IMG/VR virus record: IMGVR_UViG_3300027762_000294
Location: 1 to 64,000 of that record
DNA from: a virus
DNA: 64,000 nucleotides
Direction: 5' to 3' (one strand)
The number at the start of each line of letters is the position of its first letter. The stretch's first letter is position 1. Shown one piece after another: positions 1 to 64,000 of the stretch. The position numbers and the translations under genes were made by a program. The notes below the pieces were generated by a model. That model did not search any database, was not told the DNA's origin, and worked only from the letters and a program-made list of their open reading frames with translations.

Positions 1-333
1 TTATTGTCACCTTTAGAGAACGAGGCGTTCAACCAATATTTGTTACTTTTGCACTGAAAATAAAATTTTAATCAATTCTCATCGCTATTTTTTAATCAAT
101 TCCCATTGGGAACGGTAAAGATAGAGAATACGTCAAATTGAGTATTAGTTACTAATTGAAAAACGGCGTTTTGCATACATTAACTAATACCCAATTGAGC
201 GTATTCATTAATTTTTTACCGTTCCCAATGGGAATTGATTAAAAAATAGCGATGAGAATTGATTAAAATTTTATTTTCAGTGCAAAAGTAACAAATATTG
301 GTTGAACGCCTCGTTCTCTAAAGGTGACAATAA
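1..333. repeat. Large inverted repeat (119-bp perfect arms) at the window edge
   Basis: Bases 1-119 are the exact reverse complement of 215-333. The 95 bases between them also form an imperfect palindrome: 126-150 against 182-206 match with a few differences, and a short AAAACG/CGTTTT pair lies at the centre near 166. The whole 333 bases can fold into one long hairpin. The outer boundary falls exactly on base 1, so the arm may continue outside the window. The function is unknown. Possibilities are a telomere-resolution or hairpin-end site of a linear genome, an origin, or an assembly turn-around at a molecule end. The mismatched centre argues against a simple turn-around artefact. No gene is supported between 1 and 574. 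Bases 334-510 hold only a small inverted motif near 372-392 resembling the GTTCCC/GGGAA part of the arm, then T-rich and A-rich tracts before the first promoter. Confidence 0.93.
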
Positions 334-510
334 TCCGTTTTTCGGGGTCTTTGGGATTTTTACCTGTCATACCGTTCCCTTTTGGGAATGTAATCTGCTA
401 TTCCTATGGAAAAAAACCGGCGGGGATGCCAAAAAGGAATTCATTAAGATAACGTTTGACAAATTAATCCAAAAAAAGGAAAAAAATCTATAACTTTTTT
501 TCAAAAAAAC

Positions 511-539
511 CTTGACTTCTTTCCACAACCGAGCTATAA
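511..539 (+). promoter_or_regulatory. Sigma70-like promoter, copy 1 of a repeated cassette
   Basis: TTGACT at 511-516 and TATAAT at 534-539 are separated by 17 bases. The surrounding 55 bases, including the upstream T/A tract and the transcribed leader AAACTAAACAAAGG, recur almost unchanged at 994 and 2492. It drives the left array, starting 36 bases upstream of the first gene. Confidence 0.88.
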
Positions 540-574
540 TTACATTATCAAAACTAAACAAAGGGCGGTTTAAC

Positions 575-931
575 ATGAAACAACAACACGATTTGGGCAC
601 ACAACTACTTCTCAGCCATATGTTACTCATCGAATTAAAAGCTATGAGCAACAATTCCACTGAATATGAGGGTTTGGGAGGTGTGACTGAGTTAGTGAAA
701 ATTATGACCAAGCAACCACTGCCGGAGGATTATGAGAAGTTTGTGAAGGTCCATGTAGAGCTACAGCAAATGGATTGCGCCATAGGGTTTTTACACCAGG
801 GCGATCCCTTTTTCTATGATCTGGATACCGGTTATCTAGTGATGATTATTGACAATGATGTGACTATGTCAATAACCTTCACACCTGAAGGCACCCAAGC
901 CGTTATGGAAGCCATGACCATCTCGTATTAA
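575..931 (+). CDS. Unknown small protein, array family B (118 aa)
   Basis: I do not recognise this protein. It is the first gene after a strong promoter; the ATG at 575 is chosen because the longer frame would begin inside that promoter. A ribosome site (AAGGGCGG) lies just upstream. The N-terminal half is helical and the C-terminal half has alternating strands. The motif FFYDLDTGYLVMII at about residues 85-98 is echoed in the neighbours at 2917 (FYELDSGTLFMVV), 2553 (CVYVLDLDRWILYAV) and 5123 (LFKFDLMDGCLIF). This points to a set of diverged paralogues. Position and promoter suggest an early-expressed accessory gene, which is inference only. Confidence 0.82.
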   Translation: MKQQHDLGTQLLLSHMLLIELKAMSNNSTEYEGLGGVTELVKIMTKQPLPEDYEKFVKVHVELQQMDCAIGFLHQGDPFFYDLDTGYLVMIIDNDVTMSITFTPEGTQAVMEAMTISY

Positions 932-939
932 CCTTTAAC

Positions 940-959
940 TGTGCCCTGTAAGGGGCACA
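940..959 (+). promoter_or_regulatory. Intercistronic GNRA hairpin 1
   Basis: Stem TGTGCCCT/GGGGCACA closes the tetraloop GTAA. Relative to the other copies, C is replaced by T on the left and G by A on the right, a compensatory change that supports RNA folding. No strong T-run follows, so it is not an obvious terminator. Confidence 0.75.
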
Positions 960-993
960 ATCACTGACCCCTCCAAAAAAAAGAAAAAAAACC

Positions 994-1022
994 TTGACTT
1001 CTGTCCACAACCGAGCTATAAT
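994..1022 (+). promoter_or_regulatory. Sigma70-like promoter, copy 2
   Basis: TTGACT at 994-999, 17-base spacer and TATAAT at 1017-1022. It is nearly identical to the promoters at 511 and 2492 over spacer and leader, and lies 33 bases before the gene at 1056. Confidence 0.88.
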
Positions 1023-1055
1023 TACATCATCAAAACTAAACAAAGGAAAAGTTGT

Positions 1056-1802
1056 ATGGCAATTAAGGTGTTTGAAATCTCACAACGGCGATTAAAAATC
1101 GCACTAGATCAGTATACGAAGGGAAGTAAATTACTGATCCAAGTTACTAGCAAGAATGTGTCGTTAATGGTTGACAAATACGGGATTTGTTTTGAGTATA
1201 CCGTGCCCTCTTATTATGAAGGTGAAGGTTTTTGGTTAGCGGTCTCCCAAGATACTGTTAAGCGGTTAAAATCCGAAGTTGGTAAAAACAACAAACTTGT
1301 CAAATGTTATTATGACGCTCATCCTGCCAACTCGTTGAGTTTCGTATTGTATAACGCAACGGTTGGCGTAAAAGAAACATCGATCTCAAGTCAAGCCCCA
1401 TATGACACTGAGAGATTTGAACTGTCCACTCCCGGTGCCCCTGTTAAATTGGAGTATGGTTCTCTTTGTAAAGCAGTTGAAAATGTGAAGACAGAGAACG
1501 TAACTGAAAAAACCCCCACAGTGGTTTTGCGGCTTTATCCGGATAAAACAACCCTTGGCAGAATGATTGGTGCAGAAGAAGAGTATCTGATACATGGTGA
1601 TTGTGCTGGTGACAAGTATCCGGGCTTTGTTAGATTGGGTATGCCAAACGCCCCCATCTACTCTATCCATCTTGAGCTTTCTACCCTAACTACCATACTC
1701 AAGGCTATGCAACCACTATGTCTAGTGTTTGATAATAATGTGCGGTCTAACAAGATCATCATCAACGGTATCGAAGGTTGTACCTGGTACTTACGATATT
1801 AA
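1056..1802 (+). CDS. Possible DNA sliding-clamp-like protein (248 aa)
   Basis: The protein is predicted to be rich in beta strands, and a segment near residues 178-200 (HGDCAGDKYPGF, then an amphipathic helix LSTLTTILKAM) resembles the DnaN element GE..YPDY followed by a helix. The same arrangement is clearer in the protein at 29094. If correct, it would be a processivity factor or a decoy clamp acting on the replisome. The similarity is weak by eye, and other beta-rich folds are possible. It has its own strong promoter and a ribosome site (CAAAGGAAAAG). It is separated from the next gene by a GNRA hairpin. That the reading frame is real is well supported; the function is a guess. Confidence 0.8.
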   Translation: MAIKVFEISQRRLKIALDQYTKGSKLLIQVTSKNVSLMVDKYGICFEYTVPSYYEGEGFWLAVSQDTVKRLKSEVGKNNKLVKCYYDAHPANSLSFVLYNATVGVKETSISSQAPYDTERFELSTPGAPVKLEYGSLCKAVENVKTENVTEKTPTVVLRLYPDKTTLGRMIGAEEEYLIHGDCAGDKYPGFVRLGMPNAPIYSIHLELSTLTTILKAMQPLCLVFDNNVRSNKIIINGIEGCTWYLRY

Positions 1803-1808
1803 CATCAC

Positions 1809-1826
1809 GCGCCCTGCAAGGGGCGC
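1809..1826 (+). promoter_or_regulatory. Intercistronic GNRA hairpin 2
   Basis: Stem GCGCCCT/GGGGCGC closes loop GCAA. It is followed by TTTATC and then the leader of the next gene. Confidence 0.75.
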
Positions 1827-1857
1827 TTTATCAACCCAAAGAAAGAGGAATTGATGT

Positions 1858-2421
1858 ATGTCTAACACTTTATTTTATACACCCCATACCCTTGACGACA
1901 AAGGAAACCTTTTAGTCCACGCTGTGAAAACAGAATGTGGTTATGTAATTACGAAAAAGAATCCCGCAAACGACTACCCGGGTTATATAGAAGAGGTAGC
2001 TCTAGAATTGCCGTTGCCAGAACAAATACTAACCTCGTTTGATCTTGGGACTCTCAGACTGGGACTTTTAGATTTATGCGTAGTAACGCATTATCCCCGC
2101 TACATAGAGCGGGATCTTCTTACTCAATATCAGAACGAGGTTTTGAACTTTCTGATTCAACAGGTTCAAACCTTAGGTTTAGATTTTAGTGCTCACATGC
2201 CCTTGAGAGAGCTCCAATGTTTTCTATACCGGGTCCTTGTGAAATCGGATATGACAATTGACGAGTTTATTGATCACGTGTTGGGTTATATATCTCAATC
2301 GCAATTACGCATTTCTCTTTTGCCAACTAAAACGTCAGCCGAATCGACAGAAGTTGAAATGTCGCTTTTTGAATATAGACTCAAACTTATGCGAATCATA
2401 CACGCGGTGGTTAATGGTTAG
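1858..2421 (+). CDS. Unknown protein, array family A (187 aa)
   Basis: I do not recognise the family. It shares a layout with the proteins at 3340 and 4494. All three have an N-terminal pattern with aromatic residues and P-x-T (here FYTPHT at about 6-11), a central YPxY, and a C-terminal SLFEYxLxLM helix (here residues 169-178) or its equivalent. The product looks soluble and mainly helical in its second half. The start ATG follows AAGAGGAATTGATGT. It is part of the left array, downstream of the clamp-like gene. Role unknown. Confidence 0.82.
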   Translation: MSNTLFYTPHTLDDKGNLLVHAVKTECGYVITKKNPANDYPGYIEEVALELPLPEQILTSFDLGTLRLGLLDLCVVTHYPRYIERDLLTQYQNEVLNFLIQQVQTLGLDFSAHMPLRELQCFLYRVLVKSDMTIDEFIDHVLGYISQSQLRISLLPTKTSAESTEVEMSLFEYRLKLMRIIHAVVNG

Positions 2422-2433
2422 TCCATAACAGGT

Positions 2434-2451
2434 GCGCCCTGAAAGGGGCGC
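2434..2451 (+). promoter_or_regulatory. Intercistronic GNRA hairpin 3
   Basis: Stem GCGCCCT/GGGGCGC with loop GAAA, 13 bases after the stop of the preceding gene and 41 bases before the next promoter. Confidence 0.75.
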
Positions 2452-2491
2452 TAGAAAGGAAAACACTCTACAACTTTTTTTTCAAAGACCC

Positions 2492-2520
2492 TTGACTTCT
2501 TTCCATAACCTGGCTATAAT
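2492..2520 (+). promoter_or_regulatory. Sigma70-like promoter, copy 3
   Basis: TTGACT at 2492-2497, 17-base spacer and TATAAT at 2515-2520. The spacer and leader differ from copies 1 and 2 at only a few positions. It drives the second half of the left array. Confidence 0.88.
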
Positions 2521-2552
2521 TACATTATACAAACTGAACAAAGGAGTAATAA

Positions 2553-2864
2553 ATGAGCAACACGTATGAATTGGCTAGTAAAGCCATGAATGACTTGATC
2601 ACCATGACGTTGATCGACCCCGAAACTTTTGTTAAACATTTAGATGCCGCCGCTGATAATGCCGCTTCTGGCTTGGTGGATTGTGACTTCATATGGGGTT
2701 TAAAAAACGCGGTATTCTTTAAATACCAAGAATGCGTGTATGTACTTGATTTAGATCGTTGGATTTTGTATGCTGTTATTGATGACGGTTTTATCTTGAG
2801 TAAGGAGATCCCAGAAGAGGGAATAACGGGCGTTAATGACGAGTTAGAATTACAGTCCTATTAA
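2553..2864 (+). CDS. Unknown small protein, array family B (103 aa)
   Basis: Not recognised. It is an acidic small protein with an N-terminal helical half and a C-terminal strand pair around VYVLDLDRWILYAVIDDG. This matches the same region of the proteins at 575, 2917 and 5123. The start is set by GGAG eight bases before the ATG, directly downstream of promoter copy 3. The next gene follows after a GNRA hairpin, so the genes from 2553 to 5458 probably form one transcript. Function unknown; the family resemblance is visual. Confidence 0.8.
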   Translation: MSNTYELASKAMNDLITMTLIDPETFVKHLDAAADNAASGLVDCDFIWGLKNAVFFKYQECVYVLDLDRWILYAVIDDGFILSKEIPEEGITGVNDELELQSY

Positions 2865-2870
2865 TCAACC

Positions 2871-2888
2871 GCGCCCTGCAAGGGGCGC
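2871..2888 (+). promoter_or_regulatory. Intercistronic GNRA hairpin 4
   Basis: GCGCCCT/GGGGCGC with loop GCAA. It is followed by a conserved leader segment (CAATCCAAAGAAAGGA) that supplies the next gene's ribosome site. The same leader follows hairpin 5. Confidence 0.75.
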
Positions 2889-2916
2889 TCAATCAATCCA
2901 AAGAAAGGAAAAAAAT

Positions 2917-3285
2917 ATGTTGTATACAGATCACTTGTTACCAGATAATAACCAAGGCTTGCTCAATATGGCGTTCTTTGCCGGGCTGTTGTTAGTAGAT
3001 CAGACGAACAGTGATGAGGGGCGTAATAGTTTTCTTAAAATGATGCATGTCCCCATTTACGGCGGTGGCTATAGTGAGGAAGAGGTAACCCATTGGTCAA
3101 ACCACTTGCATGATGAGTTCCCGTTGTTAGACCGCGGGAATTTCTTAATCACAACAACCGTGAAGTTCCCAACGTTTTACGAACTGGATTCTGGGACGTT
3201 GTTTATGGTTGTCATGCCCGGCGTCATGCTAACATTCTTAATCGACCCTGAACCAGCCAAGTTAATTCGTGATAGCCTCAAATAA
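2917..3285 (+). CDS. Unknown small protein, array family B (122 aa)
   Basis: Not recognised. The C-terminal part, FYELDSGTLFMVVMPGVMLTF, aligns by eye with residues 85-105 of the protein at 575 (FYDLDTGYLVMIIDNDVTMSI), including a trailing helix. It is therefore a paralogue of that gene. The N-terminal half contains a hydrophobic helix (MAFFAGLLLV) that is too short and isolated to call a membrane segment. The ribosome site AAAGGA sits in the repeated leader sequence. Role unknown. Confidence 0.82.
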   Translation: MLYTDHLLPDNNQGLLNMAFFAGLLLVDQTNSDEGRNSFLKMMHVPIYGGGYSEEEVTHWSNHLHDEFPLLDRGNFLITTTVKFPTFYELDSGTLFMVVMPGVMLTFLIDPEPAKLIRDSLK

Positions 3286-3291
3286 TCAACC

Positions 3292-3309
3292 GCGCCCTGC
3301 AAGGGGCGC
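3292..3309 (+). promoter_or_regulatory. Intercistronic GNRA hairpin 5
   Basis: GCGCCCT/GGGGCGC with loop GCAA, followed by the same leader as hairpin 4. Confidence 0.75.
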
Positions 3310-3339
3310 TCAATCAATCCAAAGAAAGGAGATAAATGT

Positions 3340-4008
3340 ATGAGCGACAATCGTTATTGGTATAGACCCAACACTATATATGATAATGAAGGAGAAACTT
3401 ACCGGTTGTTATTCAGTGAATTTCATTCAGGTGATTATTATACCACTACAATGTTGAACAAAAACGGTATTACTGGCAAATTTAGCGATCATTCGTTTAC
3501 AACAGTACCCTTTGAAAACATCTTGTACCCTGAACATGTATTGACCCCGTATGAGCTTAGTGCCTTAGCAACTGATGATGATTTATGGCTTTCCCCTTAC
3601 CCAGGATACCTACAACCGAGAGATGTTAATCCTGAATATATGTACTTACTGTTTGACCTTACAAGAATACTTTCTGACTCAACAATAGAATTGCCTATCA
3701 ATGATGTTGACCGTCTGTTGAAGTTTTTACAAACCACTTCCCCGTTTCGTGATAACTTAGGGGTGCATAATTTTGTTATAGAATTGTTGTTTAACCAACT
3801 ACGCAACACTAAGATTGAAAGTTATCGTACTGACTTCCCATCTAATGTATGGGCAACGACGAACACTGGTAGTATGTCACTGTTTGATTACATCTTAGTT
3901 TTGATGAATGCCTTACGCCCACGGCTTTATGGGTTATCAACAATTAGCGAACGCCCCAAAGAACGCCATATTGAGCCTTTAAACAAACAGCGTGATTTCA
4001 AACGTTAA
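3340..4008 (+). CDS. Unknown protein, array family A (222 aa)
   Basis: Not recognised. It is the longest member of the three-gene family with 1858 and 4494. It shows WYRPNT near the start, LTPYELSAL in the middle, YPGYLQ, and the C-terminal MSLFDYILVLMNALRP, which parallels MSLFEYRLKLMRIIHA in the 1858 protein. The tail is basic and charged (residues 203-222). It is predicted soluble and helical. The start is preceded by AAAGGAGAT. It lies in the same transcript as its neighbours and is separated from them by hairpins. Function unknown. Confidence 0.83.
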   Translation: MSDNRYWYRPNTIYDNEGETYRLLFSEFHSGDYYTTTMLNKNGITGKFSDHSFTTVPFENILYPEHVLTPYELSALATDDDLWLSPYPGYLQPRDVNPEYMYLLFDLTRILSDSTIELPINDVDRLLKFLQTTSPFRDNLGVHNFVIELLFNQLRNTKIESYRTDFPSNVWATTNTGSMSLFDYILVLMNALRPRLYGLSTISERPKERHIEPLNKQRDFKR

Positions 4009-4014
4009 TCAACC

Positions 4015-4032
4015 GCGCCCTGAAAGGGGCGC
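4015..4032 (+). promoter_or_regulatory. Intercistronic GNRA hairpin 6
   Basis: GCGCCCT/GGGGCGC with loop GAAA. AAAGAAAGGAG follows at once, so the hairpin abuts the ribosome site of the gene at 4051. Confidence 0.75.
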
Positions 4033-4050
4033 AAAGAAAGGAGAGAATAA

Positions 4051-4413
4051 ATGTCATTACCTGAAGTAAATCCTATTATGGTATATGGACTTCGTACTTT
4101 ATTGCACAATTTTCCTAATTGTGTTTCAGGGGTGGATACATCAACACCTGATTATTTTGAAAAAGCCTTGTCTGTAATTGATGAAAACAACAAACAGTTT
4201 GTTAATGGGAGTTGGTATATTTCGATAGGAGGTATTTTAGACCTTATTTATAAATTGGGTCATAGTGGTCTCGTAGATTTTTTAAAAGACAAAGGTATCC
4301 ACCCGTATGGCAACCCACGGTTTAAGATGGAGTTGGTCTTTAATACATTAACATTAACTGCGCCCTGCAATCCAATAAAGAGAGGGAATATGATTGAAGA
4401 AGACCGTAAATGA
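4051..4413 (+). CDS. BRO-N-like small protein with a read-through tail (120 aa)
   Basis: Residues about 30-90 (ALSVIDENN, then GSWYISIGGILDLIY, then LVDFLKDKG) match the N-terminal domain of the protein at 17600 (ALNKIDSEN, WYVSVEGVIELA). That layout is typical of phage antirepressor BRO-N or MSV199-type domains, which are DNA-binding in known families. The nuclease part seen at 17600 and 28222 is absent. The last 15 or so residues are encoded by what is elsewhere an untranslated hairpin and leader. A deletion of the hairpin's right arm near 4370 seems to have extended the frame to the TGA at 4411. The stop overlaps a tiny downstream frame. Confidence 0.72.
   Translation: MSLPEVNPIMVYGLRTLLHNFPNCVSGVDTSTPDYFEKALSVIDENNKQFVNGSWYISIGGILDLIYKLGHSGLVDFLKDKGIHPYGNPRFKMELVFNTLTLTAPCNPIKRGNMIEEDRK
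4360..4370 (+). promoter_or_regulatory. Broken copy of the GNRA hairpin
   Basis: GCGCCCTGCAA is the left arm and loop of the hairpin found between the other genes. The right arm is missing and the sequence jumps straight to the usual leader (TCCAATAAAGAGAGG). The remnant is translated as part of the gene at 4051. Confidence 0.65.
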
Positions 4414-4493
4414 AGTCTTTCTTAAAACAGAAAGAACGTTTGTTTACCCCGGGTCAAAATTTGAAAGACATGCAGAATTGGGAGGCAGAATAA
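4410..4493 (+). CDS. Possible 27-residue micro-protein
   Basis: The ATG at 4410 overlaps the stop of the preceding gene (ATGA), and its own TAA touches the ATG of the gene at 4494. The frame therefore fits exactly into a translationally coupled chain. The product is charged and begins MKSFLKQKER. No homologue is recognised. The region upstream of 4494 may simply be leader sequence, so confidence is limited. Confidence 0.4.
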   Translation: MKSFLKQKERLFTPGQNLKDMQNWEAE

Positions 4494-5066
4494 ATGGCTC
4501 ATCTTTTATATAAACCGTACACGTTTTTTAAGGGTGTAAGACTTGTTGAGGCGGTTGGTAATATGGTGACTGCAATTCTAGGAACGGGATGCAAGGTCAA
4601 GTTTTATTGCCCAGTCATACCATGCTCGAATTCCTTCATGAATATTGGAGAGGTCATGGCATTACGTGATTTCACCCGTGATTTAGAGTCAGAGGTTTAT
4701 CCTGATTATATGTGTTATTTTCCATTAGCACATAAGTACCATTTTTTAGAGGTCGGTATAAAAAGAATCATGAGTGATCCCCTGCAGTATCCTATAGAAT
4801 TAAGTGAGTTACTGTGTTTTGAGGACATACTGTTCAGACTTATTTATGATGGGGGTGATACTCCTGATGAATTGGCTGGGCGGATTCTCAGTGAACTCGA
4901 GGGTAACATCATAATGGATTATCTTACTGATGATTTTGTGCCCATACCCATCAACACTTCTGTGTTCAACATGTTGTCGTCTATGATACAAGTCACATAC
5001 CCACGGGCAAACCCGCGGTATAAGAATCGTGCTCTAAATGGGGCATGGGACATAGGACAGAAGTAA
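4494..5066 (+). CDS. Unknown protein, array family A (190 aa)
   Basis: Not recognised. It is the third, most diverged member of the family with 1858 and 3340. It has YKPYT near the start, a central VYPDYMCYFPL, and a C-terminal helix ending in a TYPRANPRYK-type basic tail. The start ATG is preceded by GGGAGGCAGAATAA, a strong ribosome site, and touches the stop of the micro-frame at 4410. It is followed by a GNRA hairpin. Function unknown. Confidence 0.82.
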   Translation: MAHLLYKPYTFFKGVRLVEAVGNMVTAILGTGCKVKFYCPVIPCSNSFMNIGEVMALRDFTRDLESEVYPDYMCYFPLAHKYHFLEVGIKRIMSDPLQYPIELSELLCFEDILFRLIYDGGDTPDELAGRILSELEGNIIMDYLTDDFVPIPINTSVFNMLSSMIQVTYPRANPRYKNRALNGAWDIGQK

Positions 5067-5074
5067 AATCAACC

Positions 5075-5092
5075 GCGCCCTGAAAGGGGCGC
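5075..5092 (+). promoter_or_regulatory. Intercistronic GNRA hairpin 7
   Basis: GCGCCCT/GGGGCGC with loop GAAA, followed by TTTATTAATTCAAG and the ribosome site of the next gene. Confidence 0.75.
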
Positions 5093-5122
5093 TTTATTAA
5101 TTCAAGAATGAGGAAAGAAGTT

Positions 5123-5458
5123 ATGTGCTTATCTGTTGCAAAAGAATTACGGTTGTTGATGGTCACTAAGTTTACATTACATGAAGCGGCTGGCATTATC
5201 CTAAACAATCGAGTTGAGTATGACGAGTCTTACTCGTGGCTCTTGACTGAATGCTCGCCCCGTAAGAACTGCATTCTGTTTGGGTATAAAACTTGCCTAT
5301 TCAAATTTGATCTGATGGATGGCTGCTTGATTTTTGAAGGGGATGAACCCGGGTCCACTATGCAGTTATATCTGGACTCAGACCCTCAGATACACCAGCA
5401 GTATCTAGATAGATTTATCCCTTATTTAACCTGGCTTCCTTGGCTACGCGATCTATAA
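5123..5458 (+). CDS. Unknown small protein, array family B (111 aa)
   Basis: Not recognised. The ATG at 5123 is preferred to the one at 5108 because GAGGAAAG lies at normal spacing before it. Four cysteines are spread through the chain. The segment CLFKFDLMDGCLIFEGDE corresponds in position to the FxxLDxG strand pair of the proteins at 575, 2553 and 2917, which suggests a fourth family member. It is the last gene of the left array, closed by a rho-independent terminator 28 bases downstream. Confidence 0.8.
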   Translation: MCLSVAKELRLLMVTKFTLHEAAGIILNNRVEYDESYSWLLTECSPRKNCILFGYKTCLFKFDLMDGCLIFEGDEPGSTMQLYLDSDPQIHQQYLDRFIPYLTWLPWLRDL

Positions 5459-5485
5459 CGCTGTAAAGTAAAGTAACCTAACCAC

Positions 5486-5517
5486 AACCCGGCAAGTGTT
5501 TACGCCGGGTTTTTTTT
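5486..5517 (+). terminator. Rho-independent terminator of the left array
   Basis: Stem AACCCGGC/GCCGGGTT with a ten-base loop runs directly into eight T residues. It ends the rightward transcript that begins at 511-2520. Confidence 0.92.
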
Positions 5518-5587
5518 GCCTGGCTATATGGCATGGGGTATATACGATCGTTCAACCTTGGGGCTCCTAGGGCAATCCAAAGGGAAG

Positions 5588-6215
5588 GAAAGGATCTTCT
5601 TTACCGGGCTAAGTTCAATTACATCTTGTAAGTGTATACTTGTGTTTAGAATTTACCGCCATATAGAGTATACATACAAGTTTATTATGAAAATTATTCC
5701 TATCAATCAAGGGCTTACGTGATTTCAGATCACTTAGACTAAATTTTCCTATTATCTCTCTTCTTCAAATTTAAAACTTCTTAAGTTATTGATTATTCAC
5801 ACTTATCTCTCTCAATCTTTTTCGACACTTTGACAGTTTCTTATGACGTATTAAATACCATCCCCTACCCTATACTACGTTAAAGCAATTCAAGGAAATG
5901 AAAGGATCTTCTTTACCGGGCTAAGTTCAATTACATCTTGTAAGTGTATACTTGTGTTTAGAATTTACCGCCATATAGAGTATACATACAAGTTTATTAT
6001 GAAAATTATTCCTATCAATCAAGGGCTTACGTGATTTCAGATCACTTAGACTAAATTTTCCTATTATCTCTCTTCTTCAAATTTAAAACTTCTTAAGTTA
6101 TTGATTATTCACACTTATCTCTCTCAATCTTTTTCGACACTTTGACAGTTTCTTATGACGTATTAAATACCATCCCCTACCCTATACTACGTTAAAGCAA
6201 TTCAAGGAAATGAAA
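5588..6215. repeat. Two exact 312-bp tandem copies
   Basis: Bases from 5588 repeat from 5900 with a period of 312. I found no mismatch by eye up to 6215, where the copies diverge. Each copy contains an imperfect inverted repeat (CTTGTAAGTGTATAC against GTATACATACAAG) and a short hairpin GTGAT/ATCAC. The left edge of copy 1 (CAATCCAAAGGGAAGGAAAGG) resembles the internal junction (CAATTCAAGGAAATGAAAGG). Recombination between such motifs could have made the duplication. Confidence 0.95.
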
Positions 6216-6566
6216 TAAGATGTTACTACCCTTAAATATATATATATTTTAAATCTTAAACTTTTTTAAAAAATATAATATAAGTGATCTTAAACTATGT
6301 AAGCTATTAATATATAAGAAGAATTTTTATAATAAATGGGTATTATACGTCGTATGAAAGATACTTCAATGTAGTAAAATATGGCGGGGTTTGACGTGTT
6401 TCAAAGTAAACTTCCAATGTACCTTAAACTGCGCCGTTGACGCGATCTTAAGTTTTCCTAAATAAACAAGCCACTTTCCTCTATAACTTGAATACCCACA
6501 CTAATAATAAATGTTAATCTTTTTTGACCCTTTGGAAGTGGGGTTATTGCTGGCGATATATTGGGG

Positions 6567-6718
6567 TTTTGGTTACGTTTTTCCCCTGTTTGTGAAGATT
6601 CATCTTCCAATGTCTAAAAAAGTCTGTATCGTTATAAATCAATAACTTAAGCGCGGTCAAAAGTGATACTTTGATTGATGTTTTAGTTACGTTTTTCCCT
6701 GTTTGTGAAGATTATCTT
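6567..6718. repeat. Direct repeat pair of about 38 bp
   Basis: Bases 6567-6609 and 6681-6718 share GTTACGTTTTTCCC, CTGTTTGTGAAGATT and a similar right flank, differing by one base insertion and a few substitutions. They lie 114 bases apart inside the gene-free region. Confidence 0.85.
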
Positions 6719-6993
6719 TGGCTGCGCTTCTGCCCTAATCAACCTTTCTTCTTTTATTGGATTGATTTTGCCCTACAACGTCCTAATCGCCCCACCCTTA
6801 AACGATTACATCCCTAGGCATAATGATCCGGCTTAACTGAGATCTCTTTACCACGGGGCTATTACACCCCTTCTTTATGATTTGAGGGGGCGTGGGCATT
6901 TTTAGAATTTTTTTGATACAGGACTAAGGCAGGCGTATTCACGCATTTGAAGGAGGGGGGGGGTGTAGTATCGTTCCCATCGCTCGTTTGGAG

Positions 6994-7078
6994 GGTAAGT
7001 CGCCCTCATTCCAATTCCCACTACGTAGTAGGAGGTTAACATTACGATAGTGGTAAGTCGCCCTCATTCCAATTCCCA
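6994..7078. repeat. 27-bp direct repeat pair
   Basis: Bases 6994-7020 and 7052-7078 are identical, with a period of 58. The first copy can pair internally (GAGGG with CCCTC). The second has lost that pairing through its left flank. They lie about 160-240 bases upstream of the next gene and could be operator-like sites. Confidence 0.88.
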
Positions 7079-7235
7079 TTCCATAATGAAATTGCCCTAC
7101 GAAAGTACCGTTGGTCGGACCTTTGGCTACACTCAGGGGAATACCGCTGGTATTCTAAAGGGGAGTGGTTTATACTATTATTAATGAGGGGAAGAAAACA
7201 TAAACTAACATTTACTTAAACAGGAGACATAAAGC

Positions 7236-7583
7236 ATGATTACTGCATACAAACGCGCTTGGGTCAAAGATATGACCAAAATGATTAAAGAGGTCTTGGA
7301 AAGCCTAGACCCAAATAAGTTACCCTTGACAGGGTATGATGCCGAGGTGCATATTGATGTTCTCAAGTTAGTTGAGACTTTACGTGGCATTGAACCGTTG
7401 TTACCAGCGTTAGAGTCAAAACACCTCATCCGACGCCATGCAAAGAACATTGTAGCTGCATTGAATGTTTGTTTTGATGAGGATGTTGATGTGGAAACCA
7501 GATTGCTTCACGCAAGTTTAGTTTACGCGTTATTGAAGTTAATTCCCGTGTCTGGCTCTGAGGATACCGACGAGTCAACTTAA
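7236..7583 (+). CDS. Unknown helical protein (115 aa)
   Basis: Not recognised. The chain is almost entirely helical, with basic and hydrophobic helices in the first 100 residues and a short acidic tail (SGSEDTDEST). The ribosome site AGGAGA sits ten bases before the ATG. It is the first gene after the gene-free region and is followed at once by a terminator. It is therefore probably expressed as its own short transcript, consistent with a small regulator. That is inference. Confidence 0.82.
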   Translation: MITAYKRAWVKDMTKMIKEVLESLDPNKLPLTGYDAEVHIDVLKLVETLRGIEPLLPALESKHLIRRHAKNIVAALNVCFDEDVDVETRLLHASLVYALLKLIPVSGSEDTDEST

Positions 7584-7591
7584 CAATAATG

Positions 7592-7615
7592 AAAAAGGGG
7601 CACCGCCCCTTTTTT
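7592..7615 (+). terminator. Rho-independent terminator
   Basis: AAAAAGGGGC/GCCCCTTTTT with a three-base loop, followed by a run of T. It lies between the gene at 7236 and the gene at 7629, whose GGAGG ribosome site begins immediately after it. Confidence 0.9.
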
Positions 7616-7628
7616 CTGGAGGTTGCTT

Positions 7629-7943
7629 ATGCAATATGATGTAATACATTATCCAGGGTTTTCACTTGTTAGACGCGAGCTTTATGATGAATATGTGACT
7701 GGGGAAAAGGGGCTAACGCAGATAGACTTAGAACCCGAATACATGCTAATCAAAGATGGGTCTGTAACCCCGATTCCCCAGTTATTTGAAGAGGCGTTGA
7801 GACTGGGGTTGGACACTTATCTTAGCGGTGGGAATCGTCCCGGGACTACATTCTCTTCTTTGGTTGCTGGGTTTAATTCCTGGAATGCCTTGACTCAGGG
7901 CAGCTTAACTGACATGAAGGATGTGCTTTATGATACCGACTAA
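7629..7943 (+). CDS. Unknown small protein upstream of R2 (104 aa)
   Basis: Not recognised. The ATG at 7629 is chosen because TGGAGG precedes it at seven bases; a TTG two codons earlier is too close. The protein is acidic, with a central helix (PQLFEEALRLGLDTYL). Its stop overlaps the start of the ribonucleotide reductase R2 gene by 14 bases, so the two are translationally coupled. A thioredoxin or glutaredoxin would be expected beside such genes, but no CxxC motif is present here. Confidence 0.8.
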   Translation: MQYDVIHYPGFSLVRRELYDEYVTGEKGLTQIDLEPEYMLIKDGSVTPIPQLFEEALRLGLDTYLSGGNRPGTTFSSLVAGFNSWNALTQGSLTDMKDVLYDTD

Positions 7944-8781
7944 TGACAAATTAGTGTATTTAACATCTAATCGTGAAGATGATGTTTTCAGAAAATTATA
8001 CAACACCATGATCGACGATCGTTGGCATCCTGGTGAAGTTGGGCGCTTAAACATAAACGCAAGTATTCCCAATCCAACATTGAAAGAGGATGTGATAAAA
8101 ACTGTCGCCTTGTTAAATGCGTTTGATATGATCGCGGCTATTGGACATTCAAAACTGTTGTTGTTAGGGGATAACTGTAGAGTCACTGGGAATTATGTAA
8201 TGGCTGTAACTGAGGCGGCATCATCTGAAGCGGTTCACGCCGAATCTTATCGTGAAATTTTAACCCGTATGGAGTTAGACCCTGATCAGCGAGATGCTGC
8301 GTTATTAGATGCTTTAACCAATTCAAAACACGAGCCCATTTTAAACTTCATTCTCAATGAAGACCATTTTTGGATCAGAATGATTGTTTGGGAATATGTA
8401 ATCTTCCCAATGTTTTTCTCTAAATTTCTCAGATTGGATACCCCGGGACTGATTTTAGTCAATCATATGTTTAGTTTGATTATGCGCGATGAAGCTAATC
8501 ACAGTATTTTACAACGCGTTCAATTCAAACGTTGTAAAGACCATTTTGAATATAACACCCCCAAGGTGATAAAAGGTTTAATCCCAGAGGTTGTTGAATT
8601 TTTACGAATTGAGGGTTTTACAGGAAATGACGATCATGATTTCATCATGGGTAGATTCGGCAATTTGTTAGGGGAAAAGTCTAACCGATTTGCTGTACTT
8701 GAGAAGATTTTGAGAGATTGGTTGCGCCCGCTTAAAACCAACATTATGGAAAGGACAACTTCTAATTATGTCACTAAATAA
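7930..8781 (+). CDS. nrdB: Class I ribonucleotide reductase, small subunit R2
   Basis: R2 supplies the radical needed by R1 to reduce ribonucleotides to deoxyribonucleotides for phage DNA synthesis. The di-iron ligands can be read in order: D66 (AFDMIAAIG), E100 and H103 (SEAVHAESY), E155 (WEYVIFP), and E188 and H191 (MRDEANHS). Tyr107 occupies the position of the radical tyrosine (Y122 in E. coli). The protein is 283 residues, short for the family (usually 320-380), mainly through a shorter C-terminal part. The ATG at 7930 is preferred to 7921 because AAGG lies nine bases before it. The R1 gene is at 10297, separated by three unknown genes and a terminator. Confidence 0.93.
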   Translation: MIPTNDKLVYLTSNREDDVFRKLYNTMIDDRWHPGEVGRLNINASIPNPTLKEDVIKTVALLNAFDMIAAIGHSKLLLLGDNCRVTGNYVMAVTEAASSEAVHAESYREILTRMELDPDQRDAALLDALTNSKHEPILNFILNEDHFWIRMIVWEYVIFPMFFSKFLRLDTPGLILVNHMFSLIMRDEANHSILQRVQFKRCKDHFEYNTPKVIKGLIPEVVEFLRIEGFTGNDDHDFIMGRFGNLLGEKSNRFAVLEKILRDWLRPLKTNIMERTTSNYVTK

Positions 8782-9067
8782 GATACTTTCGGATGCTTCC
8801 CGATTCTTATTTAAGAATTTGAAAGGAAACGGGGAGTTAATAATTTGTGATGACGGGACTGAATTTGTACTCCATAAAATAATATTTGACCAAGGGATAA
8901 CCAGGTTGAAAGTTTCAAGTAAGACAGAGTTAATCCCGGGATCTGTTTACACATACAAAAGAAATCACTTGACAGTGGATTCAAGATCAAGTTATAATAC
9001 AAACGATTGGTACACCGGCGAATTAATACACAGTATACAACACCCAAAGAAAGGCATAACATCATGA
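8768..9067 (+). CDS. Unknown small protein (99 aa)
   Basis: Not recognised. The start overlaps the end of the R2 gene by 14 bases in another frame, a common phage coupling arrangement. The protein has alternating strands and ends in a basic segment (HPKKGITS). A strong promoter for the next gene lies inside its coding sequence (8969-8998). The short N-terminal helix followed by beta strands is loosely like phage connector proteins, but I cannot support that assignment. Confidence 0.72.
   Translation: MSLNKILSDASRFLFKNLKGNGELIICDDGTEFVLHKIIFDQGITRLKVSSKTELIPGSVYTYKRNHLTVDSRSSYNTNDWYTGELIHSIQHPKKGITS
8969..8998 (+). promoter_or_regulatory. Sigma70-like promoter inside the gene at 8768
   Basis: Consensus TTGACA at 8969-8974 and TATAAT at 8993-8998 with an 18-base spacer. 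It is well placed to transcribe the genes at 9064 and 9805, which end at a terminator at 10274. Confidence 0.8.
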
Positions 9068-9804
9068 TCAAACCATCTTTAGAACCTGCACACAGAGAAG
9101 TAAGCGATCCCACACAGGTTAAATATACCAGCGTTTTTATGTCGTTTAACCCAAAGCTCTCAACAATTCTAGGAGGGGTTAATCGAGTTCTCCCGACAAA
9201 TTATCCAGTTGAGATGACCGACGATGACCGGATTATACTCAAGCCGTCGGCTTTGATTCTCAAGCCTTACTTTGTAGGTATTGGTCAATGGAAACTAGCG
9301 GCAAACCAAAAGGTGTTTAACGACAAATCAAAGGTTTTTATAAGTGGGGTTTTGCATGATTCACAAGGCGTTCCCATTTACAGAGACCCTATCTTGACAA
9401 CAGAGTTGATGCTCCCTTTAACCCAAGCACAGGATGCTTTATTCTTGTTACGATTGGTGGGAGCAATCCAAAAAGATATGGGATATTACCCATCTTTCTT
9501 GTATACCTTGTCTAAGGCAGACACCGCTTGGAAAACTGAGAATTTTGAGTTGTTGTGGGAAGGGTATCAACGAGGCGGCATTCATACCGCTTTGCAAATG
9601 GGAGTTAAGCGCTTGAAAGGGGCTTCTGTAAATGAGCGCCCAATGGATATATCGGCTTTAACACTAACGCCTTCGGTTGGTAAAGTGCCAACTGAAATTA
9701 ACCCAATTATTGCGGAGAATGTTAAGAATCGGATTGACTACCTTACAAACAAATGTGGCTCTACTTTAAGCCATCACGTATTTTTTGCTAATCTCGGAGG
9801 TTAG
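9064..9804 (+). CDS. Unknown protein (246 aa)
   Basis: Not recognised. The ATG at 9064 is chosen over the upstream in-frame ATG at 9007, because AAAGGC precedes it and 9007 lies within the promoter's transcribed start area. The first half looks like a beta-rich domain (VKYTSVFMSFNP, ALILKPYFVGIGQW) and the middle is helical. The pattern 'basic surface, one compact beta domain' could suit a single-stranded-DNA-binding role, but nothing diagnostic is visible. Two genes are co-transcribed from promoter 8969: this one and the gene at 9805, which starts one base after this stop. Confidence 0.82.
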   Translation: MIKPSLEPAHREVSDPTQVKYTSVFMSFNPKLSTILGGVNRVLPTNYPVEMTDDDRIILKPSALILKPYFVGIGQWKLAANQKVFNDKSKVFISGVLHDSQGVPIYRDPILTTELMLPLTQAQDALFLLRLVGAIQKDMGYYPSFLYTLSKADTAWKTENFELLWEGYQRGGIHTALQMGVKRLKGASVNERPMDISALTLTPSVGKVPTEINPIIAENVKNRIDYLTNKCGSTLSHHVFFANLGG

Positions 9805-10227
9805 ATGACAAGTTTGGAATATCATGTAGGGTTAAAAAACTACATTGTAGACATTTTATCCCATATGCCCAGATCTTCAATTTTACATTATGTAGATGGG
9901 CAAGTAACAACTGAGTTGATCGGAGTTGAGGGTGAAAAGCCGTATATTGAAGTTACAGTTGTGCCCTTTTTCACAATAGAAAAATCAGATCAGCAATGTT
10001 ATTTTTCAGTTGAGTCGATTTTGCAAGTTCATTTCATAGGAGATGCAGAACAAACGATATATTCGTATTTGACCCCGAATAAAGAATTCCCTATTGAAGT
10101 GGAGATGTTTAGACGCATCTCTTCTTTGAATGGGGTAACTAATTTGAAATCACAACGGGGCTTTAAAAACTCCACCTTACCTAACCTCATAGAATATGTA
10201 TGGCAAGTTCCTAATTTAAGTCCATAG
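9805..10227 (+). CDS. Unknown protein (140 aa)
   Basis: Not recognised. The ATG follows CGGAGGTTAG and is contiguous with the stop of the preceding gene. The predicted structure is mixed: an N-terminal helix (YHVGLKNYIVDIL) followed by several strands with acidic loops. It ends nine bases before a rho-independent terminator. No signal peptide or membrane segment is visible. Confidence 0.8.
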   Translation: MTSLEYHVGLKNYIVDILSHMPRSSILHYVDGQVTTELIGVEGEKPYIEVTVVPFFTIEKSDQQCYFSVESILQVHFIGDAEQTIYSYLTPNKEFPIEVEMFRRISSLNGVTNLKSQRGFKNSTLPNLIEYVWQVPNLSP

Positions 10228-10235
10228 CCTTGACG

Positions 10236-10274
10236 GAACGGCTATATTGATAATTCGGTAGCCGTTCTTTTTTT
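10236..10274 (+). terminator. Rho-independent terminator
   Basis: Perfect nine-base stem GAACGGCTA/TAGCCGTTC with a 14-base loop, then seven T residues. It separates the 9064-10227 pair from the R1 gene. Confidence 0.92.
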
Positions 10275-10296
10275 CTCTTTTTAAGAAGGAGTTAAG

Positions 10297-12300
10297 ATGA
10301 AAAGAGTATTATATAACCCCACGAAATTACATCACGCAATTAACGCGTTGCTAGAGTCTGTCAACTTACTCCATTTAGGCGATTCTTGGTTTAACCAAGT
10401 GGATTCTAGAATACAGCTCACAGAGGGGTCCATTACTTCCCGTCCCTTTATTGAAATGATGATTGAGGAAGTTTTGCCGCCTAGTTTATCGACTCGCTAT
10501 TTTGTATATAAACAAAATCGTGATTTTTTGAAAGGTTTCCAAACTTTACAAGAGATTGCTACGTTTTTCGAGATAGAACTTGACCCCGATGTAGATGCCT
10601 CAACTAAGGTGTTTCCTAAACACAAAGATTTGATGATTTTCCTACAAAGCTCGTCTCATATAGAGGGGTTATACTTTATGCGAACCTTGCTCAAATATGC
10701 AGAAATAAACAATCTTTCTTTGCATAATTACAAAGAATGGACTACTGTAGATCATCATCTCTTAAGTATCTTTTCTTTTGAAGGTTTGGAGTTGCTTCAT
10801 AGACGATATTTAATAACCCACGCTGATTATAGTTTAGAGACTGTTATTGAATTTTTAACAAGGATTTACGGGACTGTAGATGAAAATTTTAAATTCACGC
10901 ATATATTTTCAACACCCATCATGAGAAACAACGGGCATTTAGGACCTGAATATACAGCAGCCTGTGCAATGATTGAGGTCGGGGATTCTATGGTTGATAT
11001 TTTTGAAGCGGCAAAGGAAGTGGCAAATTGCACAATCCATAACGCAGGAATTGGGTTGAATTTAAGTAGATTGAGACCCAACCAATCTCCCGTGGGTAAC
11101 AAGTTCTTAGGGTTGAAAACCTTAGGTCTCCCACCGGTAATCAATATGTTTAGGTCTGTAGTTAATTTGTTGAATCAGCCTCAACGCGGCTCTGCTGTGA
11201 CTTATTATTTACCTGTTGTACACCCTGATATTGAGGCATATTTAAATTTGAGGTATCGTGTATCTGTAGATGGGCAGTTAGGTCCCAGAGAACATATGTG
11301 TGTGGTAATGACTGGTGATTTTATGGAGGCGGCAAAAGATAAAACAGCATACACATTAAGATGGTCAGACGATTACCTGAATCATAAAAATTACGTAGGG
11401 GGCAATTTCTATGGGCGCATGTCAGCGGATGATGTTTTATCAAAAATAGCAACGTTGATTTTAAGTACAGGAGAACCGTTTATTTTATTCAGGGATAATG
11501 CGAATGATTTCGTTCCTAATAAAGTCACAACTAACCCGATCAACTTTGGGAATTTGTGCACAGAATTTTTCGTTCCTCATTCCAGTCACAAGCCCGGGAA
11601 ACCGGACCCAACATCGTTTTGTTTTTTAGGCTCCATTGTATTACCTAGTATGATGACCGCTCAAGGATATATTGATTTTAATTTGTTAGAGGAGACGATT
11701 AAGAAAACTTTTTCAAAACTGAAAACGTTGTCGATTAATTTTTCGAGACAGACCAACACCCTTTATCCCGTCGGCGTTGGTTTATGTGGGTTTTGGGACG
11801 CTTATTTTGTGTCAAATGAAATGTACACTCGCAGCACATTTACTATCGCTGTATTTGAGTTTATTCACCGCGTACTTCGTGATAATTATCCAGATCATTT
11901 CTTCAATTTCATGGTTGCCCCAACGTCGTCAGCTTCTCGCATCGCAAATGTATTGCCAGGAATAGATCCCCCTTGGGGGGTTGTGGAGGAAACTGTCACA
12001 AACGACGGTCGCTTCACAAAGCCTAACCCATTAAGTAAGTCCGAAAAGTTTTTTACAGTTGATGAGTTGAGTTTAGAAGAGCAAATTGCGTTAATGGCTA
12101 TTCGAGAGCGATATGTGAACGGGGCAAGCAATACTCTTTATTTGAAAACTGAAGACCAAACAGTAGAGAGAGTCAAGTGGGCAATTATGGAGTGTTGGCT
12201 AAAGGGAATTAAGAGTTTATACTATTGGCGATTGAAAACCGTTGTTGATGAGGATTTGTTTGACGACCCTTTATGTACCGGCGGGGCTTGTGAGGTCTAA
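10297..12300 (+). CDS. nrdA: Class I ribonucleotide reductase, large subunit R1
   Basis: R1 holds the active site that converts ribonucleoside diphosphates to deoxy forms, using the radical from R2. All key residues are present: C223 (TAACAM) and C442 (SFCFLG) as the redox pair, N419-C421-E423 (NLCTEFF) at the catalytic site, and the radical-transfer tyrosines Y642 and Y643 (SLYYWR). The C-terminal shuttle cysteines are C660 and C665 (CTGGACEV). At 667 residues it is shorter than E. coli NrdA (about 760), and I see no clear ATP-cone at the N-terminus, so allosteric activity control may be missing. The ribosome site is AAGGAG. The stop overlaps the start of the next gene by one base. Confidence 0.96.
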   Translation: MKRVLYNPTKLHHAINALLESVNLLHLGDSWFNQVDSRIQLTEGSITSRPFIEMMIEEVLPPSLSTRYFVYKQNRDFLKGFQTLQEIATFFEIELDPDVDASTKVFPKHKDLMIFLQSSSHIEGLYFMRTLLKYAEINNLSLHNYKEWTTVDHHLLSIFSFEGLELLHRRYLITHADYSLETVIEFLTRIYGTVDENFKFTHIFSTPIMRNNGHLGPEYTAACAMIEVGDSMVDIFEAAKEVANCTIHNAGIGLNLSRLRPNQSPVGNKFLGLKTLGLPPVINMFRSVVNLLNQPQRGSAVTYYLPVVHPDIEAYLNLRYRVSVDGQLGPREHMCVVMTGDFMEAAKDKTAYTLRWSDDYLNHKNYVGGNFYGRMSADDVLSKIATLILSTGEPFILFRDNANDFVPNKVTTNPINFGNLCTEFFVPHSSHKPGKPDPTSFCFLGSIVLPSMMTAQGYIDFNLLEETIKKTFSKLKTLSINFSRQTNTLYPVGVGLCGFWDAYFVSNEMYTRSTFTIAVFEFIHRVLRDNYPDHFFNFMVAPTSSASRIANVLPGIDPPWGVVEETVTNDGRFTKPNPLSKSEKFFTVDELSLEEQIALMAIRERYVNGASNTLYLKTEDQTVERVKWAIMECWLKGIKSLYYWRLKTVVDEDLFDDPLCTGGACEV

Positions 12301-12560
12301 TGGAAATTTATGTGGACCGCCACGGCAAAGCGTGGAAAACAACATTGTTAAAGATCTCCAAGGCTGCTAAAAAGAGATCGTTGTTAAACCTATCACTTTG
12401 GTTGAAAGATCGGGTCCCTGTCAGAACCGGGAGGTTACGGGACTCAATTGAACCTGATTACGCGAGGCGTTCTTTACGCATGGTGTATTACGGTCCCGAG
12501 GTTATTAGACGAAGGGGGTTGATGGGTCAATTAAGAATGGAGAGAGTGTATAATTTTTAA
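12300..12560 (+). CDS. HK97 gp10-like small protein (86 aa), tentative
   Basis: A short basic protein whose core, DRVPVRTGRLRDSI, followed by YYGPEV, resembles the P-x-x-T-G-x-L-x-x-S motif of HK97 gp10-type tail-completion proteins. Known members sit at the head-tail joint of siphoviruses. At 86 residues it is shorter than usual (110-150). Its position just after R1, starting on the last base of that gene, is odd for a structural gene, so the assignment is tentative. A hairpin with the AATCCAAG motif follows it. Confidence 0.6.
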   Translation: MEIYVDRHGKAWKTTLLKISKAAKKRSLLNLSLWLKDRVPVRTGRLRDSIEPDYARRSLRMVYYGPEVIRRRGLMGQLRMERVYNF

Positions 12561-12601
12561 TCCAAGAAAACATAAACAAATTCTTCTTCCTTTTTTGGAT
12601 T
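12559..12601 (+). terminator. Terminator-like AATCCAAG hairpin
   Basis: AATCCAAGAAAA pairs with TTTTTTGGATT across a 20-base loop. The same inverted motif recurs at 20351, 57029 and 62014. The T-run is inside the right arm and the downstream sequence is only AT-rich, so termination strength is uncertain. Confidence 0.6.
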
Positions 12602-12626
12602 ATATTTCAACAATATCGAGGCAACT

Positions 12627-13292
12627 ATGAGAATTAAATTACCCGAAACCGTGTTTTCACTTTTGAACTATGTGACGGCGTTGAGAATTAACAACGAGAC
12701 TAAGCAATTAATCAACACTCATCGGTGGGGATTACAGGATTACTTCTATTTTAAGAGAATAGGACCGTTGATACCAGCACCTGTGAGTCTCAGTTTAACT
12801 ATCCATATGCCAAACGATCGTTATAAAAGTGTCAACCCGTTTATTTTTTCAAAAACTTTGATTGACGTTTTGCAAGGTCGTCTTTACCGAAACGATAAAG
12901 ATGTTTTTCACTTAGAAGTTCACATAGATGACACAACTGAGAACGAACTATATGTTGACATTGAGGGAAGTCCTTTCGTTCCTAAGAGTCATCGTTTGGA
13001 TGGGTTAGATGTATTGCCGTTGTCACACACAGTAAATAAGTTGTATAAAGTGTCTGGAGGAGAACACCCTCATATTTATCGAGATCGGACGGTGTCTTAT
13101 GGGAAAATTGATCTCCCGTTTTCAGACACAATTTATTTTTTATTCCCTGATACAGCTCGCCCAGATATAGATAGCGTTCCTTATGTTTTTTGTGGGGACT
13201 GGAAAAACTATAACTTGCGTCATGTCTATGCTACTAAAGATTCTCAAGTTCCTCAGCATACGTTTTGTTATGGACTGAATAACCCATGTTGA
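12627..13292 (+). CDS. RusA-like protein, possible Holliday-junction resolvase (221 aa)
   Basis: Residues about 65-110 (RYKSVNPFIFSKTLIDVLQG, then YRNDKDVFHLEVHID) resemble the RusA core, where a conserved D-N-x-x-K helix is followed by DAL-x-G and a ND/DD turn before a strand. In RusA this dimeric enzyme cuts four-way DNA junctions. Here the first catalytic aspartate positions look altered (VNPF in place of DLDN), so activity is doubtful. The chain is longer than RusA (about 120-140), with an unassigned C-terminal half. It overlaps the next gene by seven bases. Alternative: an unrelated alpha/beta protein. Confidence 0.5.
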   Translation: MRIKLPETVFSLLNYVTALRINNETKQLINTHRWGLQDYFYFKRIGPLIPAPVSLSLTIHMPNDRYKSVNPFIFSKTLIDVLQGRLYRNDKDVFHLEVHIDDTTENELYVDIEGSPFVPKSHRLDGLDVLPLSHTVNKLYKVSGGEHPHIYRDRTVSYGKIDLPFSDTIYFLFPDTARPDIDSVPYVFCGDWKNYNLRHVYATKDSQVPQHTFCYGLNNPC

Positions 13293-13597
13293 ATTTTACA
13301 TATAGTCCTGCTGTGGGTAAACTATTGGATGCGTTTGACGATGAGCATCACAATTTACAAATTCTTTTTTCCAAAATCATCTTAGCAGTTACGGCTGGGT
13401 ATCAAGATAGTTCACTACTACCAATTTGGTTGGAACTAAAAACTGTAGCAACTCAAATTATGGATGGGAATTTTGAAGATTCATTTACTCCTATGGCTGT
13501 TGCGATAGTTTATGACATGATTTTGTCTATGCAGGTGAAAAGCCCAGCCTTAGAATACATGTACACCTTGACGTCCGAGCCCGAGGGGTCTGTATGA
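13286..13597 (+). CDS. Unknown helical protein (103 aa)
   Basis: Not recognised. It is almost all helix, acidic, with a hydrophobic stretch (LFSKIILAVTAGY) that is probably a buried helix and not a membrane segment. It overlaps the preceding gene by seven bases and the following thymidylate-synthase-like gene by four (ATGA), so it is tightly coupled to nucleotide metabolism genes. No catalytic motif is visible. Confidence 0.78.
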   Translation: MLNFTYSPAVGKLLDAFDDEHHNLQILFSKIILAVTAGYQDSSLLPIWLELKTVATQIMDGNFEDSFTPMAVAIVYDMILSMQVKSPALEYMYTLTSEPEGSV

Positions 13598-14763
13598 AGT
13601 TTATACCCGTCTTATGTGATAACCCGCCTTATAATGTGATGATTGTGGGGGATGGTTTTGGGGATGTTGCAGTTTGTACACTTTGGAGCGAGCCCAGTCT
13701 AGTTTGGAAAATTTTACAGCACAAAGCCCCCGACATTGCCAAACGAATTTGCGTGTTGGGAATGTTGAGGGGTGTGGGATTACCGATCATAGAAAGCAAC
13801 TTGTTGTACAACCCTCAAATCAAGTATTTATTGGTTTGTGGGACTAACATGGGAAAACTCACAGAAAAAGATTTTGAAAGTTTACCGGTAGAAACAATAT
13901 TCATAGGAGAGTTGTCAATGTTGAATGTGCCTATGTTGAGACCGTTACAGGACAGCGATGAACCTAGAGTTAATAAAGTCCCTTTTGGGAATTATGAAGT
14001 AAAGGAACGGGATCATAACATCCCTGGACATTTAATAAGAGGGGATAACATTCGTGTTGTTTTGACTGAATTGAACAACTTGATAGTTAAATTTGGGACT
14101 CGAGAAACCAATGATAAAGGTGAGTTGAGGTTTGAAGTTTCAAATGTGACAACAGTGATTAAAAGCCCTGAATCAAATTTGAAATTTACAGATTATCACC
14201 TAAACTTAATGAGTAAACATGTACCGGATGGGATTAAATATACATACGGTAATAGATTGGGTGGTTTTATCCAGCAAGTTACCACAACCTTGAAGGATAA
14301 CCCACGTAGTAGGAAGTCGTTTCATTCATTGTGGAATAATTTTGTAGACGGGAAAGATAGTTCACCATGTTTAGTGTCGCTGATGTTTGTGATAAGAAAC
14401 TCTAAATTGAGGTTAACCGCTGTATTCAGGACCCATAATTTAAACATGGCTTACGAATACAATGTCAGCGGACTAAGTTTTCTTATGGAGCAGGTAGCCA
14501 ACGGTGTGGGGGTAGAGGTAGGAGAGTTGATTATAACGTCCTTGGTTTTGACTTCACAGGTCCCTCTACAGTATATCAAACCAAAGGGGTATGTTATGGA
14601 TCCCGCAGATAGTCTAGTTGTTTCCGGTAAATATCACGCTACTGGAAACCGCGGGAGATTTACTGCAGATTCGGCAAGTGAATTAATCCAAAAGTTAGAA
14701 GCTGCGGGAAGTGTATCTACTATTGGGCATGTTATATATTTACTTAATGAATTGGGAGTATAA
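13594..14763 (+). CDS. Archaeal-type thymidylate-synthase-like protein (389 aa)
   Basis: The C-terminal half carries the ThyA core. C259 (SSPCLVSLMF) fits the catalytic cysteine, R279 (VFRTHN) the phosphate-binding arginine, and N290 (YEYNVSGL) the asparagine that selects dUMP. GVEVGELIITS matches the end of the fold. The N-terminal part (GDVAVCTLWS, then NPQIKYLLVCGTN) resembles the DUF4346/MtrA-like domain that precedes ThyA in methanogen proteins such as MJ0511. The residue matching E. coli Asp169 is Asn (N282), an unusual change that could alter activity or substrate. It probably makes dTMP or a modified pyrimidine nucleotide, working with the nearby reductase. It overlaps the preceding stop by four bases (ATGA). 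Confidence 0.75.
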   Translation: MKFIPVLCDNPPYNVMIVGDGFGDVAVCTLWSEPSLVWKILQHKAPDIAKRICVLGMLRGVGLPIIESNLLYNPQIKYLLVCGTNMGKLTEKDFESLPVETIFIGELSMLNVPMLRPLQDSDEPRVNKVPFGNYEVKERDHNIPGHLIRGDNIRVVLTELNNLIVKFGTRETNDKGELRFEVSNVTTVIKSPESNLKFTDYHLNLMSKHVPDGIKYTYGNRLGGFIQQVTTTLKDNPRSRKSFHSLWNNFVDGKDSSPCLVSLMFVIRNSKLRLTAVFRTHNLNMAYEYNVSGLSFLMEQVANGVGVEVGELIITSLVLTSQVPLQYIKPKGYVMDPADSLVVSGKYHATGNRGRFTADSASELIQKLEAAGSVSTIGHVIYLLNELGV

Positions 14764-14765
14764 AT

Positions 14766-15593
14766 ATGGGGATACTCAAACCATTTACAAGGTGGGGTGG
14801 GGGAAAAACAATGTGGATGAAGCAAATTGTACCTTACTTCCCGCCAAAAATTAATTATTACATAGAACCGTTTGTTGGGGCGGGAGGATCCTTACTTTAC
14901 GTGATTGAAAATTATCATCCTGATAGAGTGTGTATTTCAGATTTAAATGCTGATTTAATTAGATGTTATGAGGTTATTCGAGACACGCCTACTGAGTTAT
15001 GTGAGGTGTTGGAGTGGTGGCAAAATTTTGAAATGGATAAGGATAGTTTCTTAAATTTACGTAAACTATTTAACGATCGCAACTCATCTAAAATTGAGAT
15101 GGCGGCTTACGTCATCGTATTAGGACGCAGAAGTTATTATGGTTTACTGCGTATAAATAAAGAAGGGTTGTATACAAATACATACGGCGATGCGAAAAAC
15201 TATAAATTATATAGTTCTGTGAATATACATGGGCTTTCTAAGTTGTTTCAAAACATTGATATAACCCACGGGTCTTACAAAGATTGTTTGACAAATATAG
15301 ATCCCAACAGTTTCATTTATTTTGACCCACCCTATAGACCCACAAGTAAAACTGCTAAGTTCACAAGCTACAATAAAGAACCTTTTTTAATCAATGAACA
15401 AATTGAACTAGCAGAATTTTGTCTTGCCTTAGATTGTGATTGGGCAGTTAGCAATTCCTATATAAATGAGGATGACGATTTTTATCAAACTAATTACAAA
15501 GACTGTAAAATTAACATTATCGAGGTTTTTAGGGGACATGGTACGGGTCTTAAGCGTATGAAAGAGGTTGTTATTACCCCTAAGTATAGGTAG
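14766..15593 (+). CDS. DNA adenine N6-methyltransferase, Dam/D12 class
   Basis: This enzyme transfers a methyl group from S-adenosylmethionine to adenine N6 in DNA. The order of motifs fits the D12 class: FTRWGGGKTMW at residues 7-17, the SAM-binding EPFVGAGGSLL at about 35-45, and the catalytic DPPY (YFDPPYRP) at about residue 187. At 275 residues it has the usual family length. No partner restriction enzyme is adjacent, so it is an orphan methylase. Phages use these to escape host restriction or to mark DNA for packaging. The target site cannot be read from sequence. The ATG lies three bases after the previous stop with GGGAG upstream. Confidence 0.93.
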   Translation: MGILKPFTRWGGGKTMWMKQIVPYFPPKINYYIEPFVGAGGSLLYVIENYHPDRVCISDLNADLIRCYEVIRDTPTELCEVLEWWQNFEMDKDSFLNLRKLFNDRNSSKIEMAAYVIVLGRRSYYGLLRINKEGLYTNTYGDAKNYKLYSSVNIHGLSKLFQNIDITHGSYKDCLTNIDPNSFIYFDPPYRPTSKTAKFTSYNKEPFLINEQIELAEFCLALDCDWAVSNSYINEDDDFYQTNYKDCKINIIEVFRGHGTGLKRMKEVVITPKYR

Positions 15594-15600
15594 GTTGTTA

Positions 15601-15630
15601 TTGACTTTTGATTTAAAGCTATGATACAAT
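15601..15630 (+). promoter_or_regulatory. Sigma70-like promoter for the envelope cassette
   Basis: TTGACT at 15601-15606 and TACAAT at 15625-15630 with an 18-base spacer. It lies 33 bases before the L,D-transpeptidase ATG and directly after the methylase stop. Confidence 0.82.
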
Positions 15631-15662
15631 GGTTTCATCTTAACAAACGAGGTAACAACAAA

Positions 15663-16232
15663 ATGAAATACCATATTATATGGGCAATGATATCGGCAAT
15701 GCTATTTAGTGTAAGTGTTAACGCAGGGATCTCAGGAATTGCTGATGATGTTCCCCCGGGCATCTACCGGCTTTTGATAGATATAGACAAGCAACGGATG
15801 TATGTCGAGTTTGACCGCGTGATCATTAACGACTTCCCGGTGTCTACAGGTAAGGGAGGAACTAGCGATCGTCATGGTAGTCATGGCACGCCTACAGGCG
15901 TGTTTCAGATTAAGCAAAAGGTTGGGGCGGGTGCCAAAATTTTAACCCGGTTTAAAGGGTTGAAAAATGTGGGTATGGCAAAGCTAAATCAACCCGGGGA
16001 TGCTATTACAACACGGGTAATGACTTTAAAGGACGCCCCTGGCAACCGTAGTAATGTCGAATCACGGCGTATTTATATTCACGGCACTTCAGATGAACTC
16101 AATATTGGAAAACCAGTTTCAATGGGTTGCATACGAATGTTAAACAAGGATGTTGTTTGGTTATTTGACCGTGTTAAAGTTGGCACCACCGTGATCATTC
16201 AACAGAGTGTAATTGTAGAGGGGGTCGGATGA
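15663..16232 (+). CDS. Secreted L,D-transpeptidase (YkuD family)
   Basis: YkuD enzymes form 3-3 cross-links in peptidoglycan or attach proteins to it, in the periplasm or cell wall. The signature is complete: H140 (YIHGTSDE) and the catalytic C156 in SMGCIRM. A cleavable signal peptide covers residues 1-20 (MKYHIIWAMISAMLFSVSVN, then AG). The ATG at 15663 is chosen because it starts the signal peptide and is preceded by GAGG. The length (189 aa) fits a single catalytic domain. It overlaps the lytic transglycosylase gene by four bases. A phage-borne cross-linking enzyme beside lytic enzymes is unusual; it could strengthen or remodel the wall of an infected cell, or delay superinfection. That role is inference. 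Confidence 0.93.
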   Translation: MKYHIIWAMISAMLFSVSVNAGISGIADDVPPGIYRLLIDIDKQRMYVEFDRVIINDFPVSTGKGGTSDRHGSHGTPTGVFQIKQKVGAGAKILTRFKGLKNVGMAKLNQPGDAITTRVMTLKDAPGNRSNVESRRIYIHGTSDELNIGKPVSMGCIRMLNKDVVWLFDRVKVGTTVIIQQSVIVEGVG

Positions 16233-17341
16233 GAGGGTTCTTAGGACTTGTATTGTTGTTTATGACACTCAACTCATATGGGGTTGGACCTCCTTTTAAG
16301 TTAGTAGATACTGTCAGTGACGATTTTTATGAAATATCTTCTGTTTGCTTGGATTTGTTAGGGTTTAACGGTCCCACTAACCCTAATTATGATATAGCCC
16401 CTTTGTTTAACGAAATACGACACTTAGAGCAGGAAGTTCTAAGCAAATATGTTACACGTGAACCAGGTATAGAAATGTTGAGGTTAAAGTTGGCTTGTTG
16501 GGCAATTGAACACGAACTTGTTGTTAGTAGACAAAATTGGGAGCATATAGTAGGATTAATTCATCAGGAGAGTCTCAACCGTACTACAGCTGTATCTAGG
16601 GTTGGCGCTATGGGATTGACTCAAGTGATGCCAGGTACCCACTTCAGCTATTGTCAAACAGACAATGAGTATAAGAAAACTAAGAAGTGGACTATCCAAC
16701 AATACAAGGTAGAGTTGTTGTTGCATACCGTAAACAAGGAGAGACCGAAATATGTGGGAACTGGTAAAAATCGTAAGGTATATAAGATCCCAAAAGATTT
16801 TACAGTGTTGAAAGGTGATTACAAGCTGAAGGTTGCACAGTGCGGTGTATATTATTTACTGCGTATTTTGCCTAGAGAGATCACCATTATGCCCAATTCA
16901 TCACATCTTTCTGCTGCGTTTAACGGTGGACCTGGCAAAGCAAAGTTTGTATTACTCAATGGTGATTGGACGGCTTTACATGATGAAACAGTCAACTACG
17001 TTATAAAAGTTAAGGAACATACAGCTCGTTTAACCGATAATGTCCCGACATTATCGGGCATGAAAGGGATGGCGCAAGACGGTTATTTTGCAGAACTTAA
17101 CCGGTTGGGTACCGTTGATCACCCGTATAAACCATGGTATACACGGTTTATGTGTAACCCAAATCCAAATACATACAGGGAGTTCATAAGGAATTATGGA
17201 ATTGATAACCCGTTTATGGTACATATAGGAAACGATCCGTTTTTGCATAGTAATCACGTAAATTGTTTACAAGAATCATCGACATTGGCATGCAGTGTGT
17301 TGAGGGAAGCGATGAAATCAGGGAACCCGGTATGTAAATAA
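16229..17341 (+). CDS. Secreted lytic transglycosylase-like protein (SLT fold)
   Basis: Lytic transglycosylases cut the glycan strand of peptidoglycan. The catalytic glutamate is E114 in IHQESLN, followed by the family block RVGAMGLTQVMP at about residues 127-138. A later AAFNGGPGKAKF (about residue 230) matches the conserved A-Y-N-G-G-x-G motif. The N-terminus (MRGFLGLVLLFMTLNSYG) is a signal peptide. At 370 residues it carries about 120 extra C-terminal residues with several cysteines (about six in the last 70), perhaps disulfide-linked in the periplasm. It is coupled to the transpeptidase gene by ATGA and followed by a hairpin. Confidence 0.88.
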   Translation: MRGFLGLVLLFMTLNSYGVGPPFKLVDTVSDDFYEISSVCLDLLGFNGPTNPNYDIAPLFNEIRHLEQEVLSKYVTREPGIEMLRLKLACWAIEHELVVSRQNWEHIVGLIHQESLNRTTAVSRVGAMGLTQVMPGTHFSYCQTDNEYKKTKKWTIQQYKVELLLHTVNKERPKYVGTGKNRKVYKIPKDFTVLKGDYKLKVAQCGVYYLLRILPREITIMPNSSHLSAAFNGGPGKAKFVLLNGDWTALHDETVNYVIKVKEHTARLTDNVPTLSGMKGMAQDGYFAELNRLGTVDHPYKPWYTRFMCNPNPNTYREFIRNYGIDNPFMVHIGNDPFLHSNHVNCLQESSTLACSVLREAMKSGNPVCK

Positions 17342-17351
17342 GCACTAACAA

Positions 17352-17373
17352 CCTGCCCCGCCTAAGGGGCAGG
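17352..17373 (+). promoter_or_regulatory. Hairpin abutting a ribosome site
   Basis: CCTGCCCC/GGGGCAGG with a six-base loop. The AGG of the right arm is the beginning of the AGGAG ribosome site of the next gene, so folding could limit its translation. Confidence 0.7.
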
Positions 17374-17384
17374 AGAAAAGGACC

Positions 17385-17549
17385 ATGATACTAAACTCGG
17401 TAATCCTACCCCTAATTATAGCATACTTGATAATTAGGTTTAAAATGTTCTTGACTTTGTTTGGTTTATTAGCTATAATTTCTTTGTATATTCAAGGAGG
17501 AATTGAACTGTGTGGTTTCCTAAATTTTCTACCCTGGAACTTATTTTAA
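17385..17549 (+). CDS. Small membrane protein (54 aa)
   Basis: Two hydrophobic segments (SVILPLIIAYLII and FLTLFGLLAIISLYI) are separated by a short basic turn (RFKM), so the product should span the membrane twice. AGGAGAAAAGGA precedes the ATG. It sits between a lytic transglycosylase and other envelope genes and could be a holin, pinholin or lysis regulator. Size alone does not decide. A promoter lies inside the gene. Confidence 0.68.
   Translation: MILNSVILPLIIAYLIIRFKMFLTLFGLLAIISLYIQGGIELCGFLNFLPWNLF
17451..17479 (+). promoter_or_regulatory. Sigma70-like promoter inside a small gene
   Basis: TTGACT at 17451-17456 and TATAAT at 17474-17479 with a 17-base spacer. It is placed to transcribe 17510 and the genes that follow. 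Confidence 0.75.
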
Positions 17550-17578
17550 TTTTAATTGTGGTGATACTCATCATCTAA
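17510..17578 (+). CDS. Possible 22-residue membrane peptide
   Basis: A GTG codon follows a perfect AAGGAGG by eight bases and opens a frame encoding WFPKFST and then one hydrophobic helix (LILILIVVILII) to the stop. It overlaps the end of the gene at 17385. The strong ribosome site is the main support. It would be a single-pass micro-protein of unknown role. Confidence 0.5.
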   Translation: MWFPKFSTLELILILIVVILII

Positions 17579-17599
17579 CATAATAGAGGTCAATTGTAT

Positions 17600-18232
17600 A
17601 TGTATGACAGAGCAGAGCTTGCGTTATTCGGGCATAGTCATTATCGTCATCTGGATAAACCCTTTTTCTCATTAGGAGAGATATTAACTACTTGTTATTG
17701 GCGGGGTAGTGTTGAGGATGCCTTAAATAAGATTGACTCAGAAAACGTAATGTGCTTACCTGGACTAAAGTGGTATGTTAGTGTAGAGGGCGTTATTGAG
17801 TTAGCACATTCATCTTCAAATTTGCGGTTAAACCTCTTTGAATATCGCACTATGTCCAACGTAGATTCTCTAGGGGTTGAAATTATGTTGTGGGATATTT
17901 TTAAGAAAGCGTTCCCTTATTTCAAATTTGTCCTTCACCCGTCCCCCGAGATGGGATTACCTGACATAATGTGCTCGTATCAAGGAAAAGATGTTGTGGG
18001 GATTGTATTCCTGAAGCATCACCTTGACGCCTCTCTAGTGTTTTTTCGTGAAAAGGCAATCCGCGAGCGGTTTTCGGATATTGAGGTAGATAAGTTACAC
18101 TTATATGAAGCCTCTCTGGATTTTTACTTAACACAATACTTGAGAAATGTTGCGTTTGTCCTGTCTAAACGAATCAACATGAGTTACGATGAGTTTTTCA
18201 AAACCCATTTAAGATTGGAGGCAATATGTTAA
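17600..18232 (+). CDS. BRO-N-like protein with a degenerate PD-(D/E)XK domain (210 aa)
   Basis: The N-terminal 90 residues (FFSLGEIL, ALNKIDSEN, WYVSVEGVIELA) have the look of phage BRO-N/antirepressor domains and match the small protein at 4051. The second half (LGVEIMLWDIFKKAFPYFKF, GLPDIMCSY, VVGIVFLKHH) aligns by eye with the nuclease domain of the 28222 protein. The E-x-D of that domain (AIEIDEY) is replaced by GIVFLK. It is therefore probably a catalytically dead relative. The ATG at 17600 is preferred to the TTG at 17594 because GAGGT lies ten bases before it. It overlaps the next gene by seven bases. A DNA-binding regulator is a reasonable guess. Confidence 0.7.
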   Translation: MYDRAELALFGHSHYRHLDKPFFSLGEILTTCYWRGSVEDALNKIDSENVMCLPGLKWYVSVEGVIELAHSSSNLRLNLFEYRTMSNVDSLGVEIMLWDIFKKAFPYFKFVLHPSPEMGLPDIMCSYQGKDVVGIVFLKHHLDASLVFFREKAIRERFSDIEVDKLHLYEASLDFYLTQYLRNVAFVLSKRINMSYDEFFKTHLRLEAIC

Positions 18233-18480
18233 ATTTTAAAACAAACGATGTTCGGTTGATTATGATTTCTATCCTGATAATGGTTGTGAGTTTTTTGTCT
18301 GCTATCTCAATACCCATATGGGTAGTTTTTTTTCTTGGAATAGTTTTAATTTTTGGTATGGCGATGGGTATGTTATTTATGGTAGAAAAACCCCATCCGG
18401 TAACACTCGGCGCTGTCATTACTGCGATGATGTTTGTAACAAACATGATTGTTTCATTACTAATCCCAGCCTTTAGTTAA
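18226..18480 (+). CDS. Three-helix membrane protein (84 aa)
   Basis: Three hydrophobic segments can be read: residues about 10-28 (IMISILIMVVSFLSAISI), 30-48 (WVVFFLGIVLIFGMAMGM) and 60-83 (GAVITAMMFVTNMIVSLLI). Length and topology fit a class I holin, which makes membrane holes at lysis. The neighbouring secreted muralytic enzymes support this, but the XhlA-like protein at 56190 is a rival. The ribosome site is TTGGAGG and the start overlaps the previous gene. Confidence 0.75.
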   Translation: MLNFKTNDVRLIMISILIMVVSFLSAISIPIWVVFFLGIVLIFGMAMGMLFMVEKPHPVTLGAVITAMMFVTNMIVSLLIPAFS

Positions 18481-18489
18481 ACCCTTCAA

Positions 18490-18509
18490 CTGCCGGCTTA
18501 AGCCGGCAG
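18490..18509 (+). promoter_or_regulatory. Perfect hairpin overlapping a ribosome site
   Basis: CTGCCGGC/GCCGGCAG with loop TTAA. Its last two bases are part of the AGGAGG ribosome site of the gene at 18520, so RNA folding could compete with ribosome binding. Confidence 0.75.
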
Positions 18510-18519
18510 GAGGTAAAAT

Positions 18520-18873
18520 ATGTTAGAATTAGTGTTGCTTATTGCATTGCACGTTCCTGCCAACACGATATACGATACCCAAAATAACACGAATGCGCAA
18601 AATATGATCGCAATTCGTCGTATGATTGGAAAACTACACAGTTGTTTGAAGAATCCCAAATGTCCATATTTGCATCAAGCTAGATTGTTCAACATTTTTG
18701 ACGGTAACCCCACACCGACGTCATGGCGTGTGTTTGTGGCTTCTGCAACTAGGGGAGCCCCTAACAATTTGGTAAAGGCAATACGCAAATGTGATGAGTT
18801 AAAAGCCGAATATACCGGTTGTCTCAATGGAGGTGTGCAGCAATGCGACACATTGCAAAAAGGGCTCTACTAA
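18520..18873 (+). CDS. Possible secreted cysteine-containing protein (117 aa)
   Basis: Not recognised. The first 14 residues (MLELVLLIALHVPA) resemble a short signal peptide, although without a basic start. The mature part holds five cysteines (CLKNPKC, KCDEL, TGC, QQC), which suggests disulfides in the periplasm. AGGAGG precedes the ATG. The gene overlaps the next one by 31 bases in another frame. It is part of the envelope cassette and could be a partner of the lipoprotein peptidase, which is inference. Confidence 0.72.
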   Translation: MLELVLLIALHVPANTIYDTQNNTNAQNMIAIRRMIGKLHSCLKNPKCPYLHQARLFNIFDGNPTPTSWRVFVASATRGAPNNLVKAIRKCDELKAEYTGCLNGGVQQCDTLQKGLY

Positions 18874-19433
18874 TCTTCATCATTTTGCAAACATCTTGTA
18901 CGGTAGTTGTTTCAAATAAGGAACAGCTACCTCCTATAGAACCCTTGTATCAAGAGCATGTAGAATGTGTTTTTAACTCAATACAAGCGGTCCTTCCTAA
19001 TGTACGGGCAAGGATGGTTGTTGATGGTAGTGGACAAATGGGAAGTCAAGTAAGAGTAAATGAGCGCTTGATAATTATTAACCGGGGATTGATACACAAA
19101 CCCGTGAATCAGTTAGCCGGGGTTATAGCTCACGAATTTGCACATTTAGCCATGCGTGATGAAAAGTTCTTGTCCGATTACTCGGGTTTATATGGGCGTA
19201 GGTTAAATGAGTTGTGGGCTGACAAACTGGCTGTGATGATAGTTCAGTGGGCGGGGTTTGACCCTTATGGGCTTAGTGACTACATTACTAGCTGGGGTCC
19301 TGATTCAATCCCTGAATTCGCATCTACACATCCATCTAATATGAGGAGGGTACAGAATATACATTTTAAGATAGGGCAGGTTAAAGTGCCTGTTATTCGA
19401 CAACATAACTGCGGGAGCTTAAATGACTTTTGA
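18843..19433 (+). CDS. M48-type zinc metallopeptidase lipoprotein
   Basis: A zinc protease anchored by lipid. H97-E98-x-x-H101 (AHEFAHLA) is the HExxH zinc motif, and E123 in NELWADKLAV is the third ligand, an arrangement like M48/BepA peptidases. The N-terminus (MRHIAKRALLIFIILQTSC) is a lipoprotein signal with C19 as the lipidated residue. The ATG at 18843 is chosen over 18819 because GGAGG lies nine bases before it and it begins the signal. M48 lipoproteins in bacteria act in outer-membrane protein quality control. In a phage it might act on envelope proteins during entry exclusion or lysis. The next gene overlaps its stop by 11 bases. Confidence 0.85.
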   Translation: MRHIAKRALLIFIILQTSCTVVVSNKEQLPPIEPLYQEHVECVFNSIQAVLPNVRARMVVDGSGQMGSQVRVNERLIIINRGLIHKPVNQLAGVIAHEFAHLAMRDEKFLSDYSGLYGRRLNELWADKLAVMIVQWAGFDPYGLSDYITSWGPDSIPEFASTHPSNMRRVQNIHFKIGQVKVPVIRQHNCGSLNDF

Positions 19434-19635
19434 ACAATTTCATTATTACAGTCACCTTTGGGTGACCGTATTTATACTTGTGGTAACCCTTTTTGGCGTT
19501 GGGAAGACGATTATAACAAGGAAAGAATATGTTTACCCACAATGGTTGGGTGTTGCAAATGGAATAGCGTCATTATATGCTATCGTTTTACTGTGGATGG
19601 CATTGCCTATGATAGCACAGGTTTATGGATTATGA
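19423..19635 (+). CDS. Two-helix membrane protein (70 aa)
   Basis: Two hydrophobic stretches are visible: residues 11-27 (LWVTVFILVVTLFGVGK) and 42-64 (GVANGIASLYAIVLLWMALPMI), joined by a basic turn (TIITRKEY). It overlaps the peptidase gene by 11 bases and the next by four (ATGA). Possibly a spanin-like or holin-related membrane partner in the envelope cassette; no family is recognised. Confidence 0.72.
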   Translation: MTFEQFHYYSHLWVTVFILVVTLFGVGKTIITRKEYVYPQWLGVANGIASLYAIVLLWMALPMIAQVYGL

Positions 19636-20027
19636 TCTACAATAATCAAGAAACAGGGGGGAGATTTAAACTCACAGAACACCATAACTCGGGGGATATA
19701 AAGCCTGTCCAGATTTTTGACAACGGCTCCTTTAACATTTTAGGAGACCCCATAGAACCTGTATATGCCCAGGTTAGGGTATTTGTCCTGTTTACCCCAA
19801 GTTGGCAAGTAGACAGTTATAGTGCGCTACATGACCCTCAATCAGGATTGTTTTTCATGACAGAGCGGATGAGGTCTGTTGGAGATGGGACTAACAGCGC
19901 CTCTATATTTACCGCGGCTGTAAATGGGGAAGAGGTCATGCTTCAACCCTTACACTTTGATATACACGGATTTCTAATTTTAGGAGGAATAACCGATGAG
20001 CTATCAAGCGTTATCAGATTTAATTGA
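19632..20027 (+). CDS. Unknown protein (131 aa)
   Basis: Not recognised. The ATG at 19632 overlaps the previous stop by four bases (ATGA) and replaces a much longer frame that would run through the membrane protein. The product is beta-rich (YAQVRVFVLFTPSW, EEVMLQPLHFDIHGFLILGG) with no signal peptide or membrane segment. Its last 32 bases overlap the next gene. Confidence 0.75.
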   Translation: MIYNNQETGGRFKLTEHHNSGDIKPVQIFDNGSFNILGDPIEPVYAQVRVFVLFTPSWQVDSYSALHDPQSGLFFMTERMRSVGDGTNSASIFTAAVNGEEVMLQPLHFDIHGFLILGGITDELSSVIRFN

Positions 20028-20175
20028 CCAACTTCTATACACCTTAACTGTGTTGATTGAACAATCGATTAGTTATGTTGATGAAGGTGAGCTCAATCTT
20101 GAGGATTTTAGACTGCTGCTGTTAGAGGGTCTTACAAATTTAAAGAATGATGTTAAGCGAGAGGTATTACAATGA
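19996..20175 (+). CDS. Small helical protein (59 aa)
   Basis: The ATG follows TAGGAGGAATAACCG, a strong ribosome site, and opens a frame for an acidic, helical product (MSYQALSDLIDQLLYTL, then DFRLLLLEGL). It overlaps the previous gene by 32 bases and the next by four (ATGA). Function unknown. The site strength and tight packing support expression. Confidence 0.68.
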   Translation: MSYQALSDLIDQLLYTLTVLIEQSISYVDEGELNLEDFRLLLLEGLTNLKNDVKREVLQ

Positions 20176-20342
20176 CCCCCGCAACAGCTTACTTTATATT
20201 GGACGAAATAGACCAAGCGTATATAGAATTTTTAACAACTTACGATGAGGAATATCCATTACCTCCAGAGGTAATATGTACTTTGTTGTTAGAACCTCTT
20301 GACGAAGCTATAGATACTGTAAATCACTGGAATCTATCTTAA
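20172..20342 (+). CDS. Small acidic protein (56 aa)
   Basis: It starts on an ATGA overlap with the preceding small gene and ends just before a terminator. The product is acidic and helical (TAYFILDEIDQAYIEFL) with a central YPLPPEV. No family recognised. It is the last gene of the transcript. Confidence 0.62.
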   Translation: MTPATAYFILDEIDQAYIEFLTTYDEEYPLPPEVICTLLLEPLDEAIDTVNHWNLS

Positions 20343-20350
20343 CATCATAA

Positions 20351-20399
20351 CAATCCAGGAAAAGAAGAAATCATTCCCTTCCTTTCTTGGATTTTTTTT
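20351..20399 (+). terminator. Rho-independent terminator (AATCCAAG family)
   Basis: AATCCAGGAAAAGAAG pairs with CTTCCTTTCTTGGATT around a short loop and runs into a T-tract. It closes the envelope cassette and lies 18 bases before the primase-helicase gene. Confidence 0.88.
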
Positions 20400-20416
20400 A
20401 AAAAGGATTAGGTAGA

Positions 20417-23400
20417 ATGAACTTTGAGATTAAAGTAAAAGGGGTGGGATCAAAGATAATCATTGATTCTACCAACCCAAAATGGAACCTCCTTAGTAGT
20501 CCCAAGTATACCCACCCAGCATACACATATAGACTTTTTAAGGCAAACGGGGAAAGCACATGCGATTTGTCGGTATTATTAACCTCTAATGACAAACTCT
20601 TGTTATACCGTTATTCTAAAGGCTTTGAAAGCAGTGTGTATGAAGGTGTTCATCCGGGTTTATATGCCGAGGTAGAAGCCAGAGTAGGATCTGTGCCCAC
20701 TATTAAGGTTGGGGAAACAATTTCAAAACCCGTAGGGGAGCCCTCCCATAACCATCAACTATTACATTGCCCAAACTCGATCCCTGAATCGGTGGTAGCG
20801 GATTTTAAGAAAAGAGGGGTTCCCTTAAGGTTGTTGGTTGAACTAGGGTATTATCTGATTGAGAAACGGCTTTATACACCTGCCTATATTATCGAAACGG
20901 GGGAGCTTTGTCCTTTTGTTTGTAGAGATCCTGGAAACGATAAACATCACAAACGTACTTTAAAAGGGAGTAAATTTGCGTCCTTTGCCTGGATAAAGTC
21001 TTCTGTTGAGGAGTGCGAAACCTTAATCGTTTGTGAGGGAATAATGACGGCTCTAGCAATTGCTAATTATTTTCCCAACCAACATGTAGTTTCAGTAGGA
21101 GCCCATAACAATTACCCTAACCTTATTAACGATACCGCTTTAAGTAGATATTTTCCTGAGGTAACCACGGTAGTCATAGTTCCCGATGTGGATTCTAATC
21201 ATCATTCAACGGATAGTATTTCTAAACTCACTATAAATTCAGAAAAAGTGAGACTGGCTATTTTTCCTATGAACCCGTCGACTTTGAAAGGGGATTTTGG
21301 TGATTTGAAAAGTAAGACTGCCCAGAGGGTTGCAGCTGCCTTGTTTGAGTTTATTGCCTTTGCATCAGGGAAAACTTTAGCAAACCGTCTTTACTATGAA
21401 CGTAAAGTCACACCTTGCACTTTGAATAACAACCCCGGGGATTTACCCATGATTCAAGGGAGCAAAACCACTTCGTTTTTAGAGCCCATGGGGTTTTTAA
21501 ATAATTTTTTAAGGTTAGGTCCCAAGTCATTCTATTGCGTTCCTCATCAATTAGTAGTGAGCTTAGAGCAACTAACTTCTTTAATTGAATCACCAGCAAC
21601 AATGATTCCTTATACCAGTGCATTAACCGATCTTATGGGAAACGAGCCTAAGGGTAGTGCCGTGTATAAAGAAGCACAAGCAGTTCTAGATAAAATCAAA
21701 AGATGGTCTACTGACACACTAATAAGTAACATACCTAATCATCCATTGCTTAGACTGGATATGTACGGTTTTGCATTTAAGAATGGGTACTTTATGCATG
21801 ATGGTAGCAATCATTGGTTTGTTACAGATAACAAAACACGTCCAGCTGCCGTGAATTTACGATACCCACCCATTCACTTAGAGTACGTTCCTGAAGCTAT
21901 CGACGACATAGCTAAACAAGAAGTTGAGTTTGTTTTGGGTCACTGTATGTGTGGAGGGAGTCGTAAGTCAAAAGAATCTGTGGCGCGTATGTTGAGGTCA
22001 TTGTTTTTTGGCAATGAAGACCATATAGCAACCCATGCAAGATCTATATATGTTGTTGAAGGCACGGGCGGGATTGGTAAATCGCAGCTAGGGTTATTAA
22101 TAAAATCAATGGACCCTTATGCGGGTGACATTAACCCCATGAGTGTGGCTTCTAAAAACAAGTCTCAATTTCATTTCACACATGAGGATGCGTTAAAATC
22201 AATAAAGATTTTAGATGATGCACCTCCTATATTTGGGGATGTTAGCTTTCTCAAAACCAGTGCTACCGGTGGTGAAATGCGAACAGAAGGCAAATTCCAG
22301 AATCCGGTATATGTAGAAACATGTGCCTCAATGGTATTTGTTTATAATGAAACTCCTAAATTTGACAATGACACTGGATTAGAGCGTCGGTTGAGATATG
22401 TAACATTAGAGGGAAAACGTAACAATTCGATTAAAGTAGATACTTTGGGAACGCTGTCTAAACACTTACCAGCCGTTTTCAACTGGATTTGCGAAAACAT
22501 CAACACCGTGGTGTCTGATGAGGATTTTTATCGCAGCACCAAAACAGAAGTTCCCGCTGATGTTATGGCGTTTGCAGAAGCCGTATTTACACCGTCATTT
22601 AATTCCAATCCGGCACTATCAACTTCTGAACTCATGTTTTTCAAACGAGTTTTCATTCAGGACGAGAACGAATGTAAAAAATTAAAGCCTAAGGAAAGGA
22701 CAACACTTTGGCAAAATACCAATCGCAAACAAGAACCTCAATATTCTCTATTCGACGGCTATAAGCGAACCTTAGGGTTGAAGAATAATATATCGCACAG
22801 TCAATTTGAAGATAAATTACGAATTGCTCTGTCGTATAGACAAGTACAACAACAGTTTTTGGGAGTTGAACCCACGCAGTCCCTGTATAATTACAGGGAA
22901 TTGTTTTTCACTGTAAACTCCAAAACTCAATATGTGCGAATGAGATTAGAGCAAATTCATGAAAACCCAGATGACCAGGATCCTGTAACACCACCTCCTG
23001 AAAAACAGAATAAGGATATCGTTCCTATAAATCAAGTGAGTCCCGTCCCACAAAAACCTGTTATTGATGGGTATTTCCAGGGAGAGGACAGTTTCTTAGA
23101 TATAGTTTGGCACCTTCAGAATTTTAAAGAGTGGGAGAGATCTGAAGATTTACTTTGGATTGTGTATAATCCAAACAAGGACAAAGAATTTGAAGGATTT
23201 TTAAAGACTAACTATCACGGGGATGAATTAACCAACTTACTTCGGTTGTTGAGAATGTATAGAGAGCCTCTTGTTGCTGTAAAATCAAACAACTTCCTCT
23301 CACCTGAATTACATACTGCTGTGTTGGATGACTTTGAATTCGCAACCCTCACGGATATGTTTCCTGAAAAATTATCTGAATTGAGTGATTTGAAAGATAA

Positions 23401-24589
23401 GGTCTTAAAAGCCAATCTCTTGTATGACCGCTGTTATGCACACTCGGATGTTAGTATTTTGAGTTTAGCCAATGACGCTGATAAAGCCGCAGCCCGGGAA
23501 TTATCGAATTACATAACACCCCCACATAAGAGAGCAAAGTTTATCCCTTTCTTGGATAGCCTTAAGTTAGATGTGTCCCCCACTTTTGAGGAGTTGCCAA
23601 CTGATGATGAGCATATGACGGTTTTGAAATTATATGCCCCATATGTGCCCAACACGGAAGAATATCTAATATCCCAAGGTCGTAAAGTTGATAATTTGGC
23701 ACGCCAACGGATCGACGATGTTGAGGGGGTAGTTTGTTTAAAGCCAACCGGAGAATCTCGTATTAACTTTGATGAAGTTCCTACACGGGTCACAAAGGGA
23801 CTTACCGGAGTTGCGCCGAATAGAGCAATTCATGGGATAATTGAGGATTGTATTCTCCCTCAACCTAAAGATATTACATTGATGTATCTTAGTGGTGAAT
23901 ACCCAACTGATAAAAATGCATATCCTGAAATTCCAGGTAATTGCCCTAATCCTTCTTCAACTCTATACATGCGCGGACCTCGCCCTATTGGAGATATTTG
24001 TGAAGCTGTTGGAGATGAATATCAACCCGAAAAAAGTGACCGGTTTTTTGATCCTATAAAGGAGCACGTTCCTTATATGAAAGCCGCTTATTTAGAAGCT
24101 AAGACTGTAACCAATACTATTGAAAATCCAGGTAAGTCGGCGATTGCTAAAATGGCAATTAGTGAGACAGCTTGTTATCACGGGTTAAGTTGGATGCATC
24201 ATAACGACCGACTTCGTGAGTTCATGATTTCATTGGCTGCCCCCTTCATCACTGCTCGTGAGGCATATAATCGTGGTGAATATGATCACCCGTTTCTTGT
24301 GGATTATGTGTATCCTTATGGTGAATTAACTGACAGTTTAGCCGAAGGGTTATTACAAAAGGAAGGGGAAGAATCTGTAGGGCAACTTATGGATATTTTG
24401 ACTGGATTTAACCAAGCCCAAGCCATGGCAAATAAGTTAGAATCAGAACCCCAGCGGTTTGAAAAAGTGGTAAGCGATCTTAAAGCTAAGGATTATTTTT
24501 GGAAACGTGCCAATTTCATATCTGGAAAAGGTAGACGCTTCAGAATCATCAACCATGTTAAGTATCTCGAAGGAGAACAAAATAAATGA
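20417..24589 (+). CDS. Primase-helicase: TOPRIM plus SF3 helicase (1,390 aa)
   Basis: This protein should unwind DNA and prime replication. The TOPRIM domain is at about 200-265, with E207 (IVCEGIMTAL) and D257/D259 (VIVPDVDSN). The SF3 ATPase is at about 500-660, with Walker A GTGGIGKS (K555), Walker B D600/D601 (KILDDAPP), and a sensor region NETPKFDNDTG followed by ERRLRY. The pairing is like D5-type and PriCT phage helicase-primases. Residues about 860-1390 follow a proline-rich linker (TPPPEKQNK) and match nothing I know. The total is much longer than common relatives (700-900), so an extra module is fused. The stop overlaps the next gene by four bases. Confidence 0.88.
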   Translation: MNFEIKVKGVGSKIIIDSTNPKWNLLSSPKYTHPAYTYRLFKANGESTCDLSVLLTSNDKLLLYRYSKGFESSVYEGVHPGLYAEVEARVGSVPTIKVGETISKPVGEPSHNHQLLHCPNSIPESVVADFKKRGVPLRLLVELGYYLIEKRLYTPAYIIETGELCPFVCRDPGNDKHHKRTLKGSKFASFAWIKSSVEECETLIVCEGIMTALAIANYFPNQHVVSVGAHNNYPNLINDTALSRYFPEVTTVVIVPDVDSNHHSTDSISKLTINSEKVRLAIFPMNPSTLKGDFGDLKSKTAQRVAAALFEFIAFASGKTLANRLYYERKVTPCTLNNNPGDLPMIQGSKTTSFLEPMGFLNNFLRLGPKSFYCVPHQLVVSLEQLTSLIESPATMIPYTSALTDLMGNEPKGSAVYKEAQAVLDKIKRWSTDTLISNIPNHPLLRLDMYGFAFKNGYFMHDGSNHWFVTDNKTRPAAVNLRYPPIHLEYVPEAIDDIAKQEVEFVLGHCMCGGSRKSKESVARMLRSLFFGNEDHIATHARSIYVVEGTGGIGKSQLGLLIKSMDPYAGDINPMSVASKNKSQFHFTHEDALKSIKILDDAPPIFGDVSFLKTSATGGEMRTEGKFQNPVYVETCASMVFVYNETPKFDNDTGLERRLRYVTLEGKRNNSIKVDTLGTLSKHLPAVFNWICENINTVVSDEDFYRSTKTEVPADVMAFAEAVFTPSFNSNPALSTSELMFFKRVFIQDENECKKLKPKERTTLWQNTNRKQEPQYSLFDGYKRTLGLKNNISHSQFEDKLRIALSYRQVQQQFLGVEPTQSLYNYRELFFTVNSKTQYVRMRLEQIHENPDDQDPVTPPPEKQNKDIVPINQVSPVPQKPVIDGYFQGEDSFLDIVWHLQNFKEWERSEDLLWIVYNPNKDKEFEGFLKTNYHGDELTNLLRLLRMYREPLVAVKSNNFLSPELHTAVLDDFEFATLTDMFPEKLSELSDLKDKVLKANLLYDRCYAHSDVSILSLANDADKAAARELSNYITPPHKRAKFIPFLDSLKLDVSPTFEELPTDDEHMTVLKLYAPYVPNTEEYLISQGRKVDNLARQRIDDVEGVVCLKPTGESRINFDEVPTRVTKGLTGVAPNRAIHGIIEDCILPQPKDITLMYLSGEYPTDKNAYPEIPGNCPNPSSTLYMRGPRPIGDICEAVGDEYQPEKSDRFFDPIKEHVPYMKAAYLEAKTVTNTIENPGKSAIAKMAISETACYHGLSWMHHNDRLREFMISLAAPFITAREAYNRGEYDHPFLVDYVYPYGELTDSLAEGLLQKEGEESVGQLMDILTGFNQAQAMANKLESEPQRFEKVVSDLKAKDYFWKRANFISGKGRRFRIINHVKYLEGEQNK

Positions 24590-25071
24590 GCTTATTCCCA
24601 GAATTCGGTTTGACTGTTCAGACCGTTGAACCCACAACTAAAAGTTCATCTGAAGATGACGGGAAGCCCACTAAATCGGGGAAGAACAAAGATTTGTTTG
24701 ACGGGGGATTTTCAAACATGAACCTAATTCAAGAAGAAGAGAATACAGGGGACTTTCCACTATATACTTACGATCCTGATAAACAATTCAAACACCCTTG
24801 TAATTGTGTGGAGATAACGTTTGAGAATCAGGTGTTTAATTGGGCATCTCCTAGTAATAAAAAGGTAGGGGTTGATTTTTCTAAAGGTGCTACACGCACA
24901 ATACGGTTAACCCTGCCCAGCGAGGTCCCTATTGTTATACCTGAATCTGAGGATATTCGTGAAGTATTAGATCATGGGGTGCCTGATCTTTACCTTAGCA
25001 AACCCACTCTTGTATCTAAGGGTAAAGAATCACGTCGTAACATCCGGGGAGATTTAAGTAATTATGAGTAG
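24586..25071 (+). CDS. Unknown replication-module protein (161 aa)
   Basis: Not recognised. The N-terminal 60 residues are polar, low-complexity and probably disordered (TTKSSSEDDGKPTKSGKNK). A compact beta-rich part follows (NCVEITFENQVFNW). It is wedged between primase-helicase and DNA polymerase with ATGA overlap on the left and an eight-base overlap on the right. It is therefore likely co-translated with the replisome, perhaps as an accessory or single-strand binding factor. That role is inference from place only. Confidence 0.75.
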   Translation: MSLFPEFGLTVQTVEPTTKSSSEDDGKPTKSGKNKDLFDGGFSNMNLIQEEENTGDFPLYTYDPDKQFKHPCNCVEITFENQVFNWASPSNKKVGVDFSKGATRTIRLTLPSEVPIVIPESEDIREVLDHGVPDLYLSKPTLVSKGKESRRNIRGDLSNYE

Positions 25072-26824
25072 AGTAGTGTTATATGACATTGAGGTGTTTC
25101 CTAACGCCGCGTTTATGGTATTTTGTATTGACGGGGTGTATTATTACCGAGACTTACTTAAACTGACTCACGACGATCATTTTTTCAAATATGCAATGTG
25201 TCCAATGACAACATATTTAGGGTATAACTCGTTTCATTATGATAACATTGTGATCAACCGAGTTGTTGGAAAAGGTTTAACTTACTCACAGATCAAGGAA
25301 TTGAGTGACTCCATTATTAAGGGTAATTTTAAGGATGAGAATTACCTGTTATTAGGAGGTGAGAAATTCACCAATGTAGCTGACTTTGCAGCGGTTATGA
25401 GATTACAACAAGTTTTTGGAAAAAAACGGTATCCTATCGGATTAAAAACAGTAGCGGAACTTGAACTCGGTCTCATTTATGACAGTCCTTTGAGTTTCAA
25501 CTCTTTAATTGAAACAGAGAGCCATAAAAGAGCTGCAATCACATATTGCTACACGGATGTTAAAGTGATGTATGAGATATTAGCAGGTAAAGGGGATTTG
25601 TTAGCACAAAATCTGTTTTGGTTTATGAAAACCAAAGGCGAAAATGCGTGGCTAAAACATAATGCTGGAATTACAAATAACCTATTTAGAAATGAATTGA
25701 AAAAGCCCAATTCATTAAGAGCTAATCCTAATGAAAATCTCCTGATTCCTTTGCCAGGTGTAAATTCAGTATTGGGCAAGGCAATATTGAACAATGGGTT
25801 GAAAAAGGATATTGAATTACCGGTACCATATGGGGTTTTAATGTTTGGGGTGGGCGGGGTTCATTTAAATTATACACAACCCATTTGTTTTAACGGGCGA
25901 ATTTTAGTAGCGGATATCAAAAGTTTTTACCCGTCTATGTTAGTACACCTCAGAAGCATGCCTGGGGGCTTGACTGCATTTGTGAAAATTTTAGGGGAGA
26001 TGCTTGATCATAAACGAAGCGCCGAGATGAGCATTCCCAAAAAATCAACAGAATTTCAAAAGTTGGTTGTGAATTCTGCGTACGGTTTGTTGTTAGATAA
26101 GAACTCGGTAATTTTTTCTGTAGGTACCGCTAACAATATGATTTTTTGTTGTTTCTTATTAGTTGCGGAGGTGTTTTCAGATTTGACAGACGCGGGTTAC
26201 CCTCCTATTTATGTAAATACGGACGGCTTTTTCATTCCTAGTCGGGGGGTTCGTGATGACGTTTATATTAAACAAGTTATTAAAAGCACTTGTGAACGAT
26301 TAACAGGGAAGGACGCAATTCAATGGAGTTACAAAACCTACAAAGGAGGTTACATAAAGGACACGTCTAATTACATTTTGAACACTCAAGAAGAACATTG
26401 GGCATTTGTTGCTAAAGGGTGTTTTGAAGGACCTAGTGTTTACCGATTGAATGGCAAGTGGCTTAACTTGTTAGCTGTAAATAATTTTCCCGGGGAGGTT
26501 ACCGGGGAAAAACTGAAGGCGTTTTTTCTAGGGAATCCAAAAGAGCGATATAAATACTTTGTGCGTCAAGCAAATGCTGACTGGTTTGGCAATGGTAATG
26601 AATCAAAAACGTATATCTTTACTAAGAGTACCGATTTAGTAACATCTATTAGGAGAACACAAAAGGGGATCCAGAGAATTACTAATTGGGTTTTGCAAGG
26701 TGCCGTTCCTTTAGGAAAAATTGATTTTACAGGGTATGCCGACTTGCCTATCGACTTCGATCGTTATGCAAAGGAAGTTAATGATTTAGTTGATAGAGAA
26801 AATTTAATATACCTTGATTGGTGA
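25064..26824 (+). CDS. Family B DNA polymerase with 3'-5' exonuclease (586 aa)
   Basis: It replicates the phage genome. Exonuclease motifs: Exo I D8-I-E10 (YDIEVF), Exo II YNSFHYD, and Exo III YCYTD. Polymerase motifs: A with D284 (ADIKSFYPS), B with N337 and Y340 (VVNSAYGL), and C with D387 (YVNTDGFF). In motif C the usual YxDTD is YVNTD: the first aspartate is Asn, the second, more critical one is kept. At 586 residues it is compact, near phi29 polymerase length (575), but I see no clear TPR1 insertion and no terminal-protein gene, so priming by the neighbouring primase is more likely. It overlaps the previous gene by eight bases. Confidence 0.93.
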   Translation: MSRVVLYDIEVFPNAAFMVFCIDGVYYYRDLLKLTHDDHFFKYAMCPMTTYLGYNSFHYDNIVINRVVGKGLTYSQIKELSDSIIKGNFKDENYLLLGGEKFTNVADFAAVMRLQQVFGKKRYPIGLKTVAELELGLIYDSPLSFNSLIETESHKRAAITYCYTDVKVMYEILAGKGDLLAQNLFWFMKTKGENAWLKHNAGITNNLFRNELKKPNSLRANPNENLLIPLPGVNSVLGKAILNNGLKKDIELPVPYGVLMFGVGGVHLNYTQPICFNGRILVADIKSFYPSMLVHLRSMPGGLTAFVKILGEMLDHKRSAEMSIPKKSTEFQKLVVNSAYGLLLDKNSVIFSVGTANNMIFCCFLLVAEVFSDLTDAGYPPIYVNTDGFFIPSRGVRDDVYIKQVIKSTCERLTGKDAIQWSYKTYKGGYIKDTSNYILNTQEEHWAFVAKGCFEGPSVYRLNGKWLNLLAVNNFPGEVTGEKLKAFFLGNPKERYKYFVRQANADWFGNGNESKTYIFTKSTDLVTSIRRTQKGIQRITNWVLQGAVPLGKIDFTGYADLPIDFDRYAKEVNDLVDRENLIYLDW

Positions 26825-26837
26825 AATGTAAATTTAC

Positions 26838-26864
26838 TCCTTCCTGGATTATTTTTTTTTTGTT
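26838..26864 (+). terminator. Possible partial AATCCAAG-type terminator
   Basis: TCCTTCCTGGATT followed by a long T-tract matches the right arm and tail of the terminator at 20351, but the left arm is not clear. It separates the polymerase and terminase genes. Confidence 0.4.
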
Positions 26865-26873
26865 ATTATTAAT

Positions 26874-28208
26874 ATGGGAGGTTGCGTGAAATACAATCCT
26901 GTAAAATATGGAGAATATATTGCTAAAAAATTCGGAGACACACTAGACCCTTGGCAACGTGAAGAGTTGACTCGTTTTGGTAGAGTTTTAAACGGGGAGA
27001 TACCTAACTTGAGAATCTCGTTGCCCGCAGCGCATGGGGTAGGAAAAACGTTTTTAGCAAGCCTAATAATTACTTACGCCTTATCGGTTGTCCCACGTAT
27101 AGCGGGAGTTGCCACATCTAATACCCGGCAACAATTAATCACTAAATTAGTGAGAGAAATTCAGAAAGTCATTCCTTATAATCCCGGTTTAAAATGCACC
27201 ACTTACGGAGTTAGGAGGATTACAAAACCGTCTAACGTAGTCTCTTTTGTGACGTTTGATCCCACAATGCCCGAGAGTTTTCAGGGGCTACATGAAGAAT
27301 TTGTTCTTATTGTTATAGACGAGGCATCTGGATTACCGGATGATTTGTTTAGGGTATTAGAAGGCGCATTATCCGGGGGAAGATTTTATTACTTGTTGTT
27401 GGGTAATCCCACTAAATTAGGGACGTATTTTCATAAAACAGTGACTGATTACAAACATATATGGCTAAGTCGTCCTATTTCTTGTTTTGATTCTCACAGA
27501 GTGTCTCCCTCATATTCTGAAAATATGGATACGCTGTATGGAAAAGACTCGGATATGTATAGAGTTAGGGTGTTGGGGTTGTTTCCAAAAATCTCAGGGG
27601 GTGATAGTAACCTTTTCAAAACTTCAGATTTTAAAAACGTGTTTGAAGAAAAGTTTGAAGGTTGTCTAGACGGTGAACGTAGCTTAGGAATGGACGTAGG
27701 CGCGGGGGGTGATAAAACGGTATTGGTTGATGTTACAGTCAATAAAGAATTAAAAATAATTTCGATAAATTCCATAAACCCTTACGGAGAGGCGGATTTA
27801 GTTAAAGTGGCAAGATTGCCTATTGATTATATGCGGGATATTGATTTTTTTGACTTTGATTTGAATATGGATAGCACAGGATTAGGGGCAGGGGTTTCTC
27901 ATATGTTAGCAGAAATAATACGCAACAACAACCTATCGACTCGTTTAAACCCGTTTAACTTTTCATCAAAACCAATATACTTAGACGACCCCTATAATGC
28001 TAAAAATATTCGCACGATGTTATACACTAACTTGAAAAAACTACTTGTCCTAGGGTGGCGGATTTATGGAATGCCAGAAGATTTGGTGAAGTTGCTCTTG
28101 ACAATTGTGTTTAGATCTGATACACTGTATTTAGAAATTGTGAATAAGTCTAAAGACCAAAATCATGACGCTTTAGACGCCTTACTGTTAAGTATAATAT
28201 TTGTTTGA
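26874..28208 (+). CDS. Terminase large subunit (ATPase and nuclease)
   Basis: The packaging motor pumps DNA into proheads and cuts concatemers. The ATPase shows Walker A AHGVGKTFLAS at about 54-64 and Walker B LIVIDEASG at about 144-152, with a coupling motif near GNPTKLG. The nuclease has the first acidic site MDVGAGGDKTV at about 280-290, a middle DLNMDSTGLG, and the final acidic DALDALLL near 434. The length (444 aa) is typical. A GTG at 26886 with GGGAGG four bases upstream is an alternative start that would remove four residues. No small-subunit gene is adjacent. The gene lies with replication genes and not with head genes. Confidence 0.9.
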   Translation: MGGCVKYNPVKYGEYIAKKFGDTLDPWQREELTRFGRVLNGEIPNLRISLPAAHGVGKTFLASLIITYALSVVPRIAGVATSNTRQQLITKLVREIQKVIPYNPGLKCTTYGVRRITKPSNVVSFVTFDPTMPESFQGLHEEFVLIVIDEASGLPDDLFRVLEGALSGGRFYYLLLGNPTKLGTYFHKTVTDYKHIWLSRPISCFDSHRVSPSYSENMDTLYGKDSDMYRVRVLGLFPKISGGDSNLFKTSDFKNVFEEKFEGCLDGERSLGMDVGAGGDKTVLVDVTVNKELKIISINSINPYGEADLVKVARLPIDYMRDIDFFDFDLNMDSTGLGAGVSHMLAEIIRNNNLSTRLNPFNFSSKPIYLDDPYNAKNIRTMLYTNLKKLLVLGWRIYGMPEDLVKLLLTIVFRSDTLYLEIVNKSKDQNHDALDALLLSIIFV

Positions 28209-28221
28209 TTAGGTGATTAAT

Positions 28222-29097
28222 GTGAGTATAATCGAGTTTTTTAGATCCGAGGGGCTACCCACTAAAAATGGGTGTGTTAAATGGACGTCATTACATCAAT
28301 ACTTCGGATTTGCATCAAAGAAGGCAGCGAACAAACCCCACGTGGCAGACATACCATCCCGGTATGGAATTAACCGAGAAAACGTCATTACCTTCTCGAA
28401 TGACAAAGGGCATTGGATAACTGAGCACGGGATCGCCGAACTTTGTTATAGGTCAAGAAACAAAACGGCAGTTTTACTTTGGGAAAACTATTTCGACAAA
28501 GGAAACAAAAAGTTAAATTTAGCTTTTGAGGAATTGTGTAATGCAGGGGTTAACACTCAAGGTCATTTGTTGAGGGCATTAGACGTGCAATCATTCTTTA
28601 GGATTCGCAATAATCCCACTTACGATTTGACTCAATTAGGAATACCCTACGTTTTGGTTAAAGATGGGATACACCCTAACAATTTACCTGCCACTTATTT
28701 TGCCTTGGATTATTTGCCCAGATATTTGGGAGCGCGGCGTAACAAGTTAGTGTATGACTTTGTCCAAAACTACGAGTTGTCGACTACAATAATGCCTATT
28801 GAAGTTGCTATTATATCTGAGTTAGAACGGGAGTTTCCTGATCTATGCTTTCAAAGGCAATACCGGATTGGTAAGTATCGGGTAGACGCTGTAATTTTAC
28901 AGGAGTCTATTCCAGTTATTGCTATCGAAATTGATGAATATCAACATAAGCGAACGAGAAGCAGTGAGTATGATAAATTGCGTGAAAATTACATCATCAC
29001 GGCATATCCGGATCTGGTTATTTTGAGAATAGACACAACTGCCAAAGAGTTCTCTTTGGCACCGTACTTCAACATCATACAGGAGCTTTGCAAATGA
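28222..29097 (+). CDS. BRO/MSV199-like protein with PD-(D/E)XK (DUF559-like) nuclease domain
   Basis: The N-terminal part (SLHQYFGFASKKAANKP, then HWITEHGIAELCYRS) resembles viral BRO-N or MSV199 DNA-binding domains. The C-terminal 90 residues (FQRQYRIGKYRVDAVI, VIAIEIDEYQHK) show the PD-(D/E)XK core, with D222 and E236-x-D238 followed by a QH motif as in DUF559/VSR-like nucleases. It may be a regulator with DNA-cleaving ability, or a homing-type nuclease. The GTG at 28222 is preferred over 28213 because TAGGTG sits eight bases before it. It lies just after the terminase and overlaps the clamp-like gene by four bases. A diverged relative lies at 17600. Confidence 0.75.
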   Translation: MSIIEFFRSEGLPTKNGCVKWTSLHQYFGFASKKAANKPHVADIPSRYGINRENVITFSNDKGHWITEHGIAELCYRSRNKTAVLLWENYFDKGNKKLNLAFEELCNAGVNTQGHLLRALDVQSFFRIRNNPTYDLTQLGIPYVLVKDGIHPNNLPATYFALDYLPRYLGARRNKLVYDFVQNYELSTTIMPIEVAIISELEREFPDLCFQRQYRIGKYRVDAVILQESIPVIAIEIDEYQHKRTRSSEYDKLRENYIITAYPDLVILRIDTTAKEFSLAPYFNIIQELCK

Positions 29098-29789
29098 CAA
29101 CCCTAACATTTACCCCAGTTTTTCTTCACAAGTTGTTGCATCAACATCGGTACAGTGCTAAAGAGAATGGTGTGTTGTTCAAATTGGAGGACCATGTATT
29201 GCAAGTAGTGTCTACCAATAACCGACTTTTGACAGTTACAAAACTCACCATGCCTGAAATTGACACTACGTTAAACGCAACCATTCATAACCGTGGAGTG
29301 ATGTTTATCAAAGGGTATCTGCGTAAGCTAAAAGGCTTGGTTTCCTTATCGTTTTCTGAGAGTTATGTCGATTTGAAGCAAGGCGAATCTCAAATCGACA
29401 GAAATTATTTGGTCGGGGAAACATATCCCGATTATACAGCGGTAATTCAAAAGGAGGTAGGATACCAGATTTGGGTTAGATATTCCTCTTTCAAGGATGC
29501 CGTTCAAAGTCAAGAAAATGAGCTGATTTTGAAAGAGTACCAACACCGTCTTTTGATCAATCAACATTCAATGTCCATTTACGACAGTCGATATGCTGAG
29601 GGTAATGCTGTTAAATTGTCAACGGCACCAATCCCCCTAGACACCGATTTATTAATGGGGGCTGTACTTTCCCTAAATGCTTTGCCCAACAAACATTTGA
29701 TTTTGTCCTTTTATGAGGATAGTATAAACGTAGGGCTTGAATTAGAAGGACGCCCTGAAACTAAGGTTATAATAGCCGCCAACCATTAA
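29094..29789 (+). CDS. DNA sliding-clamp-like protein (DnaN fold), 231 aa
   Basis: Sliding clamps ring the DNA and hold the polymerase. Features like DnaN: NGVLFKLEDHVLQVVSTNNR, near residues 21-40, resembles the G-x-L-x-L-x-A-T-D-x-x-R strand pair, and NYLVGETYPDYTAVI matches the conserved 'GE-YPDY' strand. A C-terminal NALPNKHLILSFYED fits the last domain. At 231 residues it has two of the three bacterial clamp domains, so a trimer, as for T4 gp45, would be needed to close a ring. The ATG at 29094 is favoured over the TTG at 29088 because GGAG lies eight bases before it. A possible relative is at 1056. Confidence 0.65.
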   Translation: MTTLTFTPVFLHKLLHQHRYSAKENGVLFKLEDHVLQVVSTNNRLLTVTKLTMPEIDTTLNATIHNRGVMFIKGYLRKLKGLVSLSFSESYVDLKQGESQIDRNYLVGETYPDYTAVIQKEVGYQIWVRYSSFKDAVQSQENELILKEYQHRLLINQHSMSIYDSRYAEGNAVKLSTAPIPLDTDLLMGAVLSLNALPNKHLILSFYEDSINVGLELEGRPETKVIIAANH

Positions 29790-29792
29790 TTA

Positions 29793-29825
29793 CAAAAAAA
29801 ACCCCCAACTGTATTTGTTGGGGGT
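29793..29825 (-). terminator. Terminator for the leftward tail transcript
   Basis: Perfect stem ACCCCCAAC/GTTGGGGGT with a seven-base loop at 29801-29825. On the minus strand it is followed by eight T residues. It lies 85 bases beyond the tape-measure stop. It may also slow rightward transcription, but on the plus strand there is no T-run after it. Confidence 0.88.
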
Positions 29826-29837
29826 AGGAGGAATAAC

Positions 29838-29945
29838 ATGAATAACAATATCAATCAAGCGGGAACTCTAATATTTATAGCTGTTATGCTGTGGTTAGTT
29901 ACTCTTTTACTACCGCCGGATGCTTTTCACTTCCCTTGGTGGTAA
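29838..29945 (+). CDS. Small membrane peptide (35 aa) at the convergence point
   Basis: The ATG follows TAGGAGGAATAAC, a near-perfect ribosome site. The frame encodes a polar start (MNNNINQAG), one hydrophobic helix (LIFIAVMLWLVTLLL) and a short aromatic tail ending in WW. It is the last rightward gene and overlaps the 3' end of the tape-measure gene by 36 bases in antisense. Function unknown. Confidence 0.6.
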   Translation: MNNNINQAGTLIFIAVMLWLVTLLLPPDAFHFPWW

Positions 29946-32900
29946 TCTCTCAGAAGCCTTGGGCGCCCCAATTTTATTGGTAGCAACCAAGGTTTTTATT
30001 TGCACATCTAATTGCCGTTCTAACAAATTTTCTACCTTATTCAAGTTTAGGTTATCGCCCGGCTGATTGACTTTCATAGGTTCAACCTTAATGCCATATT
30101 TACGTAGGACCTCAGAAGATTTAGGATCTACAATAATCTCCCCTTTATGAATTTCGGCTACTTGGTTTTCTGCAACATAGCTAGTTCCTACCTCATAACT
30201 CCCCATTGCCTTTAAGCGCTTTTCAAGCTCGGCTATATATACGTTATTCTTTTCACGAGCTTCGACAGACCCTCCGAATAACGTTTTTCCATAACGCTGG
30301 GCACGGTCTAACTCATTCTTTAAAGCAGCAACATCAGTTTGGATACTCTTTGGTATCTGTACTTGTGAACTCATAACTGCGGGTTGTACCGGGGTAACCT
30401 TAGGAGCTACCGCTGTAGAGGTTTGTTGTATTGATGCAACCTTAGTGACTGCCGCTATAGAGGTTTGTTGTATTGATGCAACCTTAGTGACTGCTTCTGT
30501 AGGGATTGTTGCATTGACATTTATGATAGGTGATTTATCTGCAATAACCTTTAACAACGTTGTCATTTCACGCAATTGAGTTAATTGAGATAAATCCGCC
30601 GGCGTTTCTCTCAATATAGCGTTCTCCACAACTCTTCCAAAATTATCAGGTAATAAATTAATTGATTGAGTTGTCTCTTTGGCAGTAGTTATAAGACTCT
30701 CAAAATAACCCTGATTTAGCAACAATATATTGGTGTTATCGATTTGAGCTTGCAATTTCAACAACTCTAAATCGTAAACCTTTTTACTCTCTCCCAATAA
30801 TAAATTTAACTCCCTGTCCGTTTCTAACTTTAAAACACTCTCTTGTCTTTCTTGGTTTTCTCTGGTCTGATCCCGTAAAGTTATTAGTTCAGTTTTTAAG
30901 ATTTCATTAAGCCTAGCTTCCTCAACTTTCAAGCTCTCATCTAAGGCGGCTAAGGCTGCAACCAAGGCATCTTTTTCAGTTTGAACCTCCAACTTAACCT
31001 CATCCATTTTGACGCCCATATGAGCCGTGCCGTTAATTAATTCACGCAAAGAAATTAACTGGGCAGCGTAAGCTTCATTTGCTTCCATTTTTTTAGCTTC
31101 TGCTAAAGTCACATCCCCGCTTAATTTAGTAACATTGTCCGCACTAGCTTGAACATTTTCTAATTCTCTTAAGCGGGCAATATTTGAATGAAACGCCTCT
31201 ATGTACTTATCTCCGCTGGCATAACCCTCCCGCATCAACCCATTATACTCTTGAATAAAGTCTATCTCCTTAGAATAGTCTTTGTTAGCACGGGCTGTTT
31301 GAATTTCACTCTTAATATAAGCTTCACGCTCTCCAAAACTTAAAGCCGCGTCTTCACTCATTGTCATGTTGTGAATTGTCTCTTTGGCTTTAGCCGCTAT
31401 ATCCTCAAGCATTTGTTTGTAATCGTCAAGGGCTTGTTGCTTAGCTGATAACTCCTCATCAATCATCGCTAATTTCTCTTCATGTTCTTTCTGAAGAATG
31501 TTATAGTACTCACTATAATTTTCCTCTATGATGTTGGAATCCGATATATTTTGAATTGAACTCTTCAAAGCTTGATAAGCAGTATCTTTTGAAGGTTGCT
31601 GATTTCTCAATTCCATAATCTGTCTTGTCAAATCCTTGGTCTTTCCCGCAAACGAATCTAAGATAGACCGAATGTTTTCCATTTCTTGTTCTAATATGGC
31701 GATTTTAGAGTCACTTGCGTTTTGCAAAGTTTCCTTTTCTTTTTCAAGTCCCTTTTGGAAGTCTGCAAGATTATCATCACGAATTTTCTTTAGATTATCC
31801 ACAGGTGACAATACAGGATCTAACTCGTTAATTGCGTTATTTATGGAATCCATAACCTCTTTGTTTTTATTAACTAAGTCAGTATAGGCATCCATTAAGG
31901 ATTGAGCTTTATCTTCAATCGCCTTAAACGGATTACTATCTGGAGTATTGTTCAAGGTTTTCAAATGTCCCTCTATTACGCCCCGTGTATTCTCATATGA
32001 ACTCGTCAATTCATCAATTTTTGCTTTAAGTTTCTCTAAATCTAATTTAATATTCTCTAAGAATCGTATGGGGTTTTCTAGATAGCTAGGCTTGACTTCT
32101 TCTTTGGTAACGTTGGTTATTGAACTCCGTAAATCATTTATTTCTTGGGTTAATCTTTCAATTTCGCCAACTCTCTCGGACAAATCTATTTTCTTTGGCG
32201 CTGTGTAACTTTCAATAGTAGATATTAAGGTAGTGTTTTCCTCTGCTAATTCTACCCATGGCTTAAGCAACTCTTCAACGCCTAACTTTATCTGAGTACT
32301 ATCCAGCCCATCTTTACTCATAGAATTGATAATTCCATTCAAATCGAAATTATTCTTACTTGTGTAGCTTTTATACATCGTGATATCAGGGGTTTGAGGT
32401 TTGATTAAAGCGTCTGTAACAAGCCCATTCATTTCTTCAAACCAACTTTTTGTCGATTCAATGGATGACTTAACAGTGTCTAAACTCACGTTGTATTTTT
32501 CGCTTAAATTAACAATATCCGAATATTCAAGAAACTTTATGTCTTTTAGTTTGCTTGGGTCAATTAACTCTTCTGAAGTTTTGAGAGATTTCAACCACTC
32601 AACGTGCCCTTTCTTAACTTCCAATATTTGTTGCCATTCTTGGAATTCTTCATTAGATGGCAGCGCCCCGTTAATCCAAGAAAGGAAAGTATTTTTAAAG
32701 CCTATGCCTATCAATTTTGGGTCGGTTGTGTCAAATTTAACCTCGTCGTTTATAAACCCTGCAAAGGAGTCTGTCACTGCACTTTTTATTTCATTGAATC
32801 TGTCTTTAGTGCGTGAAATTTCAGTCTGAACTTCCTCAATTGTTAAGTTTAACGTCTCGGCTAAATGATGGATTCTTTCAATAGACAGATCACCAAAATC

Positions 32901-35900
32901 ACGAACCGATTGGATAACCAAGTTATCATCTCCTGTTGACAACATGTCCTTTTTCCAGTTCTCAAATTCAACATTGAAAGAAAACGCTTCTGTAAGTTTA
33001 TCAATTTCAGATTGAGTCGGCAGGTTATTTCTGAACTCAGTGGCTTTAGCTAAGAGGGCGTCTTTATCCAAAAGGGTGTATGTGTTAAACGCGTCATCCC
33101 CTTTAAACTCCTTAACAGCCTCATCTAAAGATTTAGTAGTGTCTAGCAGCCAAGTCAAATATGTATCGGTGGCAGAGCTCAAATCGTCTAAATTAGCATT
33201 TCCAAATTTTTCAATTACGTCAGTACCTTTCAAACTTTCAAGGCGATTTCGCATTTTGTCAACTGAGGTTATCCCCTCATTTCTGAAATACGTTTCAACT
33301 TCTGGGGGCTTATCACCCTTAAGTTTTTCTATTGATGTCGTTAAGAAGTCGTCAAATTGTTTTTGTCTTTCTAAAGCAACTTTAGCCTTATCTTGGATAA
33401 AATCATAAACCTCAACAGGAGTCTTCTCTAATGAATTGGCTAAATCGATTAACCCTAGCTCACTCAAAGACAGCGCATCTTTGAGAACTGTGAACCCGCC
33501 GCGCATATCCCAAGTCTCATCTAAAGATATTTTCCCATGGTCTTTCATTGATTTACGCAAATCGATTAAATCTTGGAAAGAAGCAATTTGTGTAGATGCT
33601 ACCTCTTCTAAACTACTTTTCGCATTTTCGAGTTCAGTGGTTATGTTTTCTAGAGATATTCCATAAGTATCTGAAACATATTTTATTTGTTCTAATGTAA
33701 TAGTATTAAGTCTTTCCAAACTTGTGTAATCAAAATCGAATAATAGATTACTCACTTCAATCGGCTTTGGCTTTTTAAGGTTATCCAGTTTATTTTGTAA
33801 ATCTTCTAATTCTGAATTATAATCCTTAACCACATTAATGACTGTAGTTGGGTCCAAACCTTTAGCAAGTAAAATGTTTAGGTTATCTGCAGTTGCTTCC
33901 CAGTTCAAACCTAATTCTTTTAAAGCGTCATCAATAACAGGAGGCTCTGTTTTTCTAAGTTCGTCTTGAATTTTTAACAGAGACAACTCAATAGGTTCTT
34001 TAAAATCTTCAAGTAATTTACCCCCTAACAAATCACTAAGTTTACCTTTATCAACAAAAGAAGAAGATTCTATGTAATCAGTAATATTGTCAAATGATAG
34101 GTTGTCCTTGATCTGATAATAATAAGTTTCCATATCCGATTCTAATTTTTTAACATCACGATTTTCAAATACCGAATTCAATTGAGTATAAGTTTCCTTC
34201 ACAACTCCCACAAGCTCGCTTAATTCTCCACTATAATTTGAATCTATTTTGAACTGCTCCCATTCAACCAATGACCAATCAGTCAACATACTTTGGAGTT
34301 GAGGAAGCCCTAAAGTTAGACTAAATTTAGGAGTGCCAAGTTTGCTATCGTCAATGACTTTCTGAGTGTCTTTAATCCAAGCATTCTTATCGTCTACAGC
34401 TGCGTTAAATCTTTCAATGTCACTGTTATAAAAATCTTTTAAAGTAGCCAACGCATCCAAGTTAAGGAATTGTGAAGATGTTAAATTCTTTAAAGGATCT
34501 ATCTCTTCTTTCTTGGGTTGAATTGACACTTTGCTTAAATCTGTATTCTTCAACACTTCTGTAAGTGATGCAACATCATTATTGTAAACTTTCAACAACT
34601 CTGAGAAAGTCTCGTATGTCTTAGCATTACTCCATTTATTCAATAAATCTACCGGTAATACAACCGGCTCTTTAACCTCTGCAAAAATATCAGCTAAGGG
34701 ATTATTAGTTAACAACTCCATATTATTTTTAGATGCCAACATGAATGCTTCAAAATTATCAATCGTTTTGTTGGTTGTGAACTCAAATAATTCTTTATAA
34801 GGTACTTCCTCAGTAACACTATCGCTTAATAATTTGTCTACCTCTTGTAAAGAGTCTTTAAACGTTCCCAGCACGGCATAATTGTCAAGAGTTTTATCTC
34901 TCATAAATGTGATCAAAGGTGACACATCCATCACTTTAGATTTGTTATATGCTAACCATTCTTGATTAACACCCATTATTTTGTTGCTAGCATCCGAGAT
35001 AAATGAACTAACATCTTCATAGGGAATTATGCCTTCATACATCAAATTGGTTAAGTTTAGAGCATCATTTGCTAGGAAAGATTCTAACTCGGTTAAAGAT
35101 TTAGATTCAGTCCATTGAGATCCCTTTAAAACACCTGTCTTTGAATCGCCGATATCAACTCTAGCCTTTTCTAAAGAAGCGTCTATTTCTTTCATTTGTT
35201 TGATAAAATCACCCAATTGTGTATTGAATTCCTCTAAGCTCACACTAACATCAACTTGCTCAATCTCGTCAACTTTAGCTACAACATTTTTGTTTGCTTT
35301 TAACCAATCTTCAAAAGTTGACATATCTACCGCCTCAGGCATGGCAACAGAAAATTCATTCCAGAATTCACCAAACCCTGCCAACACCACACTTTGATGT
35401 AAATTCAACTCTTTAATTTTCTTATTGTTCTCGTCTATCATTGCAAACTGGGAGTTATAATCACTTATGGAAAATTCCTTAATTTGTTCAATGTGTTCAG
35501 TACCATAAGGAGTTTTTGTGACTTGTGTCATCCCACCCGTAGCCCGAGCTTTCTCAATCGTTTCATTTATAGATGCATTTTGACTTTCTAGTCTAACTCT
35601 GCGTGCTTTAATTACTTCGGCTTCTTTCTGTAAAGGACTTAAATCGCGTCCTTGTATTGTAGTATTATTACCTTCTTCTTTACGTGCGGCTTCTTGTAAT
35701 TTTTTAAAATTAGATGACCAAGTGTTAACCAGAGGGGTTAATCCTGCTGACAAATCTATGGTTGGTCTCAATTGTTCCCAAAACTTTCTTTGTTGATTAA
35801 CACCGGCATTCGTTATTTCTTTAAACGCGTTGATAAAAGCCTCATGATCGCTCTTAAGACGATCCGCTTCTTCTTTAGCCCGTGTTGCAGCGTCCTCTCT

Positions 35901-38900
35901 AGCTTGTTGGTCAGCTTCAGCCTGTTGTTGTCTCGCATCTTCAGCAGCTTCTCTAGCCTCTTCAGCCCGTTGTGTATCAGCCTCTGCCATATCAGATTGG
36001 TTAGACGCGGCTTGAGCTTCATCTAATTGTTTACGAGTACGGGCATCTATTCCCACACTTGTAGCTACGGGGCGTAAATCATCCTTAATTGATGACACAG
36101 TTGTCGCAAATTCTAACATTTGCTTTTGAACTTCAGGGTCGTTTAAAACTTGTTGCGTTATACTAATTACCCCTTTAACTTGGTCTACAATTGATGCCAG
36201 AGAATTAGCAGCGGCTAAACCACCTGTTGTTAAAGCAGTCCCAGCAACCTGTCCACCCATCATCATATCGATATTACTACTCATCAACGGACTAATGAAA
36301 TTATCTTGTATTATAGTAGATATTTGTTCAACACCTGCATTGAATATAGCCTGATTCATTTGTTGCGTTATAGCCTCTGGACCTGATTCTTCCCAGTTTG
36401 TTAACATCGCACCCCAATCTAAATTAGAAAGTGAAGATTGCATATTTGCAGTTAACTTTTGAGAAGTGGTACCATATTCACTTAAGGCATTAGTCAACCC
36501 TGGAGTCAAGGAGGACAATTCTTTGAATTCTAAAGATAATTGATTCCAGTCAGACAGAGAATCTATACTGAAGTCTTGTCCTGTAAATGCTTCTGCTAAA
36601 TTTTCATATTGTGTTAAAATTGAAGACGATGTTAAATTATCCTTAACTCCTAATTCACTCAAGTTTGCATAAAATTGTTCAACATGATCGGCGGCGTTTA
36701 TTAGCGAGTTTTGTCCGGTCTCATCTAAAGAGTTAAACACGTCTATAAACCCTGCCTTTGTTAAAGGTAACGATTGACCCAATGAAGAGAATAAGTCACT
36801 CAAATCTTGGAACGGTTTAATATTGTCGGTTGTTTTGAATACATCAATGAACTTATTTAATTTTTCAGTCCCAAAATTATCTAGATCCCCGGTTTCAAAA
36901 TCACGGTTGAAATTGGTAGATTGATTGATCTCTTTCAACATATTCATTGATTCAAAATACTGTTTTAATTCTGTACCTGCGTTAATAAGATTTTCTCTAC
37001 CATCTGTAATTGTCTCAAAGAAACGACTCACATCCCCTATGCTCTTTGGTAACTCTTCACCAGCATCTTCAAAAATATCAGCTACAACTTTGTTGCTACG
37101 TGTATAATTTACATCCCCAGATTTACCCACAAGCTCTAAAAAATCAGTTAAGTTTTGTCCAGTGTCAATATCATCTGGATTTATGTCTCCCATAGTTAAC
37201 CCAATCTTTTGATAAAATTTACCTAAGTCCACAAGTCCTTTCAATTTCTCTTGCATGTCCTCTGCAGTCATCATTTCATCGTCAATCAAAGTTAGAGAAT
37301 CGGTTATTGTTTTGTCGATTATTTTCTTTAACCCTGCGTCCATTATGTCGTATTCCCCACTTGTTAGGGATTCTGTTATAATAGCACGGCTAGTTTCTAA
37401 TTGTTTAACAATAATCTCGGCAGTCTCTTGTCCTATATCACTATAACCAGCAGTTTTCATGGCTGCAATTACCGAGTCCACATTAACCTCAGTTAAACCA
37501 CCCAAGGCAGAGGAAAACTTCTGAACTAAGGCTTCGCCACGGGGCATCTTGGACAAGGCACCATCCCAAACTGACATTCTATTTTTGATTCCTAAAGTAC
37601 CATCATTTAACTGTTGAGCAATGACGTTATATGTGTCAACCATACCGTTAGTCATATTCTCACCAGCAACAGTCAAGTTATTGAAGTAATAGCTCAAAGC
37701 TGTAGCTTTAGATAATTCCTCCATTTTGTTATTCCAGGCGTCCTGCTCACTACCACGATCATACATAGATGAGATTGTGAACGTATGCCCTTTTAACTTC
37801 TCATTAGCCTCACTGTAGCCTCCAATTAAAGATGAACCGAACTCCTCAATAGATTTTTTGAGAGCCTCAAATGACTTGTTAAGCTCTCTCATTTGCGCCC
37901 CAGATAACTCTTCATATTCCTCTTTTGTCTTTGTGCCTCCCAGTCCTTTTTTGCTCATTCGATTTACTGTCCGAGCAGTAACACCTTCGTCTGAAATTGT
38001 TTTCTCAGTCCATGAGGCTTCCTTCTCATATTTGGCTCCTAATTTTCCTAATAACGCATTACCTAAAATTTGAATTGCAGGACCCGCTATTTCTTTAATT
38101 CCAGGCGGTAACATTGTTGCAGCAGCAGTACTTAAACCTGCAACAGCAATACCTCCAAATTTTTGAGTATTACTGGCTCCAGATTGAGTGATAGATGATA
38201 ATGCACCCAATGCAAAGTTTTGCCAAGCTCTTTTAACGTCTTCACCTCTTTGTAAGGATGCTGCTATTTCAGCATCTTGAGCTTGCTTAGATAATTCAGA
38301 ATGTGTCAATGTACTTTCCAAGAAATTAGCATTCGCCTCACTGTGTGCCTCTAACACCGATTCTAAAGCCTTACCTTGATCCTGACCTACCTTATACAAA
38401 ACCTCGTCTGATTTTTTCTTTTGGTCTTCTATCAGTTTCAACTGGTCATTCATTAAACTAGCTTGTTGCTCACCAGCCTCTCCTATACCTTTCATTTGTT
38501 CTTTGAACGGTGTTAAATCAACGTTTTTAAATGCGTCTATTGTGGGATCATTTACAGCTTTAACCATTGGATTGACAACAAACAACTTATTCTTTTCTTG
38601 TGCTTTCATCCAATCTTCTAAATCTGTTTTAATAACTCCCTTCTTAGAAGAAGAAGACTCCGTAACCATCAATTTATTTGTAACTGCATCTTTAATGACC
38701 ATGACAATGTGGTCAATATCTTTATCAATGTTGCTCCCTGCACGGGCACGACCCCGGCTATAAGCTCTATCACCATTGTCAATTCCTATAATGTCGCCTT
38801 CTTTAAGTGTATTAGTTAAACTAGCATGTTGTCCCACATCGCTAATTTTAACATTACCTGTTGCGTCAGCAATATTTTGAATGATACCATGAGCTGAATC

Positions 38901-41900
38901 TTTTACTGCTTTAAAATCCTCAGGTCCAAACACCGTTTTCCCTGCTTGTGAATTAATAGTCTCAAAGCTCTTTTGTGCCAGCAAAGATACCCAACCACTG
39001 CAATCAATTTTCTTAACTTCTAATAGCTTCTCCATACTTTCGGGTTTGCTATAATTAGAAATAGCATTCTTACCTGCGTTGATAAAATAACCAACTTTAG
39101 CAGACATCGCTTTATCGACTTCTCCACTTAAGTTGTCTAACAATGCTGTTTTGGTATTGGTTACCACAACAGGAGCTGCCGTTTGTATTGCCCCAACTGA
39201 TTCTTTTAAGCCTGCCTCGTATTTCTTGAATTCGATAGGAACGGGCAATTTTTCCCATTTACCGCCCCATGATTTTAACCAAGCGTCAGATAAAGCTCTA
39301 AGGTCACTCCCATACCCCAACTTATTTTGTTTCAAATATGCGGCGGGTATGTTTTTTATTAGATATTCTTTGGGCACTTTTCCTGTTCTACCCATTAATA
39401 AATTTACAATATTTTTAAATCCTCCAGGACCTTGGTTGTGCATTCCCCAAGCCATTTGACCTTCTTTAATCCCCAAATTTCTAGCTTCAGACATCGTCTT
39501 TGTGCCAACTGTTTTTTGATTTTTGAAGTAATATTTCATGGCAGCTTCTGCACTTTTGTAAGGATCATACCGCCCACCGGCAAAGTCTCTCATGCCTACT
39601 TCTTCCCAAGCTGGTTTTCCCATTTGATACACACCATAATAACTACCCTTGCCACCCCCACTTCGTGCTTTTTTATTAAAACTAGATTCCAAAGATGCCT
39701 TTCTTGCAAATTCAATAGGATTGATTCCATAAGCCAATGAAACTTTTTCTATAGCTTTAATTACTTCAGGATCTATTCCTGATTTATAAACCACCTTACC
39801 TGTAATCCCAGCAACAGGTCCTCCTTGTGGTGTAAATTCACTATCACTTGATTCAGAACTTGATCCAGAGTAAGATGATGAAGAATTAGCTACATTAATA
39901 ACCGCGTTTTGTATGTCAAAAGTTTTTGGTTTATTTCTTTCAATCTCTTCTAAAGTTTTTATCATTTCATCTAAAGGATCAACTATATCAGCCGGTTTCA
40001 TTTCTTCTAAAGGAGCTAAATATTTCTCTGTGTTTTTCAAAGGCTCCATTATAGCCTTATCGATTAAGTCCTTCACACCGCCAGTAGCTGCCCCAAAAGC
40101 ATTTTTGATTGATGTTACATCTGGGTTAGCTTGTAATAATTTGGTAGCCTCGGCAATAACATCTTCTTGACCATTACCGAATTCTTTAAACCGCTTTTCG
40201 ATTTCTGTGATGTTAAATTTAACCTTTTCCAAAGTCTTTGTGTTCAACGGGTTACCTTCAAATATCGCAACGTTTTTAAGTCTCTCTTCTATTACCTTTT
40301 TAGCACCTTCACTTGACGTTTCCAGGGCTTTACTTATAGATGTTAAGTCTGGATAAGCTGACATAATGTCATTTACTTCTTTTGTCAAGGCATCACTACC
40401 TTTAGCAACGTTTGTAAGTTCCGTTTTTGTTTTCTCAATTGGGTCTAATAAATTCGATTTCAAAACGTCTTGTAATTCTTTTGATGCTTTTGGTAAATTG
40501 TCAGTCATTGTTTTCATTGTGCCGTTTTCACTCAAAAACTTATTAGCTTCCTCAACAAGAGTCTTATTATCACCAGCTACCTTTTGAATAATTTGATTCA
40601 CAACCCCGGTGTTTACTTTTAAAGTCTCAATATCCTTAGGCTTGAGTAATGACGTGAATTCTTTAGTATCAAATATCTTGTTAAAATCAATATCCATTTT
40701 GACTTGACCGGTTTCAATATTACCCAACTTAGATATATTGTTTTCTAATACTGACTTCATGTGTGCTGTTTGATTCTTTAAAGTTTCTAGCATAGCCGCT
40801 TGTTGGTCTTTTAGGGGATTTATGAAACTATCCTCCAATCCTTTATTACCTGCCTTTAAAGCTGCATTACCGGCGCTTGCAATCTGTTCTCGTTCTTTAG
40901 TGAAACTGGTTAGAATTTTCTCACTACCTTGGTCACTAACTCCCTTCAAAGTAAGAAGTTGAGCATTGATAAACTCGGTACTTTTTTCATTCAACGTTGT
41001 CAAATAATTCTGAAAATTAACTCGGTTTGTTTCAATCTCATTGGTAATTTCTTGTCCTCCGGACACATCGTAAATTACAGGTTTCAATTGTTTCATCAAA
41101 CCTTCTAACAAAAATGCGTTAAATTGTTTTTTGGTAAAATCATGAATAACTTTAACAGCGTCATCAAAATTACCTGTGTCTAATAAGGTAGAGAAAAATG
41201 AAGAAACCGCTTCTGTAACTGAGTCAATCCAAGATCTGAACGATTCAATTCTACTTCCTAAGGAATTATCTAACTCTGTGTTAAATTCTGCCCACGATTT
41301 AGTTAACTCATTTAACTTATTAAGGTCTTCACTTATGCTAGGGGCATGTTTTTTCTTGTTTTCATCTAATTTTTCAAATTCGTCTGTGTACTCTTTCATC
41401 TTATTTCTAACATCTTTCACTGTTGCTGATTTACGCTCCGGTCTATCATCTGTTATATCCTTAACCGTTTTGAATATGTTAAGAGTATCCACTTCATTTA
41501 CACCGGCTTTTAAGTCTTTCAACCCTTTGACAACATTCTTAACCTCGTCCCCATAAACTCGTGGGGCTTCCGGTTTGAATATTTCTGTGTTAAGTCTACC
41601 CATTCTAGACTTAAGCTGTTCAAATACATTCCCTATGTCTTCATCATTTTTACCTACATTCTTCAATTCTCGGATTAAATCAATCGTTTGTGTGATCTTG
41701 TCAACATCACCATCAACCTCAATTTTATAACTGAAAACGCGATCACTAAGCTCAAATATATCTTCTTCTTTAGTCATCCGTTTATTAGTAGCCTTCAAAT
41801 GATCCTTCATTTTCTTGTATTCTTCAGATTGCCAACGCAACTGGTCATCCCACTTTTTAGACTCAAATTTCTCAGTATCTTTGAGTTCAGTCAACAGAGA

Positions 41901-44900
41901 TTTTCTCTTCTCATATTGCGCTGTAATTTGAGTTAAAGTGTTATACTGACGGGTCAATATTTCTGCAGACTGCTTTTGGGCTTCGTTTAACTTAGATAAA
42001 TCAACGTTGGGACCGAATAGTTGGGAGGATGTTTTTTCCCCATCGCGACTTTTACCGCTTAAATTTTGCTTCATATCCTCTAAAGAATTTTTTAAATTAC
42101 CGCGCTCGGATATAAACTGGTCTATAAAGTTAGTTTCATTTTTTGCTAATGAGATCGTTTGGTTATTTAAGTATTCAGTTAACTCTATACGCTTTGAACT
42201 CAACTCATTAATCTCTTCTAATCGTGTCTTTTCCTTTTCCAGGATTTTGGTTTTCTTCTCTGCAACATCTAAAGCTTGCTGTTGGCTTGCTGTCAGAAGC
42301 TCTCTGTTCAAAGCCATATCTCTAAGAATACCGGCGCCCTTCTCTTCTTCTCTACTAACAGCTAGGGCTCCTAATTCCCCCTGTGAAATCAAACCGGCTT
42401 TAAATCCTTGGTTTAAGTTAGTACCAACAGTATCTATAGGTTTAACTAACTCCTCTTGAAAAGCAGCTTTTTGTTTTAACAAATCGACGTCTTTAGTGCG
42501 AGCTTTATAATTTTGCAAAATTGCTTCTCGCTCTTCTTTGGTAGCCTTTACTAAATCAAGTTGGTAATTTAATTCTCCGGCTTTTGTAGATAACCTTGCC
42601 TCCAATTCTGCTTTATCAAAACCAACGTCATTCAACTCGGCGATCATACCCACACTCCCGCCTTTCAAAGTGAGAATTTTGGTAAGTGAAGATCCTACTT
42701 CTGCTAAATTAAATTTCAACTCCTTAGCATACGAATTCTCTGCCTCGGACAACATAATCAATTGTTCAGTCTCTTCTTTTTTGGTTTGAATTGCTCTTAT
42801 CTCCTCCTTAGATAAATTCAATCTGCCTGCCACTAACTCTAATAAAGCCCCTTCTCTTCCTAGTTGAACGGCTGTTAATTTGTCAGTCTCTTCATTTAAC
42901 ATTTCTTGATAAATGACATTGCGAGCGTTATCGTCAACTGATAATTTAGGACTATTAAGTAGCGGCTTAAGATACTCTTGACTAACAGTTCTACCTAAAG
43001 AGGTTGTGGTAGACTGCTTATTTTCTAAATCCACAACTGACTTTAAAAATGACAACTCATCTTCTCTCAACTTAGCAGTTTGAATCAATTCTTCTGTTTT
43101 TTCCTTAGATAAATTCAAAGAATTAGCTTCAAATTTAATTAATCCAGTCAAAGAAGAAGTCATCGTTTTATACAAAACATTTGAGTGCTCTAATTCCTTT
43201 GTCCGTTCATAACTTTCAACATCAACAACCCCACTCTTAACCAAACCTGTCAGTTCATTCCCAACACCCTCGAAAATGTCAAAGTTTTTGAGTTTGGTTT
43301 GATATGCCTCTCTTAAATCCGCCTGATAAGATGATACTATTTCTTGAATCTCGTTTGCATCTTTTCCAAAGTTTGTTAACATGAGTTTTAATTTATCTAA
43401 TTCACTCATTTTGTCGAAAACTTCAGATTTTATAGCGTTTCTCAATGTGGTCAGTTTATTTTGAATAATGGTATTCTCTAATCCCGCGGCTTCGTCAGTA
43501 GATAAACCAGAATCTCCAATTGTATCTTTGTACAGAAAACTAGCTTTGACACTTTCATCACCAATGTAGTCGTATTCGCTATGCTTGAACTTGTTTGTTA
43601 GTTCGTATAACTCTTTTAATTTACCTTGAGACTCAATTTTTTGTTTAATTAAGTCAACTTCTTCTCTTGAAAACTTTAGTCGTTTAAAAATTAAGTCGTT
43701 AATGTTTGATTCGTTTGAAATGTAAGTTTTATAAGCATCTGCCGCCGACTCAATCATCATTGCCGAGCTTAAATCATATTTCAAACTTTCCCGTTCCTCA
43801 TCGCTAAATATGTCCTTGTTTGTTAATTGGTTAGCTATGTTCAGTTTATCATTGTCAGATTCAACACGTTCTCGACTCATGTTTTTAGTTTTGTTTTTTA
43901 GTGTCATCATAGACCCTAAACTAAAAGCTTTAATTAAGCTATTCCTAAGCTCTTCCCCTTCCTTTTCAGTTCGGACCACCATATCCTTCATTTTTTCTGC
44001 TAAGAATTTCTCTTGCTCAGTGAGTCCCTCCATAACTTTCGATTGAATATGTTCAATCCCTATTTGCTGAGTTTTTTCGTATACCTTATAAACATCTTTG
44101 ATATTTGTCAATGACGAGGGATCGACTTTAAACGTGGGTCTTAATACTAGATTCTCAGATAAAGATGTAATCTCCAGTTTGAAGAACTCCTTAACCGACT
44201 TTATTTTACCCAACATTTCGGCATGCACACCACCGGTCTCTCTTTTACCTACCCAATTATTTAAAAATTTAGTGATTGGGTTGCTTTTGACTACTTCTGC
44301 CAGTTTTTCCAATTCCTTTTCAGAATCTTTTATCAACGTTGAACCGATCACTTGTTGAGAAGCCAATAATGCTCGCTTTGTTTCAAGTTGTTTTAACTCC
44401 ATTTGCTCTTCAATACTGTATTGCACACCTTTATATTCAATCACTTCTTTGAGATTTAAAATTTCGTCGTCTAACATCATTGTCATTTTCGCAACATTAT
44501 CAACCCCCATCTTTGCTATTTTTAAAGATGCCGTGGGATCTATTTTAATCAAATCCTTTGCACTGGAGAATGAACTTGCTATTTTAGATTGAATATCTCC
44601 CATTACACCTAAAGAGAACTCTGTAGCACTTTCTAGTTTTTTCATCCCGTCTTCAATGCCCAAAAAACCAACAACTTCCTCAACTGTTTTCCTGGATTGT
44701 AACTCAGTTAACTTAGCAGTTTGACTTTGAGTTTTTCTGCCCATAGAGGCAGTTTTTTTCAAAATAGCGTCTATCTCAAAATTGATTAAATTCTCCTGCT
44801 TTGTTATGGCATCCGCTGCATCATTTAAATCTTTGTACACTTTATCATCAAATCTTAAACCTGTTTTGATCATATAGGTTAAGGTAACGTCAGTTTCTAT

Positions 44901-47900
44901 TTGATTGACTTCACTAGCAGTCAACTGAGACCCTGCTTTTTTGATTGCCAATGAAACATCACTATTGATAGACTTAAGGATATCCTCTACTTTCTTTTTT
45001 GTATCTCCTAAAAGAGTGTCAGCACTGAAATCACCATCTTTTAATGCTTCGTTAAATGCCTTTATGTCTATATCCGGTTGAATAGCATACTTAACTTTCA
45101 TACCTTCATTAGCTAACTTACCTGCGACATACCCCTCATCTTTACTGAATAGTCTTGTAAAGAAATTACCACTATCCTTAGTATTCACTTTAGTGTTGTG
45201 CTTTTGTAATTCAGAAGTTGCATTTGTAATATCCAAGAGTTTTGTCTTTCTCAGAAAATTATCCGTTATTCTAACAGACGTACTTAGATTGTTTAAATCG
45301 AGCTTAGCATGATCCTTTTGAATGACCGTTTCTAATTTTCCCAACGTGGCTGCAGATATACGATCATACTCGTCCAACAAAGACGTCATACTCAAATTGC
45401 CAACTTTTATAGCCTCTTGTTTAAGCACTCCCAACAGAGCTTGGTAACGTTTAGGTTCCTCAGTTTTAAGTTTGTCAATGTCAATATCAAAATCAATAGC
45501 AACCCCCACACTAGCCCCAGTCTTTGCGTATCGTGTATTAAGTTGGTTTTGAGTTTGGGTCATAGAGTCTCTAACTTGCTTAAACTCGCTTTCCTTACCT
45601 AAAATTTTACTTACAAGATTGGGATCTAACTTACTAATGTAGTTGTTAACCTCTGCTTTTAAGTTAGACTCTACAGCCTTCTCTTTTTTGAACTCGGTCG
45701 CAAGGTTAATGAACTCTTTAGCATCATCATTACTTTTGCTGATTTCTTCTAAGAAAAAATCTTTAAACTGTAAGACAGCTTTAGTTCTCAACATGCTCAA
45801 ATTTTTATTAACATCTTCTTGTTTTAAATCCAGCCCTTCCCCACTCATGGGACTTTTCATTCTCTTTAATTGAGTATTTAGTAAATGGTCGGCACTCTTA
45901 AACTTCTCAAACATCAATGTGTAAAATTCATCATTACTTATATCTAAAGATTTAACAAACCCTTTGATTAAATTGTTGTTGACTTCGTAAGCAATTTTAG
46001 GATTTAAATCTAGACCAACTCCTTTTGCTTGCTTAGTCACCAAATCCCGCTCGTCCTTTAAAGATCTAATTTGTCGTGTTGTGTCTATGCTTGCTTTGGT
46101 GTTTAAATACCCTGCTTTAATAAAATCCTCTAACTTGGTCAATTGGTCTGTTAGTTTAGTATATTGCTCAGTATATTCAACTCTTTTTATCCCTTGGACT
46201 TCTTCCTGTTTAGAAGCTTTCATTTTATTGTTGAGTTGGTATATGTCCTCAAATTGGTTTCTAGATTTTACAGGAGGTTCAACACTCACATCTACAGTTT
46301 TAACAAGTTGAGGTTCAACCAAAATTTCATAGCGCTTTTTTAGCATTTCTTTTTTAAGAATTGTGTCGTCTGCTATTAAGGTCACTGTTTGTGGAATGGG
46401 CTCCTCAAAATAAGACATGACGGCATTATAACCGCTGTATTCAAGGATTAAATTTTTTAAAGCTTCGCCATATTTTCCTAAACTTTCTGTTAATTGGTCA
46501 AACGACATATCCTCAATAACTTTAATAAAACTGTAAAATGCGGAGGCAACAGCTAAAACCAAAGTGGGTAATGTGGTTAACATGGTAAATAATTTGTTTC
46601 CCTTTTGAAAACCTACCATGGTTTTGTGCAAGAGAATAACAGCGGCAGTTAAAGCAGCCAGCAACATTAACACATTGGGAGTGTCTTTTAAGAATATTCC
46701 TGTAATTGCCCCTACAATCAAAAATATCATTTTGTATTTACCAAACATGACAGAGAGGTACCCACTTTGGGCAATGGTTAGTAAAGATAAACCCATGATC
46801 ACTAACGATAAATTGTCTACCTGTTTGGCAAAATTAACAATTAAAGGGGACATAACAGAAAACAGAGCGGCTATGATTCCCAAAGGATTGCTCACTTTAA
46901 AAAAAGCCATTCCCACTACAGTGATAACTGACACTATATCCAAGAAACCTATATTTAAACTTTTGATTTTGTTGCTGATTGTGTCAAATAATTGCCCTAC
47001 TCTTTCGAGCATAGTAACGTCTAAATTTTCTAAATCTACAGTTACAGTTTCCTGTAAATTATAAGAAACGTATTTGTTAACTTCCTCTATAATTTGTGCA
47101 CTATTCTTTTTATCTTTGAATTGTTGGTAATTCCTTAGTCCCATGTCCACGACACTATTGCCAGGGGCTGCACTTACAAATCCCAATTCAGAAGCATGGG
47201 CTTTATTCATTGTAGACTCTAAAGATAACCATCCCGTCATTACAGCTGCAATCCCCAATGTCCATTTAGCAAACGGGTTTAACGCTCCTAAACTCACAAA
47301 GGAAGATTTAACACTTCCCATTATTTGCACTATATAGGTTAAGGCAGAAATCAATGGGGTGAATTTCAATCCCACGGTCGAAAACGTCATGCTCATTATG
47401 AGACCCAATACTTTTAGCACAGCTGTTAATTGAGATATTACTCCCATTAAACTTTTAGAATGTTGGGTGATTAGAACAATAGATTTCAAGAAATTCAAAT
47501 GAATAGCATTGCGTATAATCAAGAACACTTGCGCTAAACTTTTACCTTGTCTTATCAGTGAATACGTTTGAAATGAAATTGTAGCAAAGAATAACATTAG
47601 TACCGCGATAGGCAGCGATTTCTCAAAACTGAGAACGGCTGTAACAAGCAATCCAATAGCAGACACTAAGGCTAATAAAGGCAACATTGTTGATAACATC
47701 CCTATTTTCAGTAATGCTAGGGCGGCGGTTAAAAATCCAATGTAAGTTAAAGATTGTGACCACGAATTATTCAAAAGGATGATGACGTTCACAACTGCCA
47801 ACACTGGACTTATGAATGCTGATAACACGATCAAAGCTAACGTCATACTGGGAATTACAGCGTTCATAATGGTTGACGCCAACGCCTTTAAAATCTCAAC

Positions 47901-50900
47901 AATGGGTCCCATCATATACATCACAGCCCCCATGATTGCGATAGAAACCATTTGACTTTTTACCATTCCCAAAATACCACTGGTTGCTGTAACAACCGAT
48001 TGTCCAAATCCTTTAACTACAGCTCCGACTTGTGCAACAGCCCCTGAAAACACCCCAGTTGTTTTCACACTGTTTCCTATTGTGGAGTTGTATCTTTCTT
48101 GGACTTTGGAGTTTTCTTCTAATATTTTTCGCTCTTCTAACATAGACGCTAATTTAGCTTGTTGTGCCGCTATACTAGCCTTACCCTCATTGGTCTTTGG
48201 ATCACTCACGTCTTTAGTAGCTGTTAAAACGCTGGTTTGCAATTTAATATCTAAAGATTTTTGCAATAACTCCGCTTTGTAGTCTCTATAAAAATTAGCA
48301 TTAAACTTTCCTGCTGTATCTCTAACAGAAGTCAGCGATTCTCCCGTAAGTGTTTTGAATGCATCCCTGATTATTTTAGGGTCTGTTAACAGTTTTATAT
48401 CTCTACCGAATTCTTTGGACAACCCCTTCATTATTTTGTCTACATTCTTTGGGTTGTCTGCCATAACTTTGTCATAAACGTTTTGTGGAATTTTATAAAA
48501 TTCCTTAAGAGAATTAGCTATTTTATTAACATCTTTCTCCGGGTATTGCCATATAGGTTTCCCTTGTCTGTCAAGACCTACATGAGGATGGATAGACCCT
48601 ATTAGAGACTGAATTTTAGTCATGTCACCCTTGTAATTCAAAAGGTCTTTTGTTAATGCTGCCAATTTACTATTATCAGGTCCTTTTAAAAATTCTCCTG
48701 CTTTAGCCTGCCCGCCAATAATATCCCTGTAACTGCCGGTCGAGGGCATAAGGATTGAACGTTGTGTCTCAAACGATTTATTAACCTTCTCAATATTAGC
48801 TGCACTGAATGAAGCTAATATTTTTTGACCCATTTCCCGTCGGTTATCTTCTAATGTCTTAGCTAATAACGTATTTCCTGATTTATTAGCTGCGTTAATT
48901 TTGCTGGTAATATCTTTGTAATATGCCTCCATTCCCAAAGTTTTTATAGAAACTGAAGGGATGCTAGAACTGAGAGCAGTTTTTAGCCCTATTGCACCTT
49001 TGTGGGTTTTTAGCAACGCCTGTCCTAACATTGCCAACGCTGCTATTAAAATGGTGATTGAGAGCGTAAAATTGTTATCTACAAATGAAGCAATGCCCTC
49101 TATTACATTGAATATGCTATTAAAAAAGCTTATTAAGGGACCGATGTAAGTGCTCACCTTTGCTACAATGGCTGCTAGGGAATCCAACAAAAACACAATG
49201 ATATTTGAAACGTCAGACAACCGCTTATGGAAAATTTCTACCACCTCAGCAGGTAACAAATTAGTATAAAAATCTTCAAAACTATCCGCTTTCTGATATA
49301 GGTCATTCATCCATAACGCTACGTATGTTAATACGGGAACGATTAAGGATTTTAAACCAAACCCAAACTTCATCAACGCGGCAATGTACAACATTAATGA
49401 CGTAAAGGCATTATTATCTATAAACTCCAGTTTACCTAAATCTTTTAAAACAAACAGCCCTACCAAAAGGGTTTTGTACATGTTTGCAAATGTTAACACC
49501 GGCTTTAAGAAACTAACAAAACGCCCCAATAACGTTATGGCAGGGGGTGTTACAGTTGTCATTTTGATGAATATCCCAGCCACTATTAAGATGTATGCCC
49601 TGAAGTTCGTAAATCCTTCATAAAACCAAATCTGAAAATCTCTCAAGCCCGTGGTCAAACCACTAATACCTTGGTTTATTCTGTAGATAGCTCCCACGGT
49701 TTGACCTAATAACATAGCTGGAGCTGATAGTGCTTTTCCACTAAGGGTAAAGAGTGTTTTTAATAACGCAGTTGTGGCAATCAATGAATTGCTTCCTGTC
49801 GATAACACAGTGTTTAACTCCCTAAACATGTTCATTATCACAGAGCCTAAAGCCTCAAGGGTATATACATCTTCGCCCATTGAGCTCAAATAACTAATGT
49901 TGGTTACCAACCCTCCCACGAGCAAAGAAGCGCCCCGAACATAACCTCCAAAATGTAACATTGCCACCCCGAGCAACGCCATTTTAGCAGGCAATCCTTC
50001 AAGAGCGTCACCATAATCCAATATACTAGATACAAAAAACATAGATATGCCGGTTGATGAAAAGGATGAGCTTATAATAAACAACCGTGTTAATGACGCT
50101 GCCAGCTCGTCAGATACTTTAATTACAAATAAAGATAGTCCTTTAGTATCTAACGCTTCGATACTTTTAATTAAACTGACGGGACCCCCTAACGCATTTA
50201 GCACGTCTATTGCTAATTTTTGAAAATTAGTTGATACAGACTCGACATCTGCCTTGAGACCTTCCTTATCTTCTTTTAACATTAGGGTTGTATACAGCCC
50301 CCCGCGCAACAATGCTCTGGTATTGCTAAACACTACTCCTAAAAATTTCAGTTGTAGTGTTAAACTTTTTAAATCCTCTTCCGGAAACCACTTATCCACT
50401 GTAATAGGAGGATCTTTTAAGTTTGTCGAATATACCCCATGTAAAGATTTAATACTTAAGTCTACAGTAGACAAAATAAACGCTGTCTGTTTCGTGGCTT
50501 TGGACAAATTGTTAAATAACAACGTGTATAACGTCAACTTTTTTAAACTTTCCACAGGGACCGTCACATTAGGATCGTAAGTTATAGCCCCTTGAACAGT
50601 ATGTAGCTTTTTAAACTCAGAAAACAAAACGTTAATACCATCTGTGACCAATTTAGTATATGATAACACTAGGTCTACCACAAACTTGTAAAACATCTCA
50701 ATTTCAACAAATAGCGACAAAACGGTAGTTAAATTAAGCAGTTGTATAACTGTCGCAATCATCGCCCCGTAAGATAATATAGTATGAAGAGGTAGTGCGA
50801 TTTTCGATAATGCTGTGAAACTACCTTGAATTTTAGTAATAACCGCAACAATATGTTGCCCCGACAATTTAATTTTAAAAATCATCATGGTCAAATTATC

Positions 50901-53144
50901 ATAAAACTGTTGATTTGCCTCCCTATTATGGTTTAACGCTTGATTATAAGAATTAGTTTGAGTTATAACAGCTGCTATAATTGAAGGAAGCCGCTCTGCA
51001 AATACAGTCCCTAACTTAACATCAAATACCATCAACATTGAAGCAAATAATGAAGTTGCCCCTAACTTTGCTAAATTAAAAGCTTTTATTACGGGCATAA
51101 ACCCGGCTAACCATGTAGATATAATAGCAACATCAAATGTTGATTTAAATTCCCCAAATTCAATTCCCAACAGTAAGAAATCAGTTATTAATGAGGATAA
51201 TATAACACGTAGCAATATGAAATTTGTAAATATTTCATTCAGTGCCACTACTTCTTGTTTTGAATTACGCATAAAAACGATAGGGGTTGCGTTAATCTTT
51301 TTGGCATTCTCTAAGATGTTGCCTTGAGCTAGTATCACTTTCAAAAAAGGACCTACATAATTGTCTTCACTAAGATAGTTATTAAGTCTCATTAAGGTAA
51401 AAAACATTTTGATCTTTGACAAAACAACCATCATCAAAGCTGCTAACTTTGACATTTGCACACCCATCAACACTAAGAGTGAAACAGATGTTTTTTGGGA
51501 ATGTATGATTTGGAGCCAGATTGTAACAATCGCAACTTTTTCATAAAATAGAAACATCGTTGACGACAAATCTAAGACACTCAAATGTAACAAATTTAAT
51601 TGATGAAACAAATAAACTATGTTGTTATACATAGCATTGTTTAATACCAAAATTTTTGCAGTTGCACCCGGTATTGTGTAATAGAATAACACCAATTTAC
51701 CGATAGTTGTTAAAGTGTTACCTACCCCAATTCCCAACTTTCTAAAATAGGTTTCAATACCGTCAGTTCGTCTGTAAAGTAAGTCCACCTTTTGCAATGC
51801 TGTAACATACGCTTGTAAATGGGTATTCATAGTTGAGGCATTAATAACCCAATTATCGATTAACGTCATAGTCAGAAATCTGTTAATTCCAGTTTTGAAA
51901 ATCTCTAAAGAATTATTCAATGACTCCAAACTTGATTTAACCCTATTTAAAGTTCTAGCCATCAAAAACGTAGCATATATTGTATAGGTTCCTATGTTTT
52001 TCAACAACGTAACTATCATCAACCCTACTTGTCTAGCATCATTAGTAACCCCTCTCAAAATGATGGAAATAATCCCATATTGGTGTTTAATAGGGTTTAT
52101 AAATCCTGCAAAAAAAATCTTTGCGTCATTTTGAAGTCTGAGCATTGTTTTTTCACTAGCCGACAGATTAACCCCGATGGGATTTTCTTCAAAATAATTT
52201 TCAATTACATCATTCAAGGCTTTGAGAGTATTCACATCAATCGGCATAACTCTTGGTAATAATCTGATTCCATAATCTTTAATATTAGTTTTGAATTGTT
52301 GGTATTCATCCCGCTTTGTACTTTTAGATTCCCGACTCCGTATATAGTCTACCTTATCCTCTAATTCATCCCAGTCAATAGGGTTAAAAAAACTTTTCTT
52401 AGTTGTCGATCGGTACTCTTCAATTAATTCCTTCAACCCTCCTTGGTAGTCATTAACAGATTTACCCGCCTTAAGCATATGATCCGTGAGACCCTCTACT
52501 TCATTATTGATTTTCTTTAAATCCGCGGATTGTTCTCTCAAATTAGTTAAATACGCCGTGATTAAGTCAGCATCAAAACCCAACGTATATGCCTTCATGA
52601 AATGTTCTTTGTTACGAACGTTTTCATCTTTTAAAATTAACATCAATAGTCTAAATTCTTTGATGTGCTCAGATGCAACGTTTATACTCCTCACTATGGA
52701 GTCATCTAAGTATGATGAGTTTTTTACGGTTTCTCTAATAGAATACCCAAAAGTCTTACTAAATGTACTCAACTCTTTAATATATTCCCCTATATCCCCA
52801 ACACTATCCTCAACTCTTAAATCGGTTGTTAACTCTTTGATGATGTCCGCATACGACATGCCTGTTTTGGACTTAATCTGGTCTACTAAATCTACAATAA
52901 CACTACGTTCTTTTTGGTATATTTTCGCAAGTTTGTCAATTTCTTTGTGTATATCAAAAAATCCCAAAGCCTCTACCGAGGGTGACATCAATTGGGTTAA
53001 AGATTTTTTAGCATTTTTCAACGCTGTTAAATCAAAATCAAATTTTATTTTAAACTCATTATCAAAGATAGACGACAAAGACTTGCCGATTTTATCAAGC
53101 CCTCGCTCCTCAAAATTAAGCCTTACACTTTCGGTTATTAACAT
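29910..53144 (-). CDS. Giant tape-measure protein with embedded lytic domains (7,744 aa)
   Basis: The tape measure sets tail length and passes DNA and enzymes into the cell. Known scaling (about 0.15 nm per residue) would give a tail of roughly 1.1-1.2 micrometres, beyond the Thermus phages P23-45/P74-26 (tape about 5,000 residues). Residues about 350-2300 hold dozens of hydrophobic helices; much of the rest is coiled coil. An SLT-type transglycosylase domain lies at about 4460-4600 (E4486 in ASLESSFN, then GVYQMG). An NlpC/P60-like peptidase follows at about 4700-4840 (C4715 in DCSGW, H4812 in DHIVMV). The C-terminus (AEIHKGEIIVDPKSSEVL) is typical of tape measures. AAGGAGG precedes the ATG. 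It is last in its transcript, after the chaperone and lysis genes. Confidence 0.95.
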   Translation of the reverse strand: MLITESVRLNFEERGLDKIGKSLSSIFDNEFKIKFDFDLTALKNAKKSLTQLMSPSVEALGFFDIHKEIDKLAKIYQKERSVIVDLVDQIKSKTGMSYADIIKELTTDLRVEDSVGDIGEYIKELSTFSKTFGYSIRETVKNSSYLDDSIVRSINVASEHIKEFRLLMLILKDENVRNKEHFMKAYTLGFDADLITAYLTNLREQSADLKKINNEVEGLTDHMLKAGKSVNDYQGGLKELIEEYRSTTKKSFFNPIDWDELEDKVDYIRSRESKSTKRDEYQQFKTNIKDYGIRLLPRVMPIDVNTLKALNDVIENYFEENPIGVNLSASEKTMLRLQNDAKIFFAGFINPIKHQYGIISIILRGVTNDARQVGLMIVTLLKNIGTYTIYATFLMARTLNRVKSSLESLNNSLEIFKTGINRFLTMTLIDNWVINASTMNTHLQAYVTALQKVDLLYRRTDGIETYFRKLGIGVGNTLTTIGKLVLFYYTIPGATAKILVLNNAMYNNIVYLFHQLNLLHLSVLDLSSTMFLFYEKVAIVTIWLQIIHSQKTSVSLLVLMGVQMSKLAALMMVVLSKIKMFFTLMRLNNYLSEDNYVGPFLKVILAQGNILENAKKINATPIVFMRNSKQEVVALNEIFTNFILLRVILSSLITDFLLLGIEFGEFKSTFDVAIISTWLAGFMPVIKAFNLAKLGATSLFASMLMVFDVKLGTVFAERLPSIIAAVITQTNSYNQALNHNREANQQFYDNLTMMIFKIKLSGQHIVAVITKIQGSFTALSKIALPLHTILSYGAMIATVIQLLNLTTVLSLFVEIEMFYKFVVDLVLSYTKLVTDGINVLFSEFKKLHTVQGAITYDPNVTVPVESLKKLTLYTLLFNNLSKATKQTAFILSTVDLSIKSLHGVYSTNLKDPPITVDKWFPEEDLKSLTLQLKFLGVVFSNTRALLRGGLYTTLMLKEDKEGLKADVESVSTNFQKLAIDVLNALGGPVSLIKSIEALDTKGLSLFVIKVSDELAASLTRLFIISSSFSSTGISMFFVSSILDYGDALEGLPAKMALLGVAMLHFGGYVRGASLLVGGLVTNISYLSSMGEDVYTLEALGSVIMNMFRELNTVLSTGSNSLIATTALLKTLFTLSGKALSAPAMLLGQTVGAIYRINQGISGLTTGLRDFQIWFYEGFTNFRAYILIVAGIFIKMTTVTPPAITLLGRFVSFLKPVLTFANMYKTLLVGLFVLKDLGKLEFIDNNAFTSLMLYIAALMKFGFGLKSLIVPVLTYVALWMNDLYQKADSFEDFYTNLLPAEVVEIFHKRLSDVSNIIVFLLDSLAAIVAKVSTYIGPLISFFNSIFNVIEGIASFVDNNFTLSITILIAALAMLGQALLKTHKGAIGLKTALSSSIPSVSIKTLGMEAYYKDITSKINAANKSGNTLLAKTLEDNRREMGQKILASFSAANIEKVNKSFETQRSILMPSTGSYRDIIGGQAKAGEFLKGPDNSKLAALTKDLLNYKGDMTKIQSLIGSIHPHVGLDRQGKPIWQYPEKDVNKIANSLKEFYKIPQNVYDKVMADNPKNVDKIMKGLSKEFGRDIKLLTDPKIIRDAFKTLTGESLTSVRDTAGKFNANFYRDYKAELLQKSLDIKLQTSVLTATKDVSDPKTNEGKASIAAQQAKLASMLEERKILEENSKVQERYNSTIGNSVKTTGVFSGAVAQVGAVVKGFGQSVVTATSGILGMVKSQMVSIAIMGAVMYMMGPIVEILKALASTIMNAVIPSMTLALIVLSAFISPVLAVVNVIILLNNSWSQSLTYIGFLTAALALLKIGMLSTMLPLLALVSAIGLLVTAVLSFEKSLPIAVLMLFFATISFQTYSLIRQGKSLAQVFLIIRNAIHLNFLKSIVLITQHSKSLMGVISQLTAVLKVLGLIMSMTFSTVGLKFTPLISALTYIVQIMGSVKSSFVSLGALNPFAKWTLGIAAVMTGWLSLESTMNKAHASELGFVSAAPGNSVVDMGLRNYQQFKDKKNSAQIIEEVNKYVSYNLQETVTVDLENLDVTMLERVGQLFDTISNKIKSLNIGFLDIVSVITVVGMAFFKVSNPLGIIAALFSVMSPLIVNFAKQVDNLSLVIMGLSLLTIAQSGYLSVMFGKYKMIFLIVGAITGIFLKDTPNVLMLLAALTAAVILLHKTMVGFQKGNKLFTMLTTLPTLVLAVASAFYSFIKVIEDMSFDQLTESLGKYGEALKNLILEYSGYNAVMSYFEEPIPQTVTLIADDTILKKEMLKKRYEILVEPQLVKTVDVSVEPPVKSRNQFEDIYQLNNKMKASKQEEVQGIKRVEYTEQYTKLTDQLTKLEDFIKAGYLNTKASIDTTRQIRSLKDERDLVTKQAKGVGLDLNPKIAYEVNNNLIKGFVKSLDISNDEFYTLMFEKFKSADHLLNTQLKRMKSPMSGEGLDLKQEDVNKNLSMLRTKAVLQFKDFFLEEISKSNDDAKEFINLATEFKKEKAVESNLKAEVNNYISKLDPNLVSKILGKESEFKQVRDSMTQTQNQLNTRYAKTGASVGVAIDFDIDIDKLKTEEPKRYQALLGVLKQEAIKVGNLSMTSLLDEYDRISAATLGKLETVIQKDHAKLDLNNLSTSVRITDNFLRKTKLLDITNATSELQKHNTKVNTKDSGNFFTRLFSKDEGYVAGKLANEGMKVKYAIQPDIDIKAFNEALKDGDFSADTLLGDTKKKVEDILKSINSDVSLAIKKAGSQLTASEVNQIETDVTLTYMIKTGLRFDDKVYKDLNDAADAITKQENLINFEIDAILKKTASMGRKTQSQTAKLTELQSRKTVEEVVGFLGIEDGMKKLESATEFSLGVMGDIQSKIASSFSSAKDLIKIDPTASLKIAKMGVDNVAKMTMMLDDEILNLKEVIEYKGVQYSIEEQMELKQLETKRALLASQQVIGSTLIKDSEKELEKLAEVVKSNPITKFLNNWVGKRETGGVHAEMLGKIKSVKEFFKLEITSLSENLVLRPTFKVDPSSLTNIKDVYKVYEKTQQIGIEHIQSKVMEGLTEQEKFLAEKMKDMVVRTEKEGEELRNSLIKAFSLGSMMTLKNKTKNMSRERVESDNDKLNIANQLTNKDIFSDEERESLKYDLSSAMMIESAADAYKTYISNESNINDLIFKRLKFSREEVDLIKQKIESQGKLKELYELTNKFKHSEYDYIGDESVKASFLYKDTIGDSGLSTDEAAGLENTIIQNKLTTLRNAIKSEVFDKMSELDKLKLMLTNFGKDANEIQEIVSSYQADLREAYQTKLKNFDIFEGVGNELTGLVKSGVVDVESYERTKELEHSNVLYKTMTSSLTGLIKFEANSLNLSKEKTEELIQTAKLREDELSFLKSVVDLENKQSTTTSLGRTVSQEYLKPLLNSPKLSVDDNARNVIYQEMLNEETDKLTAVQLGREGALLELVAGRLNLSKEEIRAIQTKKEETEQLIMLSEAENSYAKELKFNLAEVGSSLTKILTLKGGSVGMIAELNDVGFDKAELEARLSTKAGELNYQLDLVKATKEEREAILQNYKARTKDVDLLKQKAAFQEELVKPIDTVGTNLNQGFKAGLISQGELGALAVSREEEKGAGILRDMALNRELLTASQQQALDVAEKKTKILEKEKTRLEEINELSSKRIELTEYLNNQTISLAKNETNFIDQFISERGNLKNSLEDMKQNLSGKSRDGEKTSSQLFGPNVDLSKLNEAQKQSAEILTRQYNTLTQITAQYEKRKSLLTELKDTEKFESKKWDDQLRWQSEEYKKMKDHLKATNKRMTKEEDIFELSDRVFSYKIEVDGDVDKITQTIDLIRELKNVGKNDEDIGNVFEQLKSRMGRLNTEIFKPEAPRVYGDEVKNVVKGLKDLKAGVNEVDTLNIFKTVKDITDDRPERKSATVKDVRNKMKEYTDEFEKLDENKKKHAPSISEDLNKLNELTKSWAEFNTELDNSLGSRIESFRSWIDSVTEAVSSFFSTLLDTGNFDDAVKVIHDFTKKQFNAFLLEGLMKQLKPVIYDVSGGQEITNEIETNRVNFQNYLTTLNEKSTEFINAQLLTLKGVSDQGSEKILTSFTKEREQIASAGNAALKAGNKGLEDSFINPLKDQQAAMLETLKNQTAHMKSVLENNISKLGNIETGQVKMDIDFNKIFDTKEFTSLLKPKDIETLKVNTGVVNQIIQKVAGDNKTLVEEANKFLSENGTMKTMTDNLPKASKELQDVLKSNLLDPIEKTKTELTNVAKGSDALTKEVNDIMSAYPDLTSISKALETSSEGAKKVIEERLKNVAIFEGNPLNTKTLEKVKFNITEIEKRFKEFGNGQEDVIAEATKLLQANPDVTSIKNAFGAATGGVKDLIDKAIMEPLKNTEKYLAPLEEMKPADIVDPLDEMIKTLEEIERNKPKTFDIQNAVINVANSSSSYSGSSSESSDSEFTPQGGPVAGITGKVVYKSGIDPEVIKAIEKVSLAYGINPIEFARKASLESSFNKKARSGGGKGSYYGVYQMGKPAWEEVGMRDFAGGRYDPYKSAEAAMKYYFKNQKTVGTKTMSEARNLGIKEGQMAWGMHNQGPGGFKNIVNLLMGRTGKVPKEYLIKNIPAAYLKQNKLGYGSDLRALSDAWLKSWGGKWEKLPVPIEFKKYEAGLKESVGAIQTAAPVVVTNTKTALLDNLSGEVDKAMSAKVGYFINAGKNAISNYSKPESMEKLLEVKKIDCSGWVSLLAQKSFETINSQAGKTVFGPEDFKAVKDSAHGIIQNIADATGNVKISDVGQHASLTNTLKEGDIIGIDNGDRAYSRGRARAGSNIDKDIDHIVMVIKDAVTNKLMVTESSSSKKGVIKTDLEDWMKAQEKNKLFVVNPMVKAVNDPTIDAFKNVDLTPFKEQMKGIGEAGEQQASLMNDQLKLIEDQKKKSDEVLYKVGQDQGKALESVLEAHSEANANFLESTLTHSELSKQAQDAEIAASLQRGEDVKRAWQNFALGALSSITQSGASNTQKFGGIAVAGLSTAAATMLPPGIKEIAGPAIQILGNALLGKLGAKYEKEASWTEKTISDEGVTARTVNRMSKKGLGGTKTKEEYEELSGAQMRELNKSFEALKKSIEEFGSSLIGGYSEANEKLKGHTFTISSMYDRGSEQDAWNNKMEELSKATALSYYFNNLTVAGENMTNGMVDTYNVIAQQLNDGTLGIKNRMSVWDGALSKMPRGEALVQKFSSALGGLTEVNVDSVIAAMKTAGYSDIGQETAEIIVKQLETSRAIITESLTSGEYDIMDAGLKKIIDKTITDSLTLIDDEMMTAEDMQEKLKGLVDLGKFYQKIGLTMGDINPDDIDTGQNLTDFLELVGKSGDVNYTRSNKVVADIFEDAGEELPKSIGDVSRFFETITDGRENLINAGTELKQYFESMNMLKEINQSTNFNRDFETGDLDNFGTEKLNKFIDVFKTTDNIKPFQDLSDLFSSLGQSLPLTKAGFIDVFNSLDETGQNSLINAADHVEQFYANLSELGVKDNLTSSSILTQYENLAEAFTGQDFSIDSLSDWNQLSLEFKELSSLTPGLTNALSEYGTTSQKLTANMQSSLSNLDWGAMLTNWEESGPEAITQQMNQAIFNAGVEQISTIIQDNFISPLMSSNIDMMMGGQVAGTALTTGGLAAANSLASIVDQVKGVISITQQVLNDPEVQKQMLEFATTVSSIKDDLRPVATSVGIDARTRKQLDEAQAASNQSDMAEADTQRAEEAREAAEDARQQQAEADQQAREDAATRAKEEADRLKSDHEAFINAFKEITNAGVNQQRKFWEQLRPTIDLSAGLTPLVNTWSSNFKKLQEAARKEEGNNTTIQGRDLSPLQKEAEVIKARRVRLESQNASINETIEKARATGGMTQVTKTPYGTEHIEQIKEFSISDYNSQFAMIDENNKKIKELNLHQSVVLAGFGEFWNEFSVAMPEAVDMSTFEDWLKANKNVVAKVDEIEQVDVSVSLEEFNTQLGDFIKQMKEIDASLEKARVDIGDSKTGVLKGSQWTESKSLTELESFLANDALNLTNLMYEGIIPYEDVSSFISDASNKIMGVNQEWLAYNKSKVMDVSPLITFMRDKTLDNYAVLGTFKDSLQEVDKLLSDSVTEEVPYKELFEFTTNKTIDNFEAFMLASKNNMELLTNNPLADIFAEVKEPVVLPVDLLNKWSNAKTYETFSELLKVYNNDVASLTEVLKNTDLSKVSIQPKKEEIDPLKNLTSSQFLNLDALATLKDFYNSDIERFNAAVDDKNAWIKDTQKVIDDSKLGTPKFSLTLGLPQLQSMLTDWSLVEWEQFKIDSNYSGELSELVGVVKETYTQLNSVFENRDVKKLESDMETYYYQIKDNLSFDNITDYIESSSFVDKGKLSDLLGGKLLEDFKEPIELSLLKIQDELRKTEPPVIDDALKELGLNWEATADNLNILLAKGLDPTTVINVVKDYNSELEDLQNKLDNLKKPKPIEVSNLLFDFDYTSLERLNTITLEQIKYVSDTYGISLENITTELENAKSSLEEVASTQIASFQDLIDLRKSMKDHGKISLDETWDMRGGFTVLKDALSLSELGLIDLANSLEKTPVEVYDFIQDKAKVALERQKQFDDFLTTSIEKLKGDKPPEVETYFRNEGITSVDKMRNRLESLKGTDVIEKFGNANLDDLSSATDTYLTWLLDTTKSLDEAVKEFKGDDAFNTYTLLDKDALLAKATEFRNNLPTQSEIDKLTEAFSFNVEFENWKKDMLSTGDDNLVIQSVRDFGDLSIERIHHLAETLNLTIEEVQTEISRTKDRFNEIKSAVTDSFAGFINDEVKFDTTDPKLIGIGFKNTFLSWINGALPSNEEFQEWQQILEVKKGHVEWLKSLKTSEELIDPSKLKDIKFLEYSDIVNLSEKYNVSLDTVKSSIESTKSWFEEMNGLVTDALIKPQTPDITMYKSYTSKNNFDLNGIINSMSKDGLDSTQIKLGVEELLKPWVELAEENTTLISTIESYTAPKKIDLSERVGEIERLTQEINDLRSSITNVTKEEVKPSYLENPIRFLENIKLDLEKLKAKIDELTSSYENTRGVIEGHLKTLNNTPDSNPFKAIEDKAQSLMDAYTDLVNKNKEVMDSINNAINELDPVLSPVDNLKKIRDDNLADFQKGLEKEKETLQNASDSKIAILEQEMENIRSILDSFAGKTKDLTRQIMELRNQQPSKDTAYQALKSSIQNISDSNIIEENYSEYYNILQKEHEEKLAMIDEELSAKQQALDDYKQMLEDIAAKAKETIHNMTMSEDAALSFGEREAYIKSEIQTARANKDYSKEIDFIQEYNGLMREGYASGDKYIEAFHSNIARLRELENVQASADNVTKLSGDVTLAEAKKMEANEAYAAQLISLRELINGTAHMGVKMDEVKLEVQTEKDALVAALAALDESLKVEEARLNEILKTELITLRDQTRENQERQESVLKLETDRELNLLLGESKKVYDLELLKLQAQIDNTNILLLNQGYFESLITTAKETTQSINLLPDNFGRVVENAILRETPADLSQLTQLREMTTLLKVIADKSPIINVNATIPTEAVTKVASIQQTSIAAVTKVASIQQTSTAVAPKVTPVQPAVMSSQVQIPKSIQTDVAALKNELDRAQRYGKTLFGGSVEAREKNNVYIAELEKRLKAMGSYEVGTSYVAENQVAEIHKGEIIVDPKSSEVLRKYGIKVEPMKVNQPGDNLNLNKVENLLERQLDVQIKTLVATNKIGAPKASERLPPREVKSIRR

Positions 53145-53185
53145 AAAATTAGCCTCCTTCTTAATCCAAGAAAAGAAAAAAAATA

Positions 53186-53665
53186 TTATACATAGTTTTT
53201 AGCATCAACCGACAATTCTAGTTTGTTGATGTTGTCTCCTGTCACTGTCAATTTACGAGACTTTATGACACCGTAGAGATAAGGGGATACAAATATTCGC
53301 TTTCCTACATTCAATTCAGGGACGTTCATGATAACAACATCCACATCCAAAATAATCACGGTCATCTCATTTTTCCAGGCTAGAATTCGGTAATCATACA
53401 TTGTCGATTCAGACCAGTCCTGGTGTAAATTGAAATCAGGTTCGTAATATCCCACATAAGGCAACTCAAGCATGTATTCTACTGAAAACATCGGACCCGT
53501 GCTCTCTAAATCATAACCCCCTAATTGAGACTCATTAACATTCAAAAATTTAGCAGTCTTGCTCTTTTCCATAGGAAACATTGAAAATGGAAAAAAGAAC
53601 AATGGGACCGTATAATTACCGGGTCTTGGTTTATCTGCTATCGCATAAATTTTACCGTTTATCAT
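53186..53665 (-). CDS. Unknown tail-module protein (159 aa)
   Basis: Not recognised. The C-terminal half is beta-rich (EMTVIILDVDVVIMNVPEL, RKLTVTGDNINKLELSVDA) and could belong to a tail-tip or distal-tail protein, which usually lies beside the tape measure. No motif proves it. The start overlaps the preceding gene's stop by four bases (ATGA). The 41 bases to the tape-measure start hold that gene's AAGGAGG and a lone TTTTCTTGGATT motif. Confidence 0.75.
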   Translation of the reverse strand: MINGKIYAIADKPRPGNYTVPLFFFPFSMFPMEKSKTAKFLNVNESQLGGYDLESTGPMFSVEYMLELPYVGYYEPDFNLHQDWSESTMYDYRILAWKNEMTVIILDVDVVIMNVPELNVGKRIFVSPYLYGVIKSRKLTVTGDNINKLELSVDAKNYV

Positions 53666-56193
53666 ATTAAATACCTAACCATTTTGTAAGTCATATCTCT
53701 TGTGAATGGGTTCATTGAATAACCCGTAACATCATAATATTCCCCACCCGCCCCCTCAACATGCCAAGTCAACTCATAAGGTTCGTATAACGGGTTTATC
53801 ATTTTACAGGTATAATGTTTAGCTGGAGCATAATAACTAAAAGCTGTACTACTTGCACTACCACCGTGTGTAATTTCATTAGCCGGGGTTGTTACTGTTG
53901 AAATATCCCTCGGTGTGAGAGTTACCGTGGCAGTATCCGCGCGTTCTTTTTCCATAACCAACGTATTTATAGATGAATACTTAGCGTCGGTATTTATTGT
54001 ATATCTGACATATCGTTTTGTGAGTGTCCAATGTGATTGAGTTCCTACAGGTATACTTGTTGCTAATGTTGAGGGTGAAGTATTTGCATAATAACTGACT
54101 GCTAAAATGCTTTTATACCCCTCGTTTAAATGTACTAGCTTGATGTAAGGCGCGTCAGTTATACCTGTGGGACGCGTAACTTTTCTGCATGTATAAAAAT
54201 GTATACCATAGAACGAACTTATAGGAACCCTGTAGACTGCCGAAACCAACCCATGAAGGTAAAGTTGAGAAACTTTAGCCAAAGCTAACATTTTATGTCG
54301 GGTTGAGTTTATAATCTCTAACACGTTGGTTGTTTCTCTATATATGTTGTTACGGAGATAATGGCTGTCTTCGTTAACGATAAACGCGGTATCCATTTCT
54401 GTAATTCGCTTTATGAAATCCCAATCTTTAGAGGGATGATTTTTAAGTAAGTAGGCTTTAAGTGCAATAAAATTGTCGATTTTGGTAGGAATTTCATATC
54501 GATACACACTATTATAAGTCGCCGAATTTGAAGAAGCCCCCTCAACAGAACACAATAAATAATTTATGTAAAGAGAAGATAACCCTGATAAAAAGGTTGT
54601 TAACCCGGTGCCACTCCCACTCGTAAAGCTATAAATTTTATTGACCCCTAATGTAAGGTCCCAATAATACGCCTCTCCGGCGGTAACCCACCCTGCTAAA
54701 ATTTCCATCCTCCCTGATAAAACAGCGGTTGCTGTCGTGTAGTTATTCTCTCCTTTAGCCCAATTCAAGGGACTAACCAGTAAATACTCCCTACTATTAA
54801 ACCCCGCACCAGCAGGACTTCTAAGAGCTTGTAATTCAGGGGTTACTTTTATAACTCTTCCACCGGGTTTAAGAAAATTGTCTGATGAATTTCCCGGAAT
54901 ATACGCTGTTTCATAACCAGAACAAGCGGTATACGAAACCGTTCCAGCGGGTTTACTATAAAGACTTATTTGATAAGCGTTTATCTTCAGCCAACCGGTA
55001 GACGCAGAGGAAAGCTTAATGCCATTATCATATACACATAAAGCCTTATCGTGGTTCGTAGAACCTGGTATACATCCATACCAACTAATGGTACCTTCTG
55101 GAAAATCAAAAGAATAAACATATCGCCCCCCCGTTATTCCCACATATTTTGCCTCATGAACCTGGTGCCCTGATAAATAAGCTAACTCTGGAAAGTTTTG
55201 ATTATAAACTTCTAAAGAAGGCAACAACTCTAGAGTGTACTCGGCATTTTCAGTGCCTAAATCATCACTGGACAACCCCTGTATTAAATAAAACCGTTCA
55301 TAATTCATCATATAATGACTGGGATACTCACACCTTCTGAAACCCTCATTTACAGGATAATAATGAAACTGATTTTTTTGCACAAAGTCAAAAGGAAACC
55401 TATTATTAGATTGCCATAACGAATTCGATAAATTTACATAACTTCTGTAGTTGTTTGAGTCTCCAATAATACCTAACGGTAAAGGATTATACCAATAGTT
55501 ATATGTAGTTACGGTTCCGCCATCATAAGGATTACCATAATCCACAAATTTAAAGCCCAACCCAAAGTTTTCCTTTGATAACTCAAAATTGGGGATTTTA
55601 GACTCGAAAGTAATCGAAAATCCTGAATATGTCACTGCCCGAGTTTCAGGATCCATGTAATTATAACTTTCCTCCCCATTTACACTCAATAACACCCCTA
55701 AAGTGTAGGGAACGTTTATCGAATTTACAGTGGTGTTTTTAGCTCTATAGCTAGCATCTGTTGCAATTCTGAAATTGACAAACGTTGAGGTGTGTACCAA
55801 AGTATCAATGTCATACGTGCGGGGAATACTAGGGGTGCCTCTAATAATCAAGTCCACAAAACAAGGGCATCTGACATTGTCAGTAGTTGTGTCATAACAA
55901 TTTAAACGGGGAGATATAAACCCCTCGTTTCCCAGCCGCTTTTGAAAAAAGATTGTGGTCTCAATCAACCCGTTGAAATTGTCATTATGAAGCGAGCCTG
56001 CTTTAAACCCCCGAAAAAAATATTTAACTCCTGTTGTTGGATGAGTCCATTCCCTATATTGAATTGACACTCGAAAACCCATCCATAGATCTTGTAATTG
56101 CCAATATGTAAGTAAACAGGTAACATCTAACCTCTGCTCCCCACAACGTGGATTCTCACCTAAATCACTCACCTCTTCTTTCAAAATAATCAT
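53662..56193 (-). CDS. Large tail protein, unknown type (843 aa)
   Basis: Not recognised. It is a beta-rich protein with many aromatic, Asn, Gly and Tyr residues and no coiled coil or membrane segment, the usual look of tail-tip, baseplate-hub or adhesion proteins. An early Cys pair (CYDTTTDNVRCPC at about 99-111) may bind metal or form a disulfide. It is coupled to the holin-like gene upstream and to the 159-residue gene downstream by ATGA overlaps. A role as tail-tip hub or receptor-binding protein is inference from context. Confidence 0.75.
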   Translation of the reverse strand: MIILKEEVSDLGENPRCGEQRLDVTCLLTYWQLQDLWMGFRVSIQYREWTHPTTGVKYFFRGFKAGSLHNDNFNGLIETTIFFQKRLGNEGFISPRLNCYDTTTDNVRCPCFVDLIIRGTPSIPRTYDIDTLVHTSTFVNFRIATDASYRAKNTTVNSINVPYTLGVLLSVNGEESYNYMDPETRAVTYSGFSITFESKIPNFELSKENFGLGFKFVDYGNPYDGGTVTTYNYWYNPLPLGIIGDSNNYRSYVNLSNSLWQSNNRFPFDFVQKNQFHYYPVNEGFRRCEYPSHYMMNYERFYLIQGLSSDDLGTENAEYTLELLPSLEVYNQNFPELAYLSGHQVHEAKYVGITGGRYVYSFDFPEGTISWYGCIPGSTNHDKALCVYDNGIKLSSASTGWLKINAYQISLYSKPAGTVSYTACSGYETAYIPGNSSDNFLKPGGRVIKVTPELQALRSPAGAGFNSREYLLVSPLNWAKGENNYTTATAVLSGRMEILAGWVTAGEAYYWDLTLGVNKIYSFTSGSGTGLTTFLSGLSSLYINYLLCSVEGASSNSATYNSVYRYEIPTKIDNFIALKAYLLKNHPSKDWDFIKRITEMDTAFIVNEDSHYLRNNIYRETTNVLEIINSTRHKMLALAKVSQLYLHGLVSAVYRVPISSFYGIHFYTCRKVTRPTGITDAPYIKLVHLNEGYKSILAVSYYANTSPSTLATSIPVGTQSHWTLTKRYVRYTINTDAKYSSINTLVMEKERADTATVTLTPRDISTVTTPANEITHGGSASSTAFSYYAPAKHYTCKMINPLYEPYELTWHVEGAGGEYYDVTGYSMNPFTRDMTYKMVRYLI

Positions 56194-56435
56194 GGTTTTG
56201 CAATCTCCCCTATGACAGATTCCGGATGAAGTTTATCCACTAAAATATTCCCCCCTTTATCTCCTAACAAAAAAACAACAACTAATACTAAACCATACCT
56301 TTTGAATGTAGTTAACTCCTCTTTTAAACTCCTGATTTCATAAGTCATTCCCTCGAGTTTACTTCTAATGTCCCTATGATCCTGAAGAAGACTATCCACT
56401 GTATCTGACAATTCTTTAACTGTTAAGTTTCCCAT
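56190..56435 (-). CDS. XhlA-like holin or membrane anchor (81 aa)
   Basis: Residues 5-45 form an acidic/basic coiled coil (ELSDTVDSLLQDHRDIRSKL). One membrane helix follows at about 46-58 (RYGLVLVVVFLLG), then a short polar tail. This is the layout of XhlA-type haemolysin/holin proteins, which assist endolysin release. It overlaps the endolysin gene by 13 bases and the 843-residue gene by four, so it forms a lysis pair with the endolysin. The three-helix protein at 18226 is a competing holin candidate. Confidence 0.78.
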   Translation of the reverse strand: MGNLTVKELSDTVDSLLQDHRDIRSKLEGMTYEIRSLKEELTTFKRYGLVLVVVFLLGDKGGNILVDKLHPESVIGEIAKP

Positions 56436-57004
56436 GGCACTTCCTTAGTTATATAATAACGTGGTTGTAGATATTGGGCGTCATATTCTCTCACGTCTAA
56501 ATGGACCCAAGTCGGGGATAACTCTCTAGGCTCTACAGATTTCATATTGCGCTTTCCCCACCCTATTTGACAATTACACTTAGAAATAATAGTCTCCCTA
56601 TTTTTAGCGACAAAATCAACAGCGTTACCCATATGATTTGTTGTGCGACGTCCGTGTTTTTTGTTGTTTAATTTACATCTATAACCCGACGTGATTATAA
56701 CATCCCCCACATAAAACTGAATTGCTTTTAAAGTGTAAATCAAAACCTCGTGAATACCCTTACCATCAAACCCTCCACACGAACAGTTAGGGCATTTTAA
56801 CTTCTCAAAATCAACGGGATATTTTGTTATGAACTCACACATCGCGGCTTTAGTCTTAGGTCCCGCAACACCATCAGGATGTTCATCTCCCATGTAATCA
56901 TGTTGAAACTGTTTGATTTGTTTTATTGTTTTCGGTCCCATAACACCATCCCAGGTTGTCCCGCCAAACCCTGCTAAAATTATTTGTATTCTTTCCACAT
57001 TCAT
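56423..57004 (-). CDS. Endolysin: peptidoglycan-binding domain plus M15 peptidase
   Basis: It should cut the peptide cross-bridges of peptidoglycan. Residues about 5-60 form a PG_binding_1 repeat, with FGGTTWDGVMGPKT and HPDGVAGPKTKAAM. Residues about 100-190 form an M15A zinc peptidase: SGYRCKLNNK, H124-x5-D130 (NHMGNAVDF) and H168 (WVHLDV). The chain of 193 residues fits modular phage endolysins. The ATG at 57004 is preferred because GAGGAG lies ahead of it at normal spacing; a GTG nine bases earlier is weaker. It lies inside the tail module, so it could also be virion-associated. Confidence 0.92.
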   Translation of the reverse strand: MNVERIQIILAGFGGTTWDGVMGPKTIKQIKQFQHDYMGDEHPDGVAGPKTKAAMCEFITKYPVDFEKLKCPNCSCGGFDGKGIHEVLIYTLKAIQFYVGDVIITSGYRCKLNNKKHGRRTTNHMGNAVDFVAKNRETIISKCNCQIGWGKRNMKSVEPRELSPTWVHLDVREYDAQYLQPRYYITKEVPWET

Positions 57005-57028
57005 GAATTCCACTCCTCTGGAAAATTA

Positions 57029-57063
57029 ATCCAAGAAAAGGGAATATTTATCTTTTCTTGGAT
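57029..57063 (-). terminator. Terminator-like AATCCAAG hairpin
   Basis: ATCCAAGAAAA pairs with TTTTCTTGGAT around a short loop, between the chaperone and endolysin genes. The following sequence on the minus strand has only a short T-run (TAATTTT), so attenuation is more likely than full termination. Confidence 0.65.
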
Positions 57064-57074
57064 CGGGTGTAAAA

Positions 57075-58273
57075 TTACTTATTCTTGTCCATACTTCTCT
57101 TAATCTCCTTAGAGATCGGTTGATCTAGTTGGCGATCTAAGTTAAACAAAACCTCAACAACACTCAATTTGTTAAAGTAACTTGCCCATGGGGCAATGTC
57201 AACCAAGCGGATGAAAGCGTCGATAGGAACCGGGTTGAAATGGGCACCCCATTCACCTAAAATAATTGGATATGAGGATCGTGCCATTGAATATAAATTC
57301 AAAACCAAGACGTCAAAAAAAGCCAAGTCATGAGTTTTGGACTCAAGAGCTTGGCTTTGGGTTTTCAATTCAGGTGGTAGCTCTAGTCCGCTTTCTGTAT
57401 AGAAATTTATAGCGTCTTGAATAAGGCTTAAATCTGAACCGCCTCCTGTATATGTTTTAACAACCTGTTCATTCACAGCCTCGATATTGAGATAGTCTCG
57501 AATATTGAGCTTTGTGTTTTCACTTCCTAAAGTTGACACTCGGTCTCTAAACACGTCGTCATCCTTTAAAAATGGAATTAGCTCCTCGGGGGCTGTGAAT
57601 TCTCCGCCTTCAATTCTAATGAGCAAACTCAAGGCTTCTTCATACGAAACCCCTTCCTGCAATGCTTCCTGGAAAAAGGGGTTATCAAAAGAGGATACCG
57701 AAAAACGAATTAATCCAGTTTTTTTTGGGCTAAATAGTAACGATCCGTTGAACTAAATGACGAGATTAAGGGGTATAGGTTATCGTGCTGACTTAGAGCC
57801 AACTTTAGACCTGGTTTGTCTTTGATCGTCAATTCTTGACCTTGATAATGAATGCCGGATGACATGTCAACAATCAGATGGTCTACCATCATGTCAATTT
57901 GATGGCTGCGGGATTCTTCTGCACTTGGGAGTTTCACTCCCGCATTGGTTGACGATCCTGATAAACCTCGTTTCTTTGAACCTTTGTCATCATTGATAAT
58001 TCGCTGCGTGTAAAAATTTTGAATCCCATCTCGATATGGTTGATAACTAACATGACGCAGAATAAACCAAGGTAACTCGGAAGCTAACTGATTAGCCTCT
58101 TCAGAAGATCCCATTGATTTGACTAAGTCCTCATATGAACAAAGATCAAGATCGCGTTCTGCTTGACCATCATATTCGACAGCCACGAGATATCCCTTTA
58201 CTCCCTCAACTAATAGTTGTTTGGAGATATACATCGTTTCCACATCTTTGTTGGGTTTTCCATATTTAGCCAT
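57075..58273 (-). CDS. Tail-assembly chaperone, -1 frameshift product (GT-like, 399 aa)
   Basis: Long-tailed phages make a short chaperone (G) and, by -1 slippage, a longer form (GT) that binds the tape measure. Here the frame beginning at 58273 reaches CAA AAA AAA CTG, with an A-run at 57719-57726. After slipping back one base, the reading ACT GGA TTA ATT continues open through 57075. That gives 185 residues of G, 19 joining residues and 195 residues of the downstream frame. The downstream frame has no good start of its own (only a TTG at 57662 without a ribosome site), which supports fusion. The order of G, GT and tape measure fits the family, although four other genes intervene here. Confidence 0.88.
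57710..58273 (-). CDS. Tail-assembly chaperone, unshifted form (G-like, 187 aa)
   Basis: The zero-frame product of the same start, ending LAQKKLD just after the slippery run. The protein is acidic and helical, as usual for tail chaperones, with no catalytic motif. The start follows AAAGAGGAAAACGCA and overlaps the stop of the ParB-like gene by eight bases. In lambda the G:GT ratio is set by slippage and is needed for tail assembly; the same is expected here. Confidence 0.85.
   Translation of the reverse strand: MAKYGKPNKDVETMYISKQLLVEGVKGYLVAVEYDGQAERDLDLCSYEDLVKSMGSSEEANQLASELPWFILRHVSYQPYRDGIQNFYTQRIINDDKGSKKRGLSGSSTNAGVKLPSAEESRSHQIDMMVDHLIVDMSSGIHYQGQELTIKDKPGLKLALSQHDNLYPLISSFSSTDRYYLAQKKLD
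57719..57726 (-). promoter_or_regulatory. Slippery sequence for -1 ribosomal frameshift
   Basis: A run of eight A on the minus strand, read as CAA AAA AAA C in the zero frame and so allowing A-AAA-AAA tandem slippage. It lies ten bases before the zero-frame stop. I did not identify a clear downstream pseudoknot. Confidence 0.85.
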
Positions 58274-58859
58274 TGCGTTTTCCTCTTTTAGTGGTAGTTG
58301 AGACCTTAGTCTCTGTTGGTTGAACAGGTGGGGTAATGAGCTCTAATGCTGCCTTCTGAAAATCTCGATAAAACATTCTACTGAACGTTTCATTATCAGA
58401 TACAACATACTCTCGTTTAACCGCACGGGCGGACGGTGTGTTGGTTTCATTGGGCTTAACCAAATCCCAAGAAATGGGTTTGGCATAATAAACGACTAAT
58501 GGGTCTACAATTTCAGTAATGGCAACCAGCACATTGTGTTTCATAGCTGAATATAAACGATGATGCCCATCGGCAACATACAAATCACCATTTGAATTAC
58601 GTTCGCAAACAACGGGAATTCTAACAACCCCGTTTATAATTTCAATTCGATTCGACATTAACTCCAAAGGACTGTTAACACAAATATTGTCCCAAAATTC
58701 CAGTTTTCGATTATCTAAATAGAACTGGGTCGGTCTTACGTTCTCTTTTATTTCACGGGAATTGTAAAGAGATGTTGTTATGCGCCGTCCTTTGTAGGGT
58801 TTGATATCCGGATAATCTTTTAACCCCACATTTTGTAAAAAGGCAATTAAAGAAGTCAC
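58266..58859 (-). CDS. ParB/sulfiredoxin-like domain protein (197 aa)
   Basis: The core IPVVCERNSNGDLYVADGHHR followed by LYSAMKH matches the ParB-type nucleotide-binding fold, where V-x-D-G-H-H-R is the signature. In ParB the fold binds CTP; phage relatives include nucleases and regulators. The C-terminal tail is basic (TTTKRGKRNG). The GTG start at 58859 follows GGAGAATAAACTGAA and sits two bases after the previous stop. Such a protein in the middle of a tail operon is unexpected; it may be a moron gene or have an assembly role. Overlap with the G-like gene is eight bases. Confidence 0.78.
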   Translation of the reverse strand: MTSLIAFLQNVGLKDYPDIKPYKGRRITTSLYNSREIKENVRPTQFYLDNRKLEFWDNICVNSPLELMSNRIEIINGVVRIPVVCERNSNGDLYVADGHHRLYSAMKHNVLVAITEIVDPLVVYYAKPISWDLVKPNETNTPSARAVKREYVVSDNETFSRMFYRDFQKAALELITPPVQPTETKVSTTTKRGKRNG

Positions 58860-58860
58860 T

Positions 58861-60485
58861 TCAGTTTATTCTCCATGTTGAATTTGAATTGAGGGTAAAT
58901 ATAGAGGTGGACAGGTCTATTGAAAACTCTCCAAACCCATCCACAACATCGGTACACGCATATTTAATGCCTAGCTGGACATTGAACAGCCCTGTTGAGG
59001 GGGGCACAGGTCCTATGCCGCTAATTGAATATTCGTAAGTTTCAACTCCTTTCACAATAGAAGTTGTCGAGTCGAAATTTGTAACCTGTGAATATATGTT
59101 TTTTTTAACAAACGAAAATTCAGTAACAAAATAATTTTTTGGGAATGTCAGCTTATAAAAGCCATCCTCAAGTTGAATATATCCATTTCTAACAACGCCA
59201 CTACGATCAATTATCTCTCTAGTGGAATTGTTTGAAATATACTTTATTCTTTCCAGGACGCGGTTTGAGCTTTGATCCCAAGAATACCCAATCTCATTTA
59301 TGTGGGCATCTTCAAATGTATATTTGACAATAGATCGGGATACTCCTGGAATAACATGCTCGTTTAATGTGTAAAGACTTAAGGTCAGTCCGCTATTAAA
59401 AAATACATCGGGGTTAAAATGGATATTTTCTACAGTTAAAGCATACCTTGGGAACTGCCTAACAACTCTATCAGTTTTCCCTAATGTAACATCAATATAA
59501 CCTTCATTTGCAAGACCTGTTAAATCGTGAACCTCAGTCCTTATTGGACACCATACTGAACTATTACTCTGTAATGGTGATAGAAATACGGATCTTCGTG
59601 AGATTAGCCGCACCCCCCACCCCAAACCGTGCGGGACACTTTCGCGTCACACGGCTTTCAAAGTCTTATGGCTAGGTTCTGTGACCTATGCCAACATTCA
59701 GTTCTATTTGGAAGTCAAGAAGTGTCATTTTGTCCATAGGCACCTCCTTTATTAAGTTAAGTTTTACATCTGAATTGATCTTAACTTCCAATTTTCCCTA
59801 AATGCTCTAAATAAAGTTGTTTGCAAATACTCAACATGTTTTCGAGCCTTTTTAATTAAGCCCGGTGTAAATTGCCATTTCTTACGAGGATCGTAAGCTC
59901 TGACGGCTTTTTTACTCACCTTGGTATCCAAAGTTTATTCTTTATCTAGATAGACTCCTAGCGTACTTCTGCCCCTAACTCCCTTGGGTCGTTGCGTTTC
60001 TGTCTGCCAACGTATTGTTCGTCGTCCCTTACTCGCATATTATTACGCCTCTGTGAGATTAAGGTTAACTCTCTATAAAGTTGATCTACCTTGACCTAAT
60101 CTTAACCTCATCCCTAATTTTGATTAATCCGAATATATTAACTGATTTAGACTGAGACTTTACCCCTTACACTTTTAGATGATTATGCAGTTGTATGCAC
60201 TGTTGCATATAAGTGTCTTAACTCTGTTGGGATTTAGAGGCTTCAATCGTCTCTTCGCATATTGCTAGTCATGTCAGTTTCTGCTCAGGCTAAGGTTTTA
60301 AACAGAGTTTCCTAATTCCTTAAATACGCCCTTTTGTCCCTTCGCTATACACCCTGATCCTGTTATAGCAAGTCAGAGGTCTGAAGGTAAGCACACCACG
60401 TCTCATCAGTGGCGAGGGAATTGCACCCCATTTCAGATTATCTTTCGTAACCATTTGAGTTGGCTACTTATTTAGGCACACGCAT
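58861..60485 (-). CDS. Tail-module protein split by a group II intron (246 aa after splicing)
   Basis: The unspliced frame has no start codon outside the intron. Joining 60485-60482 (ATGC) to 59597 (GAAGATCC) creates ATG CGA AGA TCC, giving MRRSVFLSPL and an open frame to 58861. The start codon and one base of codon 2 thus lie in exon 1, within the end of the upstream gene; a weak TTTGGGA could serve as ribosome site. The protein is beta-rich (YIDVTLGKTDRVVRQF, GYIQLEDGFYKLTFPK) and unrecognised, probably a tail structural or tail-completion protein by position. Without splicing a fusion start inside the intron (ATG at 59625) would add intron-encoded residues. The ParB-like gene follows after one base. 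Confidence 0.82.
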
Positions 60486-61980
60486 ACATCCCAAACATAA
60501 CAGTATAACCCATATTAGATTTACCGGCTGAGAACTCAACATTAACAGCTGTTGGGGTATTAAGAGCGGGGTTATCATCGTTTGCAATCAATGTTACAGA
60601 GGGCAAATGAATAGTCAAATATTGAGTTTTCCCGTTTGAACCTTCGCAACCCTTAACACTTTGCAAAACCACAAATAGATTTGCCACACAAGAATTAGCC
60701 GACGCCATAATCAATCTTAAAGTTTTGTCATCTAAAAAGCTCTTAAAAGTCCCACCGATTTGTGATAAGTTGTTCACGCTTATTTTGTTAGGATATAGAG
60801 CGTCATTGTGTTCTTCAGAAGTTCTCCCTGATTTTTCAACCATATATGTTTCCCCTGTCTTCAATGTAAACTCAGACACGGGGTACACCTTCCCATTGAG
60901 ATAGAGAAAAGACTTAGACCCAATGAACGGCAATCCGATACTGTTATCTTTAACCAGCTTTGAATAGGGGGGCGTTCCTATCTCGGTAGGATCCGTTGTG
61001 GTTGGGCTGATATAAAAGTCGCCTCCACATAACGCGCCAAAATTCATAGTGACTAATTCATTGGATGGGGATGATAAATCAAGCGAGTGAATTACAGCCC
61101 CTCGTAAACCTTTGTAATATTTCAATGCCTCGTTTGCAACAACCAAGTTAAATGAGCTGACTTTTGTACCATTCTTAACAGTGTCAAACATATCAAGTGA
61201 CCAAGAAGACAGGTCTGTCACTTCAAAATTTCGAGTTGTTTTGAAAGTAAAATTATTGACTCCCACGGAATCAACATAAAAGATTCCGCTAGTTGCAAGT
61301 TTTTGAGAAGTTCCTTTGATGATAAATGGCTGCCCTACTTCCATAGACGAGCCACCTGTAAAAGTGTAAGTGTATAGGTTAGTTAGAGGATCAAACAATT
61401 TAGACCCTGTAAACCCAGTTACATTTAGAGTTGACCCATATTTAACTTCCCCGTGTAATACAGAAGCTATAGCATTCTTTGCAAAATCAGTCCCTGTGTA
61501 ATTTGTTTCTAGAGTAGTGGTTACAGTGAACCCTGTGATTTGCTTATTAGCTACCTGCCCATCATCACTTAAACAAACAGCTTCCGCCGATTCGGCAGCC
61601 CGTTGAATTCCTCCTGCCTTGAAGCAAATTTGTGTAAATTCAGGGAGAATGTACCACTCAGAATAGTTACCTGCTAAAGCCGCAACTAAATCAATGTTAG
61701 TAGACGGTGTCAATAATGCACTAAAGCTCCCATTCGTCTCGGTAATAATAGAATCAAAACCGAATTCATAATCCACACCATTTACTTTAACCCACACAGG
61801 TTGCCCAACAGAATATGTTGAAAAAATTTCTTTGTCAGTTATCCGTTTTAGCTTGACTTTATCAGCTGACATTTCTAAGGTATTAACTGGAGTGACTCGA
61901 TATCGTTCATAAGGCGGCTCCCCAAAAATTTCTTCAGATGCATACCCCATACTTACGTTACTATTTACTAATGTTGGCAT
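59564..61980 (-). CDS. Major-tail-like protein, second paralogue, split by a group II intron (510 aa after splicing)
   Basis: Exon 1 (61980-60482) joined to 59597-59564 replaces the intron-encoded end CA-stop with KIRISITITE-stop. The protein is beta-rich. A block FTQICFKAGGIQRAAE, another with FLYLNGKVYPVSEF, and the end DNPALNTPTAVNVEFSAG are shared with the protein at 62076 (FTKICYKDGGIQRTPE, IIYLNGKVFPVSEF, DNPASNTPTAVTMEYSAA). The two are tandem paralogues. Position upstream of the chaperone suggests tail-tube or related tail proteins; that is inference. The start ATG follows AGAGAGGAATAAACAT. A hairpin separates it from the upstream paralogue. Confidence 0.83.
59624..59657 (-). ncRNA. 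Group II intron domain V
   Basis: Ten-base lower stem AAGCCGTGTG/CGCACGGTTT with A-U, G-U, C-G triad pairs, a CC bulge, four-base upper stem ACGC/GTGT and GAAA loop. All catalytic features are intact. Confidence 0.95.
59672..59737 (-). CDS. Possible 21-residue micro-frame inside the intron
   Basis: AAAGGAGGTGCCT precedes an ATG opening a 21-codon frame (MDKMTLLDFQIELNVGIGHR, then one residue). The ribosome site is very good but the frame is tiny and lies between the maturase remnant and domain V. It may be a chance frame or a leftover of the intron-encoded gene. Confidence 0.3.
   Translation of the reverse strand: MDKMTLLDFQIELNVGIGHRT
59764..59919 (-). pseudogene. N-terminal remnant of the intron reverse transcriptase/maturase (51 codons)
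   Basis: A GTG-started frame encodes a very basic product. Its end, KHVEYLQTTLFRAFRENWKL followed by RSIQ, resembles the N-terminal RVT_N region of group II maturases (VxxLQxxIxxAxxxGNWxxVxxLQ). A stop (CAG ATG TAA) follows and the rest of the enzyme, several hundred residues, is missing. It is therefore a deletion remnant within domain IV. Whether the fragment is translated is unknown. Confidence 0.6.
60192..60232 (-). promoter_or_regulatory. Exon-binding sites EBS1 and EBS2 of the intron
   Basis: EBS1 at 60198-60192 is complementary to the last seven bases of exon 1. EBS2 at 60232-60227 is complementary to the six bases before those. The two sites lie at intron positions 250-255 and 284-290, the usual order in domain I. 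They fix the 5' splice site at 60482/60481. Confidence 0.9.
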
Positions 61981-62013
61981 ATGTTTATTCCTCTCTTGTT
62001 ATAGTGTTAAAAC

Positions 62014-62062
62014 AATCCAAAAAAAATAAAAGATTAATTTATCTCTCCCGTTTTCTTGGATT
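62014..62062 (-). terminator. Terminator-like AATCCAAG hairpin between tail paralogues
   Basis: On the minus strand AATCCAAGAAAA is followed after a loop by TTTTTTTTGGATT and then GTTTT. It may partly terminate or process the transcript between two tail genes, changing their dosage. Confidence 0.6.
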
Positions 62063-62075
62063 GGTTTGGTTTTTT

Positions 62076-64000
62076 TTATCCTTTCCAGTAATTTAAACTA
62101 TATGTGTAATCGTATAATGGGGAATAAGCGGCACTATATTCCATTGTGACAGCCGTTGGGGTGTTTGATGCCGGGTTATCAACTGTAGCTACAACCGTTA
62201 CATTGGGAATATGAATCAAGAATTCATCACGGATATTTGAACCATCGTTTAAGCATGTAGCTGCACTAGACCCCCTTAAAATCAAACTGCCGGTGCAATT
62301 ATTGTTAAACTTTTCAATTTGTTGAATCATCGATTGAGACAAGAATCCCTTAGTACTCCCACTGACTCCACTAAAAGAATTCAAGTTGACAATCCCCGGG
62401 TATTCTCCGCTGGTATCTGTTAAATCGTCTGAACCTGCATTTACGTAATCGGTAGCAACTAAATCGCCCGTTCTGAAACTGAATTCGCTAACTGGGAATA
62501 CCTTGCCATTCAAATAAATGATGGAATTAGACCCCGTAAAGGAATGATTAAACCCTGAATCAATTAAGGTTGAATGATAGGGGTGTGGGGTGGGGTCTGT
62601 TAAACTTGGATTAGACTCATAACCCCCAACACCATCTACAGTCGTGTTGAGACTCATCATTTCGGTGAGGTTTGATGTAATTTCAAACGACTTGGTTAAG
62701 CAGCCGGGCAATCGAATGTAATAACCAATTCCTGTATTTACTTGGGTTAGTGTATAAGGAATAACATCCTTTCCATTATGTACGTGCGCCATCACTTTAA
62801 TATTCATTAAAACTGTTATTGTTGAAGACGGCACACTAGCAAGGTGGGAAAAACGGATGCCCCCACTCGTCCCGGTACATAAAAGAGGTTTATTTGCGAT
62901 TTTGGTATTAGGATAATCGCTAATCATAAAAAACACGCCCTTCGTAACCCCTGGAATCGGATATGGAATTAAATAATCAAATAACCCTGTGGTAGAATTT
63001 TGACCTAAATTAGTCAATTGAGCAGTTATAGCCACTGACGATTGGGAACTCCAAGTCGACCTACTCGCACTGGACAACATTAATAATGCAGGGTCGGATA
63101 AAGATAGAAACATATTTACTGTCGTGGCTAAACTATACCGAGTTCTGATCTTGGGACCGACCTGTCCCTCAATAGTCATACAAGGCTGTTCTACCGCTTC
63201 AGGCGTTCTTTGAATACCGCCATCTTTATAACAAATCTTAGTAAATGAGGGATAAACTTTTAACTCACCTGCTAAAACAGTCACGGGCTCTGTAGACCCA
63301 TCCGACCGAACGTATTGATCATCTCCAACTTTAATAAACTCAATTCCCGCGGCGTCTAAAGATGAGCCCACGGGCAAATTCTTGAGTAACTCTAAGTCTG
63401 GCTCCCCAAAGCTAAATAAGCCTTGCGGTGGGGTTACAGTTTCAAATGTCACATTTACTTTCTGAATAGGGCTTGGGATGAAAACCCCTTGGGTAATATC
63501 TTCAAGTGCACTCACTGTGAAGGTCAGTGGGTTTACAACTGTAACGGCAAAACCAGATTCCTCAAGTTTAGACTTAACTTTATCTTTAAAATTAGTATAC
63601 GTATTCCCTTGAGTTAAATACACATAACGAGTCAAACCGTCTTTTGAATCGTCTTGATATGTGGATGTGACAATAAAGTCATAACCAACACCCCCTCTCA
63701 CAAAACGCAATCGATCTCCGTCTGAAATATTAATATTCTCTAGGATATCTTGATTCTCAAAGCTTAAAGTGCGACGGCGGCTTACAGGTAACGCCCCTTC
63801 AATTATAACAGCATTCTCACTTAAAAGCTCTAACCGAGTTGGGTTGTAAGCTTTGGCTGTGATTACAAATTTACTATTGGGAGTATCGATTGTAGTCGTG
63901 TAATCAGTCAATATTAAATTCATTTTAGCCACAAGATTAGGTTTGTAATCCACTCCATCATCATAAGAGTAATACACCCGTGTTAATGGGTTGTCGGGCG
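62076..64000 (-). CDS. Major-tail-like protein, first paralogue (partial, at least 640 aa)
   Basis: The frame is open up to the window end: codons before the GTG at 63977 read on without a stop, so the true start probably lies outside. The visible part is beta-rich and shares with the next gene the FTKICYKDGGIQRTPE block, the IYLNGKVFPVSEF block and the C-terminal DNPASNTPTAV. It is longer, with an N-terminal region (TTTIDTPNSKFVITAKAY) not seen in the partner. By place and fold it may be a tail-tube or tail-decorating protein. Stop TAA at 62076-62078 is followed by an AATCCAAG hairpin. Confidence 0.82.
   Translation of the reverse strand, partial: PDNPLTRVYYSYDDGVDYKPNLVAKMNLILTDYTTTIDTPNSKFVITAKAYNPTRLELLSENAVIIEGALPVSRRRTLSFENQDILENINISDGDRLRFVRGGVGYDFIVTSTYQDDSKDGLTRYVYLTQGNTYTNFKDKVKSKLEESGFAVTVVNPLTFTVSALEDITQGVFIPSPIQKVNVTFETVTPPQGLFSFGEPDLELLKNLPVGSSLDAAGIEFIKVGDDQYVRSDGSTEPVTVLAGELKVYPSFTKICYKDGGIQRTPEAVEQPCMTIEGQVGPKIRTRYSLATTVNMFLSLSDPALLMLSSASRSTWSSQSSVAITAQLTNLGQNSTTGLFDYLIPYPIPGVTKGVFFMISDYPNTKIANKPLLCTGTSGGIRFSHLASVPSSTITVLMNIKVMAHVHNGKDVIPYTLTQVNTGIGYYIRLPGCLTKSFEITSNLTEMMSLNTTVDGVGGYESNPSLTDPTPHPYHSTLIDSGFNHSFTGSNSIIYLNGKVFPVSEFSFRTGDLVATDYVNAGSDDLTDTSGEYPGIVNLNSFSGVSGSTKGFLSQSMIQQIEKFNNNCTGSLILRGSSAATCLNDGSNIRDEFLIHIPNVTVVATVDNPASNTPTAVTMEYSAAYSPLYDYTYSLNYWKG

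Follow-up and report, generated by a model that had tools for sequence, protein, structure and literature searches.

A tailed phage genome with long terminal inverted repeats and probable incompletely paired hairpin ends

Gene content and layout of the genome

The window analysed here, a stretch of 64,000 nt, covers positions 1 to 64,000 of the 75,468-bp IMG/VR record IMGVR_UViG_3300027762_000294. Judged by its gene content the virus is a tailed phage of a bacterium, because it carries a terminase large subunit and an HK97-type major capsid protein, which place it in Caudoviricetes, together with genes for an endolysin, a lytic transglycosylase and an L,D-transpeptidase. The genes for DNA replication and packaging that matter for what follows are listed here, and the replication set also includes a ribonucleotide reductase and a thymidylate synthase match.

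20417..24589, + strand: Toprim and P4/D5-type SF3 primase-helicase, 1390 aa
25064..26824, + strand: family B DNA polymerase, 586 aa, with no room for TPR1/TPR2 (weak DNA_pol_B_2 match)
26874..28208, + strand: terminase large subunit
29088..29789, + strand: sliding-clamp (DnaN-like) protein

Genes point inward from both ends (window 1-29800 and 29900-64000) and meet near 29.9 kb, where the GC skew flips sign. Close together in the early-side gene block lie genes for an L,D-transpeptidase (YkuD), a lytic transglycosylase and an M48-type metallopeptidase (15621-17341 and 18819-19433); a YkuD enzyme is unusual phage cargo. About one third of the genome is taken up by a single ORF of 7,744 aa (29910-53144, - strand), which has as its sole Pfam match a transglycosylase SLT domain in the C-terminal half and possibly encodes a giant tail or ejected protein. 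Two neighbouring genes (60472-61980, - strand, and L003:2077-4572, - strand) both match the minor-tail family phrog_290 and, from this shared match, are likely to be an internal duplication.

A near-palindrome tips both terminal inverted repeats

The two ends of the record are formed by a terminal inverted repeat (TIR) that is exact over 7,167 bp, and comparison of the two record ends revealed that each copy is tipped by a 333-bp near-palindrome. The features of the left end are the following.

1..7167, + strand: TIR, left copy; the right copy is record 68302-75468, beyond the window, with 0 mismatches
1..119, no strand: outer arm of the near-palindrome, 100% complementary to 215-333; in a hairpin end it would be the far strand of the duplex at the terminus
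120..214, no strand: imperfect centre and predicted hairpin tip, with ~33 pairs, mismatches and bulges, G+C 29%
215..333, no strand: inner arm, pairing with 1-119
100..112, + strand: TTCCCATTGGGAA element adjoining the mispaired tip, a candidate recognition site; together with 222-234 the sole such sites in the window (0.11 expected)
222..234, + strand: second strand or copy of the TTCCCATTGGGAA element; if the end is a hairpin, the same duplex site as 100-112
370..388, + strand: related element TACCGTTCCCTTTTGGGAA, further in; its motif is absent elsewhere in the window
512..931, + strand: first TIR ORF; further ORFs start at 1056, 1858, 2553, 2917, 3340, 4051, 4494 and 5108
523..543, 1005-1025 and 2503-2523, + strand: promoter-like block (TTGACT...TATAAT) before TIR genes, in near-identical copies
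5572..6215, no strand: 312-bp unit repeated in tandem, 2.1 copies (98%), in the non-coding inner TIR

The near-palindrome occupies bases 1-333 of the record, at the edge of the window, and consists of two perfect 119-bp arms separated by 95 nt. Within the inner part, 117-165 and 167-215 are 73% complementary (ungapped). The 333 nt, taken as a single strand of DNA, have a folding energy of -156 kcal/mol, compared with -28 +/- 3.6 in shuffles; for the centre alone (120-214) the value is -16.7 compared with -5.3 +/- 1.9, the lowest of 300 shuffles reaching -12.0. The imperfect palindrome in the centre is far beyond chance. Either strand of the tip, which has an A+T content of 71%, gives a near-complete hairpin, with mismatches that differ between the strands. 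No other perfect palindrome with arms >10 bp was found in the 75,468-bp record. A sequence-only reading of this DNA had described a 333-bp near-palindrome with perfect 119-bp arms and an imperfect centre, and both the arm comparison and the folding bear this description out.

The same reading had proposed a search for the palindrome at the other end, where it is indeed present, in inverted orientation and 100% identical over 333 bp; compared as a direct copy, the two ends are 91% identical. The palindrome thus tips both record ends, rather than lying in the middle of a continuous genome with the ends far away.

The TIR ORFs, from 512 through the series ending at 5108, are small and match no known family. 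The promoter-like blocks suggest, from their sequence, strong early transcription inward from both ends. Closer to the tip, a search of the window found that the elements of the form TTCCC-N3/4-GGGAA are telomere-specific and adjoin the tip, which makes them candidate recognition sites.

Relatives of the phage

Relatives covering the tip were sought with the arm, tip-motif and promoter patterns, which had no match in viral contigs, and a protein search with the TIR genes also yielded none. Searches with the capsid, primase and terminase recovered near-identical fragments only. For the polymerase, no relatives were found in genome contigs, and an alignment-based scan yielded only ~23% identical polymerases from unrelated phages. 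INPHARED held no close relative, all matches being <60% identical or absent. Dinoroseobacter phage R5C was considered as a relative and rejected: it has only the capsid in common with the present phage, and has PolA and a different gene plan. In a 98.8% identical strain (L005, sample 3300035670), 908 bp corresponding to 59574-60481 are missing, and the contigs of the IMG/VR assembly 3300009009 also break at the edge of this segment.

A separate assembly breaks at the edge of the inverted repeat

In 3300009009 the same phage is represented by two fragments, one matching 16368-60604 and the other 60482-68424, at an identity of 100% or close to it. Their overlap measures exactly 123 bp, which sets the graph k of that assembly at 123. 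The second fragment stops after running exactly 123 bp, one k-mer, into the TIR from its edge at 68302 (68302-68424), as expected of a de Bruijn graph where two flanks share a repeat. In addition, a resemblance between the left and right sequences can still be recognised, gaps included, over ~29 bp beyond the TIR edge, which looks like an old repeat that has been kept identical up to the boundary and not like a copy made by the assembler. The break point and the decayed similarity past the edge argue that the inverted repeat is real; the 3300009009 assembly may share reads with the present one, and its fragment tests the right TIR edge only.

These observations bear on the view that the inverted, palindromic-looking ends are an assembly or amplification artefact, produced by a fold-back chimera or an inverted path through the graph. 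Inverted chimeras are a common product of amplified libraries, and arms of exactly 119 are what a unitig from a k=119 graph would show. An artefact is nevertheless unlikely, given that the separate assembly breaks at the TIR edge to the base, that similarity extends in decayed form past it and that the genes flanking the TIR differ between the two sides. A fold-back chimera would, moreover, not leave an evolved 95-nt imperfect-hairpin centre.

Graph calculations show how the arm length is to be read. With k=119, the tip unitig equals record 1-333 exactly, for a closed molecule and for one with its end at base 1 alike, while with k >119 a stop at base 1 arises only if there is an open end there. 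The 119-bp arm length may reflect only the assembler's k, and base 1 need carry no meaning. Since the record stops at base 1, 119 is the length that the record displays, not a natural limit.

The same calculations are relevant to open linear ends, where the DNA would stop at base 1, the 333-bp fold-back palindrome would correspond to a parvovirus-like extended form, and rolling-hairpin copying would follow a nick at 333/334. Any k >119 would require molecules that stop at base 1 to explain the dead end, and the same base is the stop at both record ends. A graph with k=119, however, yields the identical stop for closed ends, and no HUH or Rep-type nickase was seen among the ORFs scanned in general domain searches. 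We regard open ends as unlikely.

The record shows one orientation of the centre per end. Yet another arrangement would be circular or concatemeric DNA in which the palindrome joins the TIRs head to head and is never a hairpin end. The local sequence would be identical in that case (reverse-complemented TIR, centre, TIR). A single fixed junction in a circle, however, predicts centres that point the same way at the two record ends, and those of the record are opposite; this argument is weak, since phasing of the centre is beyond the assembler. Instability is also expected of a circle with a 14-kb inverted repeat, and we consider such a junction quite improbable.

Replication proteins and searches for end-resolving enzymes

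The spacing of the polymerase motifs is 49 residues between A and B and 50 between B and C, as in the polymerases of PWc, BREN6 and cr131, compared with 134 and 71 in phi29. This spacing leaves no room for TPR1/TPR2, so protein priming is unlikely. A protein-primed linear genome of the phi29/PRD1 kind, with a terminal protein at the long inverted repeats, would agree with the inverted terminal repeats and with a 586-aa family B polymerase that has a weak DNA_pol_B_2 match. It is very improbable in view of the motif spacing and of the clamp and primase-helicase that accompany the polymerase, and it would not predict a palindromic tip.

Long palindromes had led the sequence-only reading to mention the hairpin telomeres of N15-like phages. 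A protelomerase-made telomere of this type is the sole kind of hairpin telomere described in tailed phages (PMC10612081), but it hardly comes into consideration here. Neither the ResT/TelK catalytic domain (PF16684) nor a tyrosine recombinase (PF00589) was matched in six frames of the record, with the controls detected. Furthermore, the centre is 73% complementary (ungapped), whereas telRL is a short, essentially perfect palindrome, and the present phage has two TIRs in place of a cos genome with a single internal telRL site. The N15-like proposal was therefore dropped.

Searches for other enzymes gave no match to RuvC (PF02075) or Pox_A22 (PF04848) in six frames of the record, and the domains of Endo VII and T7 endonuclease I were likewise searched for and not found. 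Two proteins are unproven resolvase candidates on the basis of their domain matches.

12627..13292, + strand: 221-aa protein with a very weak RusA (Holliday-junction resolvase) match (13.7 bits, cut-off 22.8)
28213..29097, + strand: 294-aa protein with a C-terminal DUF559/MTES_1575 PD-(D/E)XK-type nuclease domain (22.2 bits, cut-off 20.6)

On inspection, the 221-aa protein shows no evident catalytic Asp pair of the RusA kind. The gene for the DUF559-type protein adjoins the terminase gene. AlphaFold models of the two candidate nucleases had mean pLDDT values of 41 and 32 and were too poor for use.

Hairpin telomeres as the preferred explanation

Inverted terminal repeats stand at both ends, as in NCLDV/poxvirus-type telomeres, and, at the level of sequence, an incompletely paired hairpin tip is joined to both TIR strands. 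We think it probable that the record represents the linear chromosome of a tailed phage, with TIRs of 7,167 bp and incompletely paired hairpin ends, as in poxviruses, asfarviruses and kaumoebavirus. The hairpin telomere already considered in the sequence-only reading gains support from the same palindrome at both ends and from its setting in a genome that is linear and carries long inverted repeats at its termini; this reading is based on one record. By contrast, the ongoing arm correction that had been proposed alongside it is unnecessary: in a hairpin the arms form both strands of a single duplex end and so pair by definition, and mispairing is confined to the tip.

The palindrome, the TIRs, the tip fold and the gene content are observed; from these we infer covalently closed ends and a route through concatemers and a resolvase. 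Each end would turn back as a hairpin with incomplete pairing over its final ~47 base pairs. Sequence running through the turn would consist of the reverse complement of the TIR, the centre and the TIR, and an assembly would display the 333-bp near-palindrome and then stop. The phage primase-helicase, family B polymerase and clamp would copy around the hairpins and generate inverted concatemers, in which each junction would be a duplex copy of the palindrome with the potential to extrude a cruciform. Cutting of this cruciform by a junction or structure-specific nuclease would then form mispaired hairpins again, and exchange during resolution, or gene conversion, would keep the two TIRs identical.

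That this phage has poxvirus-like mismatched hairpin telomeres, that a junction nuclease and no protelomerase resolves its concatemers and that such ends arose in both tailed phages and NCLDVs is a fuller proposal, to which we give roughly even chances. Since domains of RuvC, Pox_A22, Endo VII and T7 endonuclease I were not found, the ends are classed as working like poxvirus-type telomeres and not as a member of that group. Counting against hairpin ends are the exact correspondence of the record end to the output of a k=119 graph, the lack of resolvase domains in the searches described above and the fact that none of the relatives found extends over the tip. In addition, we know of no hairpin-ended virion DNA in tailed phages, and the present phage has a terminase.

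Comparison with known systems

The layout matches that of Kaumoebavirus LCC10, whose assembly contained a TIR contig at twice the depth and, attached by each of its ends to the 1,032-bp TIR, an incompletely paired hairpin contig of 102 bp (PMC7909422). Its ends, of the asfarvirus type, resemble those described here in that a linear genome has exact TIRs and an incompletely base-paired tip hairpin on both TIR strands, and in both cases similar behaviour of the assembly revealed the ends (PMC7909422). Kaumoebavirus LCC10 differs in being a eukaryotic NCLDV with flip/flop seen in reads and a TIR of 1.0 kb (PMC7909422), whereas here the TIR measures 7.2 kb, the host is a bacterium and the structural genes are those of a tailed phage. 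Poxviruses (vaccinia) likewise have mismatched hairpin tips within long TIRs containing both genes and tandem repeats, and they share a D5-type primase-helicase and a family B polymerase with the present phage (PMC8956199). Their tip is ~93% A+T (PMC8956199) compared with 71% here, the Pox_A22/RuvC-type resolvase was not found here, and no concatemer resolution site is known in the present phage.

Among viruses of prokaryotes, the rudiviruses SIRV1/2 have TIRs as well as hairpin ends, and a junction resolvase has been proposed to cut these ends out where genome copies join (PMC3157427). They are archaeal and rod-shaped (PMC3157427), in contrast to a tailed phage with an HK97-type capsid and a terminase in which Hjr was not found. 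N15, PY54 and phiKO2 are tailed phages with hairpin-ended linear DNA (PMC10612081, PMC12624138). They differ in having a protelomerase and a short palindromic telRL, and in these phages the hairpin form is that of the prophage while virion DNA has cos ends (PMC10612081, PMC12624138); in the present phage no protelomerase was found, the tip is mismatched and the TIRs are long. A partial search of the literature found no tailed phage with the present layout.

Significance

Among the large DNA viruses of eukaryotes, mismatched hairpins are known within long TIRs that bear genes, while the telomere phages described so far have, to our knowledge, a protelomerase and perfect palindromes. The hairpin explanation accounts for a contig-end signature generated by assemblers, which is searchable in other viromes. 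If it is true, the present phage would represent a second way for hairpin ends to arise in bacteria and would raise the questions of how closed ends can be packaged by a terminase and what keeps the host SbcCD off them. Such a phage could also offer a possible bacterial model for the resolution of poxvirus-type telomeres.
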